Assembly (NCBI GenBank): GCA_963718295.1
Contig: CAVQYV010000004.1
Span: forward strand, 124,001-188,000
From: CAVQYV01 sp963718295 [NCBI: uncultured Methylomirabilota bacterium]
Lineage (GTDB): Bacteria; Methylomirabilota; Methylomirabilia; CAVQYV01
Reading direction: 5' to 3'
Length of the DNA stretch: 64,000 bases
Positions 1-64,000 of the stretch are shown piece by piece. Each line of letters begins with the position of its first letter. The first letter of the stretch is position 1. The position numbers and the translations under genes were made by a program. Under the pieces are notes generated by a model. That model ran no database searches. It had not been told where the DNA came from and was given only the letters and a program-made list of their open reading frames with translations.

Positions 1-1115
1 CGGATCACAACGCCGTCGGCAACGCTGACAATCGGCTGTCCGAAACTCCAGAACGAGTCGAGTGTGTTGCCCGACATGGTTGGCTTGATGGCGGAGTTGT
101 TGACGTAAACGCCCAGGTCATAGGCGTAACGCTGTGTCATGTCTCCATTGTGCGGGGTTGATATCACGCCCGGCTCGGCTGGCCCGTTCCCGAAGTTGAT
201 CGTGGCATCTCGAAAGAGAGCGTCGGTAGGAGCGAGTGGCAGGTGCAACACATCAGCTGTTACCAGCTGGACCTCAGTCTCGTATATGGCTTCCATGTCC
301 TGCAATTTGAGTTCGAGCCTGAGGAGGCCGAACGTGAATTCGGTCGGAACACGAAGGGCATAGTGGAACACTCCGAACCGTCCGTCCGGAGGCGTGCCAA
401 ATATCGAGTTCTGCTTGAATCCCGGCCAATCATCACGAATCGCGAGATTCTCGTCGAGCACCACTTGGCCACTGCCGTGGTCGCGCAATGTCACATGCCA
501 GCGATCCAATGAATCCTTTTGTGGGTTGGCAAGGAATTCGGCGAAGCGGGGATCCCGGAACAGGTTGATGAAGTGGCCGCTTAGAATCAGAGTACGCCGC
601 ACTACCTTGGCATTCATTTTGGGCTCAATGATATCCATCACGTCGACCGGCCCCATTAGTCCGATCATCAAGCCGTGGTCGATGTCGCCGACCGGGATCT
701 GAGGCGGTCCAGAGGTCAAAAACGCGAGAGGCCTGGCTTCAATATTGGCGGTCCAGCCAGTGGCAGAATCGCACGCGACCGGGATTTGTTGCAGGTTGCG
801 TCGGAGGATCGAAGCGCTGGATTGGTGGTGTGCTGAGGTGTGGACCGCAATCAAGGAAATGGCCCGCGCGGCGGGTCGAGAGGGGCTGACTGGGGTGGCA
901 GCGTTCAAGTCAGGGCCGATCTTGAAGAGGCTTCCGTTCTCATTCCAGTAATCGAGCACGTAACCCCCTTGGGCCATGAACAGAACGTGGCTTTCGGCGA
1001 TGATAGTCCGAGAGTCCGGGATGAGGCTAAAGTCCAGCTCGAAATCGCTGTTTCCCTCAAAATCGGTAACCGCTCTAACTCTGGCAGTGCCGAGAATCGT
1101 CACTGGGCTGCTCAT
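1..1115 (-). CDS. M23-like peptidase-fold protein, 3' end outside window
   Basis: An open frame reads leftward from an ATG at 1113-1115 to the window edge without a stop, giving about 371 visible residues. An AGGAG ribosome site lies about 8 bases upstream of the ATG. The last visible part, from about residue 322, has a His followed by QRYAYDLG and then GQPIVSVADGVV, which resembles the metal-binding and strand motifs of M23 (LytM-like) peptidases. The first 300 residues are not recognised; they look beta-rich and I see no signal peptide. The rest of the domain, including the second HxH motif, is off the window, so peptidase activity cannot be judged. No convincing operon partner is visible; the next gene on this strand ends about 290 bases upstream. 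Confidence 0.6.
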   Translation of the reverse strand, partial: MSSPVTILGTARVRAVTDFEGNSDFELDFSLIPDSRTIIAESHVLFMAQGGYVLDYWNENGSLFKIGPDLNAATPVSPSRPAARAISLIAVHTSAHHQSSASILRRNLQQIPVACDSATGWTANIEARPLAFLTSGPPQIPVGDIDHGLMIGLMGPVDVMDIIEPKMNAKVVRRTLILSGHFINLFRDPRFAEFLANPQKDSLDRWHVTLRDHGSGQVVLDENLAIRDDWPGFKQNSIFGTPPDGRFGVFHYALRVPTEFTFGLLRLELKLQDMEAIYETEVQLVTADVLHLPLAPTDALFRDATINFGNGPAEPGVISTPHNGDMTQRYAYDLGVYVNNSAIKPTMSGNTLDSFWSFGQPIVSVADGVVI

Positions 1116-1401
1116 GTTGGTTTCTCCTCTCGGAAACGTGAGATCGATCCCGCCTGCATCGACGGCGCCTCACATGGGCGTCACCCGGAGCCGGCTCTTT
1201 CGGCGATCTGGTGCACGCCACAGTTGGGCAAACTTCTTCTTTCAGTCTCAATGTTTTACCCTAGCTACTGTCGAGAATTGGATAGTTTAATGGAAATCCC
1301 TCACTTCCATGCCCTCCTCCTGGTACACCAATGTCCCCACAGTTTCTCTACGTCAATAGTGGCGGGTTAGTTAGACCGTCCCTTCCTGGCAACCCCATTG
1401 G

Positions 1402-2709
1402 TCACTTCGGCGTCGGGCCGATATAGAGCTGAAGACTGTTATTGGTCTCATCGACTTCAGCCACCACCTTTCCGCCGTCTATCACGACGGAGATCAGGCG
1501 TCCGTAGATCGATTCGGTGAAGGTATGACTGGCGTTGAGAAGTGTGTCCTTACCTGCTGCGAGGCCGCCTGGAACAGGAACCGTCCTAAAGGTCTTCGAT
1601 CCCTTCCCGTTATCCGAGGCAGAGAAGATTACGTTGAAGGGGGATGCAGCAGCGTTGCCCCAATTGTACAGCCTGATTTTCATTTCAAAGGTTTTTGCCG
1701 TGTCGTCAAACTGATAATACTCGACCCTCCCGGCGAGCTCGGGTCCGTCTCCCACCTTGACCCGTACATAGCCGAAGCCAGACTTGTAACCTGCACTATC
1801 CACCGCCCTAACCCTCGTCTTGTAGGTACCGTTGATGCCGTACGTGTAGGAGAAGCTCCCCGTGCCAGTGACACCGTCAGTAACGCCGTCGCCGTTTACA
1901 TCCCAGAAATACTGGATGATCGTGCCATTCGGGCTTGTGGCCCGACACGTGAAATTGACGTCCAGGGGCGCGCTCCCCGCAGAAGGGAAGGCCGTAAGGG
2001 AGGTGATAACAGGCTCCTTGTCGTTGTAGAGGGCGGCGACTTCCGGTACGGAGAGCGCTCTGTTATAAATGCGTATGTCATCAATAGCGCCATCAAAGAA
2101 AATACTCGAATTACCGTGCCCAGCTCCTATATACACATCTAATGAGTTTGTCGGAGTGCTTGCAACCGTGCCTCCGCCGTCAATTTGTCCATCCAGATAA
2201 AAAGTCACATACCCTCCTTTGACAGTGGCTACCACATGATGCCATGCATTAAGCGAATGGGCGCTATCAGCTATCGTCCAGGGGCAGCCGACGTCCAATC
2301 TGATTCCTCTGCCAGTCGAGCCATCCCACGTATCCAAATTCCATCCATCACATGTCGCTGCCGTCGCTTTATCCAGAATTCTGACAGTCCATGAAGGGGT
2401 CGCACTCTTTTGGTAAATCCATACCGAGAATGCATAATCACCCGTTAGATCAAAATCGGCTCTGTCAGGCACCGATATATAAGCATTTACGCCATTGAAG
2501 CTATACGCGCCATTCACCCGTCCGAATCTATCCCTGATCAAAACTGCTCCGTGGACAGTCCCATTGTTCCCATTGCCGCTAGTATCCTTAGCATTGCCCT
2601 CAAAGAGATATTCAGCAACAAGACCATTTTTTGGAGCAGCCGCCCAGGACCAGTTGCCGAATAGAAAAACTACTGCAAACACCATCAGAAACGCCTTAAC
2701 GTTGTTCAT
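1402..2709 (-). CDS. secreted LamG/PKD-domain protein
   Basis: The 435-residue product begins with a clear signal peptide (hydrophobic FLMVFAVVFLFG, cleavage likely after WSWAAA), so it is exported. Residues about 30-230 match a concanavalin A-like LamG jelly-roll domain: it opens with GLVAEYLFEGNAKDTSGNG and contains AWHHVVATV, FYLDGQ and IDDIRIYNRALS, all typical of LamG_3. Residues about 233-315 look like a PKD domain (FWDVNGDGVTD, YTYGINGTYKTRVRAVDSAG). The C-terminal 110 residues resemble a CARDB-like beta domain ending in DETNNS. Such proteins usually bind carbohydrate or act as surface adhesins; no catalytic residues are evident. AGGAGGAG just upstream of the ATG supports the start. 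It is monocistronic as far as can be seen. Confidence 0.8.
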   Translation of the reverse strand: MNNVKAFLMVFAVVFLFGNWSWAAAPKNGLVAEYLFEGNAKDTSGNGNNGTVHGAVLIRDRFGRVNGAYSFNGVNAYISVPDRADFDLTGDYAFSVWIYQKSATPSWTVRILDKATAATCDGWNLDTWDGSTGRGIRLDVGCPWTIADSAHSLNAWHHVVATVKGGYVTFYLDGQIDGGGTVASTPTNSLDVYIGAGHGNSSIFFDGAIDDIRIYNRALSVPEVAALYNDKEPVITSLTAFPSAGSAPLDVNFTCRATSPNGTIIQYFWDVNGDGVTDGVTGTGSFSYTYGINGTYKTRVRAVDSAGYKSGFGYVRVKVGDGPELAGRVEYYQFDDTAKTFEMKIRLYNWGNAAASPFNVIFSASDNGKGSKTFRTVPVPGGLAAGKDTLLNASHTFTESIYGRLISVVIDGGKVVAEVDETNNSLQLYIGPTPK

Positions 2710-3060
2710 CTCACTCCTCCTTTTCTCGTCTCTTGGTCTTGTTGTCGACTTCCAGCATCTTTTTCAGCAAACTCGCCAGCCACTTATCTGTCCTCTTCTC
2801 CTCGTTTCTTCTGACGCCCGGGTCAACGGGAGGCGATAAGCCGGAGGGGCGGAACCAACGTTTGCATGCGCGTAGCAGATGGTCTTTTTTGTCTGTGGAT
2901 GAGGGTTTCAAGAAGATGGCCAGATAACGGAATGGTGTATCCAAAGCCCTCCACCTTTAGATGCCTTTCCCGCCTTTCCCGCCTTTGGTCATAACGTCGC
3001 AGGTCAGGCGCGCTGTCAAGCGTCGCCTGACCTGCTGGCTCGGCTGCCCTTTGATTTTCA
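2710..3060. other. intergenic stretch without a supported gene
   Basis: About 350 bases between two leftward genes. A short leftward frame (77 codons) exists, but it is basic, of low complexity, lacks a family resemblance and would end directly against the ribosome site of the LamG gene. I see no convincing promoter, RNA or terminator. Confidence 0.4.
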
Positions 3061-3384
3061 TCAATTCACGTGAACGAGCAGAGGCACGGCCATGATCAGT
3101 GACCAAAGGCCCAACATAACTATCCCCACGACCGTCGCGGCCAGTGCACTTGCGAAGTGGTGTCGCCACCACAGGAACGCGGAAATCAACAAGCCTGCGG
3201 CCAGTAGCGGAGGCGGTACAGGAATCGCGTTTCTGATCCAGTAGGTCCCCTGGAAATCCAGCATGCGGACCAGCACGCTGTGAGAGTCCTGTGGGTCGCC
3301 GACGGGGTGAAGAAACGCGAGACACCCGAAAGCGAGCAGAGGGGAGATTTCCAGAACAAGGGCAAACCAAGTGAGCTTCTTCAT
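3061..3384 (-). CDS. small membrane protein, unknown function
   Basis: This 107-residue product starts at the ATG giving MKKLTWFALVLE; a TTG seven codons upstream is also open. It has three probable membrane segments: the N-terminal FALVLEISPLLAFGCLAFL, a middle PPPLLAAGLLISAFLWW, and a C-terminal ALAATVVGIVMLGLWSLIM. No catalytic motif or family signature is recognised. It sits between the LamG gene and a palindrome/integrase remnant, so it could be a captured accessory gene; that is inference from position only. No strong ribosome site precedes either start, which lowers confidence. Confidence 0.5.
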   Translation of the reverse strand: MKKLTWFALVLEISPLLAFGCLAFLHPVGDPQDSHSVLVRMLDFQGTYWIRNAIPVPPPLLAAGLLISAFLWWRHHFASALAATVVGIVMLGLWSLIMAVPLLVHVN

Positions 3385-3412
3385 CTTTGTATTGTCGATT
3401 CCCAACTATGGA

Positions 3413-3431
3413 TTATATGGTTTCCGTATAA
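3413..3431. repeat. palindrome, copy 1
   Basis: TTATATGG, a TTT centre, then CCGTATAA form an imperfect 8-base inverted repeat. The surrounding block recurs about 120 bases downstream (3533-3557). The bases just to the right, AAGACGC, recur as AAGACGCC at about 3460 and in inverted form as GCGTCTT at 3531. Confidence 0.6.
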
Positions 3432-3532
3432 GACGCTTTGCCCGGAGTTTTGTCGGTACAAGACGCCGGGCGACGATTGTGCACAATCGCTGATTTCACG
3501 GGTAGTTAGCCCTGCCAACCCGAAATGCAGGC

Positions 3533-3557
3533 GTCTTATATGGTTTCCATATAGGAC
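3533..3557. repeat. palindrome, copy 2
   Basis: GTCTTATATGG, a TTT centre, then CCATATAGGAC form an 11-base inverted repeat with one mismatch, sharing the core TATATGGTTTCC with copy 1. It ends 16 bases from the stop codon of the integrase remnant. Arm-spacer-arm symmetry next to a tyrosine recombinase suggests a recombination site, but the canonical attC core was not found, so the role is open. Confidence 0.6.
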
Positions 3558-3572
3558 ACCTGATCTTGACCA

Positions 3573-3800
3573 TCACCATGTGTCCATCGGGCTTCGCATC
3601 CCTTTTCCACCTTGGTTTAGGACGTGGGTATAGGCCATGGTCGTTCTGACGTCTTTGTGTCCAAGAAGCTCCTGAACCGTCCTGATATCGCACCCGTCTT
3701 CCAGCAGGCGGGTAGCGAAGGAATGCCGGAATGTATGGCAGGCAAACACAAAAGGGCACCGAGATTCTTCAGGATAGAGGTCTGACCGGTGCCTTTCCAT
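3573..3800 (-). pseudogene. C-terminal stub of an integron-type tyrosine recombinase
   Basis: Only the last third of the catalytic domain remains. From about residue 21 the frame reads [28 protein letters not shown] and [15 protein letters not shown]. These supply the box II Arg (HxFRH), the LLGH histidine and the tyrosine nucleophile of tyrosine recombinases. The ending YTHVL-GGKG-RSP is characteristic of integron integrases (IntI) rather than XerC/D. The first 20 residues do not match the family, and box I and the SAM-like N-terminus are missing, so the stub cannot be active. Two related palindromes lie directly downstream. It is best read as the relic of an integron or a related integrative element. 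Confidence 0.75.
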
Positions 3801-4088
3801 TTTTCGCCTCCTGTAGAGAGAGGAAAACCGCCTATGATGGCAGGGAAGGAGTCTGAAAATTGATAGAAGGGGAGCCTTGGTCAGGTCACTGCCCTCTCGC
3901 CCTATGGACTATTTACTATCCGATATCGGTCTTGTCAACCCGTTTTTCTCGGGGGTTGGACCGGGCATCGGGGGGAGGATGAGGTCCACCCAATGGACAG
4001 ATTCTTCGCCTCGTCCTCGAAAATAGTCGAAAATAGGGTCAATTCTCGATCCTTGACAATCCCGATGGAAAGGTGATAGGAAAAATCC

Positions 4089-5069
4089 ATGGCGAGGCCC
4101 CTCAGAATCCAATATCCCGATGCCATCTATCATGTCACCGTTCGGGGGAACGAGCGCAGGGAGATCTTCCGCGACGCCCGGGACCGAGATTCCTTTCTGG
4201 AGCTCCTCCGGCAGTCTGCGAGCATCTATCAGGTCAGGATCTTCAGCTATGTCCTCATGGAGAACCATTTCCATCTCCTCCTCCAAACCCCTCTGGCGAA
4301 TCTGGGAGAATTCATGCGCCATTTCAACATCGGCTACACCGGCTATTACAACCGCAGGCACCACCGGGCAGGGCATCTCTATCAGGGCAGGTACGGGAGC
4401 ATTCTGGTCGAAAGGGGCGCCTATTTGTCCGTCCTCTCCCGTTACATCCACCTGAATCCTGTCCGAACCCAGTCGATGGCGGCCAAGCCCCTCCCTACCA
4501 GGAAAAAACGTCTGGAGAGCTACCTATGGAGCAGCCTGCCTGGATACCTGAATCCCCGGAAAAGAGCAGGATTCGTAGATTACGGGATCGTCTTAGAGGA
4601 CTATGGGGGGGATAACACCCGAGGCAGGAGGGCCTACGCCCGGGCCATGGAGGGGGATCTCGCCCATGGACTGAAGATCAAGGAACAGGTCATTGCCCAG
4701 AGCCTCCTGGGGACAGATCCCTTCATCGCTTGGGTCCAGGAGACATTTCTGAAAGGCAGACGGGACCGGGAATGTCCACCCCTCCATCAGATCCAAAGAT
4801 ATCGAGCCCAGGAGGAAATCCTGCGGACCTTGGAGAAAGAGACCGGCAAGACCAGGGATGAGATCCGGGCCAACCGGGGAAGCCTCCGCCAGATGGCAAT
4901 GGATCTCCTCTACCGCATTGGAGGGATGAAGGGAACACAGATCGGTCGGATCATGGGGGTGCATTATAGCACTGTGAGCCAGGGGAGGAAGCGCCTCCAG
5001 GAGAAGATCAAGAGAGACCCCAAGTTGAGGAAGATGATGAATCGATTGGAGAAAGACCTGGTAGAATGA
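4089..5069 (+). CDS. REP-associated (Y1, IS200-like) transposase, RAYT type
   Basis: A 326-residue protein. It opens with MARPLRIQYPDAIYHVTVRG and has the HxH metal motif (ENHFHLLLQ, His60/His62) and the GHLYQGRYGS and YIHLNPVR blocks typical of single-strand Y1 transposases of the RAYT branch. The C-terminal 130 residues end in a DnaA-like helix-turn-helix (IGRIMGVHYSTVSQGRKR), common in longer RAYTs. Such enzymes nick and move short palindromes; they are usually single-copy, stably inherited and not flanked by full IS ends. The start ATG is the first after a long unrelated upstream stretch. A 7-base-pair hairpin lies just downstream at 5104-5125 and could be its palindrome substrate. Confidence 0.85.
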   Translation: MARPLRIQYPDAIYHVTVRGNERREIFRDARDRDSFLELLRQSASIYQVRIFSYVLMENHFHLLLQTPLANLGEFMRHFNIGYTGYYNRRHHRAGHLYQGRYGSILVERGAYLSVLSRYIHLNPVRTQSMAAKPLPTRKKRLESYLWSSLPGYLNPRKRAGFVDYGIVLEDYGGDNTRGRRAYARAMEGDLAHGLKIKEQVIAQSLLGTDPFIAWVQETFLKGRRDRECPPLHQIQRYRAQEEILRTLEKETGKTRDEIRANRGSLRQMAMDLLYRIGGMKGTQIGRIMGVHYSTVSQGRKRLQEKIKRDPKLRKMMNRLEKDLVE

Positions 5070-5103
5070 GGGACCTCAACCTGGGAGCTGGAAGTCGAAT
5101 CCT

Positions 5104-5125
5104 CCTCGGCCTCTGTAAGCCGAGG
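5104..5125. repeat. hairpin downstream of the RAYT gene
   Basis: CCTCGGC, an 8-base loop, then GCCGAGG form a perfect 7-base-pair stem 35 bases after the transposase stop. No T-tract follows, so a REP-like palindrome is more likely than a terminator. Confidence 0.5.
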
Positions 5126-5165
5126 TGAGGGCTCCGAGGCAGAGAAGAACAGGGAAAGAGTGCAG

Positions 5166-6047
5166 ATGAGCCTTCCATCCCGTGTTGGAAGAATATGGCA
5201 TCATGCAAAAGAGATCCTATCCGGATCGTTTCGCGTGGTAGGACTTGCCTATCGAAGGTTCGATGAGGTCGATGCAGGCGAAGGCGCGGCCAGTATGGCC
5301 TATTACGCCATCTTCTCCCTGTTTCCCCTATTGCTGGTTCTGGTCGCTGTGGGGAGTTTCGCGCTGGATCGCGCCCAGGTTCAGGCGATGGTATTGGATC
5401 TCTTAAAAAAGGGGATTCCCATCTCCCAAGGACTGGTGGAGAGGAATGTTCGAAGGGTATTTGAGTTAAGGGGGGCAGTCGGGGCTGTGGCAATGATCGG
5501 CCTATTGTGGTCGGCCACAAGCTTCTTCACCACGTTGGCCTATCATATCGACCGTGCCTGGGTGGAATCGGAGCTGCGGGGCTACCTGAGGAGGCGCCTT
5601 CAGGCCTTGGTCATGGTAAGCATTCTCGCGGGGCTGCTCGTTCTTTCTTTGATTGCGACCGCCTCCCTTAAGATCCTTCGCCACTTCAGCCGATCTTTTT
5701 GGGGTGGTTTCTCTACGGTAGGAGATCTTTTGTGGCCTCTCCTTTCCGGCCTCCTGCCGTCCCTGTTTACCTTCTTGATGCTTTTGGGTCTGTATCGGTG
5801 GGTGCCCAATACGGGGGTGAGATGGTCAGAGGCCATCATAGCGGGATTGGTAGCCACGGCAGGGATGGAAACGACAACACGCGCATTCAGCTGGTATGTC
5901 CACAGTGGAATGGCCCGATATCAGTTGATTTACGGTTCCCTGGGAGCGGTGGTGGCCCTGATGTTGTGGATCTACCTGAACAGTCTGATTACCCTCTTCG
6001 GCGCCCACCTCAGCGCCGCAATTGCCCAGCAGACCCGAAAAGGATGA
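5166..6047 (+). CDS. YihY/BrkB family inner-membrane protein
   Basis: About 293 residues from the ATG (a GTG two codons upstream is also open). The family-typical N-terminal block is visible: DAGEGAASMAYYAIFSLFPL followed by a long hydrophobic segment. Further helices occur at VGAVAMIGLLWSATSFFTTL, ALVMVSILAGLLVLSLIA, LLSGLLPSLFTFLMLLGLYRWVP and LGAVVALMLWIYLNSLITLF, giving six or so spans. The ending ITLFGAHLSAAIA is characteristic of YihY proteins (also annotated BrkB or UPF0761). The biochemical function of the family is not settled; it was once mislabelled ribonuclease BN. It is not obviously part of an operon. Confidence 0.85.
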   Translation: MSLPSRVGRIWHHAKEILSGSFRVVGLAYRRFDEVDAGEGAASMAYYAIFSLFPLLLVLVAVGSFALDRAQVQAMVLDLLKKGIPISQGLVERNVRRVFELRGAVGAVAMIGLLWSATSFFTTLAYHIDRAWVESELRGYLRRRLQALVMVSILAGLLVLSLIATASLKILRHFSRSFWGGFSTVGDLLWPLLSGLLPSLFTFLMLLGLYRWVPNTGVRWSEAIIAGLVATAGMETTTRAFSWYVHSGMARYQLIYGSLGAVVALMLWIYLNSLITLFGAHLSAAIAQQTRKG

Positions 6048-6549
6048 CGAACGGAAGGTGCCTCCAATGGGCCTTTAGACCCTATGGGGATCATGCCCTC
6101 GGGGGAAAACCGGTTGCGGTGATAAGTGCATCCATCGGGGCCTGGGGAACGGGAGGGGCACAATATCATCTGCGGCAGTGCTTCGCGTTCCTGGACAGGT
6201 ATCCGGTGAACGGGCCGGAGTGAATGGTGGCCTTTATCCCCTAAGAAGATCGTGTAAAATGGACAGGTTATTGACCCAAGAGTCAAGAAACTTCTCAGGG
6301 AATGGATCGAGAGCCTGGTGGCTTGGGGCCGAAAGTGGAGGAAGCGGACTCATCGTCCATGGGACCTGCCGGCATCTTAGGCCTGGGGGGAGATTGAGAA
6401 TCGGGCCTCATCTCTTAGGCCTCCTTCAGCCTGTTGCCTCTAGAGCCTTCCCATCAGGGTTCAACTGGCCCCGATAATTCAGCACCAGATCCCAGTCTTT
6501 GAAGCCCAGTCGCTGCCCAGGCTACGCCATAGTAGCTGTGCGATTTGAC
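6048..6549. other. long intergenic region
   Basis: About 500 bases after the YihY gene with no frame that resembles a protein family. It is moderately GC-rich and contains several AGGCCT repeats around 6378-6425 but no clear stem followed by T's. The only signal I can support is the promoter at its right end. Confidence 0.4.
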
Positions 6550-6578
6550 TTGACATGGGCGAGGAGCTTGAGTATTTC
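6550..6578 (+). promoter_or_regulatory. sigma-70-like promoter for the Rho_N gene
   Basis: TTGACA at 6550-6555, a 17-base spacer and TATTTC at 6573-6578. The -35 box and spacing are ideal and the -10 box is weak. It would start transcription near 6585, about 60 bases before the proposed TTG start. Confidence 0.45.
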
Positions 6579-6627
6579 TTTGAGGGAAATTTGCGGCCAT
6601 GGGCGATTTTGGAACAATTGGAATAGG

Positions 6628-6637
6628 AAAGGAGGTG
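6628..6637 (+). promoter_or_regulatory. ribosome binding site deciding a TTG start
   Basis: AAAGGAGGTG is a near-perfect Shine-Dalgarno sequence whose GGAGG lies 8 bases before a TTG at 6644. The ATG at 6599 in the same frame has only a weak GAGGG far upstream, so the TTG is the better start. Confidence 0.6.
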
Positions 6638-6643
6638 GGAGAA

Positions 6644-7036
6644 TTGGAGGAGCAGAAGAAGGCCGGAAAAATAAAGGATCTGGAAAGGTTGACCACTCTT
6701 AAGCTCCGGGAGCTCGCCCTGGAGAGATATCCCCAGATCAAAGGCGTACACGGGATGAAGAAGGAGGATCTCATCGAGGCGATCAAGGCGGTGGAGATTG
6801 AGCTGGGGATCCGGGAGAAAGAGGAGGAGGGAAAGGCACCCCACCGTGAGCGGAAGAAAAGGGTCATCAGGGAGAAGAAGGTCCTTTCCATCCAGGAAGC
6901 TAAGTCAATGGTGATCGGCCTCAAGAAGCAAAGGGAAGGGGCCTTGACCTCCCAGGACAGCAAGGGTTTGGAGCAGGTGAGGTTGAAGATCAAGAGGCTC
7001 AAGAGGGCCATGAGGAAGGTCAAAGAGGCCTCTTGA
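6644..7036 (+). CDS. stand-alone Rho_N (SAP-like) domain protein
   Basis: With the TTG start the product has 130 residues. Residues about 12-50 match the N-terminal domain of transcription terminator Rho: LTTLKLRELALERYPQIKG then VHGMKKEDLIEAI. In Rho this helical domain contacts RNA and is followed by a cold-shock fold and an ATPase, both absent here. The rest is highly charged and helical (KEEEGKAPHRERKKR, then a Lys/Arg-rich tail), consistent with a small nucleic acid-binding protein. Similar free-standing Rho_N proteins occur in Desulfobacterota, but I know of no assigned function. It is followed 61 bases later by the Nramp-like gene on the same strand and has its own promoter. Confidence 0.7.
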   Translation: MEEQKKAGKIKDLERLTTLKLRELALERYPQIKGVHGMKKEDLIEAIKAVEIELGIREKEEEGKAPHRERKKRVIREKKVLSIQEAKSMVIGLKKQREGALTSQDSKGLEQVRLKIKRLKRAMRKVKEAS

Positions 7037-7097
7037 TTCCCGGGATAGGAAGGGAAGAGCAGGGCTTTTTCATTCCATTGGGGGGAGGGAGAGGGAG

Positions 7098-8585
7098 ATG
7101 CCCGATGAACCGAAAGGAAGCATGATGCCGGAAGTGGCAATCGAGGGGGAAGTATCCCTGGGCCGGCTGGATCCTCTCAAGTTAGCAGTGGTCCCCACCT
7201 TCATGGGGATTTTTGCTTACATGGGGCCGGGGATTCTCTGGGCGGCCCTGGCACAAGGCAGTGGGGAGCTGATCTGGTGGCCTTATCTCACTGCCAAGTA
7301 CGGGGCGGCATTCCTGGGGCTCCTGATCCCTGCCTCCTTATTGCAGTACTGGATCAACTTGGAAATCTGCCGCTATACGGTCTGTACCGGGGAAACTCCC
7401 ATTACCGGATTCTCTCGGATCGGCGCCTGGTATGTGACCATCATCTGGATCGGTTTCATCATCGAATACGCCTGGTCGGGCGCCTATGCAGTGGCAGGAG
7501 GGACAGCCCTTTCTGCCCTGACCCACTTCCCGACCGGTTGGAGTCCCAAGGCCCAGTCCCTATTCTGGGGGTATCTCACTATCTTCATCTACCTCATTGC
7601 CCTGGTCTTCGGCCGGGTGGTTTACTACATCGTGGAGAAGATTTCCATGGTGGTGGTGGGCGTCACCATCGTGGGGATGATTGCGGCCCTGGTTCAGCCC
7701 AAGGTTCTGGCGGTGAGCGGGGAATTCTTGAGGGCCCTTTTCATTCCCCATGCCTTCATCCCCAACAACTGGGACCCCAAGGATACCAGCATCGTGGTGA
7801 CCAGCATCGCCTATGCGGGGGCAGGGGGCTTCGGTCAGCTCTTTCTGGGCTATTATATGAGGGATAAATCCATCGGCATGGCTAAATACATCGGCCGGGT
7901 CACCAGCCCCATTACCGGAGACTTGGAGCCCATCCCGGCCACGGGATACGCCTTCAAAGACACCCCTCAGAACCGGATTCAATATAAAGGGTGGGTGAAG
8001 TACTTCAGCTTCGAGAGCTTCCTGGGGATTTTTCTCAACACCGTGACTACCGGAATCATGTGTTGGTTGGCCTTCGCTTTGCTGCTGCCGGAGCACAAGG
8101 TGCCCAAGGGCTGGGAGATCGCGGTGGTGCAATCCGCCTTCTTTGAGGTTGCCTGGGGCCCCATCGGCAAGGCCCTCTTCCTGCTGGTGGCTGCGGCCTT
8201 CCTCTGCGATGCTTGGCTGCAGCACGCGGATGGGTTTTCCCGAGTCCAGTCGGATTATTTCTTTGCCAACTTCAAATTTGCTCGGAAGATCCCATTCCGC
8301 ACCTGGTACTACATCTTCCTTACCTTCTTTACAGTCATGACGACCATCACCATGGCATTGGCCCAGCCGGGCACCCTGATCGTCATCCGGGGGGTGATTT
8401 CCTTCCTGGCGATGAGCATCTTCTCGCCGGGGCTGATCTATCTCAATTACTACATGATGCCCAAGGTCTTCCCAAACTGGGCGAAGCCCCACCCCATCAC
8501 CAAGGCCCTCATGTATTTCTGCACCGGATGCTACATCGTGATGGCCTGCATCTATCTGACTCTGCTATTTGGCGGGAAGATCTGA
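7098..8585 (+). CDS. Nramp-like divalent metal transporter, divergent
   Basis: The 495-residue product has about eleven hydrophobic segments and the overall Nramp (SLC11) layout. The first helix reads GPGILWAALAQGSGELIWWP; in canonical Mn/Fe Nramp proteins this position carries a DPGN metal motif, which is missing here. The sixth helix, where MPH normally contributes a Met ligand, reads IAYAGAGGFGQLFLGYYM. The protein therefore belongs to an Nramp-related branch whose substrate cannot be read from canonical ligands. A GGGAGAGGGAG ribosome site supports the ATG at 7098; ATGs at codons 9 and 10 are alternatives. It ends 3 bases before the convergent prenyltransferase gene. Membrane location is certain; transport of a divalent metal is inference from the family. 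Confidence 0.7.
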   Translation: MPDEPKGSMMPEVAIEGEVSLGRLDPLKLAVVPTFMGIFAYMGPGILWAALAQGSGELIWWPYLTAKYGAAFLGLLIPASLLQYWINLEICRYTVCTGETPITGFSRIGAWYVTIIWIGFIIEYAWSGAYAVAGGTALSALTHFPTGWSPKAQSLFWGYLTIFIYLIALVFGRVVYYIVEKISMVVVGVTIVGMIAALVQPKVLAVSGEFLRALFIPHAFIPNNWDPKDTSIVVTSIAYAGAGGFGQLFLGYYMRDKSIGMAKYIGRVTSPITGDLEPIPATGYAFKDTPQNRIQYKGWVKYFSFESFLGIFLNTVTTGIMCWLAFALLLPEHKVPKGWEIAVVQSAFFEVAWGPIGKALFLLVAAAFLCDAWLQHADGFSRVQSDYFFANFKFARKIPFRTWYYIFLTFFTVMTTITMALAQPGTLIVIRGVISFLAMSIFSPGLIYLNYYMMPKVFPNWAKPHPITKALMYFCTGCYIVMACIYLTLLFGGKI

Positions 8586-8588
8586 TCG

Positions 8589-9518
8589 TCAGATGAGATA
8601 GGCCAGGCAGAGCAGGAGGCCGGTCAACAGGTGGTTCAGGATGCTCAGGGCCTGGGCCGGTCTGAGGCGAGGGGGATCGGAGTAGCAGCGCCGAACAATC
8701 GATATGGCCTTGAGAGAAAGGGGCAGGGTGAGGAGGCCCAAGAGGGAGGAGAAAGGCAGGATTCCCATCCCCACCCCCAGGCAAATCGAGAGATAGACGA
8801 AGAGGCTCAGCAGGAGGAAGACCCTGGAGGCCCTCTCCCTTCCCAGGCGGACGACCCAGTGGGTTTTTCCCACATCCCGGTCTGCCTCCAGGTCCGGGAA
8901 TTGGTTGATGAAGAGGACATTGGCAATGAGAAGGCCCAGCGGTAGGGAGGCGATGAGGGGCGATAGACTGATACGCTGGGCCTGAACGAAGTAGGCGCCC
9001 AAAACCGATAGGGGACCAAAGCAAAGACCCACTGCCAGCTCACCCCATCCCCGTCCGGCTAAATTCAGCCTGGGTTCCACATAGAAGTAGCCGGAAAAGA
9101 TACCGAGGAATCCCAGGACCAGCAGGGGCCAGCCTCTTTGTGCTGCCAGGAATAGACCGATGGCTGCCCCGAGGGCGAGGAGGGCGATGCCTGCCCGATA
9201 GACCGCCTCTGGCTTCAAGATCCCCTGGATCAGGAAAGGGCTCCCGCCATCGAAGGGCGGGTTCTTTTGTTCTCGATAGAGGAGGTCATTGCCGCTCTTG
9301 TAGTCGAAGTAGTCGTTCAGGACATTGGTCCCGCCGTGAAGGGAGACGGCCCCCACCAGAGCGAGGAGAAAGTAGATAGGGCGAATACTTGCACCCTCCC
9401 CATAAGCAGCAGCGGTTCCCAGCAGCACGGGCAAGGCGCTGCCGGCGAAAAAGGGGCGCGCAATTCGAGTAGCCAGATCTTCAGGCGAGAGCTTTCCATT
9501 CTCCTTGTTTCCTCCCAT
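8589..9518 (-). CDS. UbiA-family prenyltransferase, MenA-like
   Basis: About 309 residues from the ATG at 9516-9518 (MGGNKENGK); a second in-frame ATG at 9546-9548 would overlap the start of the divergent gene. Both aspartate-rich motifs of UbiA prenyltransferases are present: NVLNDYFDYKSGND and NQFPDLEADRDVGK. They bind Mg-polyprenyl diphosphate. Eight or nine hydrophobic segments place it in the inner membrane. The first helix (ARPFFAGSALPVLLGTAAA) and the NDYFDYKSGND form resemble MenA, 1,4-dihydroxy-2-naphthoate prenyltransferase of menaquinone synthesis. No other men genes are nearby, so the substrate is inference. The divergent neighbour begins only about 20 bases away, so promoters must overlap. 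Confidence 0.75.
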   Translation of the reverse strand: MGGNKENGKLSPEDLATRIARPFFAGSALPVLLGTAAAYGEGASIRPIYFLLALVGAVSLHGGTNVLNDYFDYKSGNDLLYREQKNPPFDGGSPFLIQGILKPEAVYRAGIALLALGAAIGLFLAAQRGWPLLVLGFLGIFSGYFYVEPRLNLAGRGWGELAVGLCFGPLSVLGAYFVQAQRISLSPLIASLPLGLLIANVLFINQFPDLEADRDVGKTHWVVRLGRERASRVFLLLSLFVYLSICLGVGMGILPFSSLLGLLTLPLSLKAISIVRRCYSDPPRLRPAQALSILNHLLTGLLLCLAYLI

Positions 9519-9539
9519 AGATTTCGGCCAATATAGCCT

Positions 9540-10313
9540 ATGACACATCCCAAAGCAATTGAGGAAAAGGACACTCCCGGACGAAATCGTAAGGCCCTTC
9601 AGGATTTGGCCTTGCAGGAAGGCATAAGCCTCTTAGGCATTGCGGACCTGGAGGCAGTTCGGGAGACCTTCCATCCCTCGATCCAGGAGGCCGCCGCGGG
9701 GCTGAACTATGGCATCTCCCTGGGCCTTCGACTCTCCGATGCCATCCTGGATCAGCTGGAGGGCGGCCCCAGTCTCATCTATAAGCATCACTACAAGGCC
9801 ATCAATTATCGGCTGGACCAGGTGGCCCTCCGCGTTATGCACCACCTGCAGCAGGCGGGTTACTCGGCCCTTCCCATCCCGGCCTCCCAGATGGTAGATT
9901 GGGAGAGCCAGAAGGGACACCTCTCCCATAAGTGGGTCGCCAAGTTGGCGGGACTGGGGTGGATGGGCCGGTCCACCCTGCTGATCAACCCCCAACATGG
10001 CGCCCGGGTGCGCTATGCGACGATCCTGACCGACCTGCCCCTCCCGTGCGATTCTCCCCTTTCCCTGGACTGTGGAGGGTGCCGATCCTGCATTCCCTTG
10101 TGTCCGGCAGGGGCAATCAGCGAGAAAGGTTACGACATGGCGGCCTGCGTGGAGAAACTGAAAGAGTTCTCTTCCCGCCGGGGCATCGGCGTCCTCATCT
10201 GCGGGATGTGCGTGAAAGCCTGTCCCTTGCCCTCGAGAGGCCCGGCCCGAAACGACGAGGGGCAGCGGGAAATCGATGTGCTCTTTGGTGATAGTGAGGT
10301 CGTAAAAAGATAG
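9540..10313 (+). CDS. QueG-like ferredoxin-type Fe-S protein
   Basis: A 257-residue soluble protein. The middle (AKLAGLGWMGRSTLLINPQHG and YATILTDLPL) matches the conserved core of the epoxyqueuosine reductase (QueG) superfamily. The C-terminal third has a ferredoxin-like pair of cysteine clusters, CGGCRSCIPLCPAGAI and CGMCVKACP, able to hold two 4Fe-4S clusters. It is shorter than QueG (about 310-380) and lacks the HEAT-repeat tail, so it may be one of the many QueG paralogues of unknown substrate rather than the tRNA enzyme. It starts back-to-back with the MenA-like gene and is followed after 23 bases by an SDR gene, suggesting co-transcription. Confidence 0.7.
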   Translation: MTHPKAIEEKDTPGRNRKALQDLALQEGISLLGIADLEAVRETFHPSIQEAAAGLNYGISLGLRLSDAILDQLEGGPSLIYKHHYKAINYRLDQVALRVMHHLQQAGYSALPIPASQMVDWESQKGHLSHKWVAKLAGLGWMGRSTLLINPQHGARVRYATILTDLPLPCDSPLSLDCGGCRSCIPLCPAGAISEKGYDMAACVEKLKEFSSRRGIGVLICGMCVKACPLPSRGPARNDEGQREIDVLFGDSEVVKR

Positions 10314-10336
10314 ATGACAGAAAGCAGGAGGAATCG

Positions 10337-11059
10337 ATGGACCTTCAAGGGCAGGTGATTTTGATCACGGGGGCCAGCAGCGGAATCGGGATGGCTACTG
10401 CCCGACTGCTGGCGCCCTGCAAGGCCCGTTTGGTCTTAGCAGCCCGGAGTGAGGAGAAACTGAAAGGATTGGCCAGCGAGGTCGAGGCAGCAGGCGGAGA
10501 AGCCCTCCCGGTGGCAGCGGATTTTAGCCGGATCGAGGAGATTGACCGCGCATTTGCCAGGACGGCCGATGCCTTTGGGCAGGTGGACATGTTGATCAAC
10601 AATGCGGGCCTGGGAGTCTATGGCCTGGTTGTAGACGGAAAGCCAAAGGACTGGCGTCGGATGATAGATCTCAATCTCTTTGGACTGATGTATGCCTGCC
10701 AGAAGGCCCTCCCCTTCATGCTTCCTCGAAAACGGGGACACATCATCAATGTCTCCTCGGTGGCGGGCCGTTTCTCCATCCCCGGCTGGGCGGTCTATGT
10801 GGCGACGAAGTGGGCCGTCAATGGCTTCACTGACTCCCTGCGCCGCGAAGTGTGCAGGGAGAATATCCGGGTGACCCTGATCGAGCCCGGCGCGGTCGAT
10901 ACCCCCTGGGGAGAGAACATACCGCCGAGCTTTCAGGCCCAGCGATCGGCCTTCTTGTCTGCCGAGGATGTGGCCCGCGGCATTCTGTACGCCATCGAGC
11001 AGCCACCGCAGGTGGCGGTCAATGAAATCCTGATCCGTCCTACGCAGCAGGAGCGTTGA
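10337..11059 (+). CDS. short-chain dehydrogenase/reductase
   Basis: The 240-residue product is a classical SDR. It shows TGASSGIG near residue 11 for NAD(P) binding, NNAG near residue 90, catalytic Ser in NVSSVAGR and the YxxxK pair in YVATKWAV, followed by EPGAVDTPW. The Arg in AARSEEKL after the second beta strand favours NADPH. The family oxidises or reduces alcohols and ketones; substrate cannot be told from sequence. GGAGGAATCG ahead of the ATG is a good ribosome site. It is the second gene after the QueG-like protein and ends 45 bases from the convergent atpC. Confidence 0.85.
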   Translation: MDLQGQVILITGASSGIGMATARLLAPCKARLVLAARSEEKLKGLASEVEAAGGEALPVAADFSRIEEIDRAFARTADAFGQVDMLINNAGLGVYGLVVDGKPKDWRRMIDLNLFGLMYACQKALPFMLPRKRGHIINVSSVAGRFSIPGWAVYVATKWAVNGFTDSLRREVCRENIRVTLIEPGAVDTPWGENIPPSFQAQRSAFLSAEDVARGILYAIEQPPQVAVNEILIRPTQQER

Positions 11060-11104
11060 TCCTCTCGTTTCCCGCCTTCTCCTGTCCGCCCACATCGTCC
11101 TCCC

Positions 11105-11524
11105 TCAACGCTTCTTGGCAGCCACCTGCAGTCGGATCAGTGCTCGCTGCAGGGCGCGATCTGCGCGGTCCAAGTCCGTCTCGGTAGTCGGCTTGCTGAG
11201 GCGTGTCAGCGCCCTCTCCCGGGCGGCCTCCGCCCGGACGACGTCGATCTCTTCCGGCTTTTCTGCCTCCTCGCCCAGGATCACCACTCGATCGGGAAGC
11301 ACTTCCGCGTAGCCTCCGATGATGGCCAGATTCCTCTCCTCCTTTCCCTTACGGTAGGTGAGTTCCCCGACCGTCAGGTTGGAGACGAAGGGGATATGCC
11401 CGGGCCAGACCCCAAAATAGCCCTGGGTTCCGGGGGCGATCACCTCCGATACCTGCTCGCTCAGGAGGAGGCGCTCGGGGGTTATGATTTCCAAAAGGAA
11501 AGTGGAAGGGCTTTCTTCGGCCAT
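11105..11524 (-). CDS. atpC: F1 ATP synthase epsilon subunit
   Basis: The 139-residue protein has the family layout: an N-terminal beta-sandwich (LEIITPERLLLSEQVSEVIA, GYFGVWPGHIPFVSNL) and a C-terminal two-helix hairpin (EAARERALTRL then RADRALQRALIRL). Epsilon sits on the central stalk with gamma and can inhibit ATP hydrolysis. It is the last gene of the leftward atp operon, 23 bases after atpD. The start ATG gives MAEESPSTFLLEI, normal for the family. No terminator is visible in the 45 bases after it. Confidence 0.95.
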   Translation of the reverse strand: MAEESPSTFLLEIITPERLLLSEQVSEVIAPGTQGYFGVWPGHIPFVSNLTVGELTYRKGKEERNLAIIGGYAEVLPDRVVILGEEAEKPEEIDVVRAEAARERALTRLSKPTTETDLDRADRALQRALIRLQVAAKKR

Positions 11525-11547
11525 TTGTCTCGCAGCCCTGACCTCGC

Positions 11548-12990
<1,443 letters not shown>

Positions 12991-13028
12991 TCAGTCTTTC
13001 AGACATGCCCAGGGGCCAGAGGACTCAT

Positions 13029-13892
13029 TCATCTCAAGGCCTCGGCCCCAGCCACTACCTCCAGCAGCTCCTTGGTGATCCTTTCTTGCCTTACCTTGTT
13101 GTAGAGAAGGGTGAGGCTATGGATCATTTCCCCCGCATTCTTTTGAGCCATTTCCATGGCAGCCATGCGAGCGGCCTGCTCCGCTGCTGCCGACTCCATG
13201 AGTGCGTGATAGATCTGGACCTCAACATATTTGGGGAGGAGTTCCCGAAGGATCTGCCCGGCTGAGGGTTCGTACAGGTAATCTACCGGGATGGGACAGG
13301 ATTCCGCCATAGCCGGCTCGATGGGAAGCAGCTTCCCCCAGGTCACCTTATGCTGGCCTCCCGACCTGAACTCGTTGTAGAGGAGGAGGACCTCTTCCAA
13401 ATCGAGGTCATCATGGAGGCGAAGGAGGTCTTGGCCAATTCGGGAGGCATGCTGGTAGGAGAGATTCCCGAAGATATGGATGTATTCTGCCTGAGGGCTC
13501 GATCCCCTCGCTCGCAGGAATTCCTTGGCCTTGCGGCCCACGGCCACCCAGTATGTCTGTTCGCCCTTCGCCGCCGTCCCCTTCATGAATTCCCACCCCC
13601 GACGCAGGACATTGTGATTAAAAGAGCCGCACAGTCCTTTATCGGAGGTAATGAGGACCAGCAAATGCCTCCCGGTGCTCTTCCTGGACAAAAGGGGGTG
13701 GGATTCGGGAGCGGTATGGCCGGCCAGACGGCATAGGACCTCTTCCATCTTATGGGCATAGGGACGGGCCAGCAGGATCCGTTCCTGTGACCGACGCAGG
13801 CGAGCGGCCGCCACCATCTTCATGGCCTTGGTGATCTGTTGGATGTCCCTCACCGTGCTGACGCGGCGTCTTATGTCCCTCAAAGTCGCCAT
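13029..13892 (-). CDS. atpG: F1 ATP synthase gamma subunit
   Basis: The 287-residue central stalk subunit shows the two long terminal helices that enter the alpha3beta3 ring: MATLRDIRRRVSTVRDIQQI with KAMKMVAAARLRR at the start, and AARMAAMEMAQKNAGEMI followed by LLYNKVRQERITKELLEVV at the end. The middle carries SDKGLCGSFNHNV, a family signature. It begins 3 bases after the atpA stop and is followed by atpD 47 bases later. Confidence 0.96.
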   Translation of the reverse strand: MATLRDIRRRVSTVRDIQQITKAMKMVAAARLRRSQERILLARPYAHKMEEVLCRLAGHTAPESHPLLSRKSTGRHLLVLITSDKGLCGSFNHNVLRRGWEFMKGTAAKGEQTYWVAVGRKAKEFLRARGSSPQAEYIHIFGNLSYQHASRIGQDLLRLHDDLDLEEVLLLYNEFRSGGQHKVTWGKLLPIEPAMAESCPIPVDYLYEPSAGQILRELLPKYVEVQIYHALMESAAAEQAARMAAMEMAQKNAGEMIHSLTLLYNKVRQERITKELLEVVAGAEALR

Positions 13893-13895
13893 GGG

Positions 13896-15437
13896 CTAAT
13901 TCCGTGCTGCCGGCTTAGGAATAGGGCTCTTGGAGGTAAACAATTCCATCCACTCCTTCAAAGCTTTTTCGATCTGCTGGCGGAGAGAATCGTCGATTTC
14001 CTTCCTGCTGCGCAGCTCCTCCATGAGGCCTTGGTAGTTGGACCCAACGTGACGATATAGGCCTTCCTCAAAGCGCATTATTTCGCTCAGAGGGAGGTTG
14101 TCCAAGAATCCATGGATTCCAGCATAGATAATCAGGATCTGCGCCTCCACCGGGAGGGGTCTGAATTGACCCTGTTTCAGGATCTCCACCATCCGTTCTC
14201 CCCTGGCCAATTGGGCCTGGGTGGCCCTGTCCAATTCCGTTCCGAATTGGGCAAAGGCGGACATCTCCCGGTATTGGGCCAGATCGAGGCGGAGTCGGCC
14301 CGCCACCTGTTTCATCGCCTTGATCTGTGCGGAACCTCCCACCCGTGACACCGAGAGGCCCACATTGACGGCGGGACGAACCCCGGAGAAGAAGAGATCC
14401 ACCTCCAGATAGATCTGGCCGTCGGTGATGGAGATCACATTGGTGGGGATATAGGCAGAGACATCGCCCAACTGGGTTTCGATGATGGGCAGGGCGGTCA
14501 GGGAGCCTCCTCCCAATTCCTCATTGAGCTTGGCGGCCCTTTCCAGCAGCCGGGAATGGAGATAGAAGACATCCCCTGGGTATGCCTCCCGCCCGGGGGG
14601 ACGCCTCAAAAGGAGCGAGAGCTGACGATAACTGGCGGCATGCTTGGAGAGATCATCGTAGATGCATAGGGCATGCATTCCCCGATCCCGGAAATACTCG
14701 CCCATAGCGCATCCGGCGTAAGGGGCCAGAAACTGGAGGGAAGCTGGATCGCTGGCGCCCGCAACCACCACCACCGTGTAATCCATGGCGCCGTAATCGT
14801 CCAAGGTCTTGACGATCCGGGCCACGGTAGAATTCTTCTGGCCGATGGCCACATAGATGCTGAAGACCCCCGAGCCCTTTTGGTTGAGGATGGTGTCGAT
14901 CGCCAAGGCAGTCTTGCCCGTCTGTCGATCCCCGATGATGAGCTCTCGCTGACCCCTGCCAATGGGGATCATGGAATCAATGGCCTTGATGCCGGTCTGC
15001 AACGGCTCCTTGACCGGTCTCCGATCCACGACTCCCGGGGCCAGCCTTTCAACGGGATTATGTTCCTCAGTATGGATGGGTCCCTTGCCATCCAAGGGTT
15101 GTCCCAGGGGGTTTACCACCCGCCCCAAGAGGCCGGGGCCGACTGGGACCTGTGCGATGCGGCGGGTGCGCTTGGCCAGATCGCCCTCCTTGATATGAGT
15201 ATAATCTCCGAGGAGGACGGCGCTGACGCTATCCTCTTCCAGGTTCAGCACCAGTCCTAAAGTCCCTCCGGGGAACTCCAGGAGCTCTCCGGCCATGGCC
15301 TTCTCCAGACCGTAAAGGCGGGCCACCCCATCCCCCACCTCGACCACGGTCCCCACCTCGCTGAACTCCAGCTCCGGCTTCAGGCCCTGCAGCTGAGCCT
15401 TGATGATTTCGCTGATTTCCTCCGCCCTGATTCTCAA
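13896..15437 (-). CDS. atpA: F1 ATP synthase alpha subunit
   Basis: The 513-residue non-catalytic nucleotide-binding subunit has P-loop GDRQTGKT at 169-176, the [22 protein letters not shown] block and the [14 protein letters not shown] motif. It starts [18 protein letters not shown] as usual. It overlaps the end of atpH by 4 bases, so translation is probably coupled, and is followed 3 bases later by atpG. Confidence 0.97.
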
Positions 15438-15991
15438 TTTGACTCCCCATCAGCGAGCAATCGGAGTTTCATGCGACCCAATTCCCCTTGGATGCTGGCA
15501 TCCCACACTTCGTCGCTTCCTATCTGTGCCCTCCACCCTCCCAGGAGGGATGGATCTTGGCGCTGGGTCAAGATTACCTCTTTCTCCAGCCTTTTCTGGA
15601 AGGACCGGCAGAGGGAACCGAGATCCTCGCCAGAGAGGGGAAGGGGGGTGGATACCAGTACCCTGACCCGTTTCCGGCGCATATCCACCAGTTTCTGGTA
15701 GTGGCGGCAGATATCGAAGAGGAGTGAAAATCTGCCCTTTTCCAACAAAAAGAGCAGGAACTTCTGCGCCAATCCCTGGATCTGTAAAGCCTGCAGGAGG
15801 CGCTCCATCGCCAAGGCCAGCTCCTCATGGTCCCGATCAGCGGGTCGGAAAAATAGGGATTTCAGCGCAGGAGTCTCATGAAAAATGCGCGAGAATTCCT
15901 CCAGTTGATCACCCACTTCCTCCAGCTGCCCCGCCTCGATGGCCAGATCGGCCAGCGCCCGGGCATACCTCTTGGGAAGCCCTCCGTTCAA
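15434..15991 (-). CDS. atpH: F1 ATP synthase delta subunit
   Basis: A 185-residue peripheral stalk subunit (OSCP homologue). The N-terminal helical domain ([24 protein letters not shown]) and the C-terminal domain with [11 protein letters not shown] and [18 protein letters not shown] match the family. It joins subunit b to the top of alpha. It overlaps atpF upstream by 4 bases and atpA downstream by 4 bases, typical of tight operon coupling. Confidence 0.93.
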
Positions 15992-16473
15992 TTCTTCTCC
16001 CCCATGTGTTCCATGGTATCCTGAATCAGCCGGTGCTGGTCCTCTTCCCTGAGAGATTTCTTGATCACCTTCTCTGCCAGGACGGTTGCCAGCTCCACCA
16101 CCTCCGTCCTCAATTGGAGCCGCACATTCCTGACCTCCCCTTCGATTTCTTCCTTGGCCTCATCGATGAGCCTCCTGGCCTCCTCCTTGGCTTCCTTGAG
16201 GGTCTGGCGCCTTTCCTCCGACACCTCTCTCTTGGCCGCATCCTTCAAGGTCTCGATCTCCTTCTGGGCCTGAGACAGGAGATGGGAATACTCAGAGAGC
16301 TTGCTCTGTGACTCCTGGCGGGAGGCCTCGGCATCCTCCATGATCTTGTGGATCGACCCCGATCTTTGGGCCAGGAAGCGCTGAATGGGCTTGAAGAGGA
16401 AAAAGTAAAGGAGGCCCATGAGGACCAGGAAATTCAAAATCTGAAAGAGGAGGGTTCGATTCAGTTCAATCAT
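15988..16473 (-). CDS. atpF: F0 ATP synthase subunit b
   Basis: The 161-residue protein has one N-terminal membrane helix (LLFQILNFLVLMGLLYFFLF, residues about 8-27) followed by a long charged coiled coil rich in Glu, Lys and Ala. This is the b-subunit plan: membrane anchor plus dimeric peripheral stalk contacting delta. Only one b gene is present, so a homodimer is expected. It is the first structural atp gene, 7 bases after the atpI-like gene. The a (atpB) and c (atpE) genes that normally accompany b are not in the window. Confidence 0.92.
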   Translation of the reverse strand: MIELNRTLLFQILNFLVLMGLLYFFLFKPIQRFLAQRSGSIHKIMEDAEASRQESQSKLSEYSHLLSQAQKEIETLKDAAKREVSEERRQTLKEAKEEARRLIDEAKEEIEGEVRNVRLQLRTEVVELATVLAEKVIKKSLREEDQHRLIQDTMEHMGEKN

Positions 16474-16480
16474 AGGCGGC

Positions 16481-16912
16481 TCATGCGGCTCCTGGTTCCC
16501 CGGAGCACTTTCCCGGCAAGATCAGGTGAAGCAATAGACCTGCCTGGGCCATAAAAAGCCCAATCATCAGGGCCAAGATACTCATGGGGATATAGAGGAG
16601 GCCTAAGGCCAGGAGGGCCCCAGTCATGAGGAGCCGAAGGACAGTAGGCTTCCAGAACTGGGAGGCTTTTGCCTTCTCCTTCTGCCCGATCCATTGGATG
16701 ACGGAGCATGCGAGGAATCGGAAATTGAGGAGGCTCAGGACGGATCCGAAGGACAAGCCGAGGAGCCAATCCCAGCGGGAAAGCAAGGAGGAAGCCACCA
16801 GGGAGGAAAGGGCCAGAACGATGCCGATCCCCAAGCTCCTGCGGATGATCCCCCCGGAGTCCGCCATCTCTGAATCGTGGACCAGAACCCATTGGAAGAA
16901 GCGATTTCCCAT
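16481..16912 (-). CDS. atpI: ATP synthase subunit I-like membrane protein
   Basis: About 143 residues from the ATG 8 bases after the mnmA stop (MGNRFFQWVLV); another ATG 15 codons in (MADSGGII) is possible. Four hydrophobic segments are visible: SLGIGIVLALSSLVASSLL, WDWLLGLSFGSVLSLLNF, PTVLRLLMTGALLALGLL and PMSILALMIGLFMAQAGLLL. The short length, four helices and position just before atpF fit subunit I (AtpI), which helps assemble the c-ring or supply Mg. Sequence is poorly conserved in this family, so the name rests partly on context. It is not a truncated subunit a: no essential Arg-bearing helix is seen. Confidence 0.7.
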   Translation of the reverse strand: MGNRFFQWVLVHDSEMADSGGIIRRSLGIGIVLALSSLVASSLLSRWDWLLGLSFGSVLSLLNFRFLACSVIQWIGQKEKAKASQFWKPTVLRLLMTGALLALGLLYIPMSILALMIGLFMAQAGLLLHLILPGKCSGEPGAA

Positions 16913-16919
16913 GGCTGAG

Positions 16920-18044
16920 TCAGGTCCTCTTTTCCTGTTCTGCCTGTCCGTCCCCACCGCTGCCAGCGGAAGCGATGATTCCTCCTCCCACCACCATATC
17001 CTTACGGTAGAAGACCACAGCCTGGCCGGGCGTGATCGCCCGCTGGGGTTTGGCGAATCTGACCCGCACTCGACCATCGGGCAGAGGTCCTATCCAGGCC
17101 AGATCCCCCGGATGCTGGTACCGAATCTTGGCCAAGACCTCCATTTCTTGGGAGAGACTGTCAAAGGGGATGAAGCGGGTCTGCTCCGCCACCAACTCCG
17201 AGCACCAGAGGTCTTTCTCCTCACCGACGATCACCTCGTTTCGCTCCCGGTCGAGGTCGACGACATAGAGGGGCTGACGGGCCGCAATGCCCAGTCCTCT
17301 CCTTTGCCCGATGGTATAGAATGCAATGCCAGGGTGTTCCCCTCGAATCTCACCTGTCAGATCCCGGATCTTGCCAGGCTTGATTTCCCCCTGATCTCTC
17401 CCCTGCAGGAATTGTCGATAGTCCCCCTCTGGGATAAAACAGATCTCCTGGCTCTCGGGGCGATGGGCCACCCTCAAGCCCAACTTCCCTGCCAGCCTTC
17501 GGGTTTCCTCTTTCCGCATATTGCCCAAAGGCATGAGTATATGCTTCAGTTGTTCCTGACTCAGGTTGAAGAGAAAGTAAGATTGGTCCTTGTGAGGATC
17601 TGGAGAGCGCCAAAGCAGATAACGGCCGCTTTCCGGATGGTAGCTGACACGGGCATAGTGGCCGGACGCTACGTAGTCCGCTCCCCATTCTCGGGCTTGG
17701 TTCAGCAGTGAGCCGAACTTCAATTGCGAATTGCAGAAGACGCAGGGGTTTGGTGTCTTGCCCCGCAGGTACTGGTCAATGAAATAGGAGATGATACCCT
17801 GGGAGAATTCGCGTTCCAGGTCCAGTTCGTAAAAGGGAACCTGAAGTTGGTGGGCCACCTGCCGTGCCTCTTCGACTGCCGCCAAAGAGCCGCAGGGGCC
17901 TGAGCCATCTTGCTCCTCTTCTCGTTTCCCCGAGGACCAGAGCCGGAGGGTAACCCCTATGACCTCATATCCTCTCTGCTTCAACAGGGTCGCCGCAAGG
18001 GAACTATCCACCCCTCCGCTCATGGCTGCCACTACCCTGACCAT
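16920..18044 (-). CDS. mnmA: tRNA-specific 2-thiouridylase MnmA
   Basis: The 374-residue protein uses ATP and persulfide sulfur to convert U34 of Lys, Glu and Gln tRNAs to 2-thiouridine. The PP-loop SGGVDSS is at residues 9-15. The first catalytic Cys region is NPCVFCNSQLKFG (Cys101, Cys104) and the second is ESQEICFIPEG near residue 200; VASGHYAR lies between them. The C-terminal beta-barrel follows. It sits directly after the scaffold and desulfurase genes in the same leftward run, which fits the sulfur supply route. An 8-base gap separates it from atpI. Confidence 0.95.
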   Translation of the reverse strand: MVRVVAAMSGGVDSSLAATLLKQRGYEVIGVTLRLWSSGKREEEQDGSGPCGSLAAVEEARQVAHQLQVPFYELDLEREFSQGIISYFIDQYLRGKTPNPCVFCNSQLKFGSLLNQAREWGADYVASGHYARVSYHPESGRYLLWRSPDPHKDQSYFLFNLSQEQLKHILMPLGNMRKEETRRLAGKLGLRVAHRPESQEICFIPEGDYRQFLQGRDQGEIKPGKIRDLTGEIRGEHPGIAFYTIGQRRGLGIAARQPLYVVDLDRERNEVIVGEEKDLWCSELVAEQTRFIPFDSLSQEMEVLAKIRYQHPGDLAWIGPLPDGRVRVRFAKPQRAITPGQAVVFYRKDMVVGGGIIASAGSGGDGQAEQEKRT

Positions 18045-18087
18045 CTTGCGTAGCCTTCACTCTCCCTCGGCGGACCCCAGACAGGCT

Positions 18088-18465
18088 TCAGGCCTTCACC
18101 TTCACCTTATTCTGATAATCCTCGATTGCCTTATGAAGGGCGTCGGCAGCCAAATTGGAGCAATGCATCTTATTTGGGGGGAGGCCGTCCAAGGCCTCTG
18201 CCACGGCCTGATTGGAAATGGTCAGGGCCTCCTCCAAGGTCTTGCCCTTGACCATTTCCGTGACCATGCTACTGGTGGCGATGGCCGCCCCGCAGCCAAA
18301 GGTCTTGAACTTCACATCCGCGATCTTCCCATCTTCTACCTTGATGAAAAGCTTCATCACATCGCCGCAGACGGGATTTCCCACCAACCCCACCCCATCG
18401 GCATTGTCAATCTCTCCCACATTGCGGGGGCTGGTGAAGTGATCCATGACTTTTTCCGTATACAT
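18088..18465 (-). CDS. iscU: Fe-S cluster scaffold, IscU/NifU N-terminal type
   Basis: A 125-residue single-domain scaffold. The three cluster-ligand cysteines are visible in GNPVCGDVM (Cys33), FKTFGCGAAIATSS (Cys58) and NKMHCSNLA (Cys102), with Asp35 next to the first, as in IscU. It receives sulfur from the cysteine desulfurase encoded 18 bases upstream and builds 2Fe-2S clusters. It lacks the middle ferredoxin-like and C-terminal Nfu domains of full NifU. The LPPNK motif expected for chaperone contact is present (GLPPNKMHC), although no hscA/hscB genes are nearby. The pair is often annotated nifS/nifU in anaerobes. Confidence 0.93.
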   Translation of the reverse strand: MYTEKVMDHFTSPRNVGEIDNADGVGLVGNPVCGDVMKLFIKVEDGKIADVKFKTFGCGAAIATSSMVTEMVKGKTLEEALTISNQAVAEALDGLPPNKMHCSNLAADALHKAIEDYQNKVKVKA

Positions 18466-18483
18466 TGCCTTTCCTCGTTTTCC

Positions 18484-19644
18484 TCAAGGTTTGGTCATAG
18501 GGGACATGGCCCTCAGTCCTTCCACGATCCTGGGCAACACCTCCAAGACATAGTCAATCTGCTCCTTGGTGGTGCCTCTGCCGAGGGAAAACCTCAGGGA
18601 GCCGTGACAGACCTCGTGAGGAATTCCCATGGCCAGGAGCACGTGGGAGGGCTCCAGCGAGCCAGAAGTGCAGGCCGATCCGCTGGAGACTGCAACGCCC
18701 TCCATATCGAGACGGAGAATCAAGGACTCTCCCTCCACGAATTCAAAGCTCATGTTCAGAGTTCCCGGCAGCCGGTTCTCCGGATCGCCATTCAGCTGCA
18801 CATGGGGGATCTTCTCCGTCAGCCCATTTTGGAGCTGATCCCGCAAAGACGCCAGACGCCTGGCCTCCTGCTGCATGTCGGCATGAAGCAGCTCCGCGGC
18901 CCGGGCAAATCCCACGGCCCCGGCTACATTTTCCGTGCCCGGCCTACGTTTTCTCTCCTGGCTGCCACCGTGGAGAAGAGGCACGATCTTGGTCCCCTTT
19001 CGGATGTAGAGGGCTCCGACCCCCTTGGGCCCGTAGATCTTGTGGGCAGAAAGGGAAAGGAGGTCGACCCGATCCTCTTCCACGTTCAGCGGGATCTTAC
19101 AAAAGGATTGAATGGCATCCGTGTGGAAGTAGACTTTCCTCTCCCTGGCGATTTGGCCAAACTCCTTCAAAGGGGAAATGGTTCCCGTCTCGTTGTTGGC
19201 ATGCATCAAGGTAATGAGGATCGTATCGGGCCGGATGGCCTTTCTGAGATCCTCCGGGTCTATCCTTCCCCGCCCATCTACTGGAAGAAAAGTGATCTCA
19301 AATCCTTGCTTATGGAGCCATTCGCACACATGGAGAACGGCGTGGTGTTCGACTGCGCCGGAAATGATATGTTTGCCCTTCTCCTGGTTGGCCCAAGCGA
19401 CTCCTTTGACGGCGAAGTTGTCCGCTTCAGTGCCACCTCCGGTAAAGACGATGGAATCCTTGTCCGCACCCAAGAGGGAAGCAATCTTCGTTCGAGATTC
19501 ATCCAGGGCTCTTTTTGCCTTTCTTCCCCATTGATGTATACTGGAGGCGTTGCCAAATTCCTCCTGCAAGTAGGGCATCATTTCGTCCAGGACTCGGCGA
19601 TCCATCGGAGTGGTGGCGTTGTGATCGAGGTATACTTTCATCAT
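18484..19644 (-). CDS. iscS: cysteine desulfurase, IscS/NifS type
   Basis: 386 residues from the first of two adjacent ATGs (MMKVYLDHNATTPMD), which GGGGAG precedes by 7 bases; the frame stays open 29 codons further upstream but without family sequence. The PLP enzyme releases sulfur from cysteine as a persulfide. Visible are the HNATTP start, AVEHHAVLH (His101), the PLP Lys202 in SAHKIYGPKG and the catalytic Cys325 in SSGSACTSGSLEPSHVL. The long loop with Cys is that of class I enzymes. It leads the set desulfurase, scaffold, MnmA, an obvious sulfur-relay group. Confidence 0.95.
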   Translation of the reverse strand: MMKVYLDHNATTPMDRRVLDEMMPYLQEEFGNASSIHQWGRKAKRALDESRTKIASLLGADKDSIVFTGGGTEADNFAVKGVAWANQEKGKHIISGAVEHHAVLHVCEWLHKQGFEITFLPVDGRGRIDPEDLRKAIRPDTILITLMHANNETGTISPLKEFGQIARERKVYFHTDAIQSFCKIPLNVEEDRVDLLSLSAHKIYGPKGVGALYIRKGTKIVPLLHGGSQERKRRPGTENVAGAVGFARAAELLHADMQQEARRLASLRDQLQNGLTEKIPHVQLNGDPENRLPGTLNMSFEFVEGESLILRLDMEGVAVSSGSACTSGSLEPSHVLLAMGIPHEVCHGSLRFSLGRGTTKEQIDYVLEVLPRIVEGLRAMSPMTKP

Positions 19645-19789
19645 CTCAATTCTCCCCTCGCTCCCGCAGAAAGGAAGGTGACCGGATCGTGCCCCGCAAA
19701 GATGCGCCTTGTGGGAGGGGTCAAGGGGCACAACATAAATGAAACCTCTATTTCATTCCCGGGAAGCCCCGCCCTGTCGGCGTAGAGCT

Positions 19790-20212
19790 TCACTCTCCCC
19801 CTGCAGGAGCCTGCAGGGCTAAGTTGGTGCCGGTCTCGGCAGATGGGGGTGAGCTCATCTCGCAGGTCCCGTTCAATTTCGCCCCTTCCATCAGGATGAG
19901 GCTGGGAGTACGGATGTGTCCTTCCACCCTGCCTGTGGGCAGGATTTCAATTCTCTCCTGAGCCGAGATATGACCGCGGACCTTCCCGCTATTGACCATT
20001 CTTCCCACGTCGATCTCCGCATTGACTACACCCGTCTCCCCGACGATGAGAAGATCCTTACTGATGATTTCCCCCTCCAGCTTTCCATCGATGCGGACTG
20101 CACCCTCAAAGCTCAGGATCCCCTTGAACTCCGTTCCCTCGCCCAGGAAGGCCTTTATATCTCCAAAGCTCGGCTCTTTCTTTTCCTTCTTCAACAAATT
20201 GAACTCCCGCAT
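19790..20212 (-). CDS. bactofilin
   Basis: About 140 residues from MREFNLLKKEKK; a further ATG eight codons upstream (20234-20236) is also possible, and neither has a clear ribosome site. The centre is the bactofilin right-handed beta-helix with short periodic hydrophobic repeats: GEGTEFKGILSFEGAVRIDG, KLEGEIISKDLLIVGETG, VVNAEIDVGRMVNSGKVRG and RIEILPTGRVEGHI. Basic N-terminal and low-complexity C-terminal tails flank it. Bactofilins polymerise without nucleotide and often help localise envelope enzymes. It is upstream of the desulfurase on the same strand with a 145-base gap, so it may or may not share the transcript. Confidence 0.88.
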   Translation of the reverse strand: MREFNLLKKEKKEPSFGDIKAFLGEGTEFKGILSFEGAVRIDGKLEGEIISKDLLIVGETGVVNAEIDVGRMVNSGKVRGHISAQERIEILPTGRVEGHIRTPSLILMEGAKLNGTCEMSSPPSAETGTNLALQAPAGGE

Positions 20213-20236
20213 TTTTGAATGTAAGATCTCTAACAT

Positions 20237-20554
20237 AGGAAATTGAAGGATGTCAACCCCTTTTGCCGTCCAGCGATCATGGTCACAGTTTCCGGAGAAG
20301 GGTTCCCTCCCTTGACTCCTCTAAAGGAATGATGATTATTTTCCTTCCAGGATTCGACCTCTCGCTCGAAGGGGGATCGGGGGGGGGGAGGGAATGGGTG
20401 GCGAGTGGCCGCAGGCCTTGTTTTTCCTTGACTTTCTTCCTTTGCCATTGATAAGTTGCCTTTCATCGACCCCAGGGTTGGGTTGCGAAAGGAAACGGGA
20501 GGGATGGATCTTCCGTGAGCTACAGTCGACTAACAGATCAGGAGGGATGGGGAG
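20237..20554. other. divergent intergenic region
   Basis: About 320 bases between the leftward bactofilin and the rightward SAF-domain gene, so it must hold promoters for both. Rightward, TTGACT near 20429 with TAAGTT 18 bases on is a weak candidate. Leftward, a TTGACA lies just before the bactofilin start without a good -10. A G-rich run near 20379-20391 is notable. Nothing else is supported. Confidence 0.3.
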
Positions 20555-21877
20555 ATGTTGACCCGGCGTCTGAAGGAATTGGAAGAGGAAGGGATTCCCA
20601 TTCGAGTGGGAATCGTCGGTGCCGGCAGGATGGGGACGGGTGTAGCCTGTCAGATTTCGAAGATGAGAGGCATGCAGGTTCCCGTCATCGCTGACATCAA
20701 GGTGGAAAATGCCACGGCCGCCTTTCGGTTGAACGGCTTCAAAGCCAAAGACATCGTGAAGACCGATGACCCGGAGAGGGCACTGCTGGCTATTTTCGAG
20801 GGCAAAGTAGTTGCCACTGCCGAAAAGGGGATCATTTCCAAGGTTCCCGTGGATGCCATCGTGGAGGCCACCGGAGTGCCCGAAGTAGGCGCCATGGTGG
20901 CTCTGGAAGCGATTCAGAGCAAGAAACATGTTGTCATGTTGAACGTCGAAACGGACGTCGTTATCGGACCCTTACTGAAACGTATGGCCGATGCCAGCGA
21001 CGTAGTCTACACCTTGACCATCGGCGATGAGCCGGGGGCCATCGCGGAGTTGTATGATTTCGTCGTATCCTTGGGAATGGAGGTGATCTGTGCCGGGAAG
21101 AGCCCCTTCAAACCCATTAGACGGGAGGAGACCCCCAAGACCCTGGGGAGGGAGGCGAACCGCCTCGGCCTGAACCCGAAGATGCTCTGTTCCTTTCGCG
21201 ATGGCTCCAAAACGGACATCGAAATGGCGGCGGTGGCTAACGGGACCGGCCTGGTGCCGGATGTTCCAGGAATGCACGGCCCCCAGGCAACCCTGGCCGA
21301 GTTGCCCAAGGTTTTCAGCCTGAAGAGCCAGGGAGGGGTTCTGAATCGACCGGGGGTGGTCGACTTCGCCACCTCCTTCCTGACCCGGGACGGGGAGACG
21401 GATCGGACGAAGAGCGTTGCCCCTGGGGTCTTCGTGGTCTTCAGCACCGATCATGCCCAGATTCGGAAAGACCTGGAATGGCTGCTCATGGGATCGGGCC
21501 CCAACTACTGTCTCTATCGCCCCTACCATCTGGTGGGAATCGAGACTCCCATTTCCATTGCCAAAGCAGCCATCTATGGAGAAGCCACGCTGGCCCCTCA
21601 AGGGGGATTGGTGGCAGAGGTGGCCACGGTGGCCAAGAGAGACCTGAAGGCGGGAGAAACCCTGGATGGCATTGGCGGCTTCACCGTCCACGGCATGATC
21701 CATCGGGCAGAGGTGGCCCGAAAAGAGAACCTCCTTCCCCTGGGCCTGACCGAGGGTGCGCGGGTTAAGAGAGCCATTCCCAAAGGCCAATTGATCCGCT
21801 ATGATCAGGTGGAGCTGGATGAGCGTTCCATCCTCCTCCAACTGAGGAGGATCCAGGATGCCCTCTTCGGGGGATAG
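20555..21877 (+). CDS. SAF-domain NAD(P)-dependent dehydrogenase-like protein
   Basis: The 440-residue protein has an N-terminal Rossmann fold (RVGIVGAGRMGTGVACQIS, residues about 17-36) like homoserine dehydrogenase and dihydrodipicolinate reductase, then EATGVPEVGA and HVVMLNVETDV. The last 90 residues form a SAF-type domain (YGEATLAPQGGLVAEV, LKAGETLDGIGGFTVHG, PLGLTEGARVKRAIPKGQLI). Proteins with this pairing are usually labelled homoserine dehydrogenase-like or SAF-domain oxidoreductases, and in a few cases act on sugar acids or branched substrates. No neighbour reveals the substrate. The start ATG at 20555 has GGAGGGATGGGGAG ahead of it. Dehydrogenase fold: sure; reaction: unknown. Confidence 0.75.
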   Translation: MLTRRLKELEEEGIPIRVGIVGAGRMGTGVACQISKMRGMQVPVIADIKVENATAAFRLNGFKAKDIVKTDDPERALLAIFEGKVVATAEKGIISKVPVDAIVEATGVPEVGAMVALEAIQSKKHVVMLNVETDVVIGPLLKRMADASDVVYTLTIGDEPGAIAELYDFVVSLGMEVICAGKSPFKPIRREETPKTLGREANRLGLNPKMLCSFRDGSKTDIEMAAVANGTGLVPDVPGMHGPQATLAELPKVFSLKSQGGVLNRPGVVDFATSFLTRDGETDRTKSVAPGVFVVFSTDHAQIRKDLEWLLMGSGPNYCLYRPYHLVGIETPISIAKAAIYGEATLAPQGGLVAEVATVAKRDLKAGETLDGIGGFTVHGMIHRAEVARKENLLPLGLTEGARVKRAIPKGQLIRYDQVELDERSILLQLRRIQDALFGG

Positions 21878-22090
21878 ATTTCCCCTTTGTCTCCCGCGGC
21901 TTTCCTCTTTCAGGGTGAGGATGTGTCCACCCCTCCCGAGGATTTTGGGGACGGCCTTTGAGAATCCATGGGCTTCAGAAAGGGAAAAGGAATGGAAGAA
22001 GTCGATTTTGGGGATGGAGGCGAAATCCGAGATGAAGGTGGCCTTGGTCCTTTGATCTGATGGGGCCGTCAATTTGGATGAGGTAAGGAG

Positions 22091-23032
22091 ATGTTATCTA
22101 ATATTCTCGAGACAATCGGACGCACTCCCATCGTGAGAATCAATCGGATGAACCCCAATCCTGCGGTGACTCTGGCGGTCAAACTCGAAGGAGGCAATCC
22201 GGGTGGGTCGGTCAAAGACCGCATTGCCCTCGCCATGATCGAGGGGGCAGAGAGGCGGGGAGAGCTCACGAAGGAGAAAATCATATTGGAGCCCACCAGC
22301 GGCAATACCGGGATTGGGTTGGCCATGGTGGGCGCGGTTAGAGGTTATCGGGTGCTGGTGATCTTGGCAGAGAATATGAGCATCGAGAGGCGCCGCATTC
22401 TCCGGGCCTATGGTGCGGATTTCATCCTGACACCCGCGGAGAAGGGGACGGATGGTGCGATCGAGAGGGCTCATGCGCTCTACCAGGCGAACCCGGACCG
22501 CTATTACTTCCCCAACCAATTTGCCAACCCTGATAATATCTGTGCCCATTATGACAATACGGCGACCGAGCTCTGGGAGGACACCGGAGGTAAGGTGGAT
22601 ATCTTCGTGGCAGGAATCGGCACGACCGGTACCCTCATGGGCGTATCCAGGAAACTCAGGGAGCTGAACCCGGAAATCAAGATTGTGGGTGTCGAGCCCC
22701 TCCCCCAACACAAGATTCAGGGTCTGAAGAACCTGAGCGAGTCGAGGGTGCCGGAGATCTTCGATCCTGCCCAGTTGGACGAGATCTTTCGGATCGAAGA
22801 TGATCTGGCCTTTGACACCGCCATCCGCTTGGCACGGGAAGAGGGCATCTTTGCCGGGATCAGTTCCGGAGCCGTTATGGCCGGGGCATTGGACGTTTGC
22901 CGGCGGGCCCCTCAGGGACTTGCAGTTGCGCTCCTTCCCGACCGGGGTGAGAAATATCTCTCTTCTGAGCAATTCTGCCAGTATTGTGAACGGCCTTGTC
23001 CCTTCTTCCCGGACAAAGACAAGGATAAATAG
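22091..23032 (+). CDS. cysM: cysteine synthase family PLP enzyme (CysK/CysM)
   Basis: A 313-residue fold-type II PLP enzyme making cysteine from O-acetylserine (or O-phosphoserine) and sulfide or thiosulfate. PLP Lys42 lies in GGSVKDRIA; EPTSGNTGIGLAM binds the substrate carboxylate; GTTGTLMG holds the PLP phosphate; GISSGA precedes the C-terminal helix. The order and length fit CysM/CysK equally; CysM is favoured by the RILRAYGADFILTP form but not firmly. The tail is odd: it ends with FCQYCERPCPFFPDKDKDK, a Cys-rich extension absent from standard CysK. TAAGGAG precedes the ATG by 3 bases. The desulfurase genes 2 kb away are on the other strand. Confidence 0.88.
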   Translation: MLSNILETIGRTPIVRINRMNPNPAVTLAVKLEGGNPGGSVKDRIALAMIEGAERRGELTKEKIILEPTSGNTGIGLAMVGAVRGYRVLVILAENMSIERRRILRAYGADFILTPAEKGTDGAIERAHALYQANPDRYYFPNQFANPDNICAHYDNTATELWEDTGGKVDIFVAGIGTTGTLMGVSRKLRELNPEIKIVGVEPLPQHKIQGLKNLSESRVPEIFDPAQLDEIFRIEDDLAFDTAIRLAREEGIFAGISSGAVMAGALDVCRRAPQGLAVALLPDRGEKYLSSEQFCQYCERPCPFFPDKDKDK

Positions 23033-23088
23033 GGGGGCACGATCTTTCCTGGGGCGGGGAGCCGCCACGGCCCTGACAGGGGAGGTGG

Positions 23089-23622
23089 GTGGAGGCGTTG
23101 GAAGAAGTTTCGCCGGAGATGTTCGAGATTATAGACGAAGAGGGCATGGTGATCGGCCTTGCCTCCCGACAGGCCTGCCATGGCAACCCCTCGCTCCTCC
23201 ACCGGGTGGTTCATGTGCTGGTGGCCAATGAGGCGGAGGATCTCTTGCTCCAGAAACGATCTGCCCACAAGGACATCCAGCCGGATAAGTGGGATAGCTC
23301 GGTGGGTGGGCATCTCCATCCGGGCGAAGATTGGAAGCGGGCGGCAGAGAGGGAGATGCGAGAGGAGCTGGGAATCGAGGGAGAGAACCTGGTCCCCCTT
23401 TATATCTACCCATGGCGGACTACCAGGGAGTCCGAGCTCGTCCGAACCTACCTCTGTCGAAATAATGGTCCATTTCATCCCAACGAGAAGGAGATCACCG
23501 AAATCCGATTTTGGACATTAGAGGCCATCCGCCGGCATCTCGGGGATGGCACCTTCACCCCCAACTTCGAGGAGGAATTTGCGCGCTATCTTCAATGGAA
23601 AGGATGGAGGATCCATGCATAG
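23089..23622 (+). CDS. NUDIX hydrolase
   Basis: 177 residues from a GTG with GGGGAGG just upstream; the ATG at 23119 (MFEIIDEEG) is an alternative. The NUDIX box is seen as GGHLHPGEDWKRAAEREMRE with ELG following, giving the REUxEE metal site. The first 60 residues (EIIDEEGMVIGLASRQACH, LLHRVVHVLV) match the YfcD/isopentenyl-diphosphate isomerase-like NUDIX group. The substrate, some nucleoside diphosphate derivative, cannot be read from sequence. The stop overlaps the start of the next gene by 8 bases, so the two are probably co-translated. Confidence 0.88.
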   Translation: MEALEEVSPEMFEIIDEEGMVIGLASRQACHGNPSLLHRVVHVLVANEAEDLLLQKRSAHKDIQPDKWDSSVGGHLHPGEDWKRAAEREMREELGIEGENLVPLYIYPWRTTRESELVRTYLCRNNGPFHPNEKEITEIRFWTLEAIRRHLGDGTFTPNFEEEFARYLQWKGWRIHA

Positions 23623-24592
23623 GGTGCTCGTTACTTCCCGTCTTTTTGGACGCACAACCCCGGAGGCCTATGATCTGTTGAAGCAGGAGGGCCTCGATGT
23701 CAGGGTAGCCCAGGACCATGCAGGGGATTGGGGCGAGGAGGAAATCGTCGCTGCCTTGGAGGGCTCTCAGGGAATGATCCTGGGTGCGGATGAGCCCATG
23801 ACAAAAAAGGTTCTCTATTCCTTGCCCCAGCTTAAAGTGCTATCGCGGCATGGAGTGGGCTTCGATAATATCGACGTGAAAGCCGCAACCGAACGGGGGA
23901 TCGTGGTGGCGATCACCGCCGGGGCCAACGACAATTCGGTGGCCGATCTCACCATGGGTCTGATCATCTGCGTGGCCCGACGAATTCCCTCCTTTGACAG
24001 TTTCATCCGTCGGGGTGAGTTCTGGAAACGCAAACCCGGAAACGACGTTTATGGAAAGACGCTGGGTCTCATCGGGATGGGGAGGATCGGCAAGTCCTTG
24101 GCGAGACGGGCGTCCGGGTTCGACCTGAAGATCATTGCCTATGATGTGATCACAGATGAGGAATTTGCAGCGCGTTATCGGATCGAATATCTCCCCCTGG
24201 AGGAGGTACTCTCACGGTCCGATTTCATCAGCATTCATCTTCCCTCCTCCGCCCAGACCGCCAAATTCATCGGGGAGAGGGAATTGAGGATGATGAAAGG
24301 CTCGGCCTATCTGATCAATACGGCCCGAGGGAGTGTTGTGGACGAGGCGGCGCTGATTCGAGCATTAAAGGAAGGATGGATTGCGGGTGCGGGCCTGGAT
24401 GTATTCGAAAAGGAGCCACCCGACAAGGATCATCCCCTCTTTTCCCTGGAGAATGTAGTGCTCACGCCCCACATCGGCGGGGCGAGCCTGGCAGCCATGC
24501 GAGCCATGAGCCTGGATTCGGCCATGAATGCGGCTCGGGTTCTGCGGGGAGAGCCGCCCACTGCCATGGCGAACCCCGAGGTCTGGAAGTGA
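23615..24592 (+). CDS. D-2-hydroxyacid dehydrogenase, SerA-like
   Basis: The 325-residue protein is a D-isomer-specific 2-hydroxyacid dehydrogenase. Seen are the NAD-binding GLIGMGRIGKSLARR, the catalytic Arg in NTARGSVVDEAAL, Glu in DVFEKEPPD and His in LTPHIGGAS. ADLTMGLIICVARRIP and RHGVGFDNIDVKAATERG resemble 3-phosphoglycerate dehydrogenase, but the ACT regulatory tail is missing, so glycerate, phosphoglycerate or another acid are all possible. The ATG at 23615 gives MHRVLVTSRLFG, a normal family start; upstream in-frame sequence is NUDIX coding region. The next gene starts within its stop codon. Confidence 0.88.
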   Translation: MHRVLVTSRLFGRTTPEAYDLLKQEGLDVRVAQDHAGDWGEEEIVAALEGSQGMILGADEPMTKKVLYSLPQLKVLSRHGVGFDNIDVKAATERGIVVAITAGANDNSVADLTMGLIICVARRIPSFDSFIRRGEFWKRKPGNDVYGKTLGLIGMGRIGKSLARRASGFDLKIIAYDVITDEEFAARYRIEYLPLEEVLSRSDFISIHLPSSAQTAKFIGERELRMMKGSAYLINTARGSVVDEAALIRALKEGWIAGAGLDVFEKEPPDKDHPLFSLENVVLTPHIGGASLAAMRAMSLDSAMNAARVLRGEPPTAMANPEVWK

Positions 24593-25260
24593 GGGTCTTT
24601 CCCCGGGGCAAATGGCTGTTTCTTATTTTCCTGGTGCTGATCCTGGGCATTCTCTATGGGCAACATCCCAGGATTCTTCGAGGCCTGGGTCATTTCCTGG
24701 TAAAAGAAGATCCTCCCCATAGGGCGGATCTTATTATATGCCTCTCCGGTTCCCTGGTAGATCGCACCTTGGCGGCAGCGGACCTCTATCGGGCAGGCTG
24801 GGCCGATCGGATCTTTATTTTCCGGGGACAGAGTCCAGATGGCTACGAGCGGCTGGCGGAAAGGGGAATTCAACTTCCCGAGACCCGCGAGTTGGCTTAT
24901 CAGATCCTCATCCGCTCCGGCATCCCAAAATCCTCAGTCCTGAGCGATAAGCGCGAATCTAGTAGCACCTATGATGAGGCCTGCCTGATGCGGGACTTCC
25001 TGAGAACCCATCACCTCTCCAGCCTCATCTTGGTTACCTCGAAGTATCATTCCAAGAGGGCCTACCTGACTTTCCGTTCCGTCCTGACGGATTCTCAGTT
25101 CCAGATCTGGAACTGCCCCAGTCCCTATGATGGTTTCAATCCCGAGACCTGGTGGAAACAAGAGAAGTGGACGAAGGCAGTGCTCTCGGAATATCAGAAA
25201 GGCCTGGCTTCTCTCATCCAAGGAAGGATCCGGCCCTCTGTGTTGTTGAAGGGAGGCTAA
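24589..25260 (+). CDS. YdcF/SanA-like DUF218 membrane-anchored protein
   Basis: 223 residues from a GTG that overlaps the upstream TGA (GTGA). A single N-terminal membrane helix (WLFLIFLVLILGILYG) is followed by a DUF218 domain: DLIICLSGSLVDRTLAAADLY, IFIFRGQSP, SSSTYDEACLMRDFL and LILVTSKYHSKRAYLTF. Members such as ElyC and SanA act at the envelope in peptidoglycan or undecaprenyl-phosphate metabolism; no enzymatic reaction is firmly assigned. The helix points the domain to the periplasm. It is the third gene of the NUDIX / dehydrogenase / DUF218 set and ends before a small hairpin. Confidence 0.82.
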   Translation: MRVFPRGKWLFLIFLVLILGILYGQHPRILRGLGHFLVKEDPPHRADLIICLSGSLVDRTLAAADLYRAGWADRIFIFRGQSPDGYERLAERGIQLPETRELAYQILIRSGIPKSSVLSDKRESSSTYDEACLMRDFLRTHHLSSLILVTSKYHSKRAYLTFRSVLTDSQFQIWNCPSPYDGFNPETWWKQEKWTKAVLSEYQKGLASLIQGRIRPSVLLKGG

Positions 25261-25263
25261 GCG

Positions 25264-25283
25264 CGCCCTTCCATAATAGGGCG
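25264..25283. terminator. hairpin between convergent genes
   Basis: CGCCCT, an 8-base loop, then AGGGCG form a 6-base-pair stem just after the DUF218 stop and 60 bases past the convergent pfkA stop. Only a short T-containing tail follows, so its role as a terminator is weakly supported. Confidence 0.35.
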
Positions 25284-25342
25284 TACATTTGAGAGGACGA
25301 TGCCATGAAGGATTAGGAAGCGGAATCAGAATGGGTCATCGC

Positions 25343-26377
25343 TCAACCGAAGAAGACCCTGGCAATCTCATAGATTTCCATGTCCAAGGCCTTGATGCCG
25401 GAGGTTGCCTCCACCAGATCCACGGCCTCGATGCGGTTCCCCCGCAGGCTAACCATCTTTGCAAATTCCCCCCTCACAACGAGATCTACCGCAGCGATTC
25501 CGAAGCGAGTGGCGAGCACCCGATCGAAGGGAGTAGGTGAGCCCCCTCGCTGGACATGCCCGAGAATCGTCACCCGAACTTCCATGCCGGTTCTCTTCTC
25601 GATCTCCTGGCCCACCACATTCGCGATGCCCCCCAAGCGTACATGGCCGAATGGGTCCACTTGATTGCTGCAGGTGACCAGATCGTCACATTCAGCAGGT
25701 TTGGCCCCCTCAGCCACAACCACCACGCTGAAGTCCTTGCCCCGCGCCTGTCGCTTGCGGAGCAGACGGCACACCTCCTCGATGCTAAAGGGAACCTCGG
25801 GAACCAGGATGCAGTCAGCTCCCGCAGCGATGCCCGCTATGGTGGCAATCCACCCGGTATGTCGACCCATCACCTCCACTACCATGACGCGATGATGGGA
25901 TTCCGCAGTAGAGTGAAGACGATCGATGGCCTCGGTGGCTATCGTCACTGCTGTATCAAACCCAAAGGTATAATCGGTGCTGGGCAGATCATTATCGATC
26001 GTCTTGGGAACTCCGACCAGGCGGACCCCCATCTGGGAGAATTTGTGTGCGACCCCGAGTGTGTCCTCCCCTCCTACCACGATCAGAGCTTCGATCCGAA
26101 AGCGCTTCAGATTATCTAAAACCCTTCGGGGGCCATCCGAATTGTCCAGGGGGTTGACGCGCGAAGTCCTCAGGATCGTTCCTCCCTTCGGCAGAATCCC
26201 GGATACCGAGTCCAAGGTGAGTTCCTCAATCTCCCCCGTGAGTAACCCATGCCAACCGCTCCTGACGCCCGCCACGCTCAAGCCATGCTGGGCGATTGCC
26301 CTTCTCACCACCGCTCGGATGGCCGCATTCAAGCCGGGGCAGTCTCCTCCGCCCGTCAAAATCCCTATACGTTTCAT
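25343..26377 (-). CDS. pfkA: 6-phosphofructokinase, PPi-type active site
   Basis: A 344-residue phosphofructokinase converting fructose 6-phosphate to fructose 1,6-bisphosphate. Fold motifs: GILTGGGDCPGLNAAIR, PKTIDNDL (catalytic Asp), MGRHTGWIA and VVVVAEGAKPA. At the donor-discriminating positions it reads GGEDT (Asp105, equivalent to Gly104 of E. coli) and VPKTIDND (Lys125, equivalent to Gly124). Asp plus Lys at these positions is the signature of pyrophosphate-dependent enzymes, so PPi is the likely donor and the reaction may be reversible. This is a family-based inference. It is transcribed leftward alone, from the long gap to its right. Confidence 0.88.
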   Translation of the reverse strand: MKRIGILTGGGDCPGLNAAIRAVVRRAIAQHGLSVAGVRSGWHGLLTGEIEELTLDSVSGILPKGGTILRTSRVNPLDNSDGPRRVLDNLKRFRIEALIVVGGEDTLGVAHKFSQMGVRLVGVPKTIDNDLPSTDYTFGFDTAVTIATEAIDRLHSTAESHHRVMVVEVMGRHTGWIATIAGIAAGADCILVPEVPFSIEEVCRLLRKRQARGKDFSVVVVAEGAKPAECDDLVTCSNQVDPFGHVRLGGIANVVGQEIEKRTGMEVRVTILGHVQRGGSPTPFDRVLATRFGIAAVDLVVRGEFAKMVSLRGNRIEAVDLVEATSGIKALDMEIYEIARVFFG

Positions 26378-26919
26378 AGACCCACCCTATCCTTCCTGCG
26401 CAGGAAGAGGATCATTTCTATATCGATCTCCCAAATCCTTGCCCAATTCTGTGACAGATGCCCCTGAGCGCCAAACAATCCGCTTGATCTGGAACAGAGG
26501 ACGGCCAAGGAGGCATTCCGCGCATACAACTTTGTTATCATAACTCGGTCCCCAGGCAAAGGAAAAAATCCGCTCCGGGTAAGGTTCCTTCGATCCTTCT
26601 CGGATTCCGCTCCCAATCCTCTCCCGCTCGGGGTTGAATGGGTGGAGGAATGGAGGAAAGGGGGGTCAAGGAATTTGGAGTAGCCTGAAATTCAAGGGAG
26701 GATCGCCGGGACAGGTGGGAGGGGCTTTGGTTCAGGAATCGCGAGGCCGCCCGAAGGCCAAGTGGATCATGGTTTAAGTCCTTAATTGAAGAACCGTCAG
26801 ACTGGTCGGTCGATCCGGGTTGGATTCGGCTCGTATCTCATGCCCAAGTCCAAGGAAAGTGACACTCGGTCGCGCAAAGACTGGGAAGATCGCGACATAG
26901 GATTACATCTCTTTTCGCC
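26378..26919. other. long intergenic region upstream of pfkA and moaB
   Basis: About 540 bases between divergent genes. No frame resembles a protein family. The left part must carry the pfkA promoter, which I cannot pinpoint; G-rich purine runs near 26640-26680 stand out. The right end holds the strong promoter of the MoaB-like gene. Confidence 0.4.
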
Positions 26920-26948
26920 TTGACAATTCATGGCCCGATTTCTATACT
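26920..26948 (+). promoter_or_regulatory. strong sigma-70-like promoter
   Basis: TTGACA at 26920-26925, a 17-base spacer, and TATACT at 26943-26948. The predicted transcript would begin about 24 bases before the ATG at 26979, giving a short leader to the MoaB gene and possibly hisS-aspS. Confidence 0.7.
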
Positions 26949-26978
26949 CACGCTGCTTTCTTATCGGAGTCTGAACAT

Positions 26979-27473
26979 ATGAATGAACATGGCCCCAGAG
27001 AGAACCGGAAGGCACGATGTGCCATTTTGACAGTGAGCGATTCCCGATCCTTCGAGACGGATGAATCGGGGAAAACCATCTCCGTGCTCCTCAAGGCGAG
27101 TGGGCACTCGGTCAACCATTATCAGATCATCAGGAATGATCCGGTTGCCTTGAAAGAAGAGATATCTCGCCTCCTGGATTCAGAGCTGGATTTGATCATC
27201 ACCACGGGAGGGACAGGGATCAGCCGTAGGGATCTTACGATCGAAAGCGTCAAAGCGATGCTGGAAAAGAGCCTGGATGGATTCGGAGAGTTATTTAGAC
27301 ACCTGAGTTATCGCGAGATTGGCCCCCGGGCTCTGATGACTCGGGCATTGGGGGGAGTAGCAAAAGGCAAGATCCTTTTTGCCCTGCCCGGCTCGACCCA
27401 TGCGGTGGAAATGGCCCTGAGAGAGCTGATTCTTCCCGAACTGGGCCACCTTCTGTGGGAGGCAAATCGGTAG
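26979..27473 (+). CDS. moaB: molybdopterin adenylyltransferase-like protein, MoaB/MogA
   Basis: The 164-residue protein has the MoaB/MogA fold: ARCAILTVSDSRSFETDESG near residue 12, LIITTGGTGISRRDLTIE near residue 68 and a C-terminal ALPGSTHAVEMALRELILPEL. The GGTG and PGS(P/T) motifs bind molybdopterin. MogA adenylylates molybdopterin before metal insertion; the length and lack of extra domains fit MoaB. It implies a molybdenum or tungsten cofactor enzyme elsewhere in the genome. A strong promoter lies directly upstream; hisS follows after 94 bases. Confidence 0.9.
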   Translation: MNEHGPRENRKARCAILTVSDSRSFETDESGKTISVLLKASGHSVNHYQIIRNDPVALKEEISRLLDSELDLIITTGGTGISRRDLTIESVKAMLEKSLDGFGELFRHLSYREIGPRALMTRALGGVAKGKILFALPGSTHAVEMALRELILPELGHLLWEANR

Positions 27474-27567
27474 GCAGATCGGTTGTCCCCGCAAGCGATA
27501 CTCATTCACCTTCGCTCATCTTCATCACCTCTTCATTCGGCAATCTTGTCTCAGGAAAGGTAACTCC

Positions 27568-28860
27568 ATGATCAAGGGTGTCCCCGGCGTCCCGGATATT
27601 CTTCCCTCCGAAATCAAGAAATGGCAGTACTTGGAGGTCAAAGCTCGACGGGTTTTGGAGAGCTATGGGTATTCCGAGATCAGGACTCCCATTTTCGAGA
27701 AGACCGAACTTTTCGCCCGAGGCATAGGTCAAGACACAGACATCGTGCAGAAGGAGATGTACACCTTCGTGGACCCCCGACGAGAAAGCCTGACGCTTCG
27801 GCCCGAGGGGACCGCTTCGATCATTAGGGCCTTTCTCCAGCACAAGATGTATACGAAGGGATCCTTGGTAAAGGTCTATTATCTGGGGCCGATGTTTCGC
27901 CATGAACGACCACAGGCCGGGCGGTTTAGACAGTTCCATCAGATTGGCGCCGAGGCAATCGGTCTGGAGAATCCCTCGCTGGATGCCGAGGTGATCGCCA
28001 TGCTGGATCATCTGTTCCTGGACCTGGACATTGGATCCACCAAGCTGCAGATCAACAGTGTGGGCTGCAAAGAATGCCGCCCGGAATTCAAGAGACGGTT
28101 CTCCGTCTATTTGGGACCGAAGGCCAACAGGCTCTGTGTGGACTGCCAGGGTCGCTTGAATCGAAATCCCCTTCGCATCCTGGACTGCAAGAACCCGGCT
28201 TGCCAAGAGGTAATCGCAAAGGCCCCCAAGTTAACTGCGGTCCTGTGCCGTTCCTGCTCCTCCCATTTTCGCCAGGTTCAGAGCACTCTCTCCTTTCTCA
28301 AGGTGGACTTTAGCATCAATGAAAGGCTGGTGCGGGGCCTGGACTATTACAACAAGACCGCCTTTGAGTTCCTAAACCCGGAGTTGGGGGCGCAGAATGC
28401 GCTGGCCGGGGGAGGACGGTACGACGGGCTGGCGGAACAGATTGACGGAGTTCCAACGCCTGCCATCGGCTTCGCCCTGGGGATGGAGCGCACCCTGGCA
28501 TCGCTGCCCGCAGTTCCATCGGGAGGAGATGCACCGCTGGAAGGGACTTTTATTGCCACACTGGGAGATGAGTCCTTTCGATCGGGGATGTTGATTTCGC
28601 AGGAGCTGCGCAAGAAAGGCCAGAAGGCTGCCCTCGACTTTGAAGGTCGGAGCCTGAAGGGCCAGATGCGATTAGCCAATAAGGAAGGTTATCGCTATTG
28701 CGTCATCATTGGAGATGAAGAACTGAAGAAGGGGTCTGTCATTCTCAAGGATATGGCAAAGGCGGAGCAGTCTGAGGTCCCGATTTCCCAGGTAACTAAC
28801 CGGATTTTCTCCTTGATAGCCAATGAAAAAGGGGTCCATGATGGAAATGAAGCGGAGTAA
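27568..28860 (+). CDS. hisS: histidyl-tRNA synthetase
   Basis: A 430-residue class II synthetase. Motif 1 and the opening are IKGVPGVPDILPSE and YSEIRTPIFEKTELFARGIG; motif 2 is GPMFRHERPQAGRFRQFHQ; the histidine signature LVRGLDYYNKTAFEF and motif 3 (GFALGMERTL) follow. The C-terminal anticodon-binding domain spans about 330-430. A Cys-rich pair (CKECR, CVDC, CKNPAC, CRSC) in the insertion suggests a zinc site, seen in some HisRS lineages. It ends inside the start region of aspS, a common pairing. Confidence 0.96.
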   Translation: MIKGVPGVPDILPSEIKKWQYLEVKARRVLESYGYSEIRTPIFEKTELFARGIGQDTDIVQKEMYTFVDPRRESLTLRPEGTASIIRAFLQHKMYTKGSLVKVYYLGPMFRHERPQAGRFRQFHQIGAEAIGLENPSLDAEVIAMLDHLFLDLDIGSTKLQINSVGCKECRPEFKRRFSVYLGPKANRLCVDCQGRLNRNPLRILDCKNPACQEVIAKAPKLTAVLCRSCSSHFRQVQSTLSFLKVDFSINERLVRGLDYYNKTAFEFLNPELGAQNALAGGGRYDGLAEQIDGVPTPAIGFALGMERTLASLPAVPSGGDAPLEGTFIATLGDESFRSGMLISQELRKKGQKAALDFEGRSLKGQMRLANKEGYRYCVIIGDEELKKGSVILKDMAKAEQSEVPISQVTNRIFSLIANEKGVHDGNEAE

Positions 28861-30613
28861 GTATTGTGGGGAGATCCGGGCCTCCGACATCGGACAGCAG
28901 GTTTGCATCATGGGATGGGTTCAGCGTTGCCGGGATCATGGTGGGCTGATCTTCATTGATCTACGAGATCGAGAGGGCATAGCCCAGGTCGTGTTCGGAG
29001 CCCATTCCTCAGCCGCGGCGGCGGAAGCGGCCAAGAAGATGAGACAGGAGTATGTGGTGGCGGTGCGGGGCAAGGTCTCTTGCCGCCCGCAGGGTGCGGA
29101 GAATCCCCATCTGGGTTCCGGAGAGGTAGAGGTCCTGGCGGAAGAGGCAGTCATCCTGAGTGAGGCCAAGACGCCGGCCTTCCCTATCGAAGACCACATC
29201 GAGGTCTCGGAGGATCTTCGATTAACCTACCGGTATCTCGATTTGAGAAGGCCTTCTTTGCAGTGGAACCTGCGGTTGCGGCACCGCGTTTATCAGTGCA
29301 TCCGAAGTTTCTTGGACTCAGAGGGGTTTATCGAGGTTGAGACCCCCTTTCTGACCAAGAGCACCCCCGAAGGGGCTCGAGATTACTTGGTCCCGAGCCG
29401 CATCTACCCCGGGAATTGCTTCGCCCTTCCCCAGTCCCCTCAACTCTTCAAGCAGCTTCTCATGGTATCCGGATTTGATCGCTATTTCCAGATCGTAAAG
29501 TGCTTCCGAGATGAAGATCTGCGGGCAGATCGCCAGCCGGAATTTACCCAGATCGATATCGAGATGTCATTCGTGGACCGGGAAGACGTGCTTGCGATCA
29601 TGGAAAACCTGATTTGCCGACTGTTTCGCTTGGCGAAGGACGTTGAGCTTCCGACTCCCTTTCCTCGCCTGAGCTATCAGGAGGCGATGGCGCAGTATGG
29701 ACTGGACTGCCCGGACATCCGCTTTGGCCTGCATTTGCAGGATTTGACGGAGATTGCCAAGGGCATGGAACTTCGATGGGTCATAGATGCGCTATCGGTC
29801 GGAGGCAGGGTTTTGGGAATGAGAATCCCAGGTGCCGGTTCTTTTTCCCGCAAGCAGATCGAGGAGTTAGGCGGTCAAGTGACGGCGTATGGGTCCAAGG
29901 GGCTCATTTGGTTCAAGGTAGAAGACGGCACGTTGCAGTCCTCCTTTGCAAAATACCTGACCTCCGATAGGGAAAAAGCCATGAGAAGTAAGCTGGAAGC
30001 AGCGGAAGGGGATCTGCTGCTTCTGGTTGCGGAGCCAGAGAAGGCTGCCTATGAGTCATTGGGAAGGCTGAGGCAGAGGTTAGGCCGCCAATTGGGGCTT
30101 GTAAGAGAGGGGGAGTTCAGTCCTGTGTGGGTCCTGGATTTCCCGCTCCTGGAATACGACGAGAAGGAAACACGGTTTAAGGCTATGCACCATCCTTTCA
30201 CTGCTCCTTTGGATGAGGATCTTTCACTCTTGGAGTCCGAACCGGGGAAGGTGAGAGCGAAGGCCTACGATCTGGTCCTCAATGGGCAGGAGGTGGGCGG
30301 CGGCAGCATCCGCATCCACCGTCGAGATATCCAAAAGAAGATGTTTGAGGTCCTGGGGATCGGCGAGGAGGAAGCCCAAACGAAGTTCGGTTTTCTCTTG
30401 GAGGCCCTCGAACATGGGGCTCCTCCGCATGGAGGGATCGCGTTTGGATTAGATCGTCTGATGATGATATTGTCGGGGGCCAAATCCATCCGGGAGGTAA
30501 TCGCCTTTCCCAAGACCCAGCGCTCCCAGTGCCTTCTGACCAAAGCCCCCTCCCCGGTGGATGCCGATCAGCTTCGGGAGTTGGGATTGAAATTAGATGG
30601 ACGCCCAGGTTAG
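28841..30613 (+). CDS. aspS: aspartyl-tRNA synthetase, probably non-discriminating
   Basis: About 590 residues of the bacterial long type with the GAD insertion domain (about 290-410). The start is the ATG 7 bases after AAGGGG, overlapping the hisS end by 20 bases; two other ATGs lie within 18 bases. Visible: the OB-fold anticodon domain (IMGWVQRCRDHGGLIFIDLR), motif 1 (EVETPFLTKSTPEGARDYLV), motif 2 (QLLMVSGFDRYFQIVKCFRDE) and motif 3 (AFGLDRLMMILSG). His in RDHGG corresponds to the residue found in non-discriminating enzymes such as that of Pseudomonas aeruginosa, where E. coli has Leu. Asp-tRNA(Asn) may therefore be made and amidated by GatCAB; that is inference. Confidence 0.94.
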   Translation: MEMKRSKYCGEIRASDIGQQVCIMGWVQRCRDHGGLIFIDLRDREGIAQVVFGAHSSAAAAEAAKKMRQEYVVAVRGKVSCRPQGAENPHLGSGEVEVLAEEAVILSEAKTPAFPIEDHIEVSEDLRLTYRYLDLRRPSLQWNLRLRHRVYQCIRSFLDSEGFIEVETPFLTKSTPEGARDYLVPSRIYPGNCFALPQSPQLFKQLLMVSGFDRYFQIVKCFRDEDLRADRQPEFTQIDIEMSFVDREDVLAIMENLICRLFRLAKDVELPTPFPRLSYQEAMAQYGLDCPDIRFGLHLQDLTEIAKGMELRWVIDALSVGGRVLGMRIPGAGSFSRKQIEELGGQVTAYGSKGLIWFKVEDGTLQSSFAKYLTSDREKAMRSKLEAAEGDLLLLVAEPEKAAYESLGRLRQRLGRQLGLVREGEFSPVWVLDFPLLEYDEKETRFKAMHHPFTAPLDEDLSLLESEPGKVRAKAYDLVLNGQEVGGGSIRIHRRDIQKKMFEVLGIGEEEAQTKFGFLLEALEHGAPPHGGIAFGLDRLMMILSGAKSIREVIAFPKTQRSQCLLTKAPSPVDADQLRELGLKLDGRPG

Positions 30614-30775
30614 GTCATCTTGTTTAGGCATGCTGAGGAACTCGTCATTTGAGACTTGTCGAAAAATCTGAGAAAGGAGGGATAGGCTATTTACACTTCA
30701 AGGATATGTGGTCCAGATCCGGACCGTAATCGTCCGAGAAAGCTCTCTCCGGGGTGTGCGGATTCGTCTTTTTCG

Positions 30776-30804
30776 TTGACAAAAACACCAGGTCGATCTA
30801 TTTT
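30776..30804 (+). promoter_or_regulatory. promoter of the repeat lipoprotein gene
   Basis: TTGACA at 30776-30781, a 17-base spacer and TATTTT at 30799-30804, about 40 bases before the ATG. A perfect AAAGGAGGTGA ribosome site (30831-30841) lies between them, suggesting high expression. Confidence 0.6.
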
Positions 30805-30845
30805 CAAACCAGGCATTGAATCCATCAAAGAAAGGAGGTGAATAC

Positions 30846-33800
30846 ATGTCCAAGAAAGAAGTCTCGATCATGGCTCTGCTTTGGGTAGCTGTGTTGGCGG
30901 TGACCCTAATGAATTTTGGCTGCGCAGGCGCGCCGACCAAAGAGATCGCGGATGCAAAGTCCGCCATCGATGCGGCGAAGGCGGCGGAGGCGGGAAAGTA
31001 CGCCCCCGGCGAATTGAAGAGTGCTGAAATCGCTTTGGCTGAGGCAGTGAAGTCCATAGATAAGAAGCAGTATGAGGATGCGAGAGGCTTGGCCCTTACC
31101 GCGAAGAATCATGCTGCCTCCGCCAGAGAGAGGGCAGAGGCAGAGGCCGCATCTTTGAAAGCGAAGGCGGAGATGGCCATTATCAAGGCGGATGAGGCTG
31201 CCCGAGTGGCCGAGAACGAAGGCGCCAAGGTCTTTGCAGACAGGGAGTTTTCCAGTGCCAGCGAGATCGTCGCCCAAGCGAAAGCGGCTTTCCAGTCGGG
31301 CAACTTTGACGAGGCCAGGGATATTGCCACCCTGGGGGAAAAGCAATTTCTTGCCGCTGCGGAGACCGCTAAGAGAGTAGCCCAGGAAAAGATCGCAGCT
31401 GATCGGGCGATAGCGGATGCTGAAGAGGCGGCCAAGGAGGCGGAGTCGGCGGGAGCCAAGGCATTGGCGGAGCCGGAATTTGCGTCTGCCCAGGAACTAC
31501 TGGAGGAAGCAAAGGTCAGTTATATCAACAAGAATTATGAGGAAGCGAAGGATCAGGCATCCTCTGCCAAAGAAGGATTCGTGCTCGCTTTTGACGCGGC
31601 AAGCAGACGAGCGGCCGAGAAGGAAGCTGCTAGGAGAGTTGAATTGGAAGCCCTTCGGGCGGAGATGAATGCCGCGAAAGCGGAAGCAGAAACTGCAACA
31701 GCGGATGCTCAAGCGGCGAGAGCAGAAGCGGAGGCTGCAAGGGCGGATGCCCAGGCAACCCGTGCCGAAGCCGATCAGGCCAAGGCCTCCTATGTAGCAG
31801 CCCAGGATGAAGCGGTTGCCGCCAAAGCCGAGGCAGAGTCCAAGGTACAGGCAGCGCAAGCCGAAGCCGATCAAGCCAAAGCGGCCTACCTGGCTGCCCA
31901 GGATGAGATCGCTCGCCTGAAGGAAGGGGCAGGTGCTCCCTCTGCGGAGCTGGAAGCAACCCGTGCCGAAGCCGATCAGGCCAAGGCCTCCTATGTAGCA
32001 GCCCAGGATGAAGCGGTTGCCGCCAAAGCCGAGGCAGAGTCCAAGGTACAGGCAGCGCAAGCCGAAGCCGATCAAGCCAAAGCGGCCTACCTGGCTGCCC
32101 AGGATGAGATCGCTCGCCTGAAGGAAGGGGCAGGTGCTCCCTCTGCGGAGCTGGAAGCAACCCGTGCCGAAGCCGATCAGGCCAAGGCCTCCTATGTAGC
32201 AGCCCAGGATGAAGCGGTTGCCGCCAAAGCCGAGGCAGAGTCCAAGGTACAGGCAGCGCAAGCCGAAGCCGATCAAGCCAAAGCGGCCTACCTGGCTGCC
32301 CAGGATGAGATCGCTCGCCTGAAGGAAGGGGCAGGTGTCCCCTCTGCGGAGCTGGAAGCAACCCGTGCCGAAGCCGATCAGGCCAAGGCCTCCTATGTAG
32401 CAGCCCAGGATGAAGCGGTTGCCGCCAAAGCCGAGGCAGAGTCCAAGGTACAGGCAGCGCAAGCCGAAGCCGATCAAGCCAAAGCGGCCTACCTGGCTGC
32501 CCAGGATGAGATCGCGCGCCTAAAGGCTGAAGCTGCCGCTCCGGTCGTAGTGGAGAAGGTGGAAGCGGAAGCCCCCGCTCCCTCTGCGGAGCTGGAAGCT
32601 GCCCGTGCCGAAGCCGATCAAGCCAAAGCGTCCTACCTGGCTGCCCAGGATGAGATCGCTCGCCTAAAGGCTGAAGCTGCCGCTCCGGTCGTAGTGGAGA
32701 AGGTGGAAGCGGAAGCCCCCGCTCCCTCTGCGGAGCTGGAAGCAACCCGTGCCGAAGCCGATCAGGCCAAGGCCTCCTATGTAGCAGCCCAGGATGAAGC
32801 GGTTGCCGCCAAAGCCGAGGCAGAGTCCAAGGTACAGGCAGCGCAAGCCGAAGCCGATCAAGCCAAAGCGGCCTACCTGGCTGCCCAGGATGAGATCGCT
32901 CGCCTGAAGGAAGGGGCAGGTGTCCCCTCTGCGGAGCTGGAAGCTGCCCGTGCCGAAGCCGATCAAGCCAAAGCGGCCTACCTGGCTGCCCAGGATGAGA
33001 TCGCGCGCCTAAAGGCTGAAGCTGCCGCTCCGGTCGTAGTGGAGAAGGTGGAAGCGGAAGCCCCCGCTCCCTCTGCGGAGCTGGAAGCTGCCCGTGCCGA
33101 AGCCGATCAGGCCAAAGCGTCCTACCTGGCTGCCCAGGATGAGATCGCTCGCCTAAAGGCTGAAGCTGCCGCTCCGGTCGTAGTGGAGAAGGTGGAAGCG
33201 GAAGCCCCCGCTCCCTCTGCGGAGCTGGAAGCTGCCCGTGCCGAAGCCGATCAGGCCAAAGCGTCCTACCTGGCTGCCCAGGATGAGATCGCGCGCCTAA
33301 AGGCTGAAGCTGCCGCTCCGGTCGTAGTGGAGAAGGTGGAAGCGGAAGCCCCCGCTCCCTCTGCGGAGCTGGAAGCTGCCCGTGCCGAAGCCGATCAGGC
33401 CAAAGCGTCCTACCTGGCTGCCCAGGATGAGATCGCGCGCCTAAAGGCTGAAGCTGCCGCTCCGGTCGTAGTGGAGAAGGCCGAAGCCCCTGCTCCCTCT
33501 GCGGAGCAGTGCGAGGCAGAAAAGCTTGTCTTAGAGGCAGAAGCTGCGAAGGAAGTCGCGATAGCCAAAGGGGCCGAAAAATACGCCCGAGTCGATTATG
33601 ACACTGCGAGTGGGGTCCTGACGAAGGCCAAAGAGGCCCTATCTGCATCGGCGTTTTCTGAGTCTATGAAAGAAGCGCGCGAGGCTGCTCGTCTCTTCAG
33701 CGCCGCCGGCGGTGTCTCTGCCAGGGCGCAAGAGGCTGAAAGATCAGCCTGGCAGACTGCCTGTGATAAAGCCCTAGCCGAGGAAAGGGAGAGATTGGCC

Positions 33801-34130
33801 AAAGAAAAGGAAGAGGCCTTGGCTGAGGAAAGGAAGAAGTGCGAAGAGAGATTGGTGGCGAAGATTCCAGCACCGATAGCGCCGGTACCGGTAGCCCCCT
33901 CAGAGGAGTTCTATGATGTGAGAGGCGGAGATTGCCTCTGGAACATTGCGAAGGCGGCCTACGGCGATCCTTTCCAATGGCCTCTGATCTTCAAGGCAAA
34001 CCGGGATCAGATCCGAAACCCGCATCTGATCTATCCGAAGCAACGTCTGAAGGTTCCTCGGGATGTGACCCAAGACGAGATCAAGCGGGCAATTGGGGAG
34101 GCTTCGAAGAAGACATGGCCCAAGAAGTAG
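30846..34130 (+). CDS. long coiled-coil repeat lipoprotein with C-terminal LysM
   Basis: 1094 residues from the ATG after AAAGGAGGTGA. An N-terminal hydrophobic segment (IMALLWVAVLAVTLMNFGC) followed by Cys suggests a lipoprotein, although the residues before the Cys are not a textbook lipobox. Residues about 25-270 are Ala/Glu/Lys-rich helices in three DUF4398-like units (AKSAIDAAKAAEAGKYAPGE and related). Residues about 304-890 are near-identical 67- and 48-residue coiled-coil modules. The C-terminus has a LysM domain (YDVRGGDCLWNIAKAAYGDP, IYPKQRLKVP) that binds peptidoglycan. The plan suggests an envelope tether or spacer from a lipid anchor to the cell wall. A strong terminator follows, so it is monocistronic. 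Its composition is highly biased. Confidence 0.85.
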   Translation: MSKKEVSIMALLWVAVLAVTLMNFGCAGAPTKEIADAKSAIDAAKAAEAGKYAPGELKSAEIALAEAVKSIDKKQYEDARGLALTAKNHAASARERAEAEAASLKAKAEMAIIKADEAARVAENEGAKVFADREFSSASEIVAQAKAAFQSGNFDEARDIATLGEKQFLAAAETAKRVAQEKIAADRAIADAEEAAKEAESAGAKALAEPEFASAQELLEEAKVSYINKNYEEAKDQASSAKEGFVLAFDAASRRAAEKEAARRVELEALRAEMNAAKAEAETATADAQAARAEAEAARADAQATRAEADQAKASYVAAQDEAVAAKAEAESKVQAAQAEADQAKAAYLAAQDEIARLKEGAGAPSAELEATRAEADQAKASYVAAQDEAVAAKAEAESKVQAAQAEADQAKAAYLAAQDEIARLKEGAGAPSAELEATRAEADQAKASYVAAQDEAVAAKAEAESKVQAAQAEADQAKAAYLAAQDEIARLKEGAGVPSAELEATRAEADQAKASYVAAQDEAVAAKAEAESKVQAAQAEADQAKAAYLAAQDEIARLKAEAAAPVVVEKVEAEAPAPSAELEAARAEADQAKASYLAAQDEIARLKAEAAAPVVVEKVEAEAPAPSAELEATRAEADQAKASYVAAQDEAVAAKAEAESKVQAAQAEADQAKAAYLAAQDEIARLKEGAGVPSAELEAARAEADQAKAAYLAAQDEIARLKAEAAAPVVVEKVEAEAPAPSAELEAARAEADQAKASYLAAQDEIARLKAEAAAPVVVEKVEAEAPAPSAELEAARAEADQAKASYLAAQDEIARLKAEAAAPVVVEKVEAEAPAPSAELEAARAEADQAKASYLAAQDEIARLKAEAAAPVVVEKAEAPAPSAEQCEAEKLVLEAEAAKEVAIAKGAEKYARVDYDTASGVLTKAKEALSASAFSESMKEAREAARLFSAAGGVSARAQEAERSAWQTACDKALAEERERLAKEKEEALAEERKKCEERLVAKIPAPIAPVPVAPSEEFYDVRGGDCLWNIAKAAYGDPFQWPLIFKANRDQIRNPHLIYPKQRLKVPRDVTQDEIKRAIGEASKKTWPKK
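31755..33510 (+). repeat. mosaic tandem repeat array inside the lipoprotein gene
   Basis: Two related units alternate. Unit A is 201 bases (67 codons) and begins GCAACCCGTGCCGAAGCC at 31755, 31956, 32157, 32358 and 32742. Unit B is 144 bases (48 codons) and begins GCTGCCCGTGCCGAAGCC at 32598, 32943, 33087, 33231 and 33375. The fourth A is a hybrid of 240 bases that ends with the B tail. Copies are nearly identical at DNA level, including silent positions, which indicates recent duplication or ongoing gene conversion. All units are multiples of three, so copy number can change without breaking the frame. Confidence 0.9.
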
Positions 34131-34204
34131 CAGGACGTGGTCCGATTCCACGGCCTTACTTCCGAAGTTTCCACGTTTGGAAGTCATCCGATTGAGAATG
34201 CGTA

Positions 34205-34246
34205 AAGAGGAGACCCCGGTCTAAGGGCCGTGGGTCTCCTCTTTTT
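34205..34246 (+). terminator. rho-independent terminator of the lipoprotein gene
   Basis: AGAGGAGACCC and GGGTCTCCTCT form a perfect 11-base-pair stem with a 15-base loop, followed directly by TTTT. It ends 6 bases before the phoH start codon, so phoH must be transcribed from within, from read-through, or from a promoter upstream of the stem. Confidence 0.9.
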
Positions 34247-34251
34247 AGCCT

Positions 34252-35232
34252 ATGGAAAGACAATTCCAAAAGAGAATCCCTTTGGAAGTCGGTACTGAAA
34301 TCCAAAACCTTTTCGGTACTCACGATGAGTTCCTAAGGCTTATGGAGGATTCCCTCAAAATCCAACTCATTCTTCGCGAGGGGGTTCTGACTCTATCTGG
34401 GTCACCCTCTGCAGTGCAGCAGGCTAGTCACGCCATATCCAACCTTACCTCCGTGATCAAAGATGGCAAGACCCTAACTGTTCAGGATGTCAGGATGGCC
34501 ATGAGGTTGTCGAAAGCCGGAGAAAGGAACGATTTCAAAGAGTTTTTCTCCGAAGTGATTGGAGTATCCTCTCATAAAAGGCCCATCCGCCCCAAAAGCC
34601 TGGGTCAAAAAAGCTACATAGATGCGATCCGGCAATACGATATGGTGTTGGGAATCGGACCGGCAGGAACGGGAAAGACCTATCTCGCCATGGCCATGGC
34701 GGTCTCTTCCCTATTGAAGAAGGAAATCAGTCGGATCATCCTGACTCGTCCTGCTGTAGAGGCAGGAGAGAAGTTGGGGTTTCTCCCTGGAACCCTGTAT
34801 GAAAAGATCAACCCCTATCTCCGACCACTCTACGATGCCCTGTATGACATGATGGAATCGGAACGAGTCAATCGCCTTTTGGAGATGGGCACCATCGAGA
34901 TTGCCCCGTTGGCCTTTATGCGGGGCAGGACGCTTAACGATTCCTTCATTGTTCTCGACGAAGCTCAGAATACGACCTCAGAGCAGATGAAGATGTTTCT
35001 CACCCGCTTGGGCTTCAGCTCCAAGGCGGTGATCACCGGAGATATCACTCAGGTGGACCTTCCCTCAGGCAAGGTCTCCGGCCTCATTGAGGTACAATCC
35101 ATTTTGAAGGATGTGGAGGGAATCAAGTTCGTCTACCTCACCGAGGAGGATGTGATTCGCCATGAATTGGTGCAACGGGTCATTCGAGCGTACGAATCCT
35201 ATCAACAATCCCTTTCTAATGGCCGTCGGTGA
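34252..35232 (+). CDS. phoH: PhoH family ATPase
   Basis: The 326-residue protein has a KH-like N-terminal region (about 10-75) and the PhoH ATPase core: P-loop GIGPAGTGKTYLAMAMAV (136-143), TRPAVEAGEKLGFLPG, Walker B DSFIVLDEAQNTT and TGDITQVDLP. PhoH (YbeZ) proteins are RNA-linked ATPases usually encoded beside ybeY and thought to act in ribosome or RNA metabolism. Here they are in the same run, separated by an HD phosphodiesterase gene. The ATG is only 6 bases after the upstream terminator; no good ribosome site is seen because the stem occupies it. Confidence 0.93.
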   Translation: MERQFQKRIPLEVGTEIQNLFGTHDEFLRLMEDSLKIQLILREGVLTLSGSPSAVQQASHAISNLTSVIKDGKTLTVQDVRMAMRLSKAGERNDFKEFFSEVIGVSSHKRPIRPKSLGQKSYIDAIRQYDMVLGIGPAGTGKTYLAMAMAVSSLLKKEISRIILTRPAVEAGEKLGFLPGTLYEKINPYLRPLYDALYDMMESERVNRLLEMGTIEIAPLAFMRGRTLNDSFIVLDEAQNTTSEQMKMFLTRLGFSSKAVITGDITQVDLPSGKVSGLIEVQSILKDVEGIKFVYLTEEDVIRHELVQRVIRAYESYQQSLSNGRR

Positions 35233-35253
35233 ACCCCGAAGAGGAAAGCAGTG

Positions 35254-36888
35254 ATGGCGCTCGACCACCAAGGAATGTATCAAAAGACGGAGAGAGGAGA
35301 ATCCCCTGCCGGGATACTTCCCTCCAGCGGTAGACCTCGACCGCAGATTCTGAGTGAAAAAAATCGAGTGGAACTCGCAGCCTCCGCCGGCGTTTTCCTG
35401 GTGGGAGCGAGTATGCTTCTTCTCTCCCGCCCGATCGAACAAGTCTGGAGGCCTACCGCCCTATTGAGTGTCCTAATCATCCCAGCCCTGATCATCTCCA
35501 TCATTTTTAGCTACGTCTTGAAGTGGCAGACAGAAGAGATGCGCAGTTTGAAGAACCTGCGAATTCTTGTCATCCTTATCCTTCTGATCTCCTTGATATG
35601 TCGCATCTTCCAATTCCTGACGGATGCTATACATCGGGGCTTTCCCTCTATTCCCTTGTCTTCATTGGAATATGCGATCCCAGTAGCACTCATTGGAGTT
35701 CTCCTGGCTGTCATCTTCAATCCTCGGATGGCCTTCGCGGGCTCTTTAGGGACAATCATACTCTTCTGTTTCGTATCCAGCCGTCCCTTTGACTTCTTTC
35801 TGGTTTCTTTTCTTGGTTCTCTGATTGGCATCTTGACATTGATTGAACCCCAGGAAAGGGCTTCTATTCTCAAAGCAGGAGGAGTTATCGGGGTGGCTAA
35901 CGTGGGATCCATCTTGCTCTTGGCATTCTTCCAGCAAAGGATGACTTCCCTCCCCTTCGATGTTCTCTGTGGTGCAATCAATGGCATCTTGGTGGGGATC
36001 TTGGCCTTGGGGCTTCTTCCCCCCCTGGAGTCTCTTTTGGGCATCACTACGAATTTCAAGCTACTGGAACTCTCCAATCTCCATCAACAGATCCTACGAC
36101 AACTCATCTTGGCAGCGCCGGGGACCTATCATCACAGCGTCGTTTTGGGCACCCTGGCGGAGGCGGCTGCTCAGGCCATAGGGGCGAATTCACTGCTTGT
36201 CCGGGTGAGTGCCTATTATCACGATATTGGAAAGATCAAGAAGGCTGAATATTTCGTCGAGAACCAGATGGCAGCTGTCAATCGACACGAAAAACTCTCT
36301 CCGCCCATGAGCAGTCTGATCCTGACCTCTCATGTCAAGGAAGGGGTGGAGTTGGCGAGACAGAACAAGCTGCCTCTCCCCATCGTTGACATCATAAAGC
36401 AGCACCATGGGACCTGTCTGATAACGTATTTCTACCGCAAGGCCAAGGAGTCAGAAAATCCGAAGGAGAGGGAGATCCGCGAAGAGGATTACCGATATCC
36501 GGGTCCGAAGCCCCAGACCAAGGAGGCGGCCATCGTAATGTTAGCCGATGCGGTGGAGGCGGCCTCCAGAACCCTTAATGAACCGACGCCGGCGCGCATC
36601 CAAGGGTTGGTTCAGCGAATCATTAATCATATCTTCGTGGATGGGCAGTTGGAGGAGTGTGACCTGACCCTGAAAGATCTGCACCAAATCACCAAGGCCT
36701 TCGTACGAATCCTTACCGGAATCTTTCATCATCGAATCCAGTACCCCGGCTTCAATTTCGATGATCTGAGCGAAACAAGAGGGGACAATGGAAATCTCGG
36801 TCAGAAATCAACAAAGGAAAATAGAGATCAATCTAAGCCTTCTCAGAAAGGTTACCCGGAGGACATTAGAGGCCTTGGGTTGCAGTGA
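35254..36888 (+). CDS. 7TM-HD phosphodiesterase (PgpH-like), short form
   Basis: About 544 residues; a GTG one codon upstream is also open. Seven or more hydrophobic segments span residues about 45-265, followed by an HD domain: ILAAPGTYHHSVVLGTLAEA, AYYHDIGKIKKAEYF, IIKQHHGT and MLADAVEAASRT, giving the His/Asp metal ligands. The family member PgpH hydrolyses cyclic di-AMP. Usual members are 700-800 residues with a large extracellular 7TMR-HDED domain after the first helix; here that domain is absent. The charged C-terminal 35 residues are encoded in a 101-base overlap with ybeY. The position between phoH and ybeY is conserved in many bacteria, supporting the call. Confidence 0.88.
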   Translation: MALDHQGMYQKTERGESPAGILPSSGRPRPQILSEKNRVELAASAGVFLVGASMLLLSRPIEQVWRPTALLSVLIIPALIISIIFSYVLKWQTEEMRSLKNLRILVILILLISLICRIFQFLTDAIHRGFPSIPLSSLEYAIPVALIGVLLAVIFNPRMAFAGSLGTIILFCFVSSRPFDFFLVSFLGSLIGILTLIEPQERASILKAGGVIGVANVGSILLLAFFQQRMTSLPFDVLCGAINGILVGILALGLLPPLESLLGITTNFKLLELSNLHQQILRQLILAAPGTYHHSVVLGTLAEAAAQAIGANSLLVRVSAYYHDIGKIKKAEYFVENQMAAVNRHEKLSPPMSSLILTSHVKEGVELARQNKLPLPIVDIIKQHHGTCLITYFYRKAKESENPKEREIREEDYRYPGPKPQTKEAAIVMLADAVEAASRTLNEPTPARIQGLVQRIINHIFVDGQLEECDLTLKDLHQITKAFVRILTGIFHHRIQYPGFNFDDLSETRGDNGNLGQKSTKENRDQSKPSQKGYPEDIRGLGLQ

Positions 36889-37240
36889 CGCAGAGTGCAG
36901 TGTGTTGTTGGTCAGTGACAGGAGGATCCAGGATCTGAACCATACCTACCGCAAGGTGGCTGCTGCCACCGATGTCTTGGCCTTCCCCATGCGAGAGGGT
37001 CCTGGTGGTGAGCTGTATCCCACGCTTTTGGGTGATGTAGTCATCTCGGCCGAGAGGGCTCGCTCTCAGGCGCTAAAGATGGGACATTCCGTGATGACTG
37101 AGGTATCCATCCTGCTGGTGCATGGGTTGCTTCACTTGATGGGGTGGGACGATGCCACAGAGGTGAGGCGAAAGGAGATGTTTGCCATGCAGGAGAAGAT
37201 CCTGAAGCAGGTGTTTCCTGAAGGTTTTGAAGATGCCTAA
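36788..37240 (+). CDS. ybeY: endoribonuclease YbeY, atypical metal site
   Basis: A 150-residue rRNA maturation RNase. The family core is present: LLVSDRRIQDLNHTYRKVAAATDVLAFP with the conserved Asn and TDVLxFP, GDVVIS, then the metal site HGLLHLMGWDD. In the canonical motif HGxLHLxGyDH three His bind zinc; here His112 and His116 are kept but the third is Asp122 (codon GAT). Asp can bind zinc, so activity is possible. The start at 36788 (MEISVRNQQ) lies 101 bases inside the upstream gene, and the alignment with the family needs this start. Confidence 0.9.
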   Translation: MEISVRNQQRKIEINLSLLRKVTRRTLEALGCSDAECSVLLVSDRRIQDLNHTYRKVAAATDVLAFPMREGPGGELYPTLLGDVVISAERARSQALKMGHSVMTEVSILLVHGLLHLMGWDDATEVRRKEMFAMQEKILKQVFPEGFEDA

Positions 37241-37315
37241 CGAGCAACGGCCCAGCAGGGTGTGGGGGGTCCGAGACCATCGAGTCAGCGAAAGCCCGCA
37301 GATGGGCATTGGAAA

Positions 37316-38017
37316 ATGAACGGCCCGAAGAACTGGTTGGAAAGGCTGAACTGTGCCATCGAGGGAATCCTCCTGGCGACTCGTACCCAGAAAAGCCTGC
37401 GCTTTCATTTCCTTGCCGCTTTTGGCGTCCTCCTTGTGACTCTCTTCGTGAGGCTACCCCGAGCAGATCTGCTCATACTCATCTTCACGATCATTCTGGT
37501 CATATGGGCCGAACTCTTCAACACGGCCCTGGAATTCGTTACGGACCTCTTAGAAGATCGATATCATCCCTTGGCCAAGTCCGCAAAGGATGTAGCCGCG
37601 GGAGGAGTGCTCATCGTTTCCTTCGGGGCGGTAGTGATTGCCTATTTCACCCTATTTGCCGCGCTGACTCCTTCCCTGAAACGCTTCATCCTTTTTTTGA
37701 AGCATCCCCCTCAGCATTTGGCCTTCATCTCCCTTGCGTTGGTCACTATAGCGGTGATCGTGCTCAAGGCGACCTTAGGGAGAGGGACTCCTCTGCATGG
37801 AGGCATGCCGAGCGGGCACGCAGCGGTGGCTTTTGCCCTGAGCACTATCCTGGCTTTCATTACCGAAAATCCCTTGGTGATGGTTCTGTCCTTTCTCCTC
37901 GCGTCTCTGGTGAGCCAGAGTCGCCTGATTCATGGTATCCATACCCGCTTGGAGGTCATATTCGGGGCCTTGTTAGGGATTCTGATCGTCATGGCGGTTT
38001 TCCAGGCCTTTGGATAA
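37316..38017 (+). CDS. fused diacylglycerol/undecaprenol kinase and PAP2 phosphatase
   Basis: 233 residues from the ATG giving MNGPKNWLERLNCAIEG. The N-terminal half is a DagK-type lipid kinase: RLNCAIEGILLATRTQKSLR, WAELFNTALEFVTDLLEDR with the catalytic Glu, and HPLAKSAKDVAAGGVLI. The C-terminal half, from about residue 130, is a PAP2 phosphatase-like segment with PSGHAAVAFAL and SRLIHGIHTRLEVIFGALLG, matching the PSGH and SRxxxxxH motifs. One polypeptide could thus phosphorylate a lipid alcohol (undecaprenol or diacylglycerol) and dephosphorylate lipid phosphates. About seven membrane helices are predicted. Position before era is usual for DagK; the fusion is not the common form. Confidence 0.85.
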   Translation: MNGPKNWLERLNCAIEGILLATRTQKSLRFHFLAAFGVLLVTLFVRLPRADLLILIFTIILVIWAELFNTALEFVTDLLEDRYHPLAKSAKDVAAGGVLIVSFGAVVIAYFTLFAALTPSLKRFILFLKHPPQHLAFISLALVTIAVIVLKATLGRGTPLHGGMPSGHAAVAFALSTILAFITENPLVMVLSFLLASLVSQSRLIHGIHTRLEVIFGALLGILIVMAVFQAFG

Positions 38018-38045
38018 AGGGGAAGCTCATTGAGCTTGGTAGAAG

Positions 38046-38936
38046 ATGGGTAAGTCGGGCTTCATTGGCATTGTGGGAAGGTCCAACGTCGGCAAATCGA
38101 CCCTATTAAATCGATTGGTGGGACAAAAGATCTCTATCGTATCCCCTAAGCCCCAGACTACCCGATTCCGTATCCTAGGAATAAAGACCCTTCCCCACGC
38201 CCAGGCGATCTTCATTGACACGCCGGGACTGCATTCAGGTGGATCTTGCCTGAGTCAAGAGTTATCTCGGATTCCCTTTCAGGTCCTCCGGGAGTCCGAC
38301 CTGTTGCTCTGGATGGTTGGCCCAGAGGCGGATTTGGATGCGGAGGAGCACTCCCTGCTGGAGGAAATCAAAAGGGCGGGCCGACCCGCATTCCTGGTGA
38401 TCAACAAGATCGACCTTTTGCCCAAAGAGATGTTGCTCCCACTTATTTCCCAGTTGGTGCGGCTGTGGCCTTTTGCAGAGATTGTTCCCATCTCGGCCCT
38501 TCAGGGGGAGAATGTGGATCGATTAGAAGACCTGATCCTGAAGTATTTGCCAGAAGGGCTGCCTGTTTTTCCGGCGAGTCAGCTCACCGAGAAGCCGGCG
38601 CGTCTCCTCTGCGCGGAGTTCATCCGGGAGAAGATCTTTCAGCAGACCCATCAAGAGATCCCCTATGCGGTGGCCGTTTCGGTAGACGAATTTAAAGAAG
38701 ACAAGGAGAAGGGCCTGACGTCCATCTACGCCACCGTATATGTGGAAAAAGAATCGCAGAAGGGAATCCTGATCGGCAAAGGAGGGGAGAGGTTAAGACA
38801 CATCGGGGAGTCGGCCCGGCACGAAATCGAGGCCCTGACCGGCTCCCGAGTCTACCTCCGGCTGTGGGTAAAGGTGAGAAGAGACTGGCGAAGAAACCGC
38901 GAGGCTCTCAAACAATTTGGCTATTTGGGGAGTTAG
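38046..38936 (+). CDS. era: GTPase Era
   Basis: A 296-residue GTPase needed for 30S ribosome assembly. G1 is GRSNVGKSTLLN (10-18), G2 includes PKPQTTR, G3 is DTPGLH, G4 is NKIDLL and G5 is SALQGEN. A C-terminal KH domain follows, with VEKESQKGILIGKGGERL for 16S rRNA binding. Length is normal. It follows the DagK-PAP2 gene by 28 bases and precedes recO, the classical era-recO order. Confidence 0.96.
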   Translation: MGKSGFIGIVGRSNVGKSTLLNRLVGQKISIVSPKPQTTRFRILGIKTLPHAQAIFIDTPGLHSGGSCLSQELSRIPFQVLRESDLLLWMVGPEADLDAEEHSLLEEIKRAGRPAFLVINKIDLLPKEMLLPLISQLVRLWPFAEIVPISALQGENVDRLEDLILKYLPEGLPVFPASQLTEKPARLLCAEFIREKIFQQTHQEIPYAVAVSVDEFKEDKEKGLTSIYATVYVEKESQKGILIGKGGERLRHIGESARHEIEALTGSRVYLRLWVKVRRDWRRNREALKQFGYLGS

Positions 38937-38967
38937 TGCGAGAGGGAAGGCGGGGGGGGGGGACCTG

Positions 38968-39753
38968 ATGCCGTTGTACCGAACAGAAGCTATCGTTGTT
39001 GGAGGGTGGGACTTGGGAGAAGCCGATCGCATAATCTCCTTTTTTACCCGAAGGATGGGAGGCATCAGGGGGGTGGCGACCGGAGCCCGAAGGGGGCGAA
39101 GTAGATTTGGGGGAAGGCTTCAACTCCTCACCCATGGGACCCTGGTGTGTTTTGCCAAAGAGAATTGGAGTCTCTACCGAATCAATGAATTCGAGCCCAT
39201 TGATTCCTTCCAGACACTCCGATTCGATTTGGATCGGCTCAGCCATGCGTGTTATCTGGTGGAACTGGTTTCCCTCCTGGTTTTGGAAGGTGAAATTTCG
39301 GAGGAGGTCTTCCTGCTGCTATTACGTTCCCTTCGTCGATTGGAGGAAAGCGGAATTGACCTTTTTCATGCGGAAAAGGCGTTCGAGGCCGGTATCCTTA
39401 GGGTTGCGGGTTATTTTCCCGAGCTTGAACAATGCATCAAGTGTAAGGGGAGCCTGGATGGGGAGTCGCAGGCCTTTTTCTCTCCTCAGGAAGGGGGTGT
39501 ATTGTGTCCGGAGTGTCATGACTGGCCTCATTCTTCATGCCTTCCACTCACTCCTTCCTCGCTGGCCTATTTGCTGGAGGCCAAAAAAGGCCATTTTCGA
39601 AACCTGTTGACCACTTCCCTCTCTGAGGAGAGGAGGGGGGAGATTTCTCAGGCTATGAGAAGTCATATTGCCCTGATCTTAAGGAAGAATTTAAGCACCC
39701 TGCGATTCATGGAACAGTTGCGAAAGTCCACGTGGGGAATGGAGATGGTTTAG
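38968..39753 (+). CDS. recO: DNA repair protein RecO
   Basis: 261 residues from the ATG giving MPLYRTEAIVVGGWDLGEAD. The N-terminal OB-fold (RIISFFTRRMGGIRGVATGAR), the helical middle and a zinc-binding pair (CIKCKGSL and VLCPECHDW) are all typical of RecO. It mediates RecA loading on SSB-coated single strands with RecR. It is the last gene of the cluster that starts at phoH. A run of G's (38951-38962) lies just before the start codon, and GGGACC provides the only ribosome-site-like bases. Confidence 0.92.
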   Translation: MPLYRTEAIVVGGWDLGEADRIISFFTRRMGGIRGVATGARRGRSRFGGRLQLLTHGTLVCFAKENWSLYRINEFEPIDSFQTLRFDLDRLSHACYLVELVSLLVLEGEISEEVFLLLLRSLRRLEESGIDLFHAEKAFEAGILRVAGYFPELEQCIKCKGSLDGESQAFFSPQEGGVLCPECHDWPHSSCLPLTPSSLAYLLEAKKGHFRNLLTTSLSEERRGEISQAMRSHIALILRKNLSTLRFMEQLRKSTWGMEMV

Positions 39754-40066
39754 GCGATTTGAGGAGACATCTTGACTTCAGAGGACTGCTGAAGTGGGGT
39801 GCCTCCTGCCGGCCATGAGATTCCCGCAGGTTTTTCTGGCATTGGCCCAACGGATTCCCCCTTTTGATGGACTCTATCGGCCTTGTCCCCATGTTGATAT
39901 CCCTTGACTGATTGCCTGGGTGCTTCTTGGTGCTCATGCAGGAGTCGAGACTCATCCAGTTGTTTCTGTGCCGAAGTGTGGAACGACTTGAAAGAGGTTT
40001 GCCGGAGGGACCCATTGCCGATAGTTTGAATGGAGCCATTGGAGCAGACCTCTCTGTTGATCCTGC
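39754..40066. other. intergenic, no gene seen
   Basis: About 310 bases after recO. Frames are short and without family resemblance, and no stem-T terminator is visible. It may be decayed sequence continuous with the frameshifted remnant to its right. Confidence 0.35.
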
Positions 40067-40473
40067 TTAATTGGATTTTTCAGTGCAGAATGGCACTAGA
40101 TCCAGGAAGACCTCGTGCCCGTCGATCTTCTCTCCCCTGAAGCCATCCTTTTCCTGGTGGCTCACTGTAATCTTGTGACCTCCCATGAATCTTCTTCCAC
40201 CAGATGCGCTAAATAAAGCCAAAGCTCCCTGATGGAGGATGTAATGCACGCCTGAATGATGATCGAGAGGTGCGGAACCTGTCCAGGGAGAATAGCTGAT
40301 AGGGATGAACCCCGCCATAGGCTCGGGCTCTCCTCCCCCTTCAGCGTAAATACCACGGACATATCCGATAGGAAGAGGCCCGGAGCGGATCTCTCCACCT
40401 TCTGCCCTGTCAAGTCCGAATTCCCCAGGCAGGCAGGTATTTCATTTCTCCAAGAGGCCAATCCTCTGATCAC
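40067..40473 (-). pseudogene. probable frameshifted gene remnant, unknown family
   Basis: Two leftward frames join into one plausible polypeptide if a frameshift is allowed near 40330-40345. The first (to about 40340) reads ACLGNSDLTGQKVERSAPGL and DMSVVFTLKG. The second reads EPEPMAGFIPISYSPWTGS, PLDHHSGVHYILHQGAL and GHKITVSHQEKDGF, ending DLVPFCTEKSN. The amino acid make-up is protein-like across both halves while neither half alone makes a full gene. I do not recognise the family. The shift lies in a run of G and A (GGGGGAGGAG on the coding strand), so it could be decay or a sequence error. Confidence 0.4.
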
Positions 40474-41073
40474 TCCTCCAGGAGTTCAAACTCCCGGCGT
40501 CTCTCCCCTTGTCAGGGAGAGAAGGTATATTTAGGGGAAGATGTACGCCTATCATGCTGGGACCCCTATAGGCGAGAACTGATCTGATCTGGATCTTGCT
40601 AACCGGACGGATAATCACCGCAACGGGGAATGGCTACTTCTTTCATTCATACTGCGATTTGATCTGAAGATATCCTGGGGATTGAGATCCGGGCTAGCGG
40701 TCTATGGAAAGCCATGCGCGCGGAAAGCCCCTTCCATCGATGAACCTGACGGCTCAAGAGCCCTCGCCGCAGTCAAATATCCCAGGTTTGACTTCTTGCC
40801 GGACGCAACTTCAATGAAGCCATTTGGCAGGTGCAGTCACGATTTTCTTCCTCGGATTCTTCGACAGATGTGTTCTGCCGTGCTGAGCTGAATACGAAAC
40901 GCAGATAAGCGCCGCATCGTTTGCTGGGGATGGGTAGGGGATCTCTCATTGTGTCTACGGGACGGCTGAGGGTCAAGGAGATAGGAGAGAAAGTAAACTC
41001 TTTGTGTCCTGGCTAAAAGTGGGGTCCTCAGGTGTGTCAAAATGGAGGCTGCGGACCTCCGTGAGAATTCTGA
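40474..41073. other. long region upstream of the polysaccharide locus
   Basis: About 600 bases with no supported gene. Small inverted repeats are present (GGCTCAAGAGCC near 40751; GGAGG and CCTCC near 41045-41060), but I could not match a known riboswitch. The length and position make it a likely control region for the export genes, and its right end carries an AT-rich promoter-like segment. Confidence 0.35.
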
Positions 41074-41102
41074 TTGCGTTTGATATAATATTAGCTTATA
41101 TT
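41074..41102 (+). promoter_or_regulatory. AT-rich promoter candidate for the export operon
   Basis: TTGCGT at 41074-41079, a 17-base spacer and TATATT at 41097-41102; an overlapping TATAAT lies at 41084-41089 without a good -35. The leader to the ATG at 41198 would be about 90 bases. Confidence 0.4.
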
Positions 41103-41197
41103 TAACAGTTACATGTGGATAGAGCGGCAGTTTGATATGAGCGCCTTGGCTAGCAGGATCTTATCGCAGTAAACAAACGAATTGAGGGTAGCTGACC

Positions 41198-41923
41198 ATG
41201 AGTAGACTCGCCAAGAGATCAGTTTTCGCCGGGAGCTGGGTTTCGGTGTTTGTCTGTTTCTTGACTGCTTGTGCTCCGGTCAAGAGTGTAACGCCCATCG
41301 ATGACATGGAATCAGCAGCCTCGAGTTATCCCATTCAGGAATACCGGATACAGCCGGGAGATCAGCTTGACATCAAGTTCTTTTATAATCCTGAATTGAA
41401 TGAGCTTTTGATTCCAGTTCGTCCTGATGGGCGCATTTCTTTGCAGCTCATAGGAGAACTCAGGGCTGCAGAGATGACTCCCTCCGAATTGGCCGCCGAA
41501 CTCCAGGAGAAATATTCTGTAGAGCTCAAGAGACCTGAAGTCGTTGTAATTGTGCGGTCTTTTGGTGGCCGAGTGGTCTTTGTTGACGGCGAGGTCAATA
41601 GGGCAGGCCTCGTCAATCTGTTGACTCCTATGACCATTCTGCAATCCATTGCTCAAGCGGGTGGTCTCAGAGAGACGGCTTGGAGGTCTGAGATCATCGT
41701 CATCCGAAGGGGGACAGATAACAAAGCAATGGTTCACACCGTGAATCTGAAGAATGCCCTCGACGGGACGGATGTGAGTCAGGACCTCTATCTAAGGCCT
41801 TATGATATCGTCTTCGTTCCAAAGTCGCCTATTTCGAATGTCAATCAATGGGTGGATCAATACGTCCGCAAAAACATCCCAATTCCCATTGGTATTTCTT
41901 TGGGTACATTTCAGCTGTATTAG
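41198..41923 (+). CDS. polysaccharide export outer-membrane lipoprotein, Wza-like
   Basis: The 241-residue protein has a lipoprotein signal peptide ending FLTACAP (Cys25). Residues about 45-130 form the polysaccharide export domain (EYRIQPGDQLDIKFFYNPEL, VRPDGRISLQLIGEL, LAAELQEKY) and about 135-225 an SLBB domain (VFVDGEVNRAGLVNL, ILQSIAQAGGL, DLYLRPYDIVFVP). Proteins of this type make the outer-membrane exit channel for exopolysaccharide or capsule. It opens the export operon; the Wzz-like gene follows after 34 bases. No C-terminal amphipathic helix as long as that of E. coli Wza is evident. Confidence 0.92.
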   Translation: MSRLAKRSVFAGSWVSVFVCFLTACAPVKSVTPIDDMESAASSYPIQEYRIQPGDQLDIKFFYNPELNELLIPVRPDGRISLQLIGELRAAEMTPSELAAELQEKYSVELKRPEVVVIVRSFGGRVVFVDGEVNRAGLVNLLTPMTILQSIAQAGGLRETAWRSEIIVIRRGTDNKAMVHTVNLKNALDGTDVSQDLYLRPYDIVFVPKSPISNVNQWVDQYVRKNIPIPIGISLGTFQLY

Positions 41924-41957
41924 AGTAGCATCGAGCATAGGAGATGAGGGAACTGTA

Positions 41958-43442
41958 ATGGAAGAAAAGACCGTAACGCACCAGGAACTCGGGCCGGACA
42001 TCTTTAGGAAGTATCTTACCACCTTGTTTAAGCACAAGTATAAAGCAGTGATCATTTTCCTTGCCGTATTGACTGCGGTAACTCTACATACACTATCACT
42101 TCCCCCCGTATATGAGGCCACCTCGAGTCTTTTGATCAAGTTCGGCAGGGAATATATCTACCGGCCGGAGGTGGGCGACACCAAGAACCCGACGGCGTCT
42201 TTTTCTCCCTTTGACCAGGAACAGGCGATTAATTCGGCAACTAGCATTCTCACCAGTCGGGATCTGATAGAAAAGGTCATCAAGGCCTTAGGGGTCAAGA
42301 CCATCTATCCGGGTCTGGTGAAGGATCCATCCCTGGAGATGGAATCGCTCGGGCCGGCCGTCAGCATATTCAGCCAGAACCTCTTTGCTGTAGCAATTAA
42401 GAAGTCTAGTGTCATACAGGTTTCCTTCCAGCATGAAGACCCGCAGGTGGCGGCAAAGGCAGTAAATCTGCTCGTGGACCTCTTCAGGGAAAAACACCTC
42501 CAACTCTATAGCGATCCCAAATCCTCCTTCCTCGAAGCGCAGTCCAAGACCTACGGGGAGAAGCTCAAGGAATCCGAGAACAGTCTGGAATTTTTCAAGC
42601 AGAAGAACCAGGTCTATGCCCTCGATGAACAGAGAAGCCTTCTGCTCAAACAGCGGGCGGATCTTGACAGCTTTTTGAATAGCACCCAGAACCAAATTGA
42701 TGAATTGAGAACGAAGCTTTCCTTCTTGAAGGCTAAAATCAGGGACATCCCGAAAACTCACACCCTGAATGAACAATCATCGGAACGGGATAGTATGATC
42801 TCACAAGTTAAAACCCAGCTTCTCAATCTTCGGATGAAGGAACAGGAACTTCTGCAGAAATACAAAGAGAGCAGCCCGTTAGTAGCCAATGTAAGACAAG
42901 AAATAGCTTCCCTCCAGGATTTCCTCAAGCAACAGGACGAAAATGCGAGTACGGGAAATCGGGAAGAAGTGAACTTGGTTTATCAAGATCTTGAGACAGA
43001 GATTGTTCGAACGGAGGCAGACCTGAACGCGCAGTTGGCGAAGGTTTCCCTTCTCGGAAAGCAATTGAGTCAAGTTAATTCGGCAACTCGATCCCTGGAT
43101 CTCAGGGAAAAAGAATTGCAGACTCTTAAACGAGAGATGTCGGTCAACGAGAAGAACTATTTGAACTATGCGGACAAATTGGAGGAAGCTCGCATTAGTG
43201 AGGATATGAACCGCCAGAAAATGGCCAACATAAGCGTGATTGAACTGGCAGTGGAACCCTCAGTGCCAATCAAGCCCAATAGAAAGCTCAGGGTCCTTTT
43301 GGGTGTTGTGCTGGGAGGTGTGGCGGTCGTTGGTTTCGCCTTCTTTTCCGAATATGTCTCCCAGGGACTCTCTACCCCGGAGAATGCGGAGAGACGCCTG
43401 AGAATCCCTGTTCTAGCCTCCCTACCCTATAATAAGAAGTAG
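41958..43442 (+). CDS. chain-length determinant / Wzz-GumC-like protein
   Basis: 495 residues from the ATG after GATGAGGGAACTGTA. Membrane helices flank a large periplasmic part: the first at KAVIIFLAVLTAVTLHTL, the last at RVLLGVVLGGVAVVGFAFFS near residue 460. The Wzz domain (PPVYEATSSLLIKFGREYIY) and the C-terminal VEPSVPIKPNRKLR motif are family marks, with a long coiled coil between (about 200-420). It controls polymer length and links the outer-membrane channel with the kinase-like partner, which here is a separate gene two positions on. Confidence 0.92.
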   Translation: MEEKTVTHQELGPDIFRKYLTTLFKHKYKAVIIFLAVLTAVTLHTLSLPPVYEATSSLLIKFGREYIYRPEVGDTKNPTASFSPFDQEQAINSATSILTSRDLIEKVIKALGVKTIYPGLVKDPSLEMESLGPAVSIFSQNLFAVAIKKSSVIQVSFQHEDPQVAAKAVNLLVDLFREKHLQLYSDPKSSFLEAQSKTYGEKLKESENSLEFFKQKNQVYALDEQRSLLLKQRADLDSFLNSTQNQIDELRTKLSFLKAKIRDIPKTHTLNEQSSERDSMISQVKTQLLNLRMKEQELLQKYKESSPLVANVRQEIASLQDFLKQQDENASTGNREEVNLVYQDLETEIVRTEADLNAQLAKVSLLGKQLSQVNSATRSLDLREKELQTLKREMSVNEKNYLNYADKLEEARISEDMNRQKMANISVIELAVEPSVPIKPNRKLRVLLGVVLGGVAVVGFAFFSEYVSQGLSTPENAERRLRIPVLASLPYNKK

Positions 43443-43451
43443 GCGAAAACC

Positions 43452-44705
43452 TTGTATTTGAACTTCTACAATTTTGATCGAGAGCCTTTTCAGATCACTC
43501 CAGATCCGGAATTCCTCTATTTGAGTCCTAAACACAAGGAAGCCTTGGCCGCCATACTGTATGGGGTCAAGCAGAGGAAGGGATTTGTTGCAATCATTGG
43601 AGAGGTGGGTGTGGGGAAGACGACTATTCTGCGTTCATATATGGAAGAGGTGAGCAAAGAGAATCTCAGGATTGTCTATATATTCAACGCAAATGTCACC
43701 TTCGGAAACCTGCTCAAGATGGTCTTTCGGGACCTGGACCTCGTGCCGGAAACAGATGATCCGTCTGAGATGGTAAATCAGCTTCATGAGTACCTGATAG
43801 AAGAATACAAGCAGGACCGCAATGTGGTCCTTATCATAGACGAAGCGCAGAACATTCCGGTAGGAACCTTTGAGAGCCTGAGGATGCTTTCCAATCTCGA
43901 GAGCTCTACCGAGAAACTCATCCAGATCGTCCTCGTGGGTCAACCTGAACTGGAAAAGAAGCTTGATCTGAAGGAACTTAGGCAGCTCAAACAACGTATT
44001 GCCGTAAAAGCGACCATATCTCCCCTGAGCAAAAAGGAGTCCATGGACTATGTCCTGTATCGATTAGCTAAGGGTGGGACGAAGAATACGTCCATCTTCA
44101 CCAAGACGGCACTCGGCATGATCGTTAGACATTCCAAGGGAATCCCCAGGACCATTAATATCCTGTGTGACAATGCGCTCATCACCGGGTTCGGCTATCA
44201 GAGGAAACGTATTGGTTATAGGATTGTGAGGGAGGTTATTGCTGACTTCGGGCGGGAGGAGAGGAGATTGCGGTTGAACTGGCGCGTTGCTTGTCTCCTT
44301 ATACTCCTGCTGGTCGTTTTTGCCCTTTGGGTTTGGTCGTTCACTTATCACCACCCCATCCTCTCCTATCTTGGGGTTCTGCTTCCATTCGAAAGCTCCC
44401 CCAAGGAGGCCTCTTACGAGCAAAAAGCTCCCAATGCCCTTAAGCCAAACCAAGTGGGCTTGATCCAACCACAAACCGGTCCCCAGGAAAAAGGTGGAGG
44501 AGCCTTGGGTTCGAGGGTGGCCTTCCCGCAAATCAGAACCGTTCGCCGTGGTGATACTCTTACGGGGCTGATCGAAAGCGTGTATGGCCGTAGCGACAGG
44601 AAACTAATCGAATCGATCCAGAGCAGCAACCCGGGAATAAGGGACATCAATCAGATCTTGGTAGGGCAGGAGATTACCTTCCCAGAGCCCAAAGAGGTGC
44701 CATAG
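43452..44705 (+). CDS. ExeA-like AAA ATPase with LysM tail, EPS-associated
   Basis: 417 residues from a TTG (MYLNFYNFDREPFQITPDPE), the typical opening of this family. P-loop GEVGVGKTT is at 50-58, Walker B VVLIIDEAQN near 130 and the sensor region VLVGQPELEKKL follows. One membrane helix (VACLLILLLVVFALWVWSF, about 284-302) is followed by a periplasmic tail with a LysM-like segment (RTVRRGDTLTGLIESVYG and NQILVGQEITFP). Related ATPases occur in exosortase/PEP-CTERM and other EPS loci and are thought to link assembly to the cell wall. No exosortase gene is in the window. It is 9 bases from the Wzz-like gene. Confidence 0.88.
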   Translation: MYLNFYNFDREPFQITPDPEFLYLSPKHKEALAAILYGVKQRKGFVAIIGEVGVGKTTILRSYMEEVSKENLRIVYIFNANVTFGNLLKMVFRDLDLVPETDDPSEMVNQLHEYLIEEYKQDRNVVLIIDEAQNIPVGTFESLRMLSNLESSTEKLIQIVLVGQPELEKKLDLKELRQLKQRIAVKATISPLSKKESMDYVLYRLAKGGTKNTSIFTKTALGMIVRHSKGIPRTINILCDNALITGFGYQRKRIGYRIVREVIADFGREERRLRLNWRVACLLILLLVVFALWVWSFTYHHPILSYLGVLLPFESSPKEASYEQKAPNALKPNQVGLIQPQTGPQEKGGGALGSRVAFPQIRTVRRGDTLTGLIESVYGRSDRKLIESIQSSNPGIRDINQILVGQEITFPEPKEVP

Positions 44706-44750
44706 ATTTGGTCGAAACCAGATCACATCCTCTCAATCTCAGAGCGAGCA

Positions 44751-45503
44751 ATGAGTAGAATCTACGAAGCCTTGCAACAGGCACAGCGGGAGCGAAAGGG
44801 GCTGGAGCGGCCCGATCTTCCTTTACTCGAGCCGCCTGCTGCCGCCAGGACGGCAGCAGATTACCCAGGCTTGGATATGGAAAGGGAGATGGTGGGTCTT
44901 TATCAAAGCATTGTTTTTCTCCTTCCCGATGTCACCAATCACGTAATACAGTTCTTGGGGTCGCTTCCTGGAGAAGGCACTTCCACGATAGTACGGGAAT
45001 TCTCGAAGGTATTGACCACGGTTCTCAATAAAACAGTGCTTCTCTTGGATGCAGACAGGAAAAGTCCAAACCAGCAGCTGGTATTCAACGTGAAGCCCAG
45101 ATGTGGTTGGGAAGATGTTTTGGAAGACAGAGAGACGATAGACAAGGCCGTCTACCAGATTGGGAACTCCAGGCTATTTTTGTGTCCTGTTTCTCCTCAC
45201 TCGACACTTGACGCGCATATTTCTGATTCTCCAAAAATGGGAGAGCTTTTGGGAGGGCTGAGAGAGAGATATGATCTCATCCTCGTGGACTGCCCTCCTG
45301 TTGCAGCATCTCCGGATGGACTATCTCTATGCCGGAGGACAGATGGGGTTGTTATGGTCTTGGGGGCAGAGGAGACTCGCTGGCCAGTAGCAGATAAAAC
45401 AAAGAACCAAATCATAAAAGCAGGAGGCAACATCCTCGGGTTGGTATTGAACAAGAGGCGTCACCACATACCCAATTTCCTTTACAAGCAGCTGGGATTC
45501 TGA
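44751..45503 (+). CDS. BY-kinase-like (CpsD/CapB) ATPase, altered P-loop
   Basis: The 250-residue cytoplasmic protein opens MSRIYEALQQAQRER like Wzz-partner kinases. The fold is that of bacterial tyrosine kinases: Walker A' VLLLDADRKSPN and Walker B YDLILVDCPPVAASPDG. The Walker A loop reads SLPGEGTSTI, with Thr where the invariant Lys of GKS/T would be (codon ACT). The C-terminus (NKRRHHIPNFLYKQLGF) has one Tyr and no Tyr cluster for autophosphorylation. It may be an ATP-binding regulator of chain length rather than an active kinase. It is the fourth gene of the export operon. Confidence 0.85.
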   Translation: MSRIYEALQQAQRERKGLERPDLPLLEPPAAARTAADYPGLDMEREMVGLYQSIVFLLPDVTNHVIQFLGSLPGEGTSTIVREFSKVLTTVLNKTVLLLDADRKSPNQQLVFNVKPRCGWEDVLEDRETIDKAVYQIGNSRLFLCPVSPHSTLDAHISDSPKMGELLGGLRERYDLILVDCPPVAASPDGLSLCRRTDGVVMVLGAEETRWPVADKTKNQIIKAGGNILGLVLNKRRHHIPNFLYKQLGF

Positions 45504-45555
45504 GAGCGTCCAAAGAATATGGACCAGTGGTAATTTATGAAAACGCACCTGAAAA

Positions 45556-45574
45556 CCCCGCCTTGTGGGTGGGG
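45556..45574 (+). repeat. GC-rich hairpin, copy 1
   Basis: CCCCGCC, a TTGT loop, then GGGTGGGG form a stem with one G-U type pair. It lies 50 bases after the kinase stop. No T-tract follows. Confidence 0.5.
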
Positions 45575-45684
45575 ATGAAAGGTGCTCCTCCCAAAGGCAG
45601 AAGAAATGTGCAATAGGGACCTCATGGTCCTCCGAAGAACTGTGCATGTGGTAAGCAGTTGAAATTGTTTTAGGGTTCTCAAAA

Positions 45685-45704
45685 GCCCCGCCCTGTGGGC
45701 GAGG
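45685..45704 (+). terminator. GC-rich hairpin, copy 2, possible terminator
   Basis: GCCCCGCCC, a TGT loop, then GGGCGAGG followed by TTCTTT. It resembles copy 1 and also the hairpins found at the ends of IS200/IS605-type elements, so it is either the terminator of the export operon or a transposon-end relic. Confidence 0.45.
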
Positions 45705-46042
45705 TTCTTTAATGCAGCGGTGGCGAGGCAGAATATGCCAGATATCGGGAATTTTTCGCCCGCTCGGAGAGCAGTAGGTCTTCCCACTGGGCGGTCTGTG
45801 GAGGTGAGTTATCCAATATAGGAGCCCATCGAGGCCTCTTGGACTTGAACCGATGGTATAAATATTGCACCGAGGATTAGATGGAAATGACGGAGTCGGG
45901 CACAAATCCGATGGCATCCATAATACGTGTTAAAAACCTGACTTCGGTAATTTTCCGTCCAGTCTATAGAGGGCAAAATACCCTTGCATTGAGAGACTGA
46001 ATGCAGGCGACACGAAAGTAATTACTTATTCGATAGGGGATC

Positions 46043-46126
46043 ATGGAGCAATTTCTGAAGGACAGGCAAACCTACATCGGAAGATTGAAAGCAACCTTCT
46101 TCCACAGACTGGGATCCGAGGTTTAG
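46043..46126 (+). CDS. possible 27-residue leader peptide
   Basis: A short frame with ATG after AGGGGATC reads MEQFLKDRQTYIGRLKATFF and ends RLGSEV, stopping 4 bases before the sugar transferase start. Its ribosome site and tight spacing make translation coupling plausible, but length alone cannot prove it is real. Confidence 0.25.
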   Translation: MEQFLKDRQTYIGRLKATFFHRLGSEV

Positions 46127-46130
46127 AGCC

Positions 46131-47288
46131 ATGCCGAGAGAAGTGATTTCCCAAAAATTGCGAAGAGACCACAGGCCAAAAATTCCTTGCTCATACTCGA
46201 ATAACGGGCTAAGATTTTGCGGAGAGCCCTATTTCAATCAGATACTTCGGCTTGAGGAAAAAAGGACTTCGCGATCCGGAAAGCCATTCTTGTTGATGCT
46301 GATTGACGTTCCTAGTCACATGATGACCAGTTGGGGGTCTGGAGTTCTCGAAGACTTGGACAGAGCGCTGGCTTCCTCCTTGAGAGAGACTGACGTAAGG
46401 GGTTGGTACAAGGACCAAACGGTGATTGGGATCATATTTACCGAGATGACCAAGATAGACGAGGTGGTGAGGGAGAAGATTCTCTTCAAGGTGCACAATG
46501 CCGTCCAGGATTCTCTTCACCTGGAATGGGACAGCGAGATCAAAACCTCCCTGCACTTATACCCCGAAGATATCAATTTAGAACTGGACAGAGGATTTGA
46601 TTTGGCCCTATACCCTGAGTTGAAGCGTCCAAAGCGCCACGGCCAAGTCTCTCTAATTTTCAAAAGGCTGATGGACGTTACGGGTAGCCTGGTCGCAATG
46701 GTAATGCTATCACCTTTGTTTCTATCCATTTCCCTTGCAATCAAGATCAATTCAAAAGGTCCCATACTGTTTAGGCAGAAGCGGTTAGGCTTACATGGCT
46801 GCCAATTCACGCTGCTAAAATTCAGGTCGATGCACATTGATTGCGGTGAGAAGATGCACAAGGATTATATCAAGCAGTTCATATGCGAGCAAAAGAGCGC
46901 CTCAGGGCCCGATAGGGAGGGCGGATCGGAGATATATAAGCTGAAGGACGATCCCAGAATCACGCCGGTCGGCAAGTTCTTGAGGAAAACCAGCCTGGAT
47001 GAGCTGCCGCAGCTTCTAAATGTGCTCAAGGGGGAGATGTCACTTGTGGGTCCCAGGCCACCAATCCCCTATGAGTTTGAATTCTATGATGTTTGGCACA
47101 GGAGAAGGTTACTGGAGGTTAAACCAGGCATCACAGGACTATGGCAGGTTTATGGCAGAAGTTGTACCACATTCAACGATATGGTTCGCATCGACCTCAG
47201 ATATGTCGAGGAATGGTCAACGTGGCTGGATATCAAAATCCTCTTCAAAACGCCGTGGGCTGTGTTAAAGGGCAAGGGGGCGTATTAG
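46131..47288 (+). CDS. initiating sugar phosphotransferase with GGDEF-like N-domain
   Basis: The 385-residue protein has a C-terminal bacterial sugar transferase domain (about 175-385): one membrane helix (GSLVAMVMLSPLFLSISLAI), then KFRSMHID, DPRITPVGKFLRKTSLDELP, GEMSLVGPRPP and KPGITGLWQVYGRS. It transfers a sugar phosphate to undecaprenyl phosphate and so starts the repeat unit. The first 150 residues carry no membrane helices; parts such as PFLLMLIDVPSHM and SLRETDVRGWYKDQTVIGII resemble a degenerate GGDEF fold without the GGDEF motif. That replaces the usual four-helix anchor and could be a regulatory sensor. It stands apart from the export operon and precedes the sugar-modification genes. 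Confidence 0.9.
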   Translation: MPREVISQKLRRDHRPKIPCSYSNNGLRFCGEPYFNQILRLEEKRTSRSGKPFLLMLIDVPSHMMTSWGSGVLEDLDRALASSLRETDVRGWYKDQTVIGIIFTEMTKIDEVVREKILFKVHNAVQDSLHLEWDSEIKTSLHLYPEDINLELDRGFDLALYPELKRPKRHGQVSLIFKRLMDVTGSLVAMVMLSPLFLSISLAIKINSKGPILFRQKRLGLHGCQFTLLKFRSMHIDCGEKMHKDYIKQFICEQKSASGPDREGGSEIYKLKDDPRITPVGKFLRKTSLDELPQLLNVLKGEMSLVGPRPPIPYEFEFYDVWHRRRLLEVKPGITGLWQVYGRSCTTFNDMVRIDLRYVEEWSTWLDIKILFKTPWAVLKGKGAY

Positions 47289-47422
47289 GGGTCTGGGTGT
47301 CTAATTTCTTTTAACCTTCCGGGATCGATACATCTGGATTTATTCCATATAAGGGTTCCGAGAGCCCGGGCAAAACCGCACTGGCAATGCCAATAGGCTA
47401 GCTCGGGATTCGGAGGGAAACC

Positions 47423-48427
47423 ATGATTCGTGTAGGAATTATTGGATACGGCTATTGGGGCCCGAACATACTCCGGAACTTCAGCCATGTTGAAGGATCT
47501 CGTGTGGTTTCGGTTTGTGACAAGAATCCACGCGCACTAGAACAATTGATCAAGGCTTATCCCTCGATTCGGGCGACATTAGAGGCCGATGAGTTGATAG
47601 AATCCGTCGATATTGACGCGGTGGCAATCATTACGCCAGTTTTCACGCATTACGAGCTGGCCAAGAAGGTACTCCTGCAGGGAAAGCATGTGCTAGTAGA
47701 GAAGCCTTTCACGTACAAGGTTGACCAAGCCCAGGAACTAATAGAGCTATCTGAGGGAAAAAACCTTAAGATCATGGTTGACCATACGTTCCTTTTTACG
47801 GGGGCAGTCAAGAAGATCAAGGAGCTTATCGAGGATGGCACCATTGGAGACTTATTGTACTTCGACTCCATGAGGGTTAACCTCGGACTATTTCAGCACG
47901 ATGTCAATGTTGTGTGGGATCTGGCTCCCCATGATCTATCGATATTAGACTACCTGAGCCAAGAAGAACCTTCTGCCGTGATGGCGGCCGGCAAGAGTCA
48001 CTTTGATGGGGCCTTGGAGGATACTGCCTACCTGACCTATTACTATTCAAACAATTTGATTGCACACATTAACGTCAACTGGCTTTCACCTGTAAAGATC
48101 AGAACCACGCTGATTGGGGGACGGAAGAAAATGGTTGTCTGGAACGATTTAGAGCCCGACAACAAGATCAAAATATATGACAAAGGGGTCGAAATAACAA
48201 GCAAAGAAGGCGTTTACGATCTCCTTGTGAGTTACCGCTCGGGCGATATGTGGGCACCCAAGTTAGAGCAGACAGAGGCTCTGAGAATGGAGGCTCAGCA
48301 CTTTATTGATTGTATTATCCACAACAGGCGTCCGATCAGCGATGGGCATTCCGGTCTGCGGGTGGTCAAGATGCTCGAAGCTGCAAACAGGTCACTCAGA
48401 AAGAACGGGGAAATCGAATGCTTATGA
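47423..48427 (+). CDS. Gfo/Idh/MocA oxidoreductase, sugar-nucleotide type
   Basis: The 334-residue protein starts with a Rossmann fold (RVGIIGYGYWGPNILRNFSH) and has the Gfo/Idh family EKP motif (GKHVLVEKPFT) and an active-site segment NVVWDLAPHDLSILDYL. It resembles WbpB/WlbA, which oxidise UDP-N-acetylglucosaminuronate at C3, and it is followed by a WbpD-like acetyltransferase, as in those pathways. A WbpE-type aminotransferase would be needed between them; only a broken one is found downstream. GGAGGGAAACC before the ATG is a good ribosome site. Coupled to the next gene by an ATGA overlap. Confidence 0.88.
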   Translation: MIRVGIIGYGYWGPNILRNFSHVEGSRVVSVCDKNPRALEQLIKAYPSIRATLEADELIESVDIDAVAIITPVFTHYELAKKVLLQGKHVLVEKPFTYKVDQAQELIELSEGKNLKIMVDHTFLFTGAVKKIKELIEDGTIGDLLYFDSMRVNLGLFQHDVNVVWDLAPHDLSILDYLSQEEPSAVMAAGKSHFDGALEDTAYLTYYYSNNLIAHINVNWLSPVKIRTTLIGGRKKMVVWNDLEPDNKIKIYDKGVEITSKEGVYDLLVSYRSGDMWAPKLEQTEALRMEAQHFIDCIIHNRRPISDGHSGLRVVKMLEAANRSLRKNGEIECL

Positions 48428-48942
48428 AATACGTGGAAATATCCGAAGACGTGAAGCTGGGAGACAATGTCAGGCTCTCCAAATTCATAAACCTATATGG
48501 ATGCTTTATCGGGGATAACACCAAGATAGGCGCATTTGTTGAGATTCAGAAGAATGCTCATATCGGAAAGAACTGTAAGATATCGAGCCATAGTTTTATC
48601 TGTGAGGGGGTAACGATCGAGGACAATGTATTCATTGGCCATAGTGTCACTTTCATAAACGATAGATACCCTCGTGCCACGAGGGCAGATGGTCGATTGC
48701 AGACCGAGGCGGATTGGAAGGTGGAGCCGACTCTGATCAAGAAGGGAGCTTCCATTGGGTCTGGATCTACGATATTGGCAAATGTCATTGTAGGCGAGAA
48801 CTCGATGGTGGGTGCGGGAAGCGTAGTAACGAAGAGCGTTCCGCCAGATACCATTGTGGCCGGCAATCCCGCAAGGATATTGCGAAGGAGTGATGAAAAA
48901 GGCGCAAAGGCGGCCGACGGTTCCCGAGGTAGCAATTCATAA
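48424..48942 (+). CDS. hexapeptide-repeat N-acetyltransferase, WbpD-like
   Basis: About 172 residues from the ATG that overlaps the upstream TGA; an ATG two codons upstream is an alternative. The left-handed beta-helix is clear from isoleucine-patch hexapeptides (LGDNVRLSKFI, IGDNTKIGAFVEI, IGKNCKISSHSFI, IEDNVFIGHSVTF, IGSGSTILANVIVG). FINDRYPRA and EADWKVEPT are typical of WbpD/WlbB-type UDP-2-acetamido-3-amino-glucuronate acetyltransferases. It would add acetyl to the 3-amino group. The context with the Gfo/Idh gene supports a di-N-acetylated uronic acid sugar. Confidence 0.88.
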   Translation: MKYVEISEDVKLGDNVRLSKFINLYGCFIGDNTKIGAFVEIQKNAHIGKNCKISSHSFICEGVTIEDNVFIGHSVTFINDRYPRATRADGRLQTEADWKVEPTLIKKGASIGSGSTILANVIVGENSMVGAGSVVTKSVPPDTIVAGNPARILRRSDEKGAKAADGSRGSNS

Positions 48943-48977
48943 GTGTTATGGCCAGCGAGAAAGTGGCATTGAATGAC

Positions 48978-49018
48978 ATTGAACCGAGTTCTGAATTCAA
49001 GGTGCACTGAAGGTCTTT
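48978..49018 (-). repeat. 41-base dispersed inverted repeat, copy 1
   Basis: ATTGAACC ... GATTCAAGGTGCA ... TGAAGGTCTTT type sequence. The reverse complement recurs at 60976-61016 with 4 mismatches over 41 bases. Both copies lie just after acetyltransferase genes. Confidence 0.7.
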
Positions 49019-49045
49019 GCAACTGCGAAAGCGATCAGGTGGTGT

Positions 49046-49212
49046 GGTGCCAAGCCGGTCTTTTTAGATGTGGAAGGGGAGACCCCAACATGGATCCAGC
49101 CTTGCTGAAAGACGCCATCATCCCTCGGGCGAAGTACATCCCCCCAGTTCACCTCTTCGGTCAGATGGCAGATAGTGCTATCGAAAAGGCGGCCAAGCTG
49201 CTGAAAGCACTA
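49046..49212 (+). pseudogene. remnant of a DegT/WbpE-type aminotransferase
   Basis: Two frames together spell a fragment of a sugar aminotransferase: GAKPVFLDVEGETP in one, then after a one-base shift NMDPALLKDAIIPRAKYIPP and VHLFGQMAD in the next. This is the segment between the PLP-binding N-terminus and the active-site Asp of DegT/DnrJ/EryC1 enzymes. The N-terminal 80 residues, the Asp-Ala-Ala motif and the PLP lysine are missing. It lies directly after the Gfo/Idh and WbpD-like genes, where a WbpE homologue is expected, so this is probably the deleted original. Confidence 0.7.
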
Positions 49213-49215
49213 AGC

Positions 49216-49248
49216 CTGACAGAAGATGTAGGTAGCAGATTCTGTCAG
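49216..49248. repeat. hairpin after the aminotransferase remnant
   Basis: CTGACAGAA, a 15-base loop and TTCTGTCAG give a perfect 9-base-pair stem without a T-tract. It marks the point where aminotransferase homology ends. Confidence 0.55.
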
Positions 49249-49346
49249 CAATTGGGGCCTACATTTTGCCCAATCCTTTTTGGGTCGTCCGCTTTGCTTT
49301 TCGTTGCCAGATCACCTTGGATGTGGTTTGACTGAGCGGAGGAATG

Positions 49347-49598
49347 ATGTCTGAAATGATTACCGATAAATTAAGGCAGTTTATTGTCGATACCTTTCTG
49401 TATGGTGACCAAGGGGGTTTGGGAAACGGTACTTCACTGACCGAAGCGGGCATTGTTGATTCCACCGGGATCTTGGAACTCATATCCTTTCTGGAGAACG
49501 AGTTTTCGGTAACCGTTGAGGATGATGAGTTGACCCCTGAGAATCTTGATTCAATCGAACGGCTTTCTCGATTCATTAGTCAAAAAGCTGCAAATTAG
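49347..49598 (+). CDS. acyl carrier protein
   Basis: About 83 residues; ATGs at 49344, 49347 and 49356 are possible, and GGAGG at about 49339 favours 49347. The phosphopantetheine site is GIVDSTGILELISF with Ser about 39, in the family position before helix II. Acidic helices (ENEFSVTVEDDELTPENLDS) complete an ACP fold. It is unlike fatty acid AcpP (DSLD) and is followed 33 bases later by an AMP-ligase, so it probably carries a dedicated acyl or aminoacyl group for sugar decoration rather than serving fatty acid synthesis. Confidence 0.9.
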   Translation: MSEMITDKLRQFIVDTFLYGDQGGLGNGTSLTEAGIVDSTGILELISFLENEFSVTVEDDELTPENLDSIERLSRFISQKAAN

Positions 49599-49631
49599 CT
49601 ACCCTTGTAAAGTATTGGCAGGAGTTCTTTC

Positions 49632-51209
49632 GTGCTCTTACACGACCATTTGACAAGTCAAGCACGCACCCGACCGCAAGAGGTAGCGCTAATCGTGGGG
49701 TCGGAGTATGTAACGTATGAGTCTCTCGACAGAAGCAGCACAAACTTGGCTTGTGCACTCAAGAAACGGGGCGTTGCAAGGGCGGATCGGGTCGCCCTTT
49801 TCCTTCCCAATTCTAAAGAGACGGTTCTGGGGATATTCGCTGCGCTCAAAGCCGATGCAGCGTTCGTACCCCTCAATCCTACAGTTAAGTTCGAAAAGCT
49901 TGCAGCTATTCTCAACGACTGCAGGCCGACCGCCCTCATAACAGGCAACATGAGGCATATTGATCCTACCTCGTTGGCAGAGGGAGTTCCATCTCTCAAG
50001 GTGATCGTTATTTGTGATACAGAGAAACCTCCGTCGGAGGAGAGGTTTCTGTTTCTGCACGATGCATTAGAGCAGGGAAGCGGTGCGCAGTTGTCATCGC
50101 AAAACATAGATATCGACCTGGCTTGTGTTATCTACACCTCCGGTTCAACGGGCATACCTAAAGGCGTCATGATGGCTCACAGGAATGTGCTATCAATCGC
50201 TAATTCCATCATTTCTTACTTGGACAATACTGTGGATGAGGTCATCCTCAGCTGTTTACCCTTATCTTTCGTTTACGGTCTTTACCAGGTTTTGATGTCA
50301 GCGATGTTTGGAGGAACGGTCGTCCTTGAAAAAGGGTTTAGCTATCCCCAGGTCATCATAGAGAAGCTCAAGGAATTCAAGGCAACGGGATTCCCTTTGG
50401 TTCCTACAATGGCTGTTATGCTCCTTGAAATGGAGGCCTTCAATGGTAGGAATCTTCCGGACCTCCGTTACATTACCAGCGCAGGCGCCCAGTTACCTGT
50501 TAAATACATCAAAAAGATGCAGACCCTTTTCCCCCATACAAGAATATATCCAATGTATGGATTGACAGAATGCGCAAGGGTCTCCTATTTGCCTCCAGAA
50601 CAGATTGCTCTGCGCCCATCCTCTGTGGGTAAAGGAATGCCCAATGAAGAGGTGTGGGTCGTTGATGAGACAGGTTCCCCGGTTCCTCCAGGCGAGACAG
50701 GAGAGCTGGTAGTACGAGGTTCGAATGTCATGCTTGGCTATTGGGAGCGGCCTGAAGAGACAACCAAGGTTCTCCGCCAAGGGAGATACCCGGGTGAACG
50801 GGTACTTTATACTGGCGACCTTTTTAGGAGTGATAACGAAGGGTACCTCTATTTTGTCGGCAGGAAGGACGACATGATTAAGACCCGAGGTGAGCGGGTG
50901 AGTCCGGCGGAAATAGAGAGGACATTATTGAGAATGGCCAGCGTCAAGGAGGTGGCCGTAATAAGTGTTCCCGATCCGCTCCTGGATCAGACAATTGTCG
51001 CTCATGTTGTTCCCACAAGCAATGCTAAGATTGATGCGCAGTCTGTTAAGAAATTTGCGGCGGAGCATTTGGAGGACTGGATGGTCCCAAAATTCGTGGA
51101 GATAGTCTCTAACCTTCCTCAGAATTCAAGCGGGAAGATTGACAAGAGGTTGCTCAAAGATGAATTCTTATCCAAAAGACCCATTGGAAAAGATGTCGAA
51201 GGTCCGTAA
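49632..51209 (+). CDS. AMP-dependent acyl/aryl ligase of the EPS locus
   Basis: 525 residues from a GTG with AGGAG 7 bases upstream. ANL-superfamily core motifs are present: CVIYTSGSTGIPKGVMMAH (A3), PMYGLTECARVS (A5), VLYTGDLFRSDNEGYLYFVG (A7), KTRGERVSPAEIE (A8) and the catalytic Lys in NSSGKIDKRLLKDEF (A10). It activates a carboxylic acid as acyl-AMP and passes it to CoA or a carrier protein; the adjacent ACP is the obvious acceptor. Close relatives are annotated as exosortase A-associated AMP-ligases. The substrate is not readable. The next gene starts inside its 3' end. Confidence 0.9.
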   Translation: MLLHDHLTSQARTRPQEVALIVGSEYVTYESLDRSSTNLACALKKRGVARADRVALFLPNSKETVLGIFAALKADAAFVPLNPTVKFEKLAAILNDCRPTALITGNMRHIDPTSLAEGVPSLKVIVICDTEKPPSEERFLFLHDALEQGSGAQLSSQNIDIDLACVIYTSGSTGIPKGVMMAHRNVLSIANSIISYLDNTVDEVILSCLPLSFVYGLYQVLMSAMFGGTVVLEKGFSYPQVIIEKLKEFKATGFPLVPTMAVMLLEMEAFNGRNLPDLRYITSAGAQLPVKYIKKMQTLFPHTRIYPMYGLTECARVSYLPPEQIALRPSSVGKGMPNEEVWVVDETGSPVPPGETGELVVRGSNVMLGYWERPEETTKVLRQGRYPGERVLYTGDLFRSDNEGYLYFVGRKDDMIKTRGERVSPAEIERTLLRMASVKEVAVISVPDPLLDQTIVAHVVPTSNAKIDAQSVKKFAAEHLEDWMVPKFVEIVSNLPQNSSGKIDKRLLKDEFLSKRPIGKDVEGP

Positions 51210-52173
51210 GTCATTTTCAAAGGACCTCTTGGCTATCGATTGCCCACGGACTGTCGAACGGATTAGAGATTTCATTGGGGTATCCGTTCTTCGTGATTTT
51301 AATAAGGAGGGGGCTGTTATTGGGCTCAGCGGGGGGATAGATTCGTCCGTAGCTGCAGTGTTGGCTCGTCAGGCATTGGGAAGAGACAAGGTCCTGGGAT
51401 TAATACTCCCCGAGAGAGAAACAGATCCACTCAGTGAGGATTTGGCCAGAAGGCTTAGCACTCAGTTTGATATCTGCACGGAGAAAGCAGATTTGGCGAA
51501 GAGCTGCGAGTCTCTTGGTGTATACGAACGGCGCAATGCAATTGTCAAAGAAAACTTCCCTGAGTATGATCTCACAAGACATCAATACAAGCTGGCGTTG
51601 TCGGAAAGCCTATTGGATGGAAGTGGTCTCAACATTTACAGGTTGGTCCTGGTTGCAAAGGATGGTACTACCAAGACCAAGAGACTGGGCAAGGAAGATT
51701 ACTTGGGAATCGTTGCCGCAACCAGCATAAAGCAGCGACTCAGGATGGTTGCACTCTATTACTATGCTGAGCGCAAGAATTATTCTGTCATTGGCACCAC
51801 AAATAGAACGGAGCTCGATCTCGGCTTCTTTGTGCGCTATGGAGATGCCGGTGTCGATATTGAACCACTTGCAGGACTTTACAAGGCACAGGTTTACCAG
51901 CTCGCACGCTATCTCGGGATTCCCGACGAAATCATTCAAAGACCGCCCACCGCAGACGTTTATCCCGCGATGAGTGAAGACAAGGAGTTCTATTTTCGAC
52001 TTCCCTATGAATTGTTGGACCCTCTGCTCTATGCCTGGAAACATGAAGTTCCTGTAAATGAAGTGATGCAGGCGATGCATCTTACGGAGGAACAGGTTCT
52101 GCGTGTCTATCGTGATTTTGCAGTGAAGGAGAAGGTAGCAAAGCGCCTTCAGCAGTCACCGGTCGGACTATGA
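51193..52173 (+). CDS. NAD synthase-like PP-loop amidotransferase
   Basis: About 326 residues from MSKVRKSFSKD; ATG at 51160 is an alternative start inside the ligase gene. The NadE core is seen: PP-loop IGLSGGIDSSVAAVLA (46-52), VIGTTNRTELDLGFFVRYGD and VDIEPLAGLYKAQVYQLARY. Between them lies an insertion of about 60 residues (YDLTRHQYKLALSESLL, LVLVAKDGTTKTKRLGKEDY) not found in ordinary NAD synthases. No glutaminase domain is present, so it would use ammonia. Position after ACP and AMP-ligase in a sugar locus suggests it amidates something other than NaAD; that is inference. Housekeeping NAD synthesis cannot be excluded. Confidence 0.8.
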   Translation: MSKVRKSFSKDLLAIDCPRTVERIRDFIGVSVLRDFNKEGAVIGLSGGIDSSVAAVLARQALGRDKVLGLILPERETDPLSEDLARRLSTQFDICTEKADLAKSCESLGVYERRNAIVKENFPEYDLTRHQYKLALSESLLDGSGLNIYRLVLVAKDGTTKTKRLGKEDYLGIVAATSIKQRLRMVALYYYAERKNYSVIGTTNRTELDLGFFVRYGDAGVDIEPLAGLYKAQVYQLARYLGIPDEIIQRPPTADVYPAMSEDKEFYFRLPYELLDPLLYAWKHEVPVNEVMQAMHLTEEQVLRVYRDFAVKEKVAKRLQQSPVGL

Positions 52174-52443
52174 TTTAAATGGCCCGGCTGCTCTATTTTG
52201 GTTTGATTCGAGCCCTCTGTGTGCAGCGTCGCGAAGGAATGGTTCCAGGGTGTGGATTTGCAGATCGATTTCTCTGGGTGGCGAACCCGTCCTTCTGTCC
52301 TCTTTGCCCAAAGGATATCCGATGGCAGGGGGTCAGCGGAGGAGGGGGCTGATTTCGCCTATCAGGTGTTTCAGGCGGCTTGGGATCCCCTCTCCTGCTC
52401 CTGTTTGTCTCACTCAGGGGGAGACGGGAAGTCGATTTCTGTT

Positions 52444-53463
52444 AAATGGGGGTATGCACTTGACGGAACCTGGTACGATATGTAGTATATCGGGAATATG
52501 GAAGAGTATCCACGAACGCTTCGGGAGTTCGAGGCCCAGTTTTCCACCGAGGGTGCCTGCCGAGAGTATCTGTTCCGATGGCGATGGCCCGGCGGCTTTG
52601 TCTGTCCCCGATGCGGAAACCCCGGAGGGTGGGTGGCAAAGAGTGGACGAATCGTCTGCAGCGGATGCAGGTCGGGCACGACGGTCACCGCGGGAACCAT
52701 TTTCCAGGACAGCCGTCAACCGCTGACGGTTTGGTTCCAAGCGATGTGGTGGGTGACCAATCAGAAAACGGGGCTCAGCGCCCTGGGATTGCAGCGATCG
52801 CTGGGCTTGGGCAGTTACCGCACGGCCTGGATGATGTTGCACAAGCTCCGCAGTGGGATGGTCAGGTCCGAGCGGGACCGGCTGACCGGCACCATTGAGG
52901 TCGATGAAGCATATGTGGGTGGGTTAGAAGAGGGCGTCCGAGGCCGCGGCACCGCAGAGAAAGCCGTGCTGGTGGTGGCGGTACAAGAGGACGGACAGGG
53001 CATCGGTCGGATTCGGATGGCGCAGGTAGCGGATGCCGCCGCCAGCTTGCATGGATTCGTACAAGCCTCGATTGAACCAGGCAGTACCATTCACACGGAC
53101 GACTAAAGAGGATATCGGGGGCTGTAGGTGAAGGGCTATCCGCATAGAGTGACTCCGATCAAGAAGAGCGGGAAGCACGCGCATGAGATCTTGCCGCGAG
53201 TGCACAAGGTGGTATCTCTCTTCAAACATAGGAACGCATCAGGAGGCGATCAGCCAGGAGCATCTGGACAGTTATCTGAACGAGTTCGTCTTCCGGTTCA
53301 ACCGCCGGACCTCCGCCCACCGGGGCAAGCTCTTCCTGCGCTTGGTGCAACAGGCTGCGGCGGTGGAGCCGGTCCCCTATGCAAATTTGATCAAAGGCGT
53401 TCGGGAAGGTCGGTCCCGCAACCACAATATGTTGGGGTAGGTGCCGTCAAGTGCATACCCCCA
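52444..53463 (+). mobile_element. IS1595-type element, decayed
   Basis: A roughly 1.0 kb element bounded by inverted repeats: TGGGGGTATGCACTTGACGG at the left (from 52447) and its exact reverse complement at 53444-53463. The 8-base sequence TTTCTGTT flanks both sides (52436-52443 and 53464-53471), a target duplication of the size used by IS1595. It carries one broken transposase gene. Confidence 0.85.
52498..53440 (+). pseudogene. IS1595-family transposase, broken
   Basis: The first 202 codons are intact: a zinc ribbon (FVCPRCGNPGGW, IVCSGCRSGT), the helix-turn-helix and the start of the DDE domain (GTIEVDEAYVGG). The frame stops at TAA 53104-53106 inside the DDE motif STIHTDD. In-frame sequence goes on with a second stop, then VKGYPHRVTPIKKSGKHAHE, and after a frameshift GTHQEAISQEHLDSYLNEF with FRFNRRTSAHRGKLF, the family C-terminus. 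Two stops and a shift mean it is no longer functional. Confidence 0.85.
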
Positions 53464-53559
53464 TTTCTGTTATTCGGACCCCAGTTGCCTGTTTTAGTAA
53501 AGCTGCCTTCGTCATGTATGGTCGCCTGAACGGAACCTCACGCCAAACAACAAAAGACC

Positions 53560-54549
53560 ATGAAGATTTGCTCTAAGTGTGTACTTCCTGAGACATTTCC
53601 GGGGATTTCTTTCAATAGCGCGGGGATTTGCGTCTTCTGTGATGCGATAGAGAAATCCACATGCAATGACAGAAGAAAGGATATGGAGAGAAGATTTCTT
53701 GAGGTGGTGGATCGGAATCGGGGAACGTCTTTGTTTGATTGCGTCGTGGCATATAGCGGCGGCAAAGACAGCTCATTCCTCTTAGACCTTTTGGTGGGCA
53801 AATATGACCTGAGAGTATTGGCCGTTACATTTGATAACTGGTTCTTGTCTGATACGGCTTTCAGCAACATAAGGGTCGTTACAAAGAGTCTCAATGTGAG
53901 CCACATCTTCATTCGGCCGCCTTATGAATTGATGAAACAACTGTTTCACACAGCTTCCAATGAGGAGTTGTATTCCAGGAAATCACTGGAGCGCGCAAGT
54001 ACAATTTGTACTACCTGTATTTCTTTTGTTCGTTTTTCTTGCCTTCGAACTGCATTAGAGAAGGATATTCCCCTCGTTGTTTTTGGATTTAATCCTGGCC
54101 AGATGCCAGAGGGCGCTGCGATCGTCAAAACGAATGCGGCGCTTCTCAGGTCGTTGCAGCAATCCATTTATGGCCCGATCAGTGCCATTGTCAAAGACGA
54201 AGCTCGTGCTTTTTTCTTGGAGGAAAAACATTTCACCTCGGGATGTCGATTTCCGCATATAGCGAATCCGTTTGCCTTTGTCGATTATGAGGAAGAAAAG
54301 ATATACACGAGGATCCGCCAGATTGGATGGCAACGAGTTGTCGACACAGACGAGAACTCCACCAACTGCTTGCTAAATAGCTACGCAAACGTAGTCCATT
54401 ACAACAAATATGGGTATCACCCGTATGTTGCAGAAATCGCCAAGATGGTAAGAAGAGGGGAAATCAATAGAGAAGAAGGGCTGAGAAGAGTTGGGCCACC
54501 TCAAGTGAATCAGCTTGTTATGACTATTTCGAGGCAGCTTAATGAGTGA
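53560..54549 (+). CDS. zinc/PP-loop N-acetyl-sugar amidotransferase-like protein, copy 1
   Basis: A 329-residue protein. Zinc-ribbon cysteines at 4, 7, 24 and 27 (CSKCVLPETFPG, GICVFCDA) precede a PP-loop FDCVVAYSGGKDSSFLLDLL (65-72). This arrangement is that of the WbpG/PseA N-acetyl sugar amidotransferase family, which adds nitrogen to form acetamidino groups on surface sugars using ammonia from a HisH-like glutaminase. No HisH or HisF homologue is next to it. The C-terminal half (GFNPGQMPEGAAIV, STNCLLNSYANVVHYNKYGY) is family-typical. It lies after the IS1595 remnant and before an acyltransferase. A distant paralogue is at 61071-62135. Confidence 0.82.
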   Translation: MKICSKCVLPETFPGISFNSAGICVFCDAIEKSTCNDRRKDMERRFLEVVDRNRGTSLFDCVVAYSGGKDSSFLLDLLVGKYDLRVLAVTFDNWFLSDTAFSNIRVVTKSLNVSHIFIRPPYELMKQLFHTASNEELYSRKSLERASTICTTCISFVRFSCLRTALEKDIPLVVFGFNPGQMPEGAAIVKTNAALLRSLQQSIYGPISAIVKDEARAFFLEEKHFTSGCRFPHIANPFAFVDYEEEKIYTRIRQIGWQRVVDTDENSTNCLLNSYANVVHYNKYGYHPYVAEIAKMVRRGEINREEGLRRVGPPQVNQLVMTISRQLNE

Positions 54550-54575
54550 TTCTCATCTCCTAGCGATGTCGAGCA

Positions 54576-55076
54576 ATGCTTAGAAATCTATTCAACCGGC
54601 TCTTGCACAGAATAGCCTACATAGCACCGGGGGGTTATACGTTCCGAGTCTGGCTACATCGTATGCGAGGTGTGAGAATTGGGAAGAACGTATGGATAAG
54701 CCAGTCTGTTTACATTGATGAAGTGCATCCTGAGGGAGTCGAAATCGGAGATAATTGCACGATCGGTTTCCGGACCTCTATTTTCTCCCATCTATATTGG
54801 GGCCCCAGAAAGAAGAATGAATTTAGCAAAGTAGTGATCGAAAGGGATGTTTATGTGGGGCCGCATTGTTTGTTGCTGCCTGCCATAAGAATTGGTGAAG
54901 GATCAGTTATCAAAGGCGGAACAGTTGTCAGCTGCAACGTGCCGCCCTACACCTTCTGGGGTCTACCCGATGCGGCAGCCTTAGCCAAAGTGACCATACC
55001 GTTAACCACGAAGAGTAATTATAAGAGATTTGTTTTTGGTCTGAGGCCGCTGAAGGAAAGAAATCGGCAGGAATGA
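54576..55076 (+). CDS. hexapeptide-repeat acyltransferase
   Basis: The 166-residue protein has a left-handed beta-helix: GVRIGKNVWISQSVYID, VEIGDNCTIGFRTSI, VVIERDVYVGPHCLLLPA, IRIGEGSVIKGGTVVS. The N-terminal 30 residues (LLHRIAYIAPGGYTFRVWLH) are hydrophobic-basic and resemble the lead-in of O-acetyltransferases of the WcaF/NodL kind. A catalytic His is likely in IFSHLYWG. It would acetylate a sugar hydroxyl or amine. It is 26 bases after the PP-loop gene and is followed by the transposon block. Confidence 0.85.
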   Translation: MLRNLFNRLLHRIAYIAPGGYTFRVWLHRMRGVRIGKNVWISQSVYIDEVHPEGVEIGDNCTIGFRTSIFSHLYWGPRKKNEFSKVVIERDVYVGPHCLLLPAIRIGEGSVIKGGTVVSCNVPPYTFWGLPDAAALAKVTIPLTTKSNYKRFVFGLRPLKERNRQE

Positions 55077-55395
55077 TATCTTGACGGCAAATCGTGTGTT
55101 ACGCCCCTAGGGACGAGGCACAACGCGCTGAGGGAGTGGGGGTAAAGGATAGCCCTTGCGCGGGGCTAGGTTCAACGCCTGCCCGGTGACCGGAGCATTT
55201 CTTAGGAGCAAAGTCAAGCGGAGGATGGGAGCTTGCCGGAAACCTTCAAATCTCTTGATGGGATCGACGTTATGAAACTGATAACCCATTGAGTTCCAAC
55301 AAGAGAGTTTGTGCTGAAGGATCTTTTTATTGTCCCCCTCGGGGAATGGGAGAAAGACCCTCGCCTTCAGGCGAAGACTTTAGTACGCTTGCGGT

Positions 55396-55833
55396 ATGGA
55401 GAATTATCGGAAATCCAGCCATACCGTTTACGATCTGAAGTATCACCTCGTCTGGGTCACCAAATACCGCAAGCGGGTGTTGCGCGGAGAGATCGCCGAG
55501 CGGGTCCGGAATTTGATCCGAGAGATCTGCAAAGCCAGGGACGTGGAGATCATCAAGGGTCATATCTCCAGCGATCATGTCCATCTCTTTCTCTCGGTGC
55601 CACCGCATCTGTCCGTAAGCCAGCTGACCCAATCGCTCAAGGGGAAGACGTCGCGCAAGATGATGATGGAGTACAAGTCTTTGAGCCGAGCATTCTGGGG
55701 TCGCCATATCTGGGCCCGAGGCTACTTTGCCGCCAGTTCGGGAAACGTGACCGATGAAGTGATCATGAAGTACATCGAACAACAAGGCAAAGAACCTCCG
55801 GATGGCGATTTCAGGGTGGATGGGGAGCCTTAG
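55396..55833 (+). CDS. tnpA: IS200/IS605 transposase TnpA
   Basis: A complete 145-residue Y1 transposase. It has KYHLVWVTKYRKRVLRGEI, the HxH metal motif in SSDHVHLFLSVPP, and the C-terminal segment GYFAASSGNVTDEVIMKYIE that carries the catalytic Tyr helix. It excises and inserts single-stranded DNA at hairpin ends. The stop codon TAG coincides with the insertion point of the IS5-type element: its TA belongs to the target triplet and its G is the first base of the inserted IS, so the reading frame length is unchanged. Confidence 0.9.
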   Translation: MENYRKSSHTVYDLKYHLVWVTKYRKRVLRGEIAERVRNLIREICKARDVEIIKGHISSDHVHLFLSVPPHLSVSQLTQSLKGKTSRKMMMEYKSLSRAFWGRHIWARGYFAASSGNVTDEVIMKYIEQQGKEPPDGDFRVDGEP

Positions 55834-56725
55834 GACTTATCCCTACATAGGAGCTACCTTCCTCCAACAGATGATAGCAGCGGCCAAATGAACCAGCGCC
55901 TCATAGCTTTCAGCCAGTTTCTCATACCGCACCAGGAGCTTGCGGAAGCGATTGAACCAGGAGTGGACCGCTTCCACCATCCAGCGCCGGTTCTTGGGGG
56001 GGGACGCCCCGGCTTGTGCTTCTTGTGCCGAACTCGGGAGAGATACCCATGAGCGGTAAGGATCGTCTGGGCCGGTTCCCCCTCATAGCCCCGGTCGGCG
56101 CACAGAAAGGGGTCGTGGTGGGGCAGGGGGAGAATCAGGGCATCCAGCACCGCCTCCAGCTGGCTGACATCATGCCGGTTCGCTCCGGTGACGATCAACG
56201 ACAGCGGGACGCCACGCCCGTCCACCAACACATGGCGCTTGCTCCCATTTTTTTCCCCGATCCGTCGGGTTGGGTCCGACGGCCTCTTTTGCCAGGGGAG
56301 CCTTGACCATGACTCCGTCTATGCTTTGCCATTTCCAGGCAATGCCTTCCATCTCGTCGTACTCGGCCAGACCCGCACGCCAGAGGGCCAGGAAGAAACC
56401 CGATTTCAGCCAGTCCCGGAAGTACTGGTGCACGGAGCTGGTACTCCCGTACTGTTGCTTGGGCAAGGCCTTCCATTGGCATCCGGTCCGGAGCACATAT
56501 ACGATGCCTTCAAAGACCTTGCGAGGATTGATGGGTTTGCGTCCACCGCCCGGCCTCCGCCGGAAGGTCCGAGCTTGGTCTCGCTCTCGCTTGGGAATGA
56601 GGGGCTCCACTCGCTTCCAGAACTCATCGGATACTTCCCATGATCGAATCTTGGCCATACCATCACCTCCTGGCAGGAGTATAGTATGGTGGACAGGTTA
56701 ACGCAAGGTAATTACGGATAAGTCC
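55833..56725 (-). mobile_element. IS5-family element (IS427-like), nested
   Basis: An 893-base element with terminal inverted repeats GGACTTATCC at 55833 and GGATAAGTCC ending at 56725. The triplet TTA is duplicated on both sides (55830-55832 and 56726-56728). It carries one transposase region on the minus strand, split over three frames. It sits inside the IS200-type element, so it arrived later. Confidence 0.9.
55843..56658 (-). pseudogene. IS5-family transposase over three frames
   Basis: Frame 1 (from ATG 56658) reads MAKIRSWEVSDEFWKRVEPL, WQSIDGVMVKAPLAKEAVGP and NPTDRGKK. A shift at an A7 run near 56250 gives frame 2: NGSKRHVLVDGRGVPLSLIV, GANRHDVSQLEAV and ADRGYEGEPAQ. A second shift at a run of eight C on the coding strand (55996-56003) restores RRWMVEAVHSWFNRFRKLLV and ends IICWRKVAPM at 55843. 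The DDE residues are spread over all three pieces. IS427-type elements can use a programmed shift at the first site; the second site looks like damage or a homopolymer error. Confidence 0.85.
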
Positions 56726-56883
56726 TTAGTCGGCTTGCAGCCGAATCGGAACCTACCGCCTTTAGGCGGTAGTAGTTCAGTTTTTTGACAACTCCCGCCT
56801 CGAAGACGAGTCATACCAAGTGCCTTGGTTTCAGGCAAGCACGCACCACATCTTTCGTGATGTGATTTCAGATTGGGACACGA

Positions 56884-57921
56884 ATGATATCGAGCAATGC
56901 CGGAAAAGAATTTCGAAGGCAAGGAAGCAATCTGTACTGGATCGGAGTTGCAATGGGTGCCTATCCTATTCTAAAGCCGATCCTTCCTAAACCCTTGTTG
57001 ATTTATCTTCGAAGCAGATGTGCAATGTTGATACAGAAATGCAGCAGCGGTGTCTGGCCCATTGATGAAAATAGCGACAGGCCCCCAGAGACCTGGAGAG
57101 GGTGGCCAGGAGGCAAACGTTTTGCACTTGTCTTGACGCATGATGTTGAGGGTGATCTGGGGCAGAAGAATTGTCATGAGTTGGTCGAGCTCGAGATTCG
57201 GCTCGGTTTTCGATCCTCCTTCAATTTCGTCGCGGAGGGCTACCAGATAAACCGTCGCCTCCAGAATTACATTGTAGAGCAAGGATTTGAGGTAGGCGTT
57301 CATGGGTTGACCCATAGAGGAAATCTATTCCGTTCAGAGGAAGCTTTCAGGGAAACGAAAGCCGGAATCAACCGCTATTTGAAACAATGGCAATCCGTTG
57401 GGTTTCGTACCCCTTCTATGTACCACAATCTGGAATGGATTAGCGAACTGGAGATAGAATATGATTCCTCGACTTTTGACACAGATCCCTTTGAGCCTCA
57501 GCCCGATGGGGTGGGGACGATATTCCCATTTTGGGTGGAAGGTCAAACGGGAAGGGGGGGGTTTGTAGAGCTGCCATATACGTTGCCGCAAGACTTTACT
57601 CTGTTCTTGCTTCTGAAGGAAAAAAGTATTGACGTGTGGAAGAGGAAACTGCGCTGGATTGTAGAAAAGGGTGGGATGGCACTAGTGAACACGCATCCGG
57701 ACTATATGAGATTTGATCATGCAAAAACGTCCTCAATTGAATATCCAGCAAGACACTATGAGGATTTCCTGAGCCACATTCTATCCGAATACGAAGGGCA
57801 ATACTGGCACGTGCTGCCCCGGGAAATGGCTCGATTTTGGAGAGAGAGTTTCGTAAATAGAGCCTCTGGAATCAATAGTCAAGGGCAAAAGGACGGCAAA
57901 TCACAGGAAGACGGGACTTAG
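56884..57921 (+). CDS. polysaccharide deacetylase-like (NodB fold) protein
   Basis: The 345-residue protein carries a NodB-type domain (about 80-310). The metal/catalytic motif LVLTHDVEGDL corresponds to NodB motif 1 (Asp-Asp pair, here HDVEGD), FEVGVHGLTHRG to motif 2 (HxxxH type, here HGLTH), and VGFRTPSMYHN to motif 3. MALVNTHPDYMRF is the C-terminal His motif. Such enzymes remove N-acetyl groups from sugars; in export loci they can modify the growing polymer. The first 75 residues contain one weakly hydrophobic stretch (WIGVAMGAYPILKPIL) and no clear signal peptide. The start codon has no good ribosome site. The next gene follows after 2 bases. Confidence 0.82.
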   Translation: MISSNAGKEFRRQGSNLYWIGVAMGAYPILKPILPKPLLIYLRSRCAMLIQKCSSGVWPIDENSDRPPETWRGWPGGKRFALVLTHDVEGDLGQKNCHELVELEIRLGFRSSFNFVAEGYQINRRLQNYIVEQGFEVGVHGLTHRGNLFRSEEAFRETKAGINRYLKQWQSVGFRTPSMYHNLEWISELEIEYDSSTFDTDPFEPQPDGVGTIFPFWVEGQTGRGGFVELPYTLPQDFTLFLLLKEKSIDVWKRKLRWIVEKGGMALVNTHPDYMRFDHAKTSSIEYPARHYEDFLSHILSEYEGQYWHVLPREMARFWRESFVNRASGINSQGQKDGKSQEDGT

Positions 57922-57923
57922 CC

Positions 57924-58973
57924 ATGCTGGAGAGGGTCCACTTGGAAAAGACATCCGATGAGGAGAAGTGGGATGAGTTCGTCAGATCGCATCCCAAAGG
58001 TTCCCCCTTTCATCTCACTTGCTGGATTAGGATGATTCAGAAGACATACTCATTCGAACCGCTACTCTACGCTTACATAAATGGAACGGGAAGCATTTCG
58101 GGGATTTTCCCCTTCTTCATGGTAAAAGGACCATTTGGGGGCACTCGAGTTGTTTCACTTCCTTTCTCAGACTACTGTGGCCCGCTGTTTGATGATGAAT
58201 TTGAGGAATCAGAATCCCTGATCAAGATCATTGAGGAATATAAGAATCGAGTCAAATGCATCGAGATCAGAAGCAAAATGTCAAATGCCCATGGCCTGGA
58301 CTGTTTCTGCCATTATAAGCGCCATGTATTGAAGCTCTTGCCTGATCCTGTGCAATTGCTGACGACCATGGACAAGAAGACTATTCAGCGGTGTATCAAG
58401 AGGGCCGAGAAACTCGGCGTGAAAATAAGGGAGGAGAACAATGAGCGGGGGTTGGAGGAATTCTACAGGCTGAATCAACTGACCCGAAAGAAACACGGTG
58501 TTCCTTCCCAACCAAAGTCCTTTTTCAAGAATTTGTTTGACCAAGTGATCTTGAGCGGAAATGGGTACATACTGCTTGCTACAATTGATTCCAAGGTCAT
58601 ATCAGGGGCGGTATTTTTGAGATTTAAGGACACGGTTTATTATAAGTACAACGCTTCTGATCCTGAGTATCTGTCAAAGATGACTCCTAACCACCTGTTG
58701 ACCTGGTATGCGATCGAGCGGGCTTGTTTGGAGGGTTATTCATTCTTTGATTTTTGTCGGACATCACCCGATAATCTTGGGCTGATGAGATATAAGGAGA
58801 TGTGGGGAGCCGATCCCTTGGATTTGCCATACTACTTCTATCCTCAGGTTAAAGGGGCGACATCCATGGAAGGCAGCGGGTTGCTCTACCGAATTTTTAC
58901 GAGCGCTTGGAGGGCTTTGCCTGATTCGCTTGTTGAGGCCATAGGACCTAAAATCTACAGGTTCATGGGATAG
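57924..58973 (+). CDS. FemAB/GNAT-like acyltransferase
   Basis: The 349-residue protein fits the FemAB-like group with two GNAT halves: FHLTCWIRMIQKTYSFEPLL near residue 33, KKTIQRCIKRAEKLGVKIRE near 150 and a C-terminal core with LATIDSKVISGAVFLRFKDT, YYKYNASDPEYL and GYSFFDFCRTSPDNLGLMRYK. Relatives include FemX-type aminoacyltransferases and the FemAB proteins of PEP-CTERM and EPS loci, which transfer amino-acyl or acyl groups to sugars or peptidoglycan. A role as the final acyl-transfer enzyme for the carrier-protein module upstream is an attractive inference. It is 2 bases after the deacetylase gene. Confidence 0.82.
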   Translation: MLERVHLEKTSDEEKWDEFVRSHPKGSPFHLTCWIRMIQKTYSFEPLLYAYINGTGSISGIFPFFMVKGPFGGTRVVSLPFSDYCGPLFDDEFEESESLIKIIEEYKNRVKCIEIRSKMSNAHGLDCFCHYKRHVLKLLPDPVQLLTTMDKKTIQRCIKRAEKLGVKIREENNERGLEEFYRLNQLTRKKHGVPSQPKSFFKNLFDQVILSGNGYILLATIDSKVISGAVFLRFKDTVYYKYNASDPEYLSKMTPNHLLTWYAIERACLEGYSFFDFCRTSPDNLGLMRYKEMWGADPLDLPYYFYPQVKGATSMEGSGLLYRIFTSAWRALPDSLVEAIGPKIYRFMG

Positions 58974-59292
58974 TGTAGGGCTTACATGGACGCTATTGCC
59001 GATAAAGGGTAATCAGTCGAGCACGAATAAATCGTTGAGTACTTTGATCAACAACTGGAAACACAAGCTTCGAGAGAAAGGGCAGTCAGGGCTCGTTGTG
59101 CTTGTACGATGATGCTTCCTGCGTATTCCGCGGGGTCCGTTGTGTAAGACCCCATTGGCGAATCAAAGTGCTGATACGCCCGCATGGGTTATTCATTCTG
59201 GGATGAAAAGTGGTCAGGAGTCGGTTGGATTGACAGAAGCTGTTGTCTGTGTCGACCAAAGCAGGGCAAAGGTAGAAAGAAAGACCGCAGGC

Positions 59293-60501
59293 ATGTACAG
59301 AAGAAGAATGGCTTTGATCCCCAGATATAACTGGGACTACGGATTGTCCGACTTCCTGAAGGCGGCTAAGGCAGTTGTGATGGATGAATCGTGCCCTCAA
59401 GAGAAGGTGGGCAGGGTGTTTGGCCGTGAGGCGGTTTTTACCACCTCGGGAAGGGCGTCGCTGTATGCAATTCTGAAGTCCTTGGACCTCCGTGACGGAT
59501 CTCACGTTGGTGTTCCTCTGTTTTGCTGTCCGGTTGTGTTTGATGCCATAAGACGAGCCAATCTGGTTCCAAAGTTCTTAGATATCGATCTGGACAACTA
59601 TAATTTGTCACCGCTTGACCTGGAGAGGAAGAAGGACACCTTGTCTGCCGTTGTTGTAGTCCACATGTTTGGCCACCCCGCAGACATGGATTCCATCTCT
59701 GTCCTTTGCAAGAGCATTCCTGTCATAGAAGATTGTGCCCAATCGCTATTCAGCAGGTACAGGGGATCCTATACCGGTTTTCAATCTACTGCGTCATTTT
59801 TTTCGTTCCGTTCCGGTAAGTATATCTCTGCTGGTGAGGGGAGTGCGATCTTTTGCGGCGAACCGTTGTTGAGGGAATCAATAAGAGGATTGGTGGAGAA
59901 ATTTGCACAAAGGAGTCTATCTCAGGAATTAGCTCATTGCGCAGCGACCTATGTGAAGTCCACCTTCTATCACAGGCCGTGGTATGGAATTCTTGGACAC
60001 CCACTTGGGAGACTGCTGGATAAACGGCTTAATGTTACTTCCAAAACGGGCTTTAGCGAGATCAAGATCTCCAAGGGTGACCTTCACATTCTAAATGACA
60101 GGATAGGATCCTTCGTCAACAAGGTGAATAGACAAAGGGAAAATGCCCTCTATCTTAAGAGTGAGATCAAGCTGCAGAACGTAATTCTTCCCGCCGAAAG
60201 GGACGGGTGCTCGAGCAATTACTATCAATTCGCGATCAGGTTTGACACCAGCAGCCAGAGAGATTTTGTGGCAGACTACCTTTGGAGGCGGGGTATTGAC
60301 AGTGCAAAATATCTAAGTGATGTAGCTGATGTCGCTCGGGAAGTATACGATTATCAAGGCGGCTGTCCTAATTCCGAGGTGTGCGCAAGAACAATCCTCG
60401 TAATTCCCCACTATTACTCCCTAGCAAGAAGGGATCTGCATTACCTCGTGGGTACGCTCAATGAGACTGATCAGTACCTTAGAATGACCGCGAAGAGCTG
60501 A
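59293..60501 (+). CDS. DegT/DnrJ/EryC1 family PLP aminotransferase
   Basis: About 402 residues from the ATG giving MYRRRMALIPRYNWDYGLSD; the frame is open to 59140 but that part has no family sequence, and an ATG five codons on is also possible. Family features: GREAVFTTSGRASLYAIL (PLP phosphate loop), VVHMFGHPADMDS, IEDCAQSLFSRY with the PLP Asp, and the PLP lysine in SFFSFRSGKYISAGEGSA. These enzymes convert keto-sugars to amino-sugars in surface polysaccharides. It may supply the aminotransferase step lost at 49 kb, although it belongs to a different subgroup. No clear ribosome site. Confidence 0.85.
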   Translation: MYRRRMALIPRYNWDYGLSDFLKAAKAVVMDESCPQEKVGRVFGREAVFTTSGRASLYAILKSLDLRDGSHVGVPLFCCPVVFDAIRRANLVPKFLDIDLDNYNLSPLDLERKKDTLSAVVVVHMFGHPADMDSISVLCKSIPVIEDCAQSLFSRYRGSYTGFQSTASFFSFRSGKYISAGEGSAIFCGEPLLRESIRGLVEKFAQRSLSQELAHCAATYVKSTFYHRPWYGILGHPLGRLLDKRLNVTSKTGFSEIKISKGDLHILNDRIGSFVNKVNRQRENALYLKSEIKLQNVILPAERDGCSSNYYQFAIRFDTSSQRDFVADYLWRRGIDSAKYLSDVADVAREVYDYQGGCPNSEVCARTILVIPHYYSLARRDLHYLVGTLNETDQYLRMTAKS

Positions 60502-60523
60502 AAAATCCCGTTAAGGAAGCTGC

Positions 60524-60997
60524 GTGGATAGACTGGCAAAAATGTCGAAGAGCATGATCATGATCAGAAAGAAGATTCTGAAGTACTTCGCCAAAATCCT
60601 ACCTGGTAACGCCCTCAGAGTGCGGCTCTTGAGAATGTGCAACTACATGATTGGCAAGGATGTATATGTGGGGGAAGATCTCATTATCATCGATGATCTC
60701 AGCGATCCAGCAACCTGTTTAATCATAGAAGATCGAACTGCAATATCTCCCCGCGTCACCTTCGTTTTGCATTCTGCACCCAACGAGTCGCGGATAAGGA
60801 AGTTGTTTGAAAAGAAGGGGAGAATCGTAGTAAGACAAGATGCCTGGATAGGGACGGGTGCCGTTATTCTGCCCGACATTGAAATCGGTGAGGGGGCAAT
60901 TGTTGGCTCAAATTCCGTGGTCACAAGAAATGTTCCGAATTACACGGTGGTTGCTGGAGCACCGGCAAGGGTCATAAAGACCTTCAATGCACCTTGA
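60524..60997 (+). CDS. hexapeptide-repeat acetyltransferase
   Basis: 157 residues from a GTG with AAGGA 6 bases upstream; the ATG at 60542 is an alternative. Beta-helix hexapeptides (MIGKDVYVGEDLIIID, CLIIEDRTAISPRVTFVLHS, IVVRQDAWIGTGAVILPD, IEIGEGAIVGSNSVVT) and the ending NYTVVAGAPARVIKTF are typical of CatB/WcaF-like O- or N-acetyltransferases, with the catalytic His in VLHSAP. It is the third acetyltransferase of the locus. Its stop codon lies inside one copy of the 41-base dispersed repeat. Confidence 0.85.
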   Translation: MDRLAKMSKSMIMIRKKILKYFAKILPGNALRVRLLRMCNYMIGKDVYVGEDLIIIDDLSDPATCLIIEDRTAISPRVTFVLHSAPNESRIRKLFEKKGRIVVRQDAWIGTGAVILPDIEIGEGAIVGSNSVVTRNVPNYTVVAGAPARVIKTFNAP

Positions 60998-61016
60998 ATC
61001 CAGGACTTGGTTCAAT
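60976..61016 (+). repeat. 41-base dispersed inverted repeat, copy 2
   Basis: AAAGACCTTCAATGCACC ... GATTCAAGG-complement ... GGTTCAAT type sequence, the reverse complement of 48978-49018 with 4 mismatches. It spans the end of an acetyltransferase gene. Two inverted copies 12 kb apart could allow inversion of the segment between them. Confidence 0.7.
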
Positions 61017-61070
61017 TGCAACGGGGCAAGATCATCCGGTTTTCTTGCGAACGGCAAACGAGGACAGCGA

Positions 61071-62135
61071 ATGCAGAACGTCATGGTCCAACGTTGTACC
61101 AAGTGTTTAATGCCTAGCTCATACCCGGGAATTCATTTTGATGCGAGGGGTATCTGCGATCAATGCCTTCAGTTCAAGAAGAAGGAGCCGCTTGGAGAGG
61201 ATGCGTTGCTCGAGATATTACGTTCGAAAAGCGGCAATGAATACGATTGTATTGTCGGAATCAGTGGGGGAAAGGACAGCTGCTATGTGGCGTACCTGGC
61301 CAAAGAGATATACAAACTCCGGACCTTGGCCGTGTGCTATGATTTTCCATTCTTATGTGACTTGGCCAGAGTCAATGTAGACAAGGTGTGTAATGCACTC
61401 AATATCGAGTTGATAACTGTAAAGAGCAAGAACAATCTGGAATACAATCTGATCCGTAATCATCTGATGTCAGTAGCAGGAACGGGCACCTCGTGGGGGC
61501 AGTGCCTTTTCTGCCATTATGGAATTGACGCTATCTTACTTCAGATATCTGAGCAAAAGAGGATTCCCTTCGTCCTAGGTGGAATCACAAAATATGAACT
61601 ATGGGATCTCGGAAGCCGTGCGGGAATACTCTTGAGGCGAATTCGTAGACTTCCCTTTCCGGATATAATGCGATTCGCCTATTATCAATTCAAAGCCTAC
61701 CTGCGGTTAGTTGACCAGAGGAGACAGTTCAGAATACCATCATGCAGTGCCCTCAGGGTGTATTCGAGGGCAGAGGTCCCCTCCAACTCGACGAGACACA
61801 TTAACGTATTTGACTATGTGCAATGGGACCAGGAGCTGATGGAAGGAATTCTGATTGAAAAAACGGGGTGGATCAAGCCTGAGAAATCAATAAGTTGGAG
61901 GTATGACTGCATCCTTGAGCCCCTGTTGGACTATACCTATTTGAGGGAATTTGGTGTCTCCACGGTTGGCATATATTTGTCTAATCTCATAAGAGATGGG
62001 AGAATAGGCCGGGATGAAGCGCTCAAGGCCATGTATGCAAGCGAAGATAGGGAGGCGCTAAGGGGAAAGCTGGAATACGTTTTTGACTATCTGGAGATAC
62101 CGAAGAGTTACAGGGATGCATTCTTTGCGGCCTGA
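61071..62135 (+). CDS. zinc/PP-loop N-acetyl-sugar amidotransferase-like protein, copy 2
   Basis: 354 residues from the ATG giving MQNVMVQRCTKCLMP; upstream in-frame codons are repeat sequence. Cysteines at 9, 12, 29 and 32 and the PP-loop DCIVGISGGKDSCYVAYLA (65-70) have the same spacing as the copy at 53560, so the two are paralogues of the WbpG/PseA type. The middle has TSWGQCLFCHYGIDAILLQI, an extra CxxC, and the C-terminal KSISWRYDCILEPLLDYTYL is family-typical. It probably adds nitrogen to an activated acetamido sugar. No glutaminase partner is nearby. Confidence 0.83.
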   Translation: MQNVMVQRCTKCLMPSSYPGIHFDARGICDQCLQFKKKEPLGEDALLEILRSKSGNEYDCIVGISGGKDSCYVAYLAKEIYKLRTLAVCYDFPFLCDLARVNVDKVCNALNIELITVKSKNNLEYNLIRNHLMSVAGTGTSWGQCLFCHYGIDAILLQISEQKRIPFVLGGITKYELWDLGSRAGILLRRIRRLPFPDIMRFAYYQFKAYLRLVDQRRQFRIPSCSALRVYSRAEVPSNSTRHINVFDYVQWDQELMEGILIEKTGWIKPEKSISWRYDCILEPLLDYTYLREFGVSTVGIYLSNLIRDGRIGRDEALKAMYASEDREALRGKLEYVFDYLEIPKSYRDAFFAA

Positions 62136-62170
62136 CTGGGAAGTTTACACAAAGACTGGGGAATAGTTTC

Positions 62171-63307
62171 ATGTCCGTTTTTGTCGCACGACCGAAGAGG
62201 GACATCAAGGAATCGATAAGAGCGATATTCTGCAATTATCGGGAAGACCTCGATTTTTCCAAAGGGGTTCTCCTGAAGCCAAATATCGTCTTTCCCATGC
62301 GGCCGAAAAGCAGGCAAGTGACTCCTCCTGACATGGTAAGGGCCGTGATCGAGGTATTAAGGGAGGCTCATCCTGATATTGAGATTATCATTGGAGAAGG
62401 GACCGCTGCAGGAACAAATCCGATCGAGAATTTCAAAATCTCAGGATATGCCAGTATGGCCCGGAAGCTTGGGGTAACCCTTTTGGATTTTGATCAAGCC
62501 GACCGAGTGGAGCTGCAATGGAAATACGGGACCCTTGAAATTCCCCAAATCGTCTTCGATAAGACCTACATCAGCCTACCGATCTTGAAGGCAAGTTCGG
62601 CGGCGGTCATGTCCGGGGCCATGAAAAATCAAAAAGGCCTGCTTACGCCCTCCATGAAAAAGAAATTCCACCGGTGGGGGTTACATGGTCCGATCGCCGA
62701 GTTATCGCAAGCGGTTCGGCCAAGTATCACCATAATGGATGGTTCCAGCTTCTTTAGGGGGAATGTACTCATTGCTGGGAACAATCTTTATGAAATGGAT
62801 AAACTGGTGGCGGAGGTATTGGACCTCGGCGAAGCGGAATACCTGAAAGAGGCAGAAGCATATGAGTCAAGGGAAGCTGACCACAGAATCGAGGGATATG
62901 ATCTCCTGCAACCCAAGGCTATCAAACGCGGAAAGGAAGCATTCAAGAAATTCCTGGGAATGAGATTTTGGACAAGCCCCAGGGCTTGTTCCATGTGTCG
63001 CATGTGTCTGAATCATCTTTTGAGGCTTCAGGTTCGGGAGATTGGGCGGTCTTTTCCGATATACGGGAAGTTGGCACAATATGCCGTAAAGGGAGCAGAC
63101 TTCGTATTTGGCCTCAGGCCTCAATTTGAACCCAAATCTCGAAACGTTGTGTGTTTCGGAGACTGCACAAAGGAGTTGGCCCACGAGAACGGATATCTCC
63201 ATATCCCCGGATGCCCTCCCACGAAAGAGGGGATATTGAAACATCTTTGTGTGAGTTCACATGATGAAATATTGGCAGAGGATCTTCCAACAGTGAAAAT
63301 CAAGTGA
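62171..63307 (+). CDS. DUF362-family protein
   Basis: The 378-residue protein matches DUF362: FSKGVLLKPNIVFPMRPK and TPPDMVRAVIEVLREAHPDI near the N-terminus, IIIGEGTAAGTNP, FDKTYISLPILKASSAAVMS and IMDGSSFFRGN later. DUF362 proteins often carry a ferredoxin domain; here only CSMCRMCLNH and CFGDCTKEL give Cys pairs, too few for a standard 4Fe-4S ferredoxin. Function is not established; they occur as orphan genes and in surface-sugar loci. GGGGAATAGTTTC precedes the ATG, a fair ribosome site. It is 35 bases after the PP-loop gene and probably co-transcribed. Confidence 0.8.
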   Translation: MSVFVARPKRDIKESIRAIFCNYREDLDFSKGVLLKPNIVFPMRPKSRQVTPPDMVRAVIEVLREAHPDIEIIIGEGTAAGTNPIENFKISGYASMARKLGVTLLDFDQADRVELQWKYGTLEIPQIVFDKTYISLPILKASSAAVMSGAMKNQKGLLTPSMKKKFHRWGLHGPIAELSQAVRPSITIMDGSSFFRGNVLIAGNNLYEMDKLVAEVLDLGEAEYLKEAEAYESREADHRIEGYDLLQPKAIKRGKEAFKKFLGMRFWTSPRACSMCRMCLNHLLRLQVREIGRSFPIYGKLAQYAVKGADFVFGLRPQFEPKSRNVVCFGDCTKELAHENGYLHIPGCPPTKEGILKHLCVSSHDEILAEDLPTVKIK

Positions 63308-63343
63308 AGGGAGCCACTTAAGCGGCAGGTGTGATCATCGGAG

Positions 63344-63718
63344 GTGTCTGGAGATCCTCAGCTGAGGATAACCGGCTCGGGCATGAGAAAGTTGTTGAAG
63401 CAAAACAGGCCCACCAAGAGTCATATGTTCCAGGTGGGAGATGAGGTCAAGGTTCGTTCAGGGGAAGAGATACTAAGGACCCTGAACTCGGCAGACAGAC
63501 TGGATGGCTGTTTGCTGATGGAGCAGATGTGGGATTACTGTGGTCTCAGATTTAGAGTCCTGAAAGCCGCGGTAACCCTTTTGATAAATACCGATATAAG
63601 ATGTTCAAGGCCCGTTCCCCCCTATGTGTTCTGGATGGTGTAATATGCGATGGCGGCATTCATGAATGTGAGCACAGATGTGACCGCAGTTATCATCTGT
63701 TTTTGGCATGAGAAATAG
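63344..63718 (+). pseudogene. small conserved Cys-rich protein, two frameshifts
   Basis: The first frame reads FQVGDEVKVRSGEEILRTLN, RLDGCLLMEQMWDYCGLRFR and then drifts off. A second frame after the run of six C (63613-63618) gives CVLDGVICDGGIHECEHRCD and HLF, and a further shift in the run of five T (63700-63704) gives FWHEK then a stop at 63716-63718. Together these match a widespread small protein with the plan VGDxVEVRS..EIL.TLD..G.LDG, CG.RFRV, then LxxxxCDGxxH..C...C..FW. Two breaks at homopolymers suggest either decay or sequence error. Function of the family is not known to me. Confidence 0.55.
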
Positions 63719-63878
63719 TCCGAGAACCTGTGAATTGGTTCACTCTACTTTCTGCATTGAACAAGCTGGGGCAAGGATGAGCCGAAGATTTGAGGCATGA
63801 ATCGACTTGATCCCAGGATTTGGCTCGAGTCAATCCCAGTCTTAGTTGAAATTCCTCAGCGACCCCTTTGTCATGGCC

Positions 63879-64000
63879 TTATGCGACTTGATCTCCGGTG
63901 GTTTTCTCCTCCCCTTGGATCTCCCTTTGCAGGGCAGGAAGATGGCGGTATCCCTGGATCCGACGAAGTCTGGGTTCGATATCCAGCAGGGCAGAGGCCA
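63879..64000 (-). pseudogene. C-terminal end of a transposase, IS256-like, cut by window edge
   Basis: From the right edge the minus strand reads ASALLDIEPRLRRIQGYRHL then PALQREIQGEEKTTG and stops at 63879-63881. The LLDIEPR--R--GYRHLP ending is typical of IS256 (mutator)-type transposases. Only about 40 residues are visible, so completeness is unknown. Confidence 0.5.

What the first reader, a model, noticed from the sequence alone, without database searches (positions are those of the whole stretch)
49347..54549. Carrier protein, AMP-ligase, NAD synthase-like and PP-loop genes form a candidate sugar-decoration module
Seen: ACP (DSTG site), a full ANL ligase, an NadE-like protein with an unusual insertion and no glutaminase, then (after an IS remnant) a zinc/PP-loop amidotransferase and an acetyltransferase, all on one strand in a polysaccharide locus. 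Known: ANL ligases load carriers; PP-loop enzymes adenylate for nitrogen or sulfur attack; FemAB enzymes transfer acyl groups. Inference: an acyl or amino acid is activated, loaded on the ACP, amidated and moved to a surface sugar, perhaps by the FemAB protein at 57.9 kb.
Basis: partly seen in the sequence, partly recalled or inferred. Interest (0 to 1): 0.7.

Follow-up and report, generated by a model that had tools for sequence, protein, structure and literature searches.

The report
Carrier module with repurposed NAD synthase
A protein that databases call NAD synthase belongs to a widespread bacterial gene set that seems to load an acid onto a small carrier protein and put nitrogen on it; the likely nitrogen-adding enzymes of this set replace one another from genome to genome, and the final product is unknown.

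Summary
In detail: ACP (49347), ANL ligase (49632), a NadE-like protein with a 55-60 residue insertion and no glutaminase (51193), an IS1595 element, and a PP-loop protein (53560). The grouping is real. Of 80 genome loci found with the NadE-like protein, 53 carry module-type ACP, ligase and AsnB within 10 kb; none of 20 canonical nadE neighbourhoods does. 24 of 25 genomes have another NAD synthase, so this is not the housekeeping enzyme. Close relatives of the window's PP-loop protein also sit with ACP and ligase. Over 133 distinct loci I count AsnB+NadE-like 72, AsnB+PP-loop 17, NadE-like+PP-loop 7 (window included), one of them only 37, all three 0. Best reading: an acid is loaded on the ACP, and two interchangeable ATP-pyrophosphatase synthetases install nitrogen (amide or amidine) before an acyltransferase moves the group, often in exosortase polysaccharide loci, sometimes outside them. 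Substrate, product and every enzymatic step are inferred. My paper searches did not turn up this gene set.

The parts
49347..49598 (+). acyl carrier protein, DSTG phosphopantetheine site
   Evidence: nearest NCBIfam NF052616 at 55 bits, far below its cut-off of 130
49632..51209 (+). ANL (AMP-forming) ligase; residue at the recalled GrsA Asp235 position is Val in the window, Asp in 47 of 67 close relatives
   Evidence: TIGR03098 458 bits, below cut-off 592
51193..52173 (+). NadE-like PP-loop synthetase (PRK00876/NF002048 subfamily), no glutaminase
51523..51702 (+). insertion of the NadE-like protein (about residues 111-170), missing from 5 canonical NadE
52444..53466 (+). IS1595/ISXO2 insertion sequence, transposase frameshifted, between NadE-like and PP-loop genes
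53560..54549 (+). PP-loop synthetase of the WbuX/TtuA fold; seven cysteines invariant in the 19 aligned (C4, C7, C24, C27, C150, C153, C270)
54576..55076 (+). hexapeptide acetyltransferase; loose associate (orthologues in L014, L186, L250)
49016..49296 (+). remnant of a DegT aminotransferase in two frames, upstream of the ACP
47423..48427 (+). Gfo/Idh sugar dehydrogenase of the surrounding polysaccharide locus
48310..48942 (+). hexapeptide acetyltransferase of the polysaccharide locus (start uncertain, overlaps the gene before)
56884..57921 (+). deacetylase-like protein (no Pfam or NCBIfam hit; 382 bits to a neighbour of NadE-like in L076; resemblance to polysaccharide deacetylases is my reading)
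57924..58973 (+). FemAB/GNAT acyltransferase, candidate last step
62171..63307 (+). DUF362 protein, possible associate

Best explanation
The locus is a thiotemplated acyl-group module. The ANL ligase adenylates an acid and loads it onto the DSTG ACP (inferred from families). Two ATP-pyrophosphatase (PP-loop) synthetases, here the NadE-like and the PP-loop protein, elsewhere AsnB with one of them, adenylate a carbonyl of the carrier-bound or partner molecule and let ammonia replace the oxygen, giving an amide or amidine (inferred). In polysaccharide loci a FemAB or GNAT acyltransferase then moves the finished group onto an amine, perhaps one exposed by a neighbouring deacetylase (inferred). What is shown: the genes keep together across phyla, the three synthetases replace one another at the same place in the operon, and the NadE-like protein is not the only NAD synthase in 24 of 25 genomes looked at. 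The NadE-like protein is therefore most likely a repurposed relative of NAD synthase dedicated to this module.
For: Co-occurrence 53 of 80 (39 of 47 loci of 18 kb or more) against 0 of 20 canonical nadE loci. A set chosen by the NF002048 model: 11 over cut-off of 295 Nitrospirota genomes, 11 of 11 loci with AsnB+ACP+ligase, 8 of them not among the 80. Gene order AsnB-ACP-ligase-NadE in 26 of 80 and 7 of 11 loci, and AsnB-ACP-ligase-PP-loop in 5 of 20 and 5 of 7: the same slot holds either protein. In L242 an AsnB sits divergently beside ACP-ligase-PP-loop, where L191, L193, L196 and L198 have NadE-like. Of 133 distinct loci: AsnB+NadE 72, AsnB+PP-loop 17, NadE+PP-loop 7, one only 37, all three 0. 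NadE distances track those of ligase, AsnB and ACP (Mantel r 0.63, 0.77, 0.67; 0 of 999 permutations each). 24 of 25 genomes hold another NadE. Canonical motifs are changed, with an insertion next to the substrate half. Acyltransferase beside the module in 10 of 11 Nitrospirota NadE loci and 5 of 7 PP-loop loci.
Against: No activity was measured. The NadE-like protein keeps the P-loop and most residues shared with NAD synthases and superposes closely on them (Z 29.9, rmsd 2.5, 247 residues), so NaAD amidation in vitro is possible. 37 of 133 distinct loci show only one of the three synthetases and 15 show neither ACP nor ligase beside a lone synthetase; some are short contigs, but 2 of the 47 long loci among the 80 have no partner at all, and 8 of 19 Desulfobacterota NadE loci have none. 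2 of 9 genomes with NadE-like and PP-loop also hold a module-type AsnB on another contig, so 'never three' holds for loci, not genomes. With my seeds an acyltransferase was found in 34 of 80, 0 of 19 and 3 of 20 loci of the other sets and in 1 of 20 controls. Mantel tests are inflated by shared descent. The genome of the window is not held, so an AsnB elsewhere in it cannot be excluded.
Confidence: 0.5

Rival explanations
1. The NadE-like protein is a spare NAD (or NMN) synthetase; its place beside ACP and ligase is incidental or supplies NAD locally.
For: Above the cut-offs of PF02540, TIGR00552 and NF002048; closest folds are NAD synthetases and the Francisella NMN synthetase 3fiu.
Against: 53 of 80 loci with all three partners against 0 of 20 controls; another NadE in 24 of 25 genomes; replaced in the operon by a PP-loop protein of another family; changed motifs.
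Confidence: 0.08
2. The module makes a diffusible or cell-bound small molecule rather than decorating a surface sugar.
For: Several Desulfobacterota loci lie beside ribosome and tRNA genes (my reading of the ORFs) with no glycosyltransferase labelled; 6 loci have an extra ANL-thioesterase protein; a HemK-family methyltransferase recurs (13 of 80).
Against: Polysaccharide-type genes within 10 kb in 23 of 47 long loci against 0 of 20 controls; exosortase directly beside the module in several Nitrospirota.
Confidence: 0.3
3. The PP-loop step is sulfur insertion (thioamide), as by CtaC in closthioamide biosynthesis, not amidation.
For: CtaC is a PP-loop protein that acts on carrier-bound substrates and needs an Fe-S cluster held by three cysteines (PMC6772006: first of three parts of the text and found passages read). 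The window protein's family has invariant C150, C153 and C270 and its model resembles TtuA [4Fe-4S] thiolases after 8wex.
Against: The nearest structure is an N-acetyl sugar amidotransferase (8wex, TM 0.73-0.76), and the window's generic homologue at 60987 also shows CxxC motifs (my reading). NadE-like, which takes the same slot, has no invariant cysteine.
Confidence: 0.12
4. This is simply the known exosortase (XrtA) ligase and amidotransferase set.
For: Ligase best matches TIGR03098, the module AsnB scores 369-487 bits on TIGR03108, FemAB best matches TIGR03019; 26 of 40 module genomes, picked by me, hold an exosortase.
Against: All three score below those cut-offs; the three AsnB scanned pass only the general TIGR01536 asparagine synthase model. 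In 12 loci chosen by the XrtA decarboxylase TIGR03099 (two of them contigs of 3-4 kb), the ligase is there in 12, NadE-like, module PP-loop and module-type AsnB in none; one has a weaker AsnB of 246 bits. Alphaproteobacterial modules occur in genomes without a detected exosortase (G006, G007, G016).
Confidence: 0.1

Closest known systems
NAD synthase NadE; subfamily PRK00876/NF002048
   Same: Fold, P-loop SGGIDS, GTxNxxE and GFFVKxGDG regions; passes NF002048
   Different: Insertion of 55-60 residues, changed QTDE and C-terminal motifs, extra to another NadE in 24 of 25 genomes, sits with ACP, ligase, AsnB
WbuX/WbpG N-acetyl sugar amidotransferase (TIGR03573, 8wex)
   Same: Fold, and cysteine pattern in part, of the PP-loop protein
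   Different: Below the TIGR03573 cut-off; no HisF homologue over cut-off within 20 kb of it in 26 of the 33 genomes that have it, as far as contigs reach, whereas an acetamidino locus pairs WbuX with HisF and HisH genes (PMC11340318, one table passage read); sits with ACP and ligase
XrtA/PEP-CTERM exopolysaccharide genes TIGR03098, TIGR03108, TIGR03019, TIGR03006
   Same: Related ligase, AsnB, FemAB; a neighbour in L058 passes TIGR03006
   Different: PLP decarboxylase type loci lack NadE-like, PP-loop and module-type AsnB, 0 of 12
Closthioamide CtaC
   Same: PP-loop enzyme working on a carrier-bound substrate (PMC6772006)
   Different: No direct sequence comparison made; no sulfur chemistry shown here
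Butirosin-type ACP pathway (BtrI, BtrJ, BtrH; recalled, no call)
   Same: ACP-bound amino acyl group passed to an amino sugar
   Different: No ATP-pyrophosphatase pair, as far as I recall; homology not tested

Membership tests
NAD synthase NadE (functional) | Fold and P-loop of the family | tested here: met
   PF02540 189 bits; Z 29.9, rmsd 2.5, 247 aligned with 1xng
NAD synthase NadE (functional) | Motifs of the canonical sequences: QTDE (4 of 5 aligned) and C-terminal [HF]KR (5 of 5) | tested here: not met
   alignment with 5 canonical sequences; most NadE-like have QTQEE, the window MSEDKE; 4 of 9 fetched canonical loci gave no ORF to my filter and were dropped; which residues are essential was not checked
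NAD synthase NadE (functional) | Sole NAD synthase of the genome | tested here: not met
   24 of 25 genomes hold another; window genome not held
NAD synthase NadE (functional) | Amidates NaAD | not testable with these tools
   needs enzyme assay
PRK00876/NF002048 | Score over curated cut-off | tested here: met
   385.5 against 313
TIGR03098 XrtA ligase | Score over curated cut-off | tested here: not met
   458 against 592
TIGR03098 XrtA ligase | Stands next to the TIGR03099 decarboxylase | not tested
   window not scanned for TIGR03099; reverse test
TIGR03573 WbuX | Score over curated cut-off | tested here: not met
   160 against 203
TIGR03573 WbuX | HisF/HisH partners | tested here: inconclusive
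   In relatives, no PF00977 match over cut-off within 20 kb of the PP-loop gene in 26 genomes; HisH was not searched, and the window was not searched by profile
CtaC-type thioamide synthetase | Three-cysteine Fe-S site | tested here: inconclusive
   C150, C153, C270 invariant in 19, but not aligned with CtaC and shared in part by generic relatives
CtaC-type thioamide synthetase | Sulfur insertion on carrier-bound substrate | not testable with these tools
   needs mass spectrometry

The most novel reading that the evidence does not exclude
A new class of carrier-bound amidation (or amidination) in which two out of three unlike ATP-pyrophosphatase synthetases (AsnB type, NadE type, WbuX/TtuA type) act in turn on an ACP-bound acid; the proteins of the PRK00876 group now named NAD(+) synthase would be misnamed members of it.
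Probability: 0.3. Interest if true: 0.8.

Novelty: new variant of a known kind. Interest (0 to 1): 0.62.

Why it matters
If right, a protein group now annotated as NAD(+) synthase (for example on rhizobial plasmids) does other chemistry, and metabolic models that count it as nadE are wrong. The interchange of AsnB, NadE-like and PP-loop synthetases around one ACP-ligase core gives a natural experiment on how amide-forming enzymes replace one another, and points to an undescribed nitrogen-bearing acyl group, perhaps in exosortase-type exopolysaccharides of Nitrospirota and in rhizobia.

Tried and rejected
Considered and dropped: (1) AsnB and PP-loop as mutually exclusive twins (79 loci with AsnB only, 7 with PP-loop only, 24 with neither, 0 with both; Fisher p 8e-5); the larger set showed both together in 17 loci without NadE-like, so the exchange involves all three. 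(2) Fusions of NadE-like with other domains in L005, L018, L032: reading frames running through in GC-rich DNA or a frame change, judged not to be fusions. (3) Window ligase lacking the amino-acid contact Asp as a family trait: of 67 close relatives 47 have Asp, 10 Gly, 4 Asn, 4 Thr, 1 Ser and only the window Val; of 50 more distant module ligases 15 have Val and 3 Asp; 12 of 12 XrtA ligases have Asp. The GrsA numbering is recalled. (4) Viral library search with the NadE-like model: weak PP-loop matches only; 3 viral contigs encode NadE relatives at 27-30%. (5) S. meliloti locus tags: my guessed numbers include taurine genes. (6) Paper searches aimed at the gene set: no paper; one each; 48 papers, 15 listed; aimed at neighbours. 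None of the listings showed a paper on the set; the library holds open papers only and lists are capped. PMC3376133 (passages read) did not treat the group in what I saw.

Limits of the counts: the 80 loci were picked by similarity to an alignment of the window and rhizobial proteins (more matches existed than were kept); L041 repeats plasmid locus L005; L154, L155, L157 and L183 repeat L036, L077, L085 and L022, and L158 and L159 have identical NadE cores, which removes. Models of ACP, ligase, NadE-like and PP-loop were built with the window included; thresholds were set by me. Controls are 20 regions from 19 genomes, three of them 9-12 kb. In one search one of 14 control genomes, not named in the answer, also has a protein over the NF002048 cut-off. 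Exosortase, HisF and glycosyltransferases were not searched for by profile in the window.
Full report
The observation. The hexapeptide acetyltransferase follows at 54576. The insertion in the NadE-like protein is real and modelled with confidence (mean pLDDT 92.6), but it is a feature of the named subfamily PRK00876 (385 bits over a cut-off of 313). Upstream of the ACP lies a two-frame remnant of a DegT aminotransferase.

Is the grouping chance? tblastn on plasmids finds the NadE-like protein in 117 records and the ligase in 191; Sinorhizobium (76), Azospirillum (12), Ensifer (9) and Shinella (8) have equal numbers in both, and the ligase also hits Streptomyces, Rhodococcus and others. The nine plasmid neighbourhoods I chose to read hold AsnB, ACP, ligase and NadE-like; in L003 AsnB and ligase are in pieces. 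A scan of species genomes kept 80 loci from many phyla. With models built from the plasmid loci and, for all but AsnB, the window, 63 of 80 have the ACP, 65 the ligase, 64 AsnB, and 53 all three; of 47 loci of at least 18 kb, 39 have all three and 2 have none. Of 20 neighbourhoods of ordinary nadE genes in 19 of the same genomes, none has any. Nitrospirota genomes over the cut-off of NF002048 (11 of 295) give 11 of 11 loci with AsnB, ACP and ligase, 8 of them not among the 80. NadE-like distances follow those of ligase, AsnB and ACP, though shared descent inflates this.

It is not the housekeeping NAD synthase. In 24 of 25 genomes a second NAD synthase is found besides the module's; the exception is a 2.6-Mb assembly. 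In five of the 24 the second one is a long frame with a partial score of 81-107 bits, which I take for the two-domain type without having checked its glutaminase. Of five canonical sequences aligned, four have QTDE and all five a C-terminal [HF]KR; the NadE-like family mostly has QTQEE, and the window MSEDKE, while keeping the P-loop, the GTxNxxE and the GFFVKxGDG stretches. Fold comparison gives NAD synthetases as closest, including the Francisella NMN synthetase, so a residual activity on NaAD is not excluded.

The PP-loop protein belongs to the module. In Desulfobacterota, however, 6 of 19 NadE-like loci carry a close relative of it (271-314 bits) with the ACP, and 5 of the 6 with the ligase as well. 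Searching 297 genomes of that phylum with the window protein finds 26 genomes at 218-346 bits, then a gap to 112 bits. Nine genomes have both proteins, where about 1.5 would be expected by chance (17 x 26 / 297, which list the same handles); in three of them (G507, G531, G554) the two lie on different contigs, and the NadE-like loci there show no partner. Of the 20 PP-loop loci not already in the NadE set, 18 have an ACP, 18 a ligase, 12 a module-type AsnB, and none a NadE-like gene nearby. In Nitrospirota 7 of 295 genomes have the PP-loop protein, none of them among the 11 with NadE-like; all 7 loci have ACP and ligase, 5 have AsnB.

The interchange. After removing repeats, 133 distinct loci give: AsnB with NadE-like 72, AsnB with PP-loop 17, NadE-like with PP-loop 7, NadE-like only 27, PP-loop only 10, all three 0 (77, 17, 7, 37 and 0 of 138 before that). 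The commonest orders are AsnB-ACP-ligase-NadE (26 of 80; 7 of 11) and, among PP-loop loci, ACP-ligase-PP-loop with AsnB in front in 5 of 20 and 5 of 7; the orders vary widely otherwise. In L242 AsnB stands divergently beside ACP-ligase-PP-loop, where L191, L193, L196 and L198 have NadE-like. At genome level, in 30 genomes I picked, module-type AsnB (871 bits or more, next 567) is missing from 7 of 9 genomes with both NadE-like and PP-loop and present on another contig in 2; it is present in 6 of 6 with PP-loop only, in 7 of 8 Desulfobacterota with NadE-like only, in 4 of 5 of the other genomes with NadE-like (absent from G008, the genome of L024) and in 0 of 2 without either. The window is of the third kind: NadE-like and PP-loop, no AsnB in 64 kb. 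Incomplete assemblies weaken each single absence.

What it may do. From the families: the ligase loads an acid on the ACP. In close relatives the residue at the position I recall as GrsA Asp235 is Asp in 47 of 67, which suits an amino acid; the window has Val, as do 15 of 50 more distant module ligases, so its acid may differ. AsnB, NadE and WbuX types all adenylate a carbonyl and let a nitrogen (or, in TtuA and CtaC, a sulfur) attack (established for the families; CtaC from PMC6772006). That unlike enzymes of this one chemistry fill the same operon slot is the strongest hint that the step is nitrogen installation. The PP-loop family has the cysteine pattern C150, C153, C270 and a fold next to 8wex and then the Fe-S thiolases, so sulfur remains a rival. 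Where the module lies in exosortase-type loci (exosortase within about 0.2 kb of NadE-like in G193, G213, G248, G012, G121 and G017, comparing), FemAB and a deacetylase are usual (10 and 8 of 11 Nitrospirota NadE loci), which suits transfer onto an exposed amine. In the window a deacetylase-like gene and FemAB are back to back (56884-58973). Elsewhere no acyltransferase was seen (0 of 19 Desulfobacterota NadE loci) and some loci lie outside polysaccharide clusters, so a sugar target is not general.

Comparison with known systems. The ligase, AsnB and FemAB are relatives of the XrtA/PEP-CTERM families TIGR03098, TIGR03108 and TIGR03019, but below their cut-offs; 12 loci chosen by the XrtA decarboxylase have the ligase in 12 and NadE-like, module PP-loop and module-type AsnB in none. 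The PP-loop protein is below the WbuX cut-off and has no HisF over cut-off within 20 kb in 26 of the 33 genomes that hold it (the other 7 were not given to the call). The window is closest by aspartyl-tRNA synthetase to a Nitrospira genome among 20 compared (57%), which does not fix its phylum.

Verdict. Real and widespread; five paper searches aimed at the set showed no description of it in an open library. Product and mechanism are inferred.

Noticed in passing
window 49016-49296: Remnant of a DegT aminotransferase in two frames just upstream of the ACP; L014 has an open DegT frame a little upstream of its ACP and NadE-like genes.
   Followed up: partly
window 60987-62135: A second PP-loop protein of the generic WbuX kind (114 bits on the module model).
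   Followed up: partly
window 62171-63307; L014, L082, L186, L192, L194, L195: DUF362 proteins recur beside NadE-like genes (5 of 80 and 4 of 19 loci, 0 of 20 controls).
   Followed up: no
L010, L024, L027: Two NadE-like genes close together at one locus.
   Followed up: no
L035, L036, L077, L085: Nitrospira ligases of about 1030-1048 residues; in L036, the one scanned, two AMP-binding domains, so a tandem duplication.
   Followed up: partly
L050, L056, L060, L063, L072, L074: A 918-residue ANL plus thioesterase type protein stands before the NadE-like gene (Pfam run on L074 and L005).
   Followed up: partly
L025 6253-6927 and 12 other loci of the 80: A HemK/PrmC-family methyltransferase (over the TIGR00536 cut-off in L025) recurs near the module and might methylate a new amide.
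   Followed up: no
L086 6672-7541 (-) and 11 other loci of the 80: A weakly GDSL-like hydrolase family recurs near the module.
   Followed up: no
L026: A record titled Bacillus subtilis SK6B4 carries the module in the form seen in Pseudochrobactrum (L028, L046); the title may be wrong.
   Followed up: no
window 55396-55833 and 56170-56658: An IS200-type transposase and an IS4/5-type transposase in overlapping frames lie between the acetyltransferase and the deacetylase-FemAB pair.
   Followed up: partly
window 30816-34130: A 1104-residue protein with long near-identical Ala/Glu-rich repeats and a LysM-like end (my reading).
   Followed up: no
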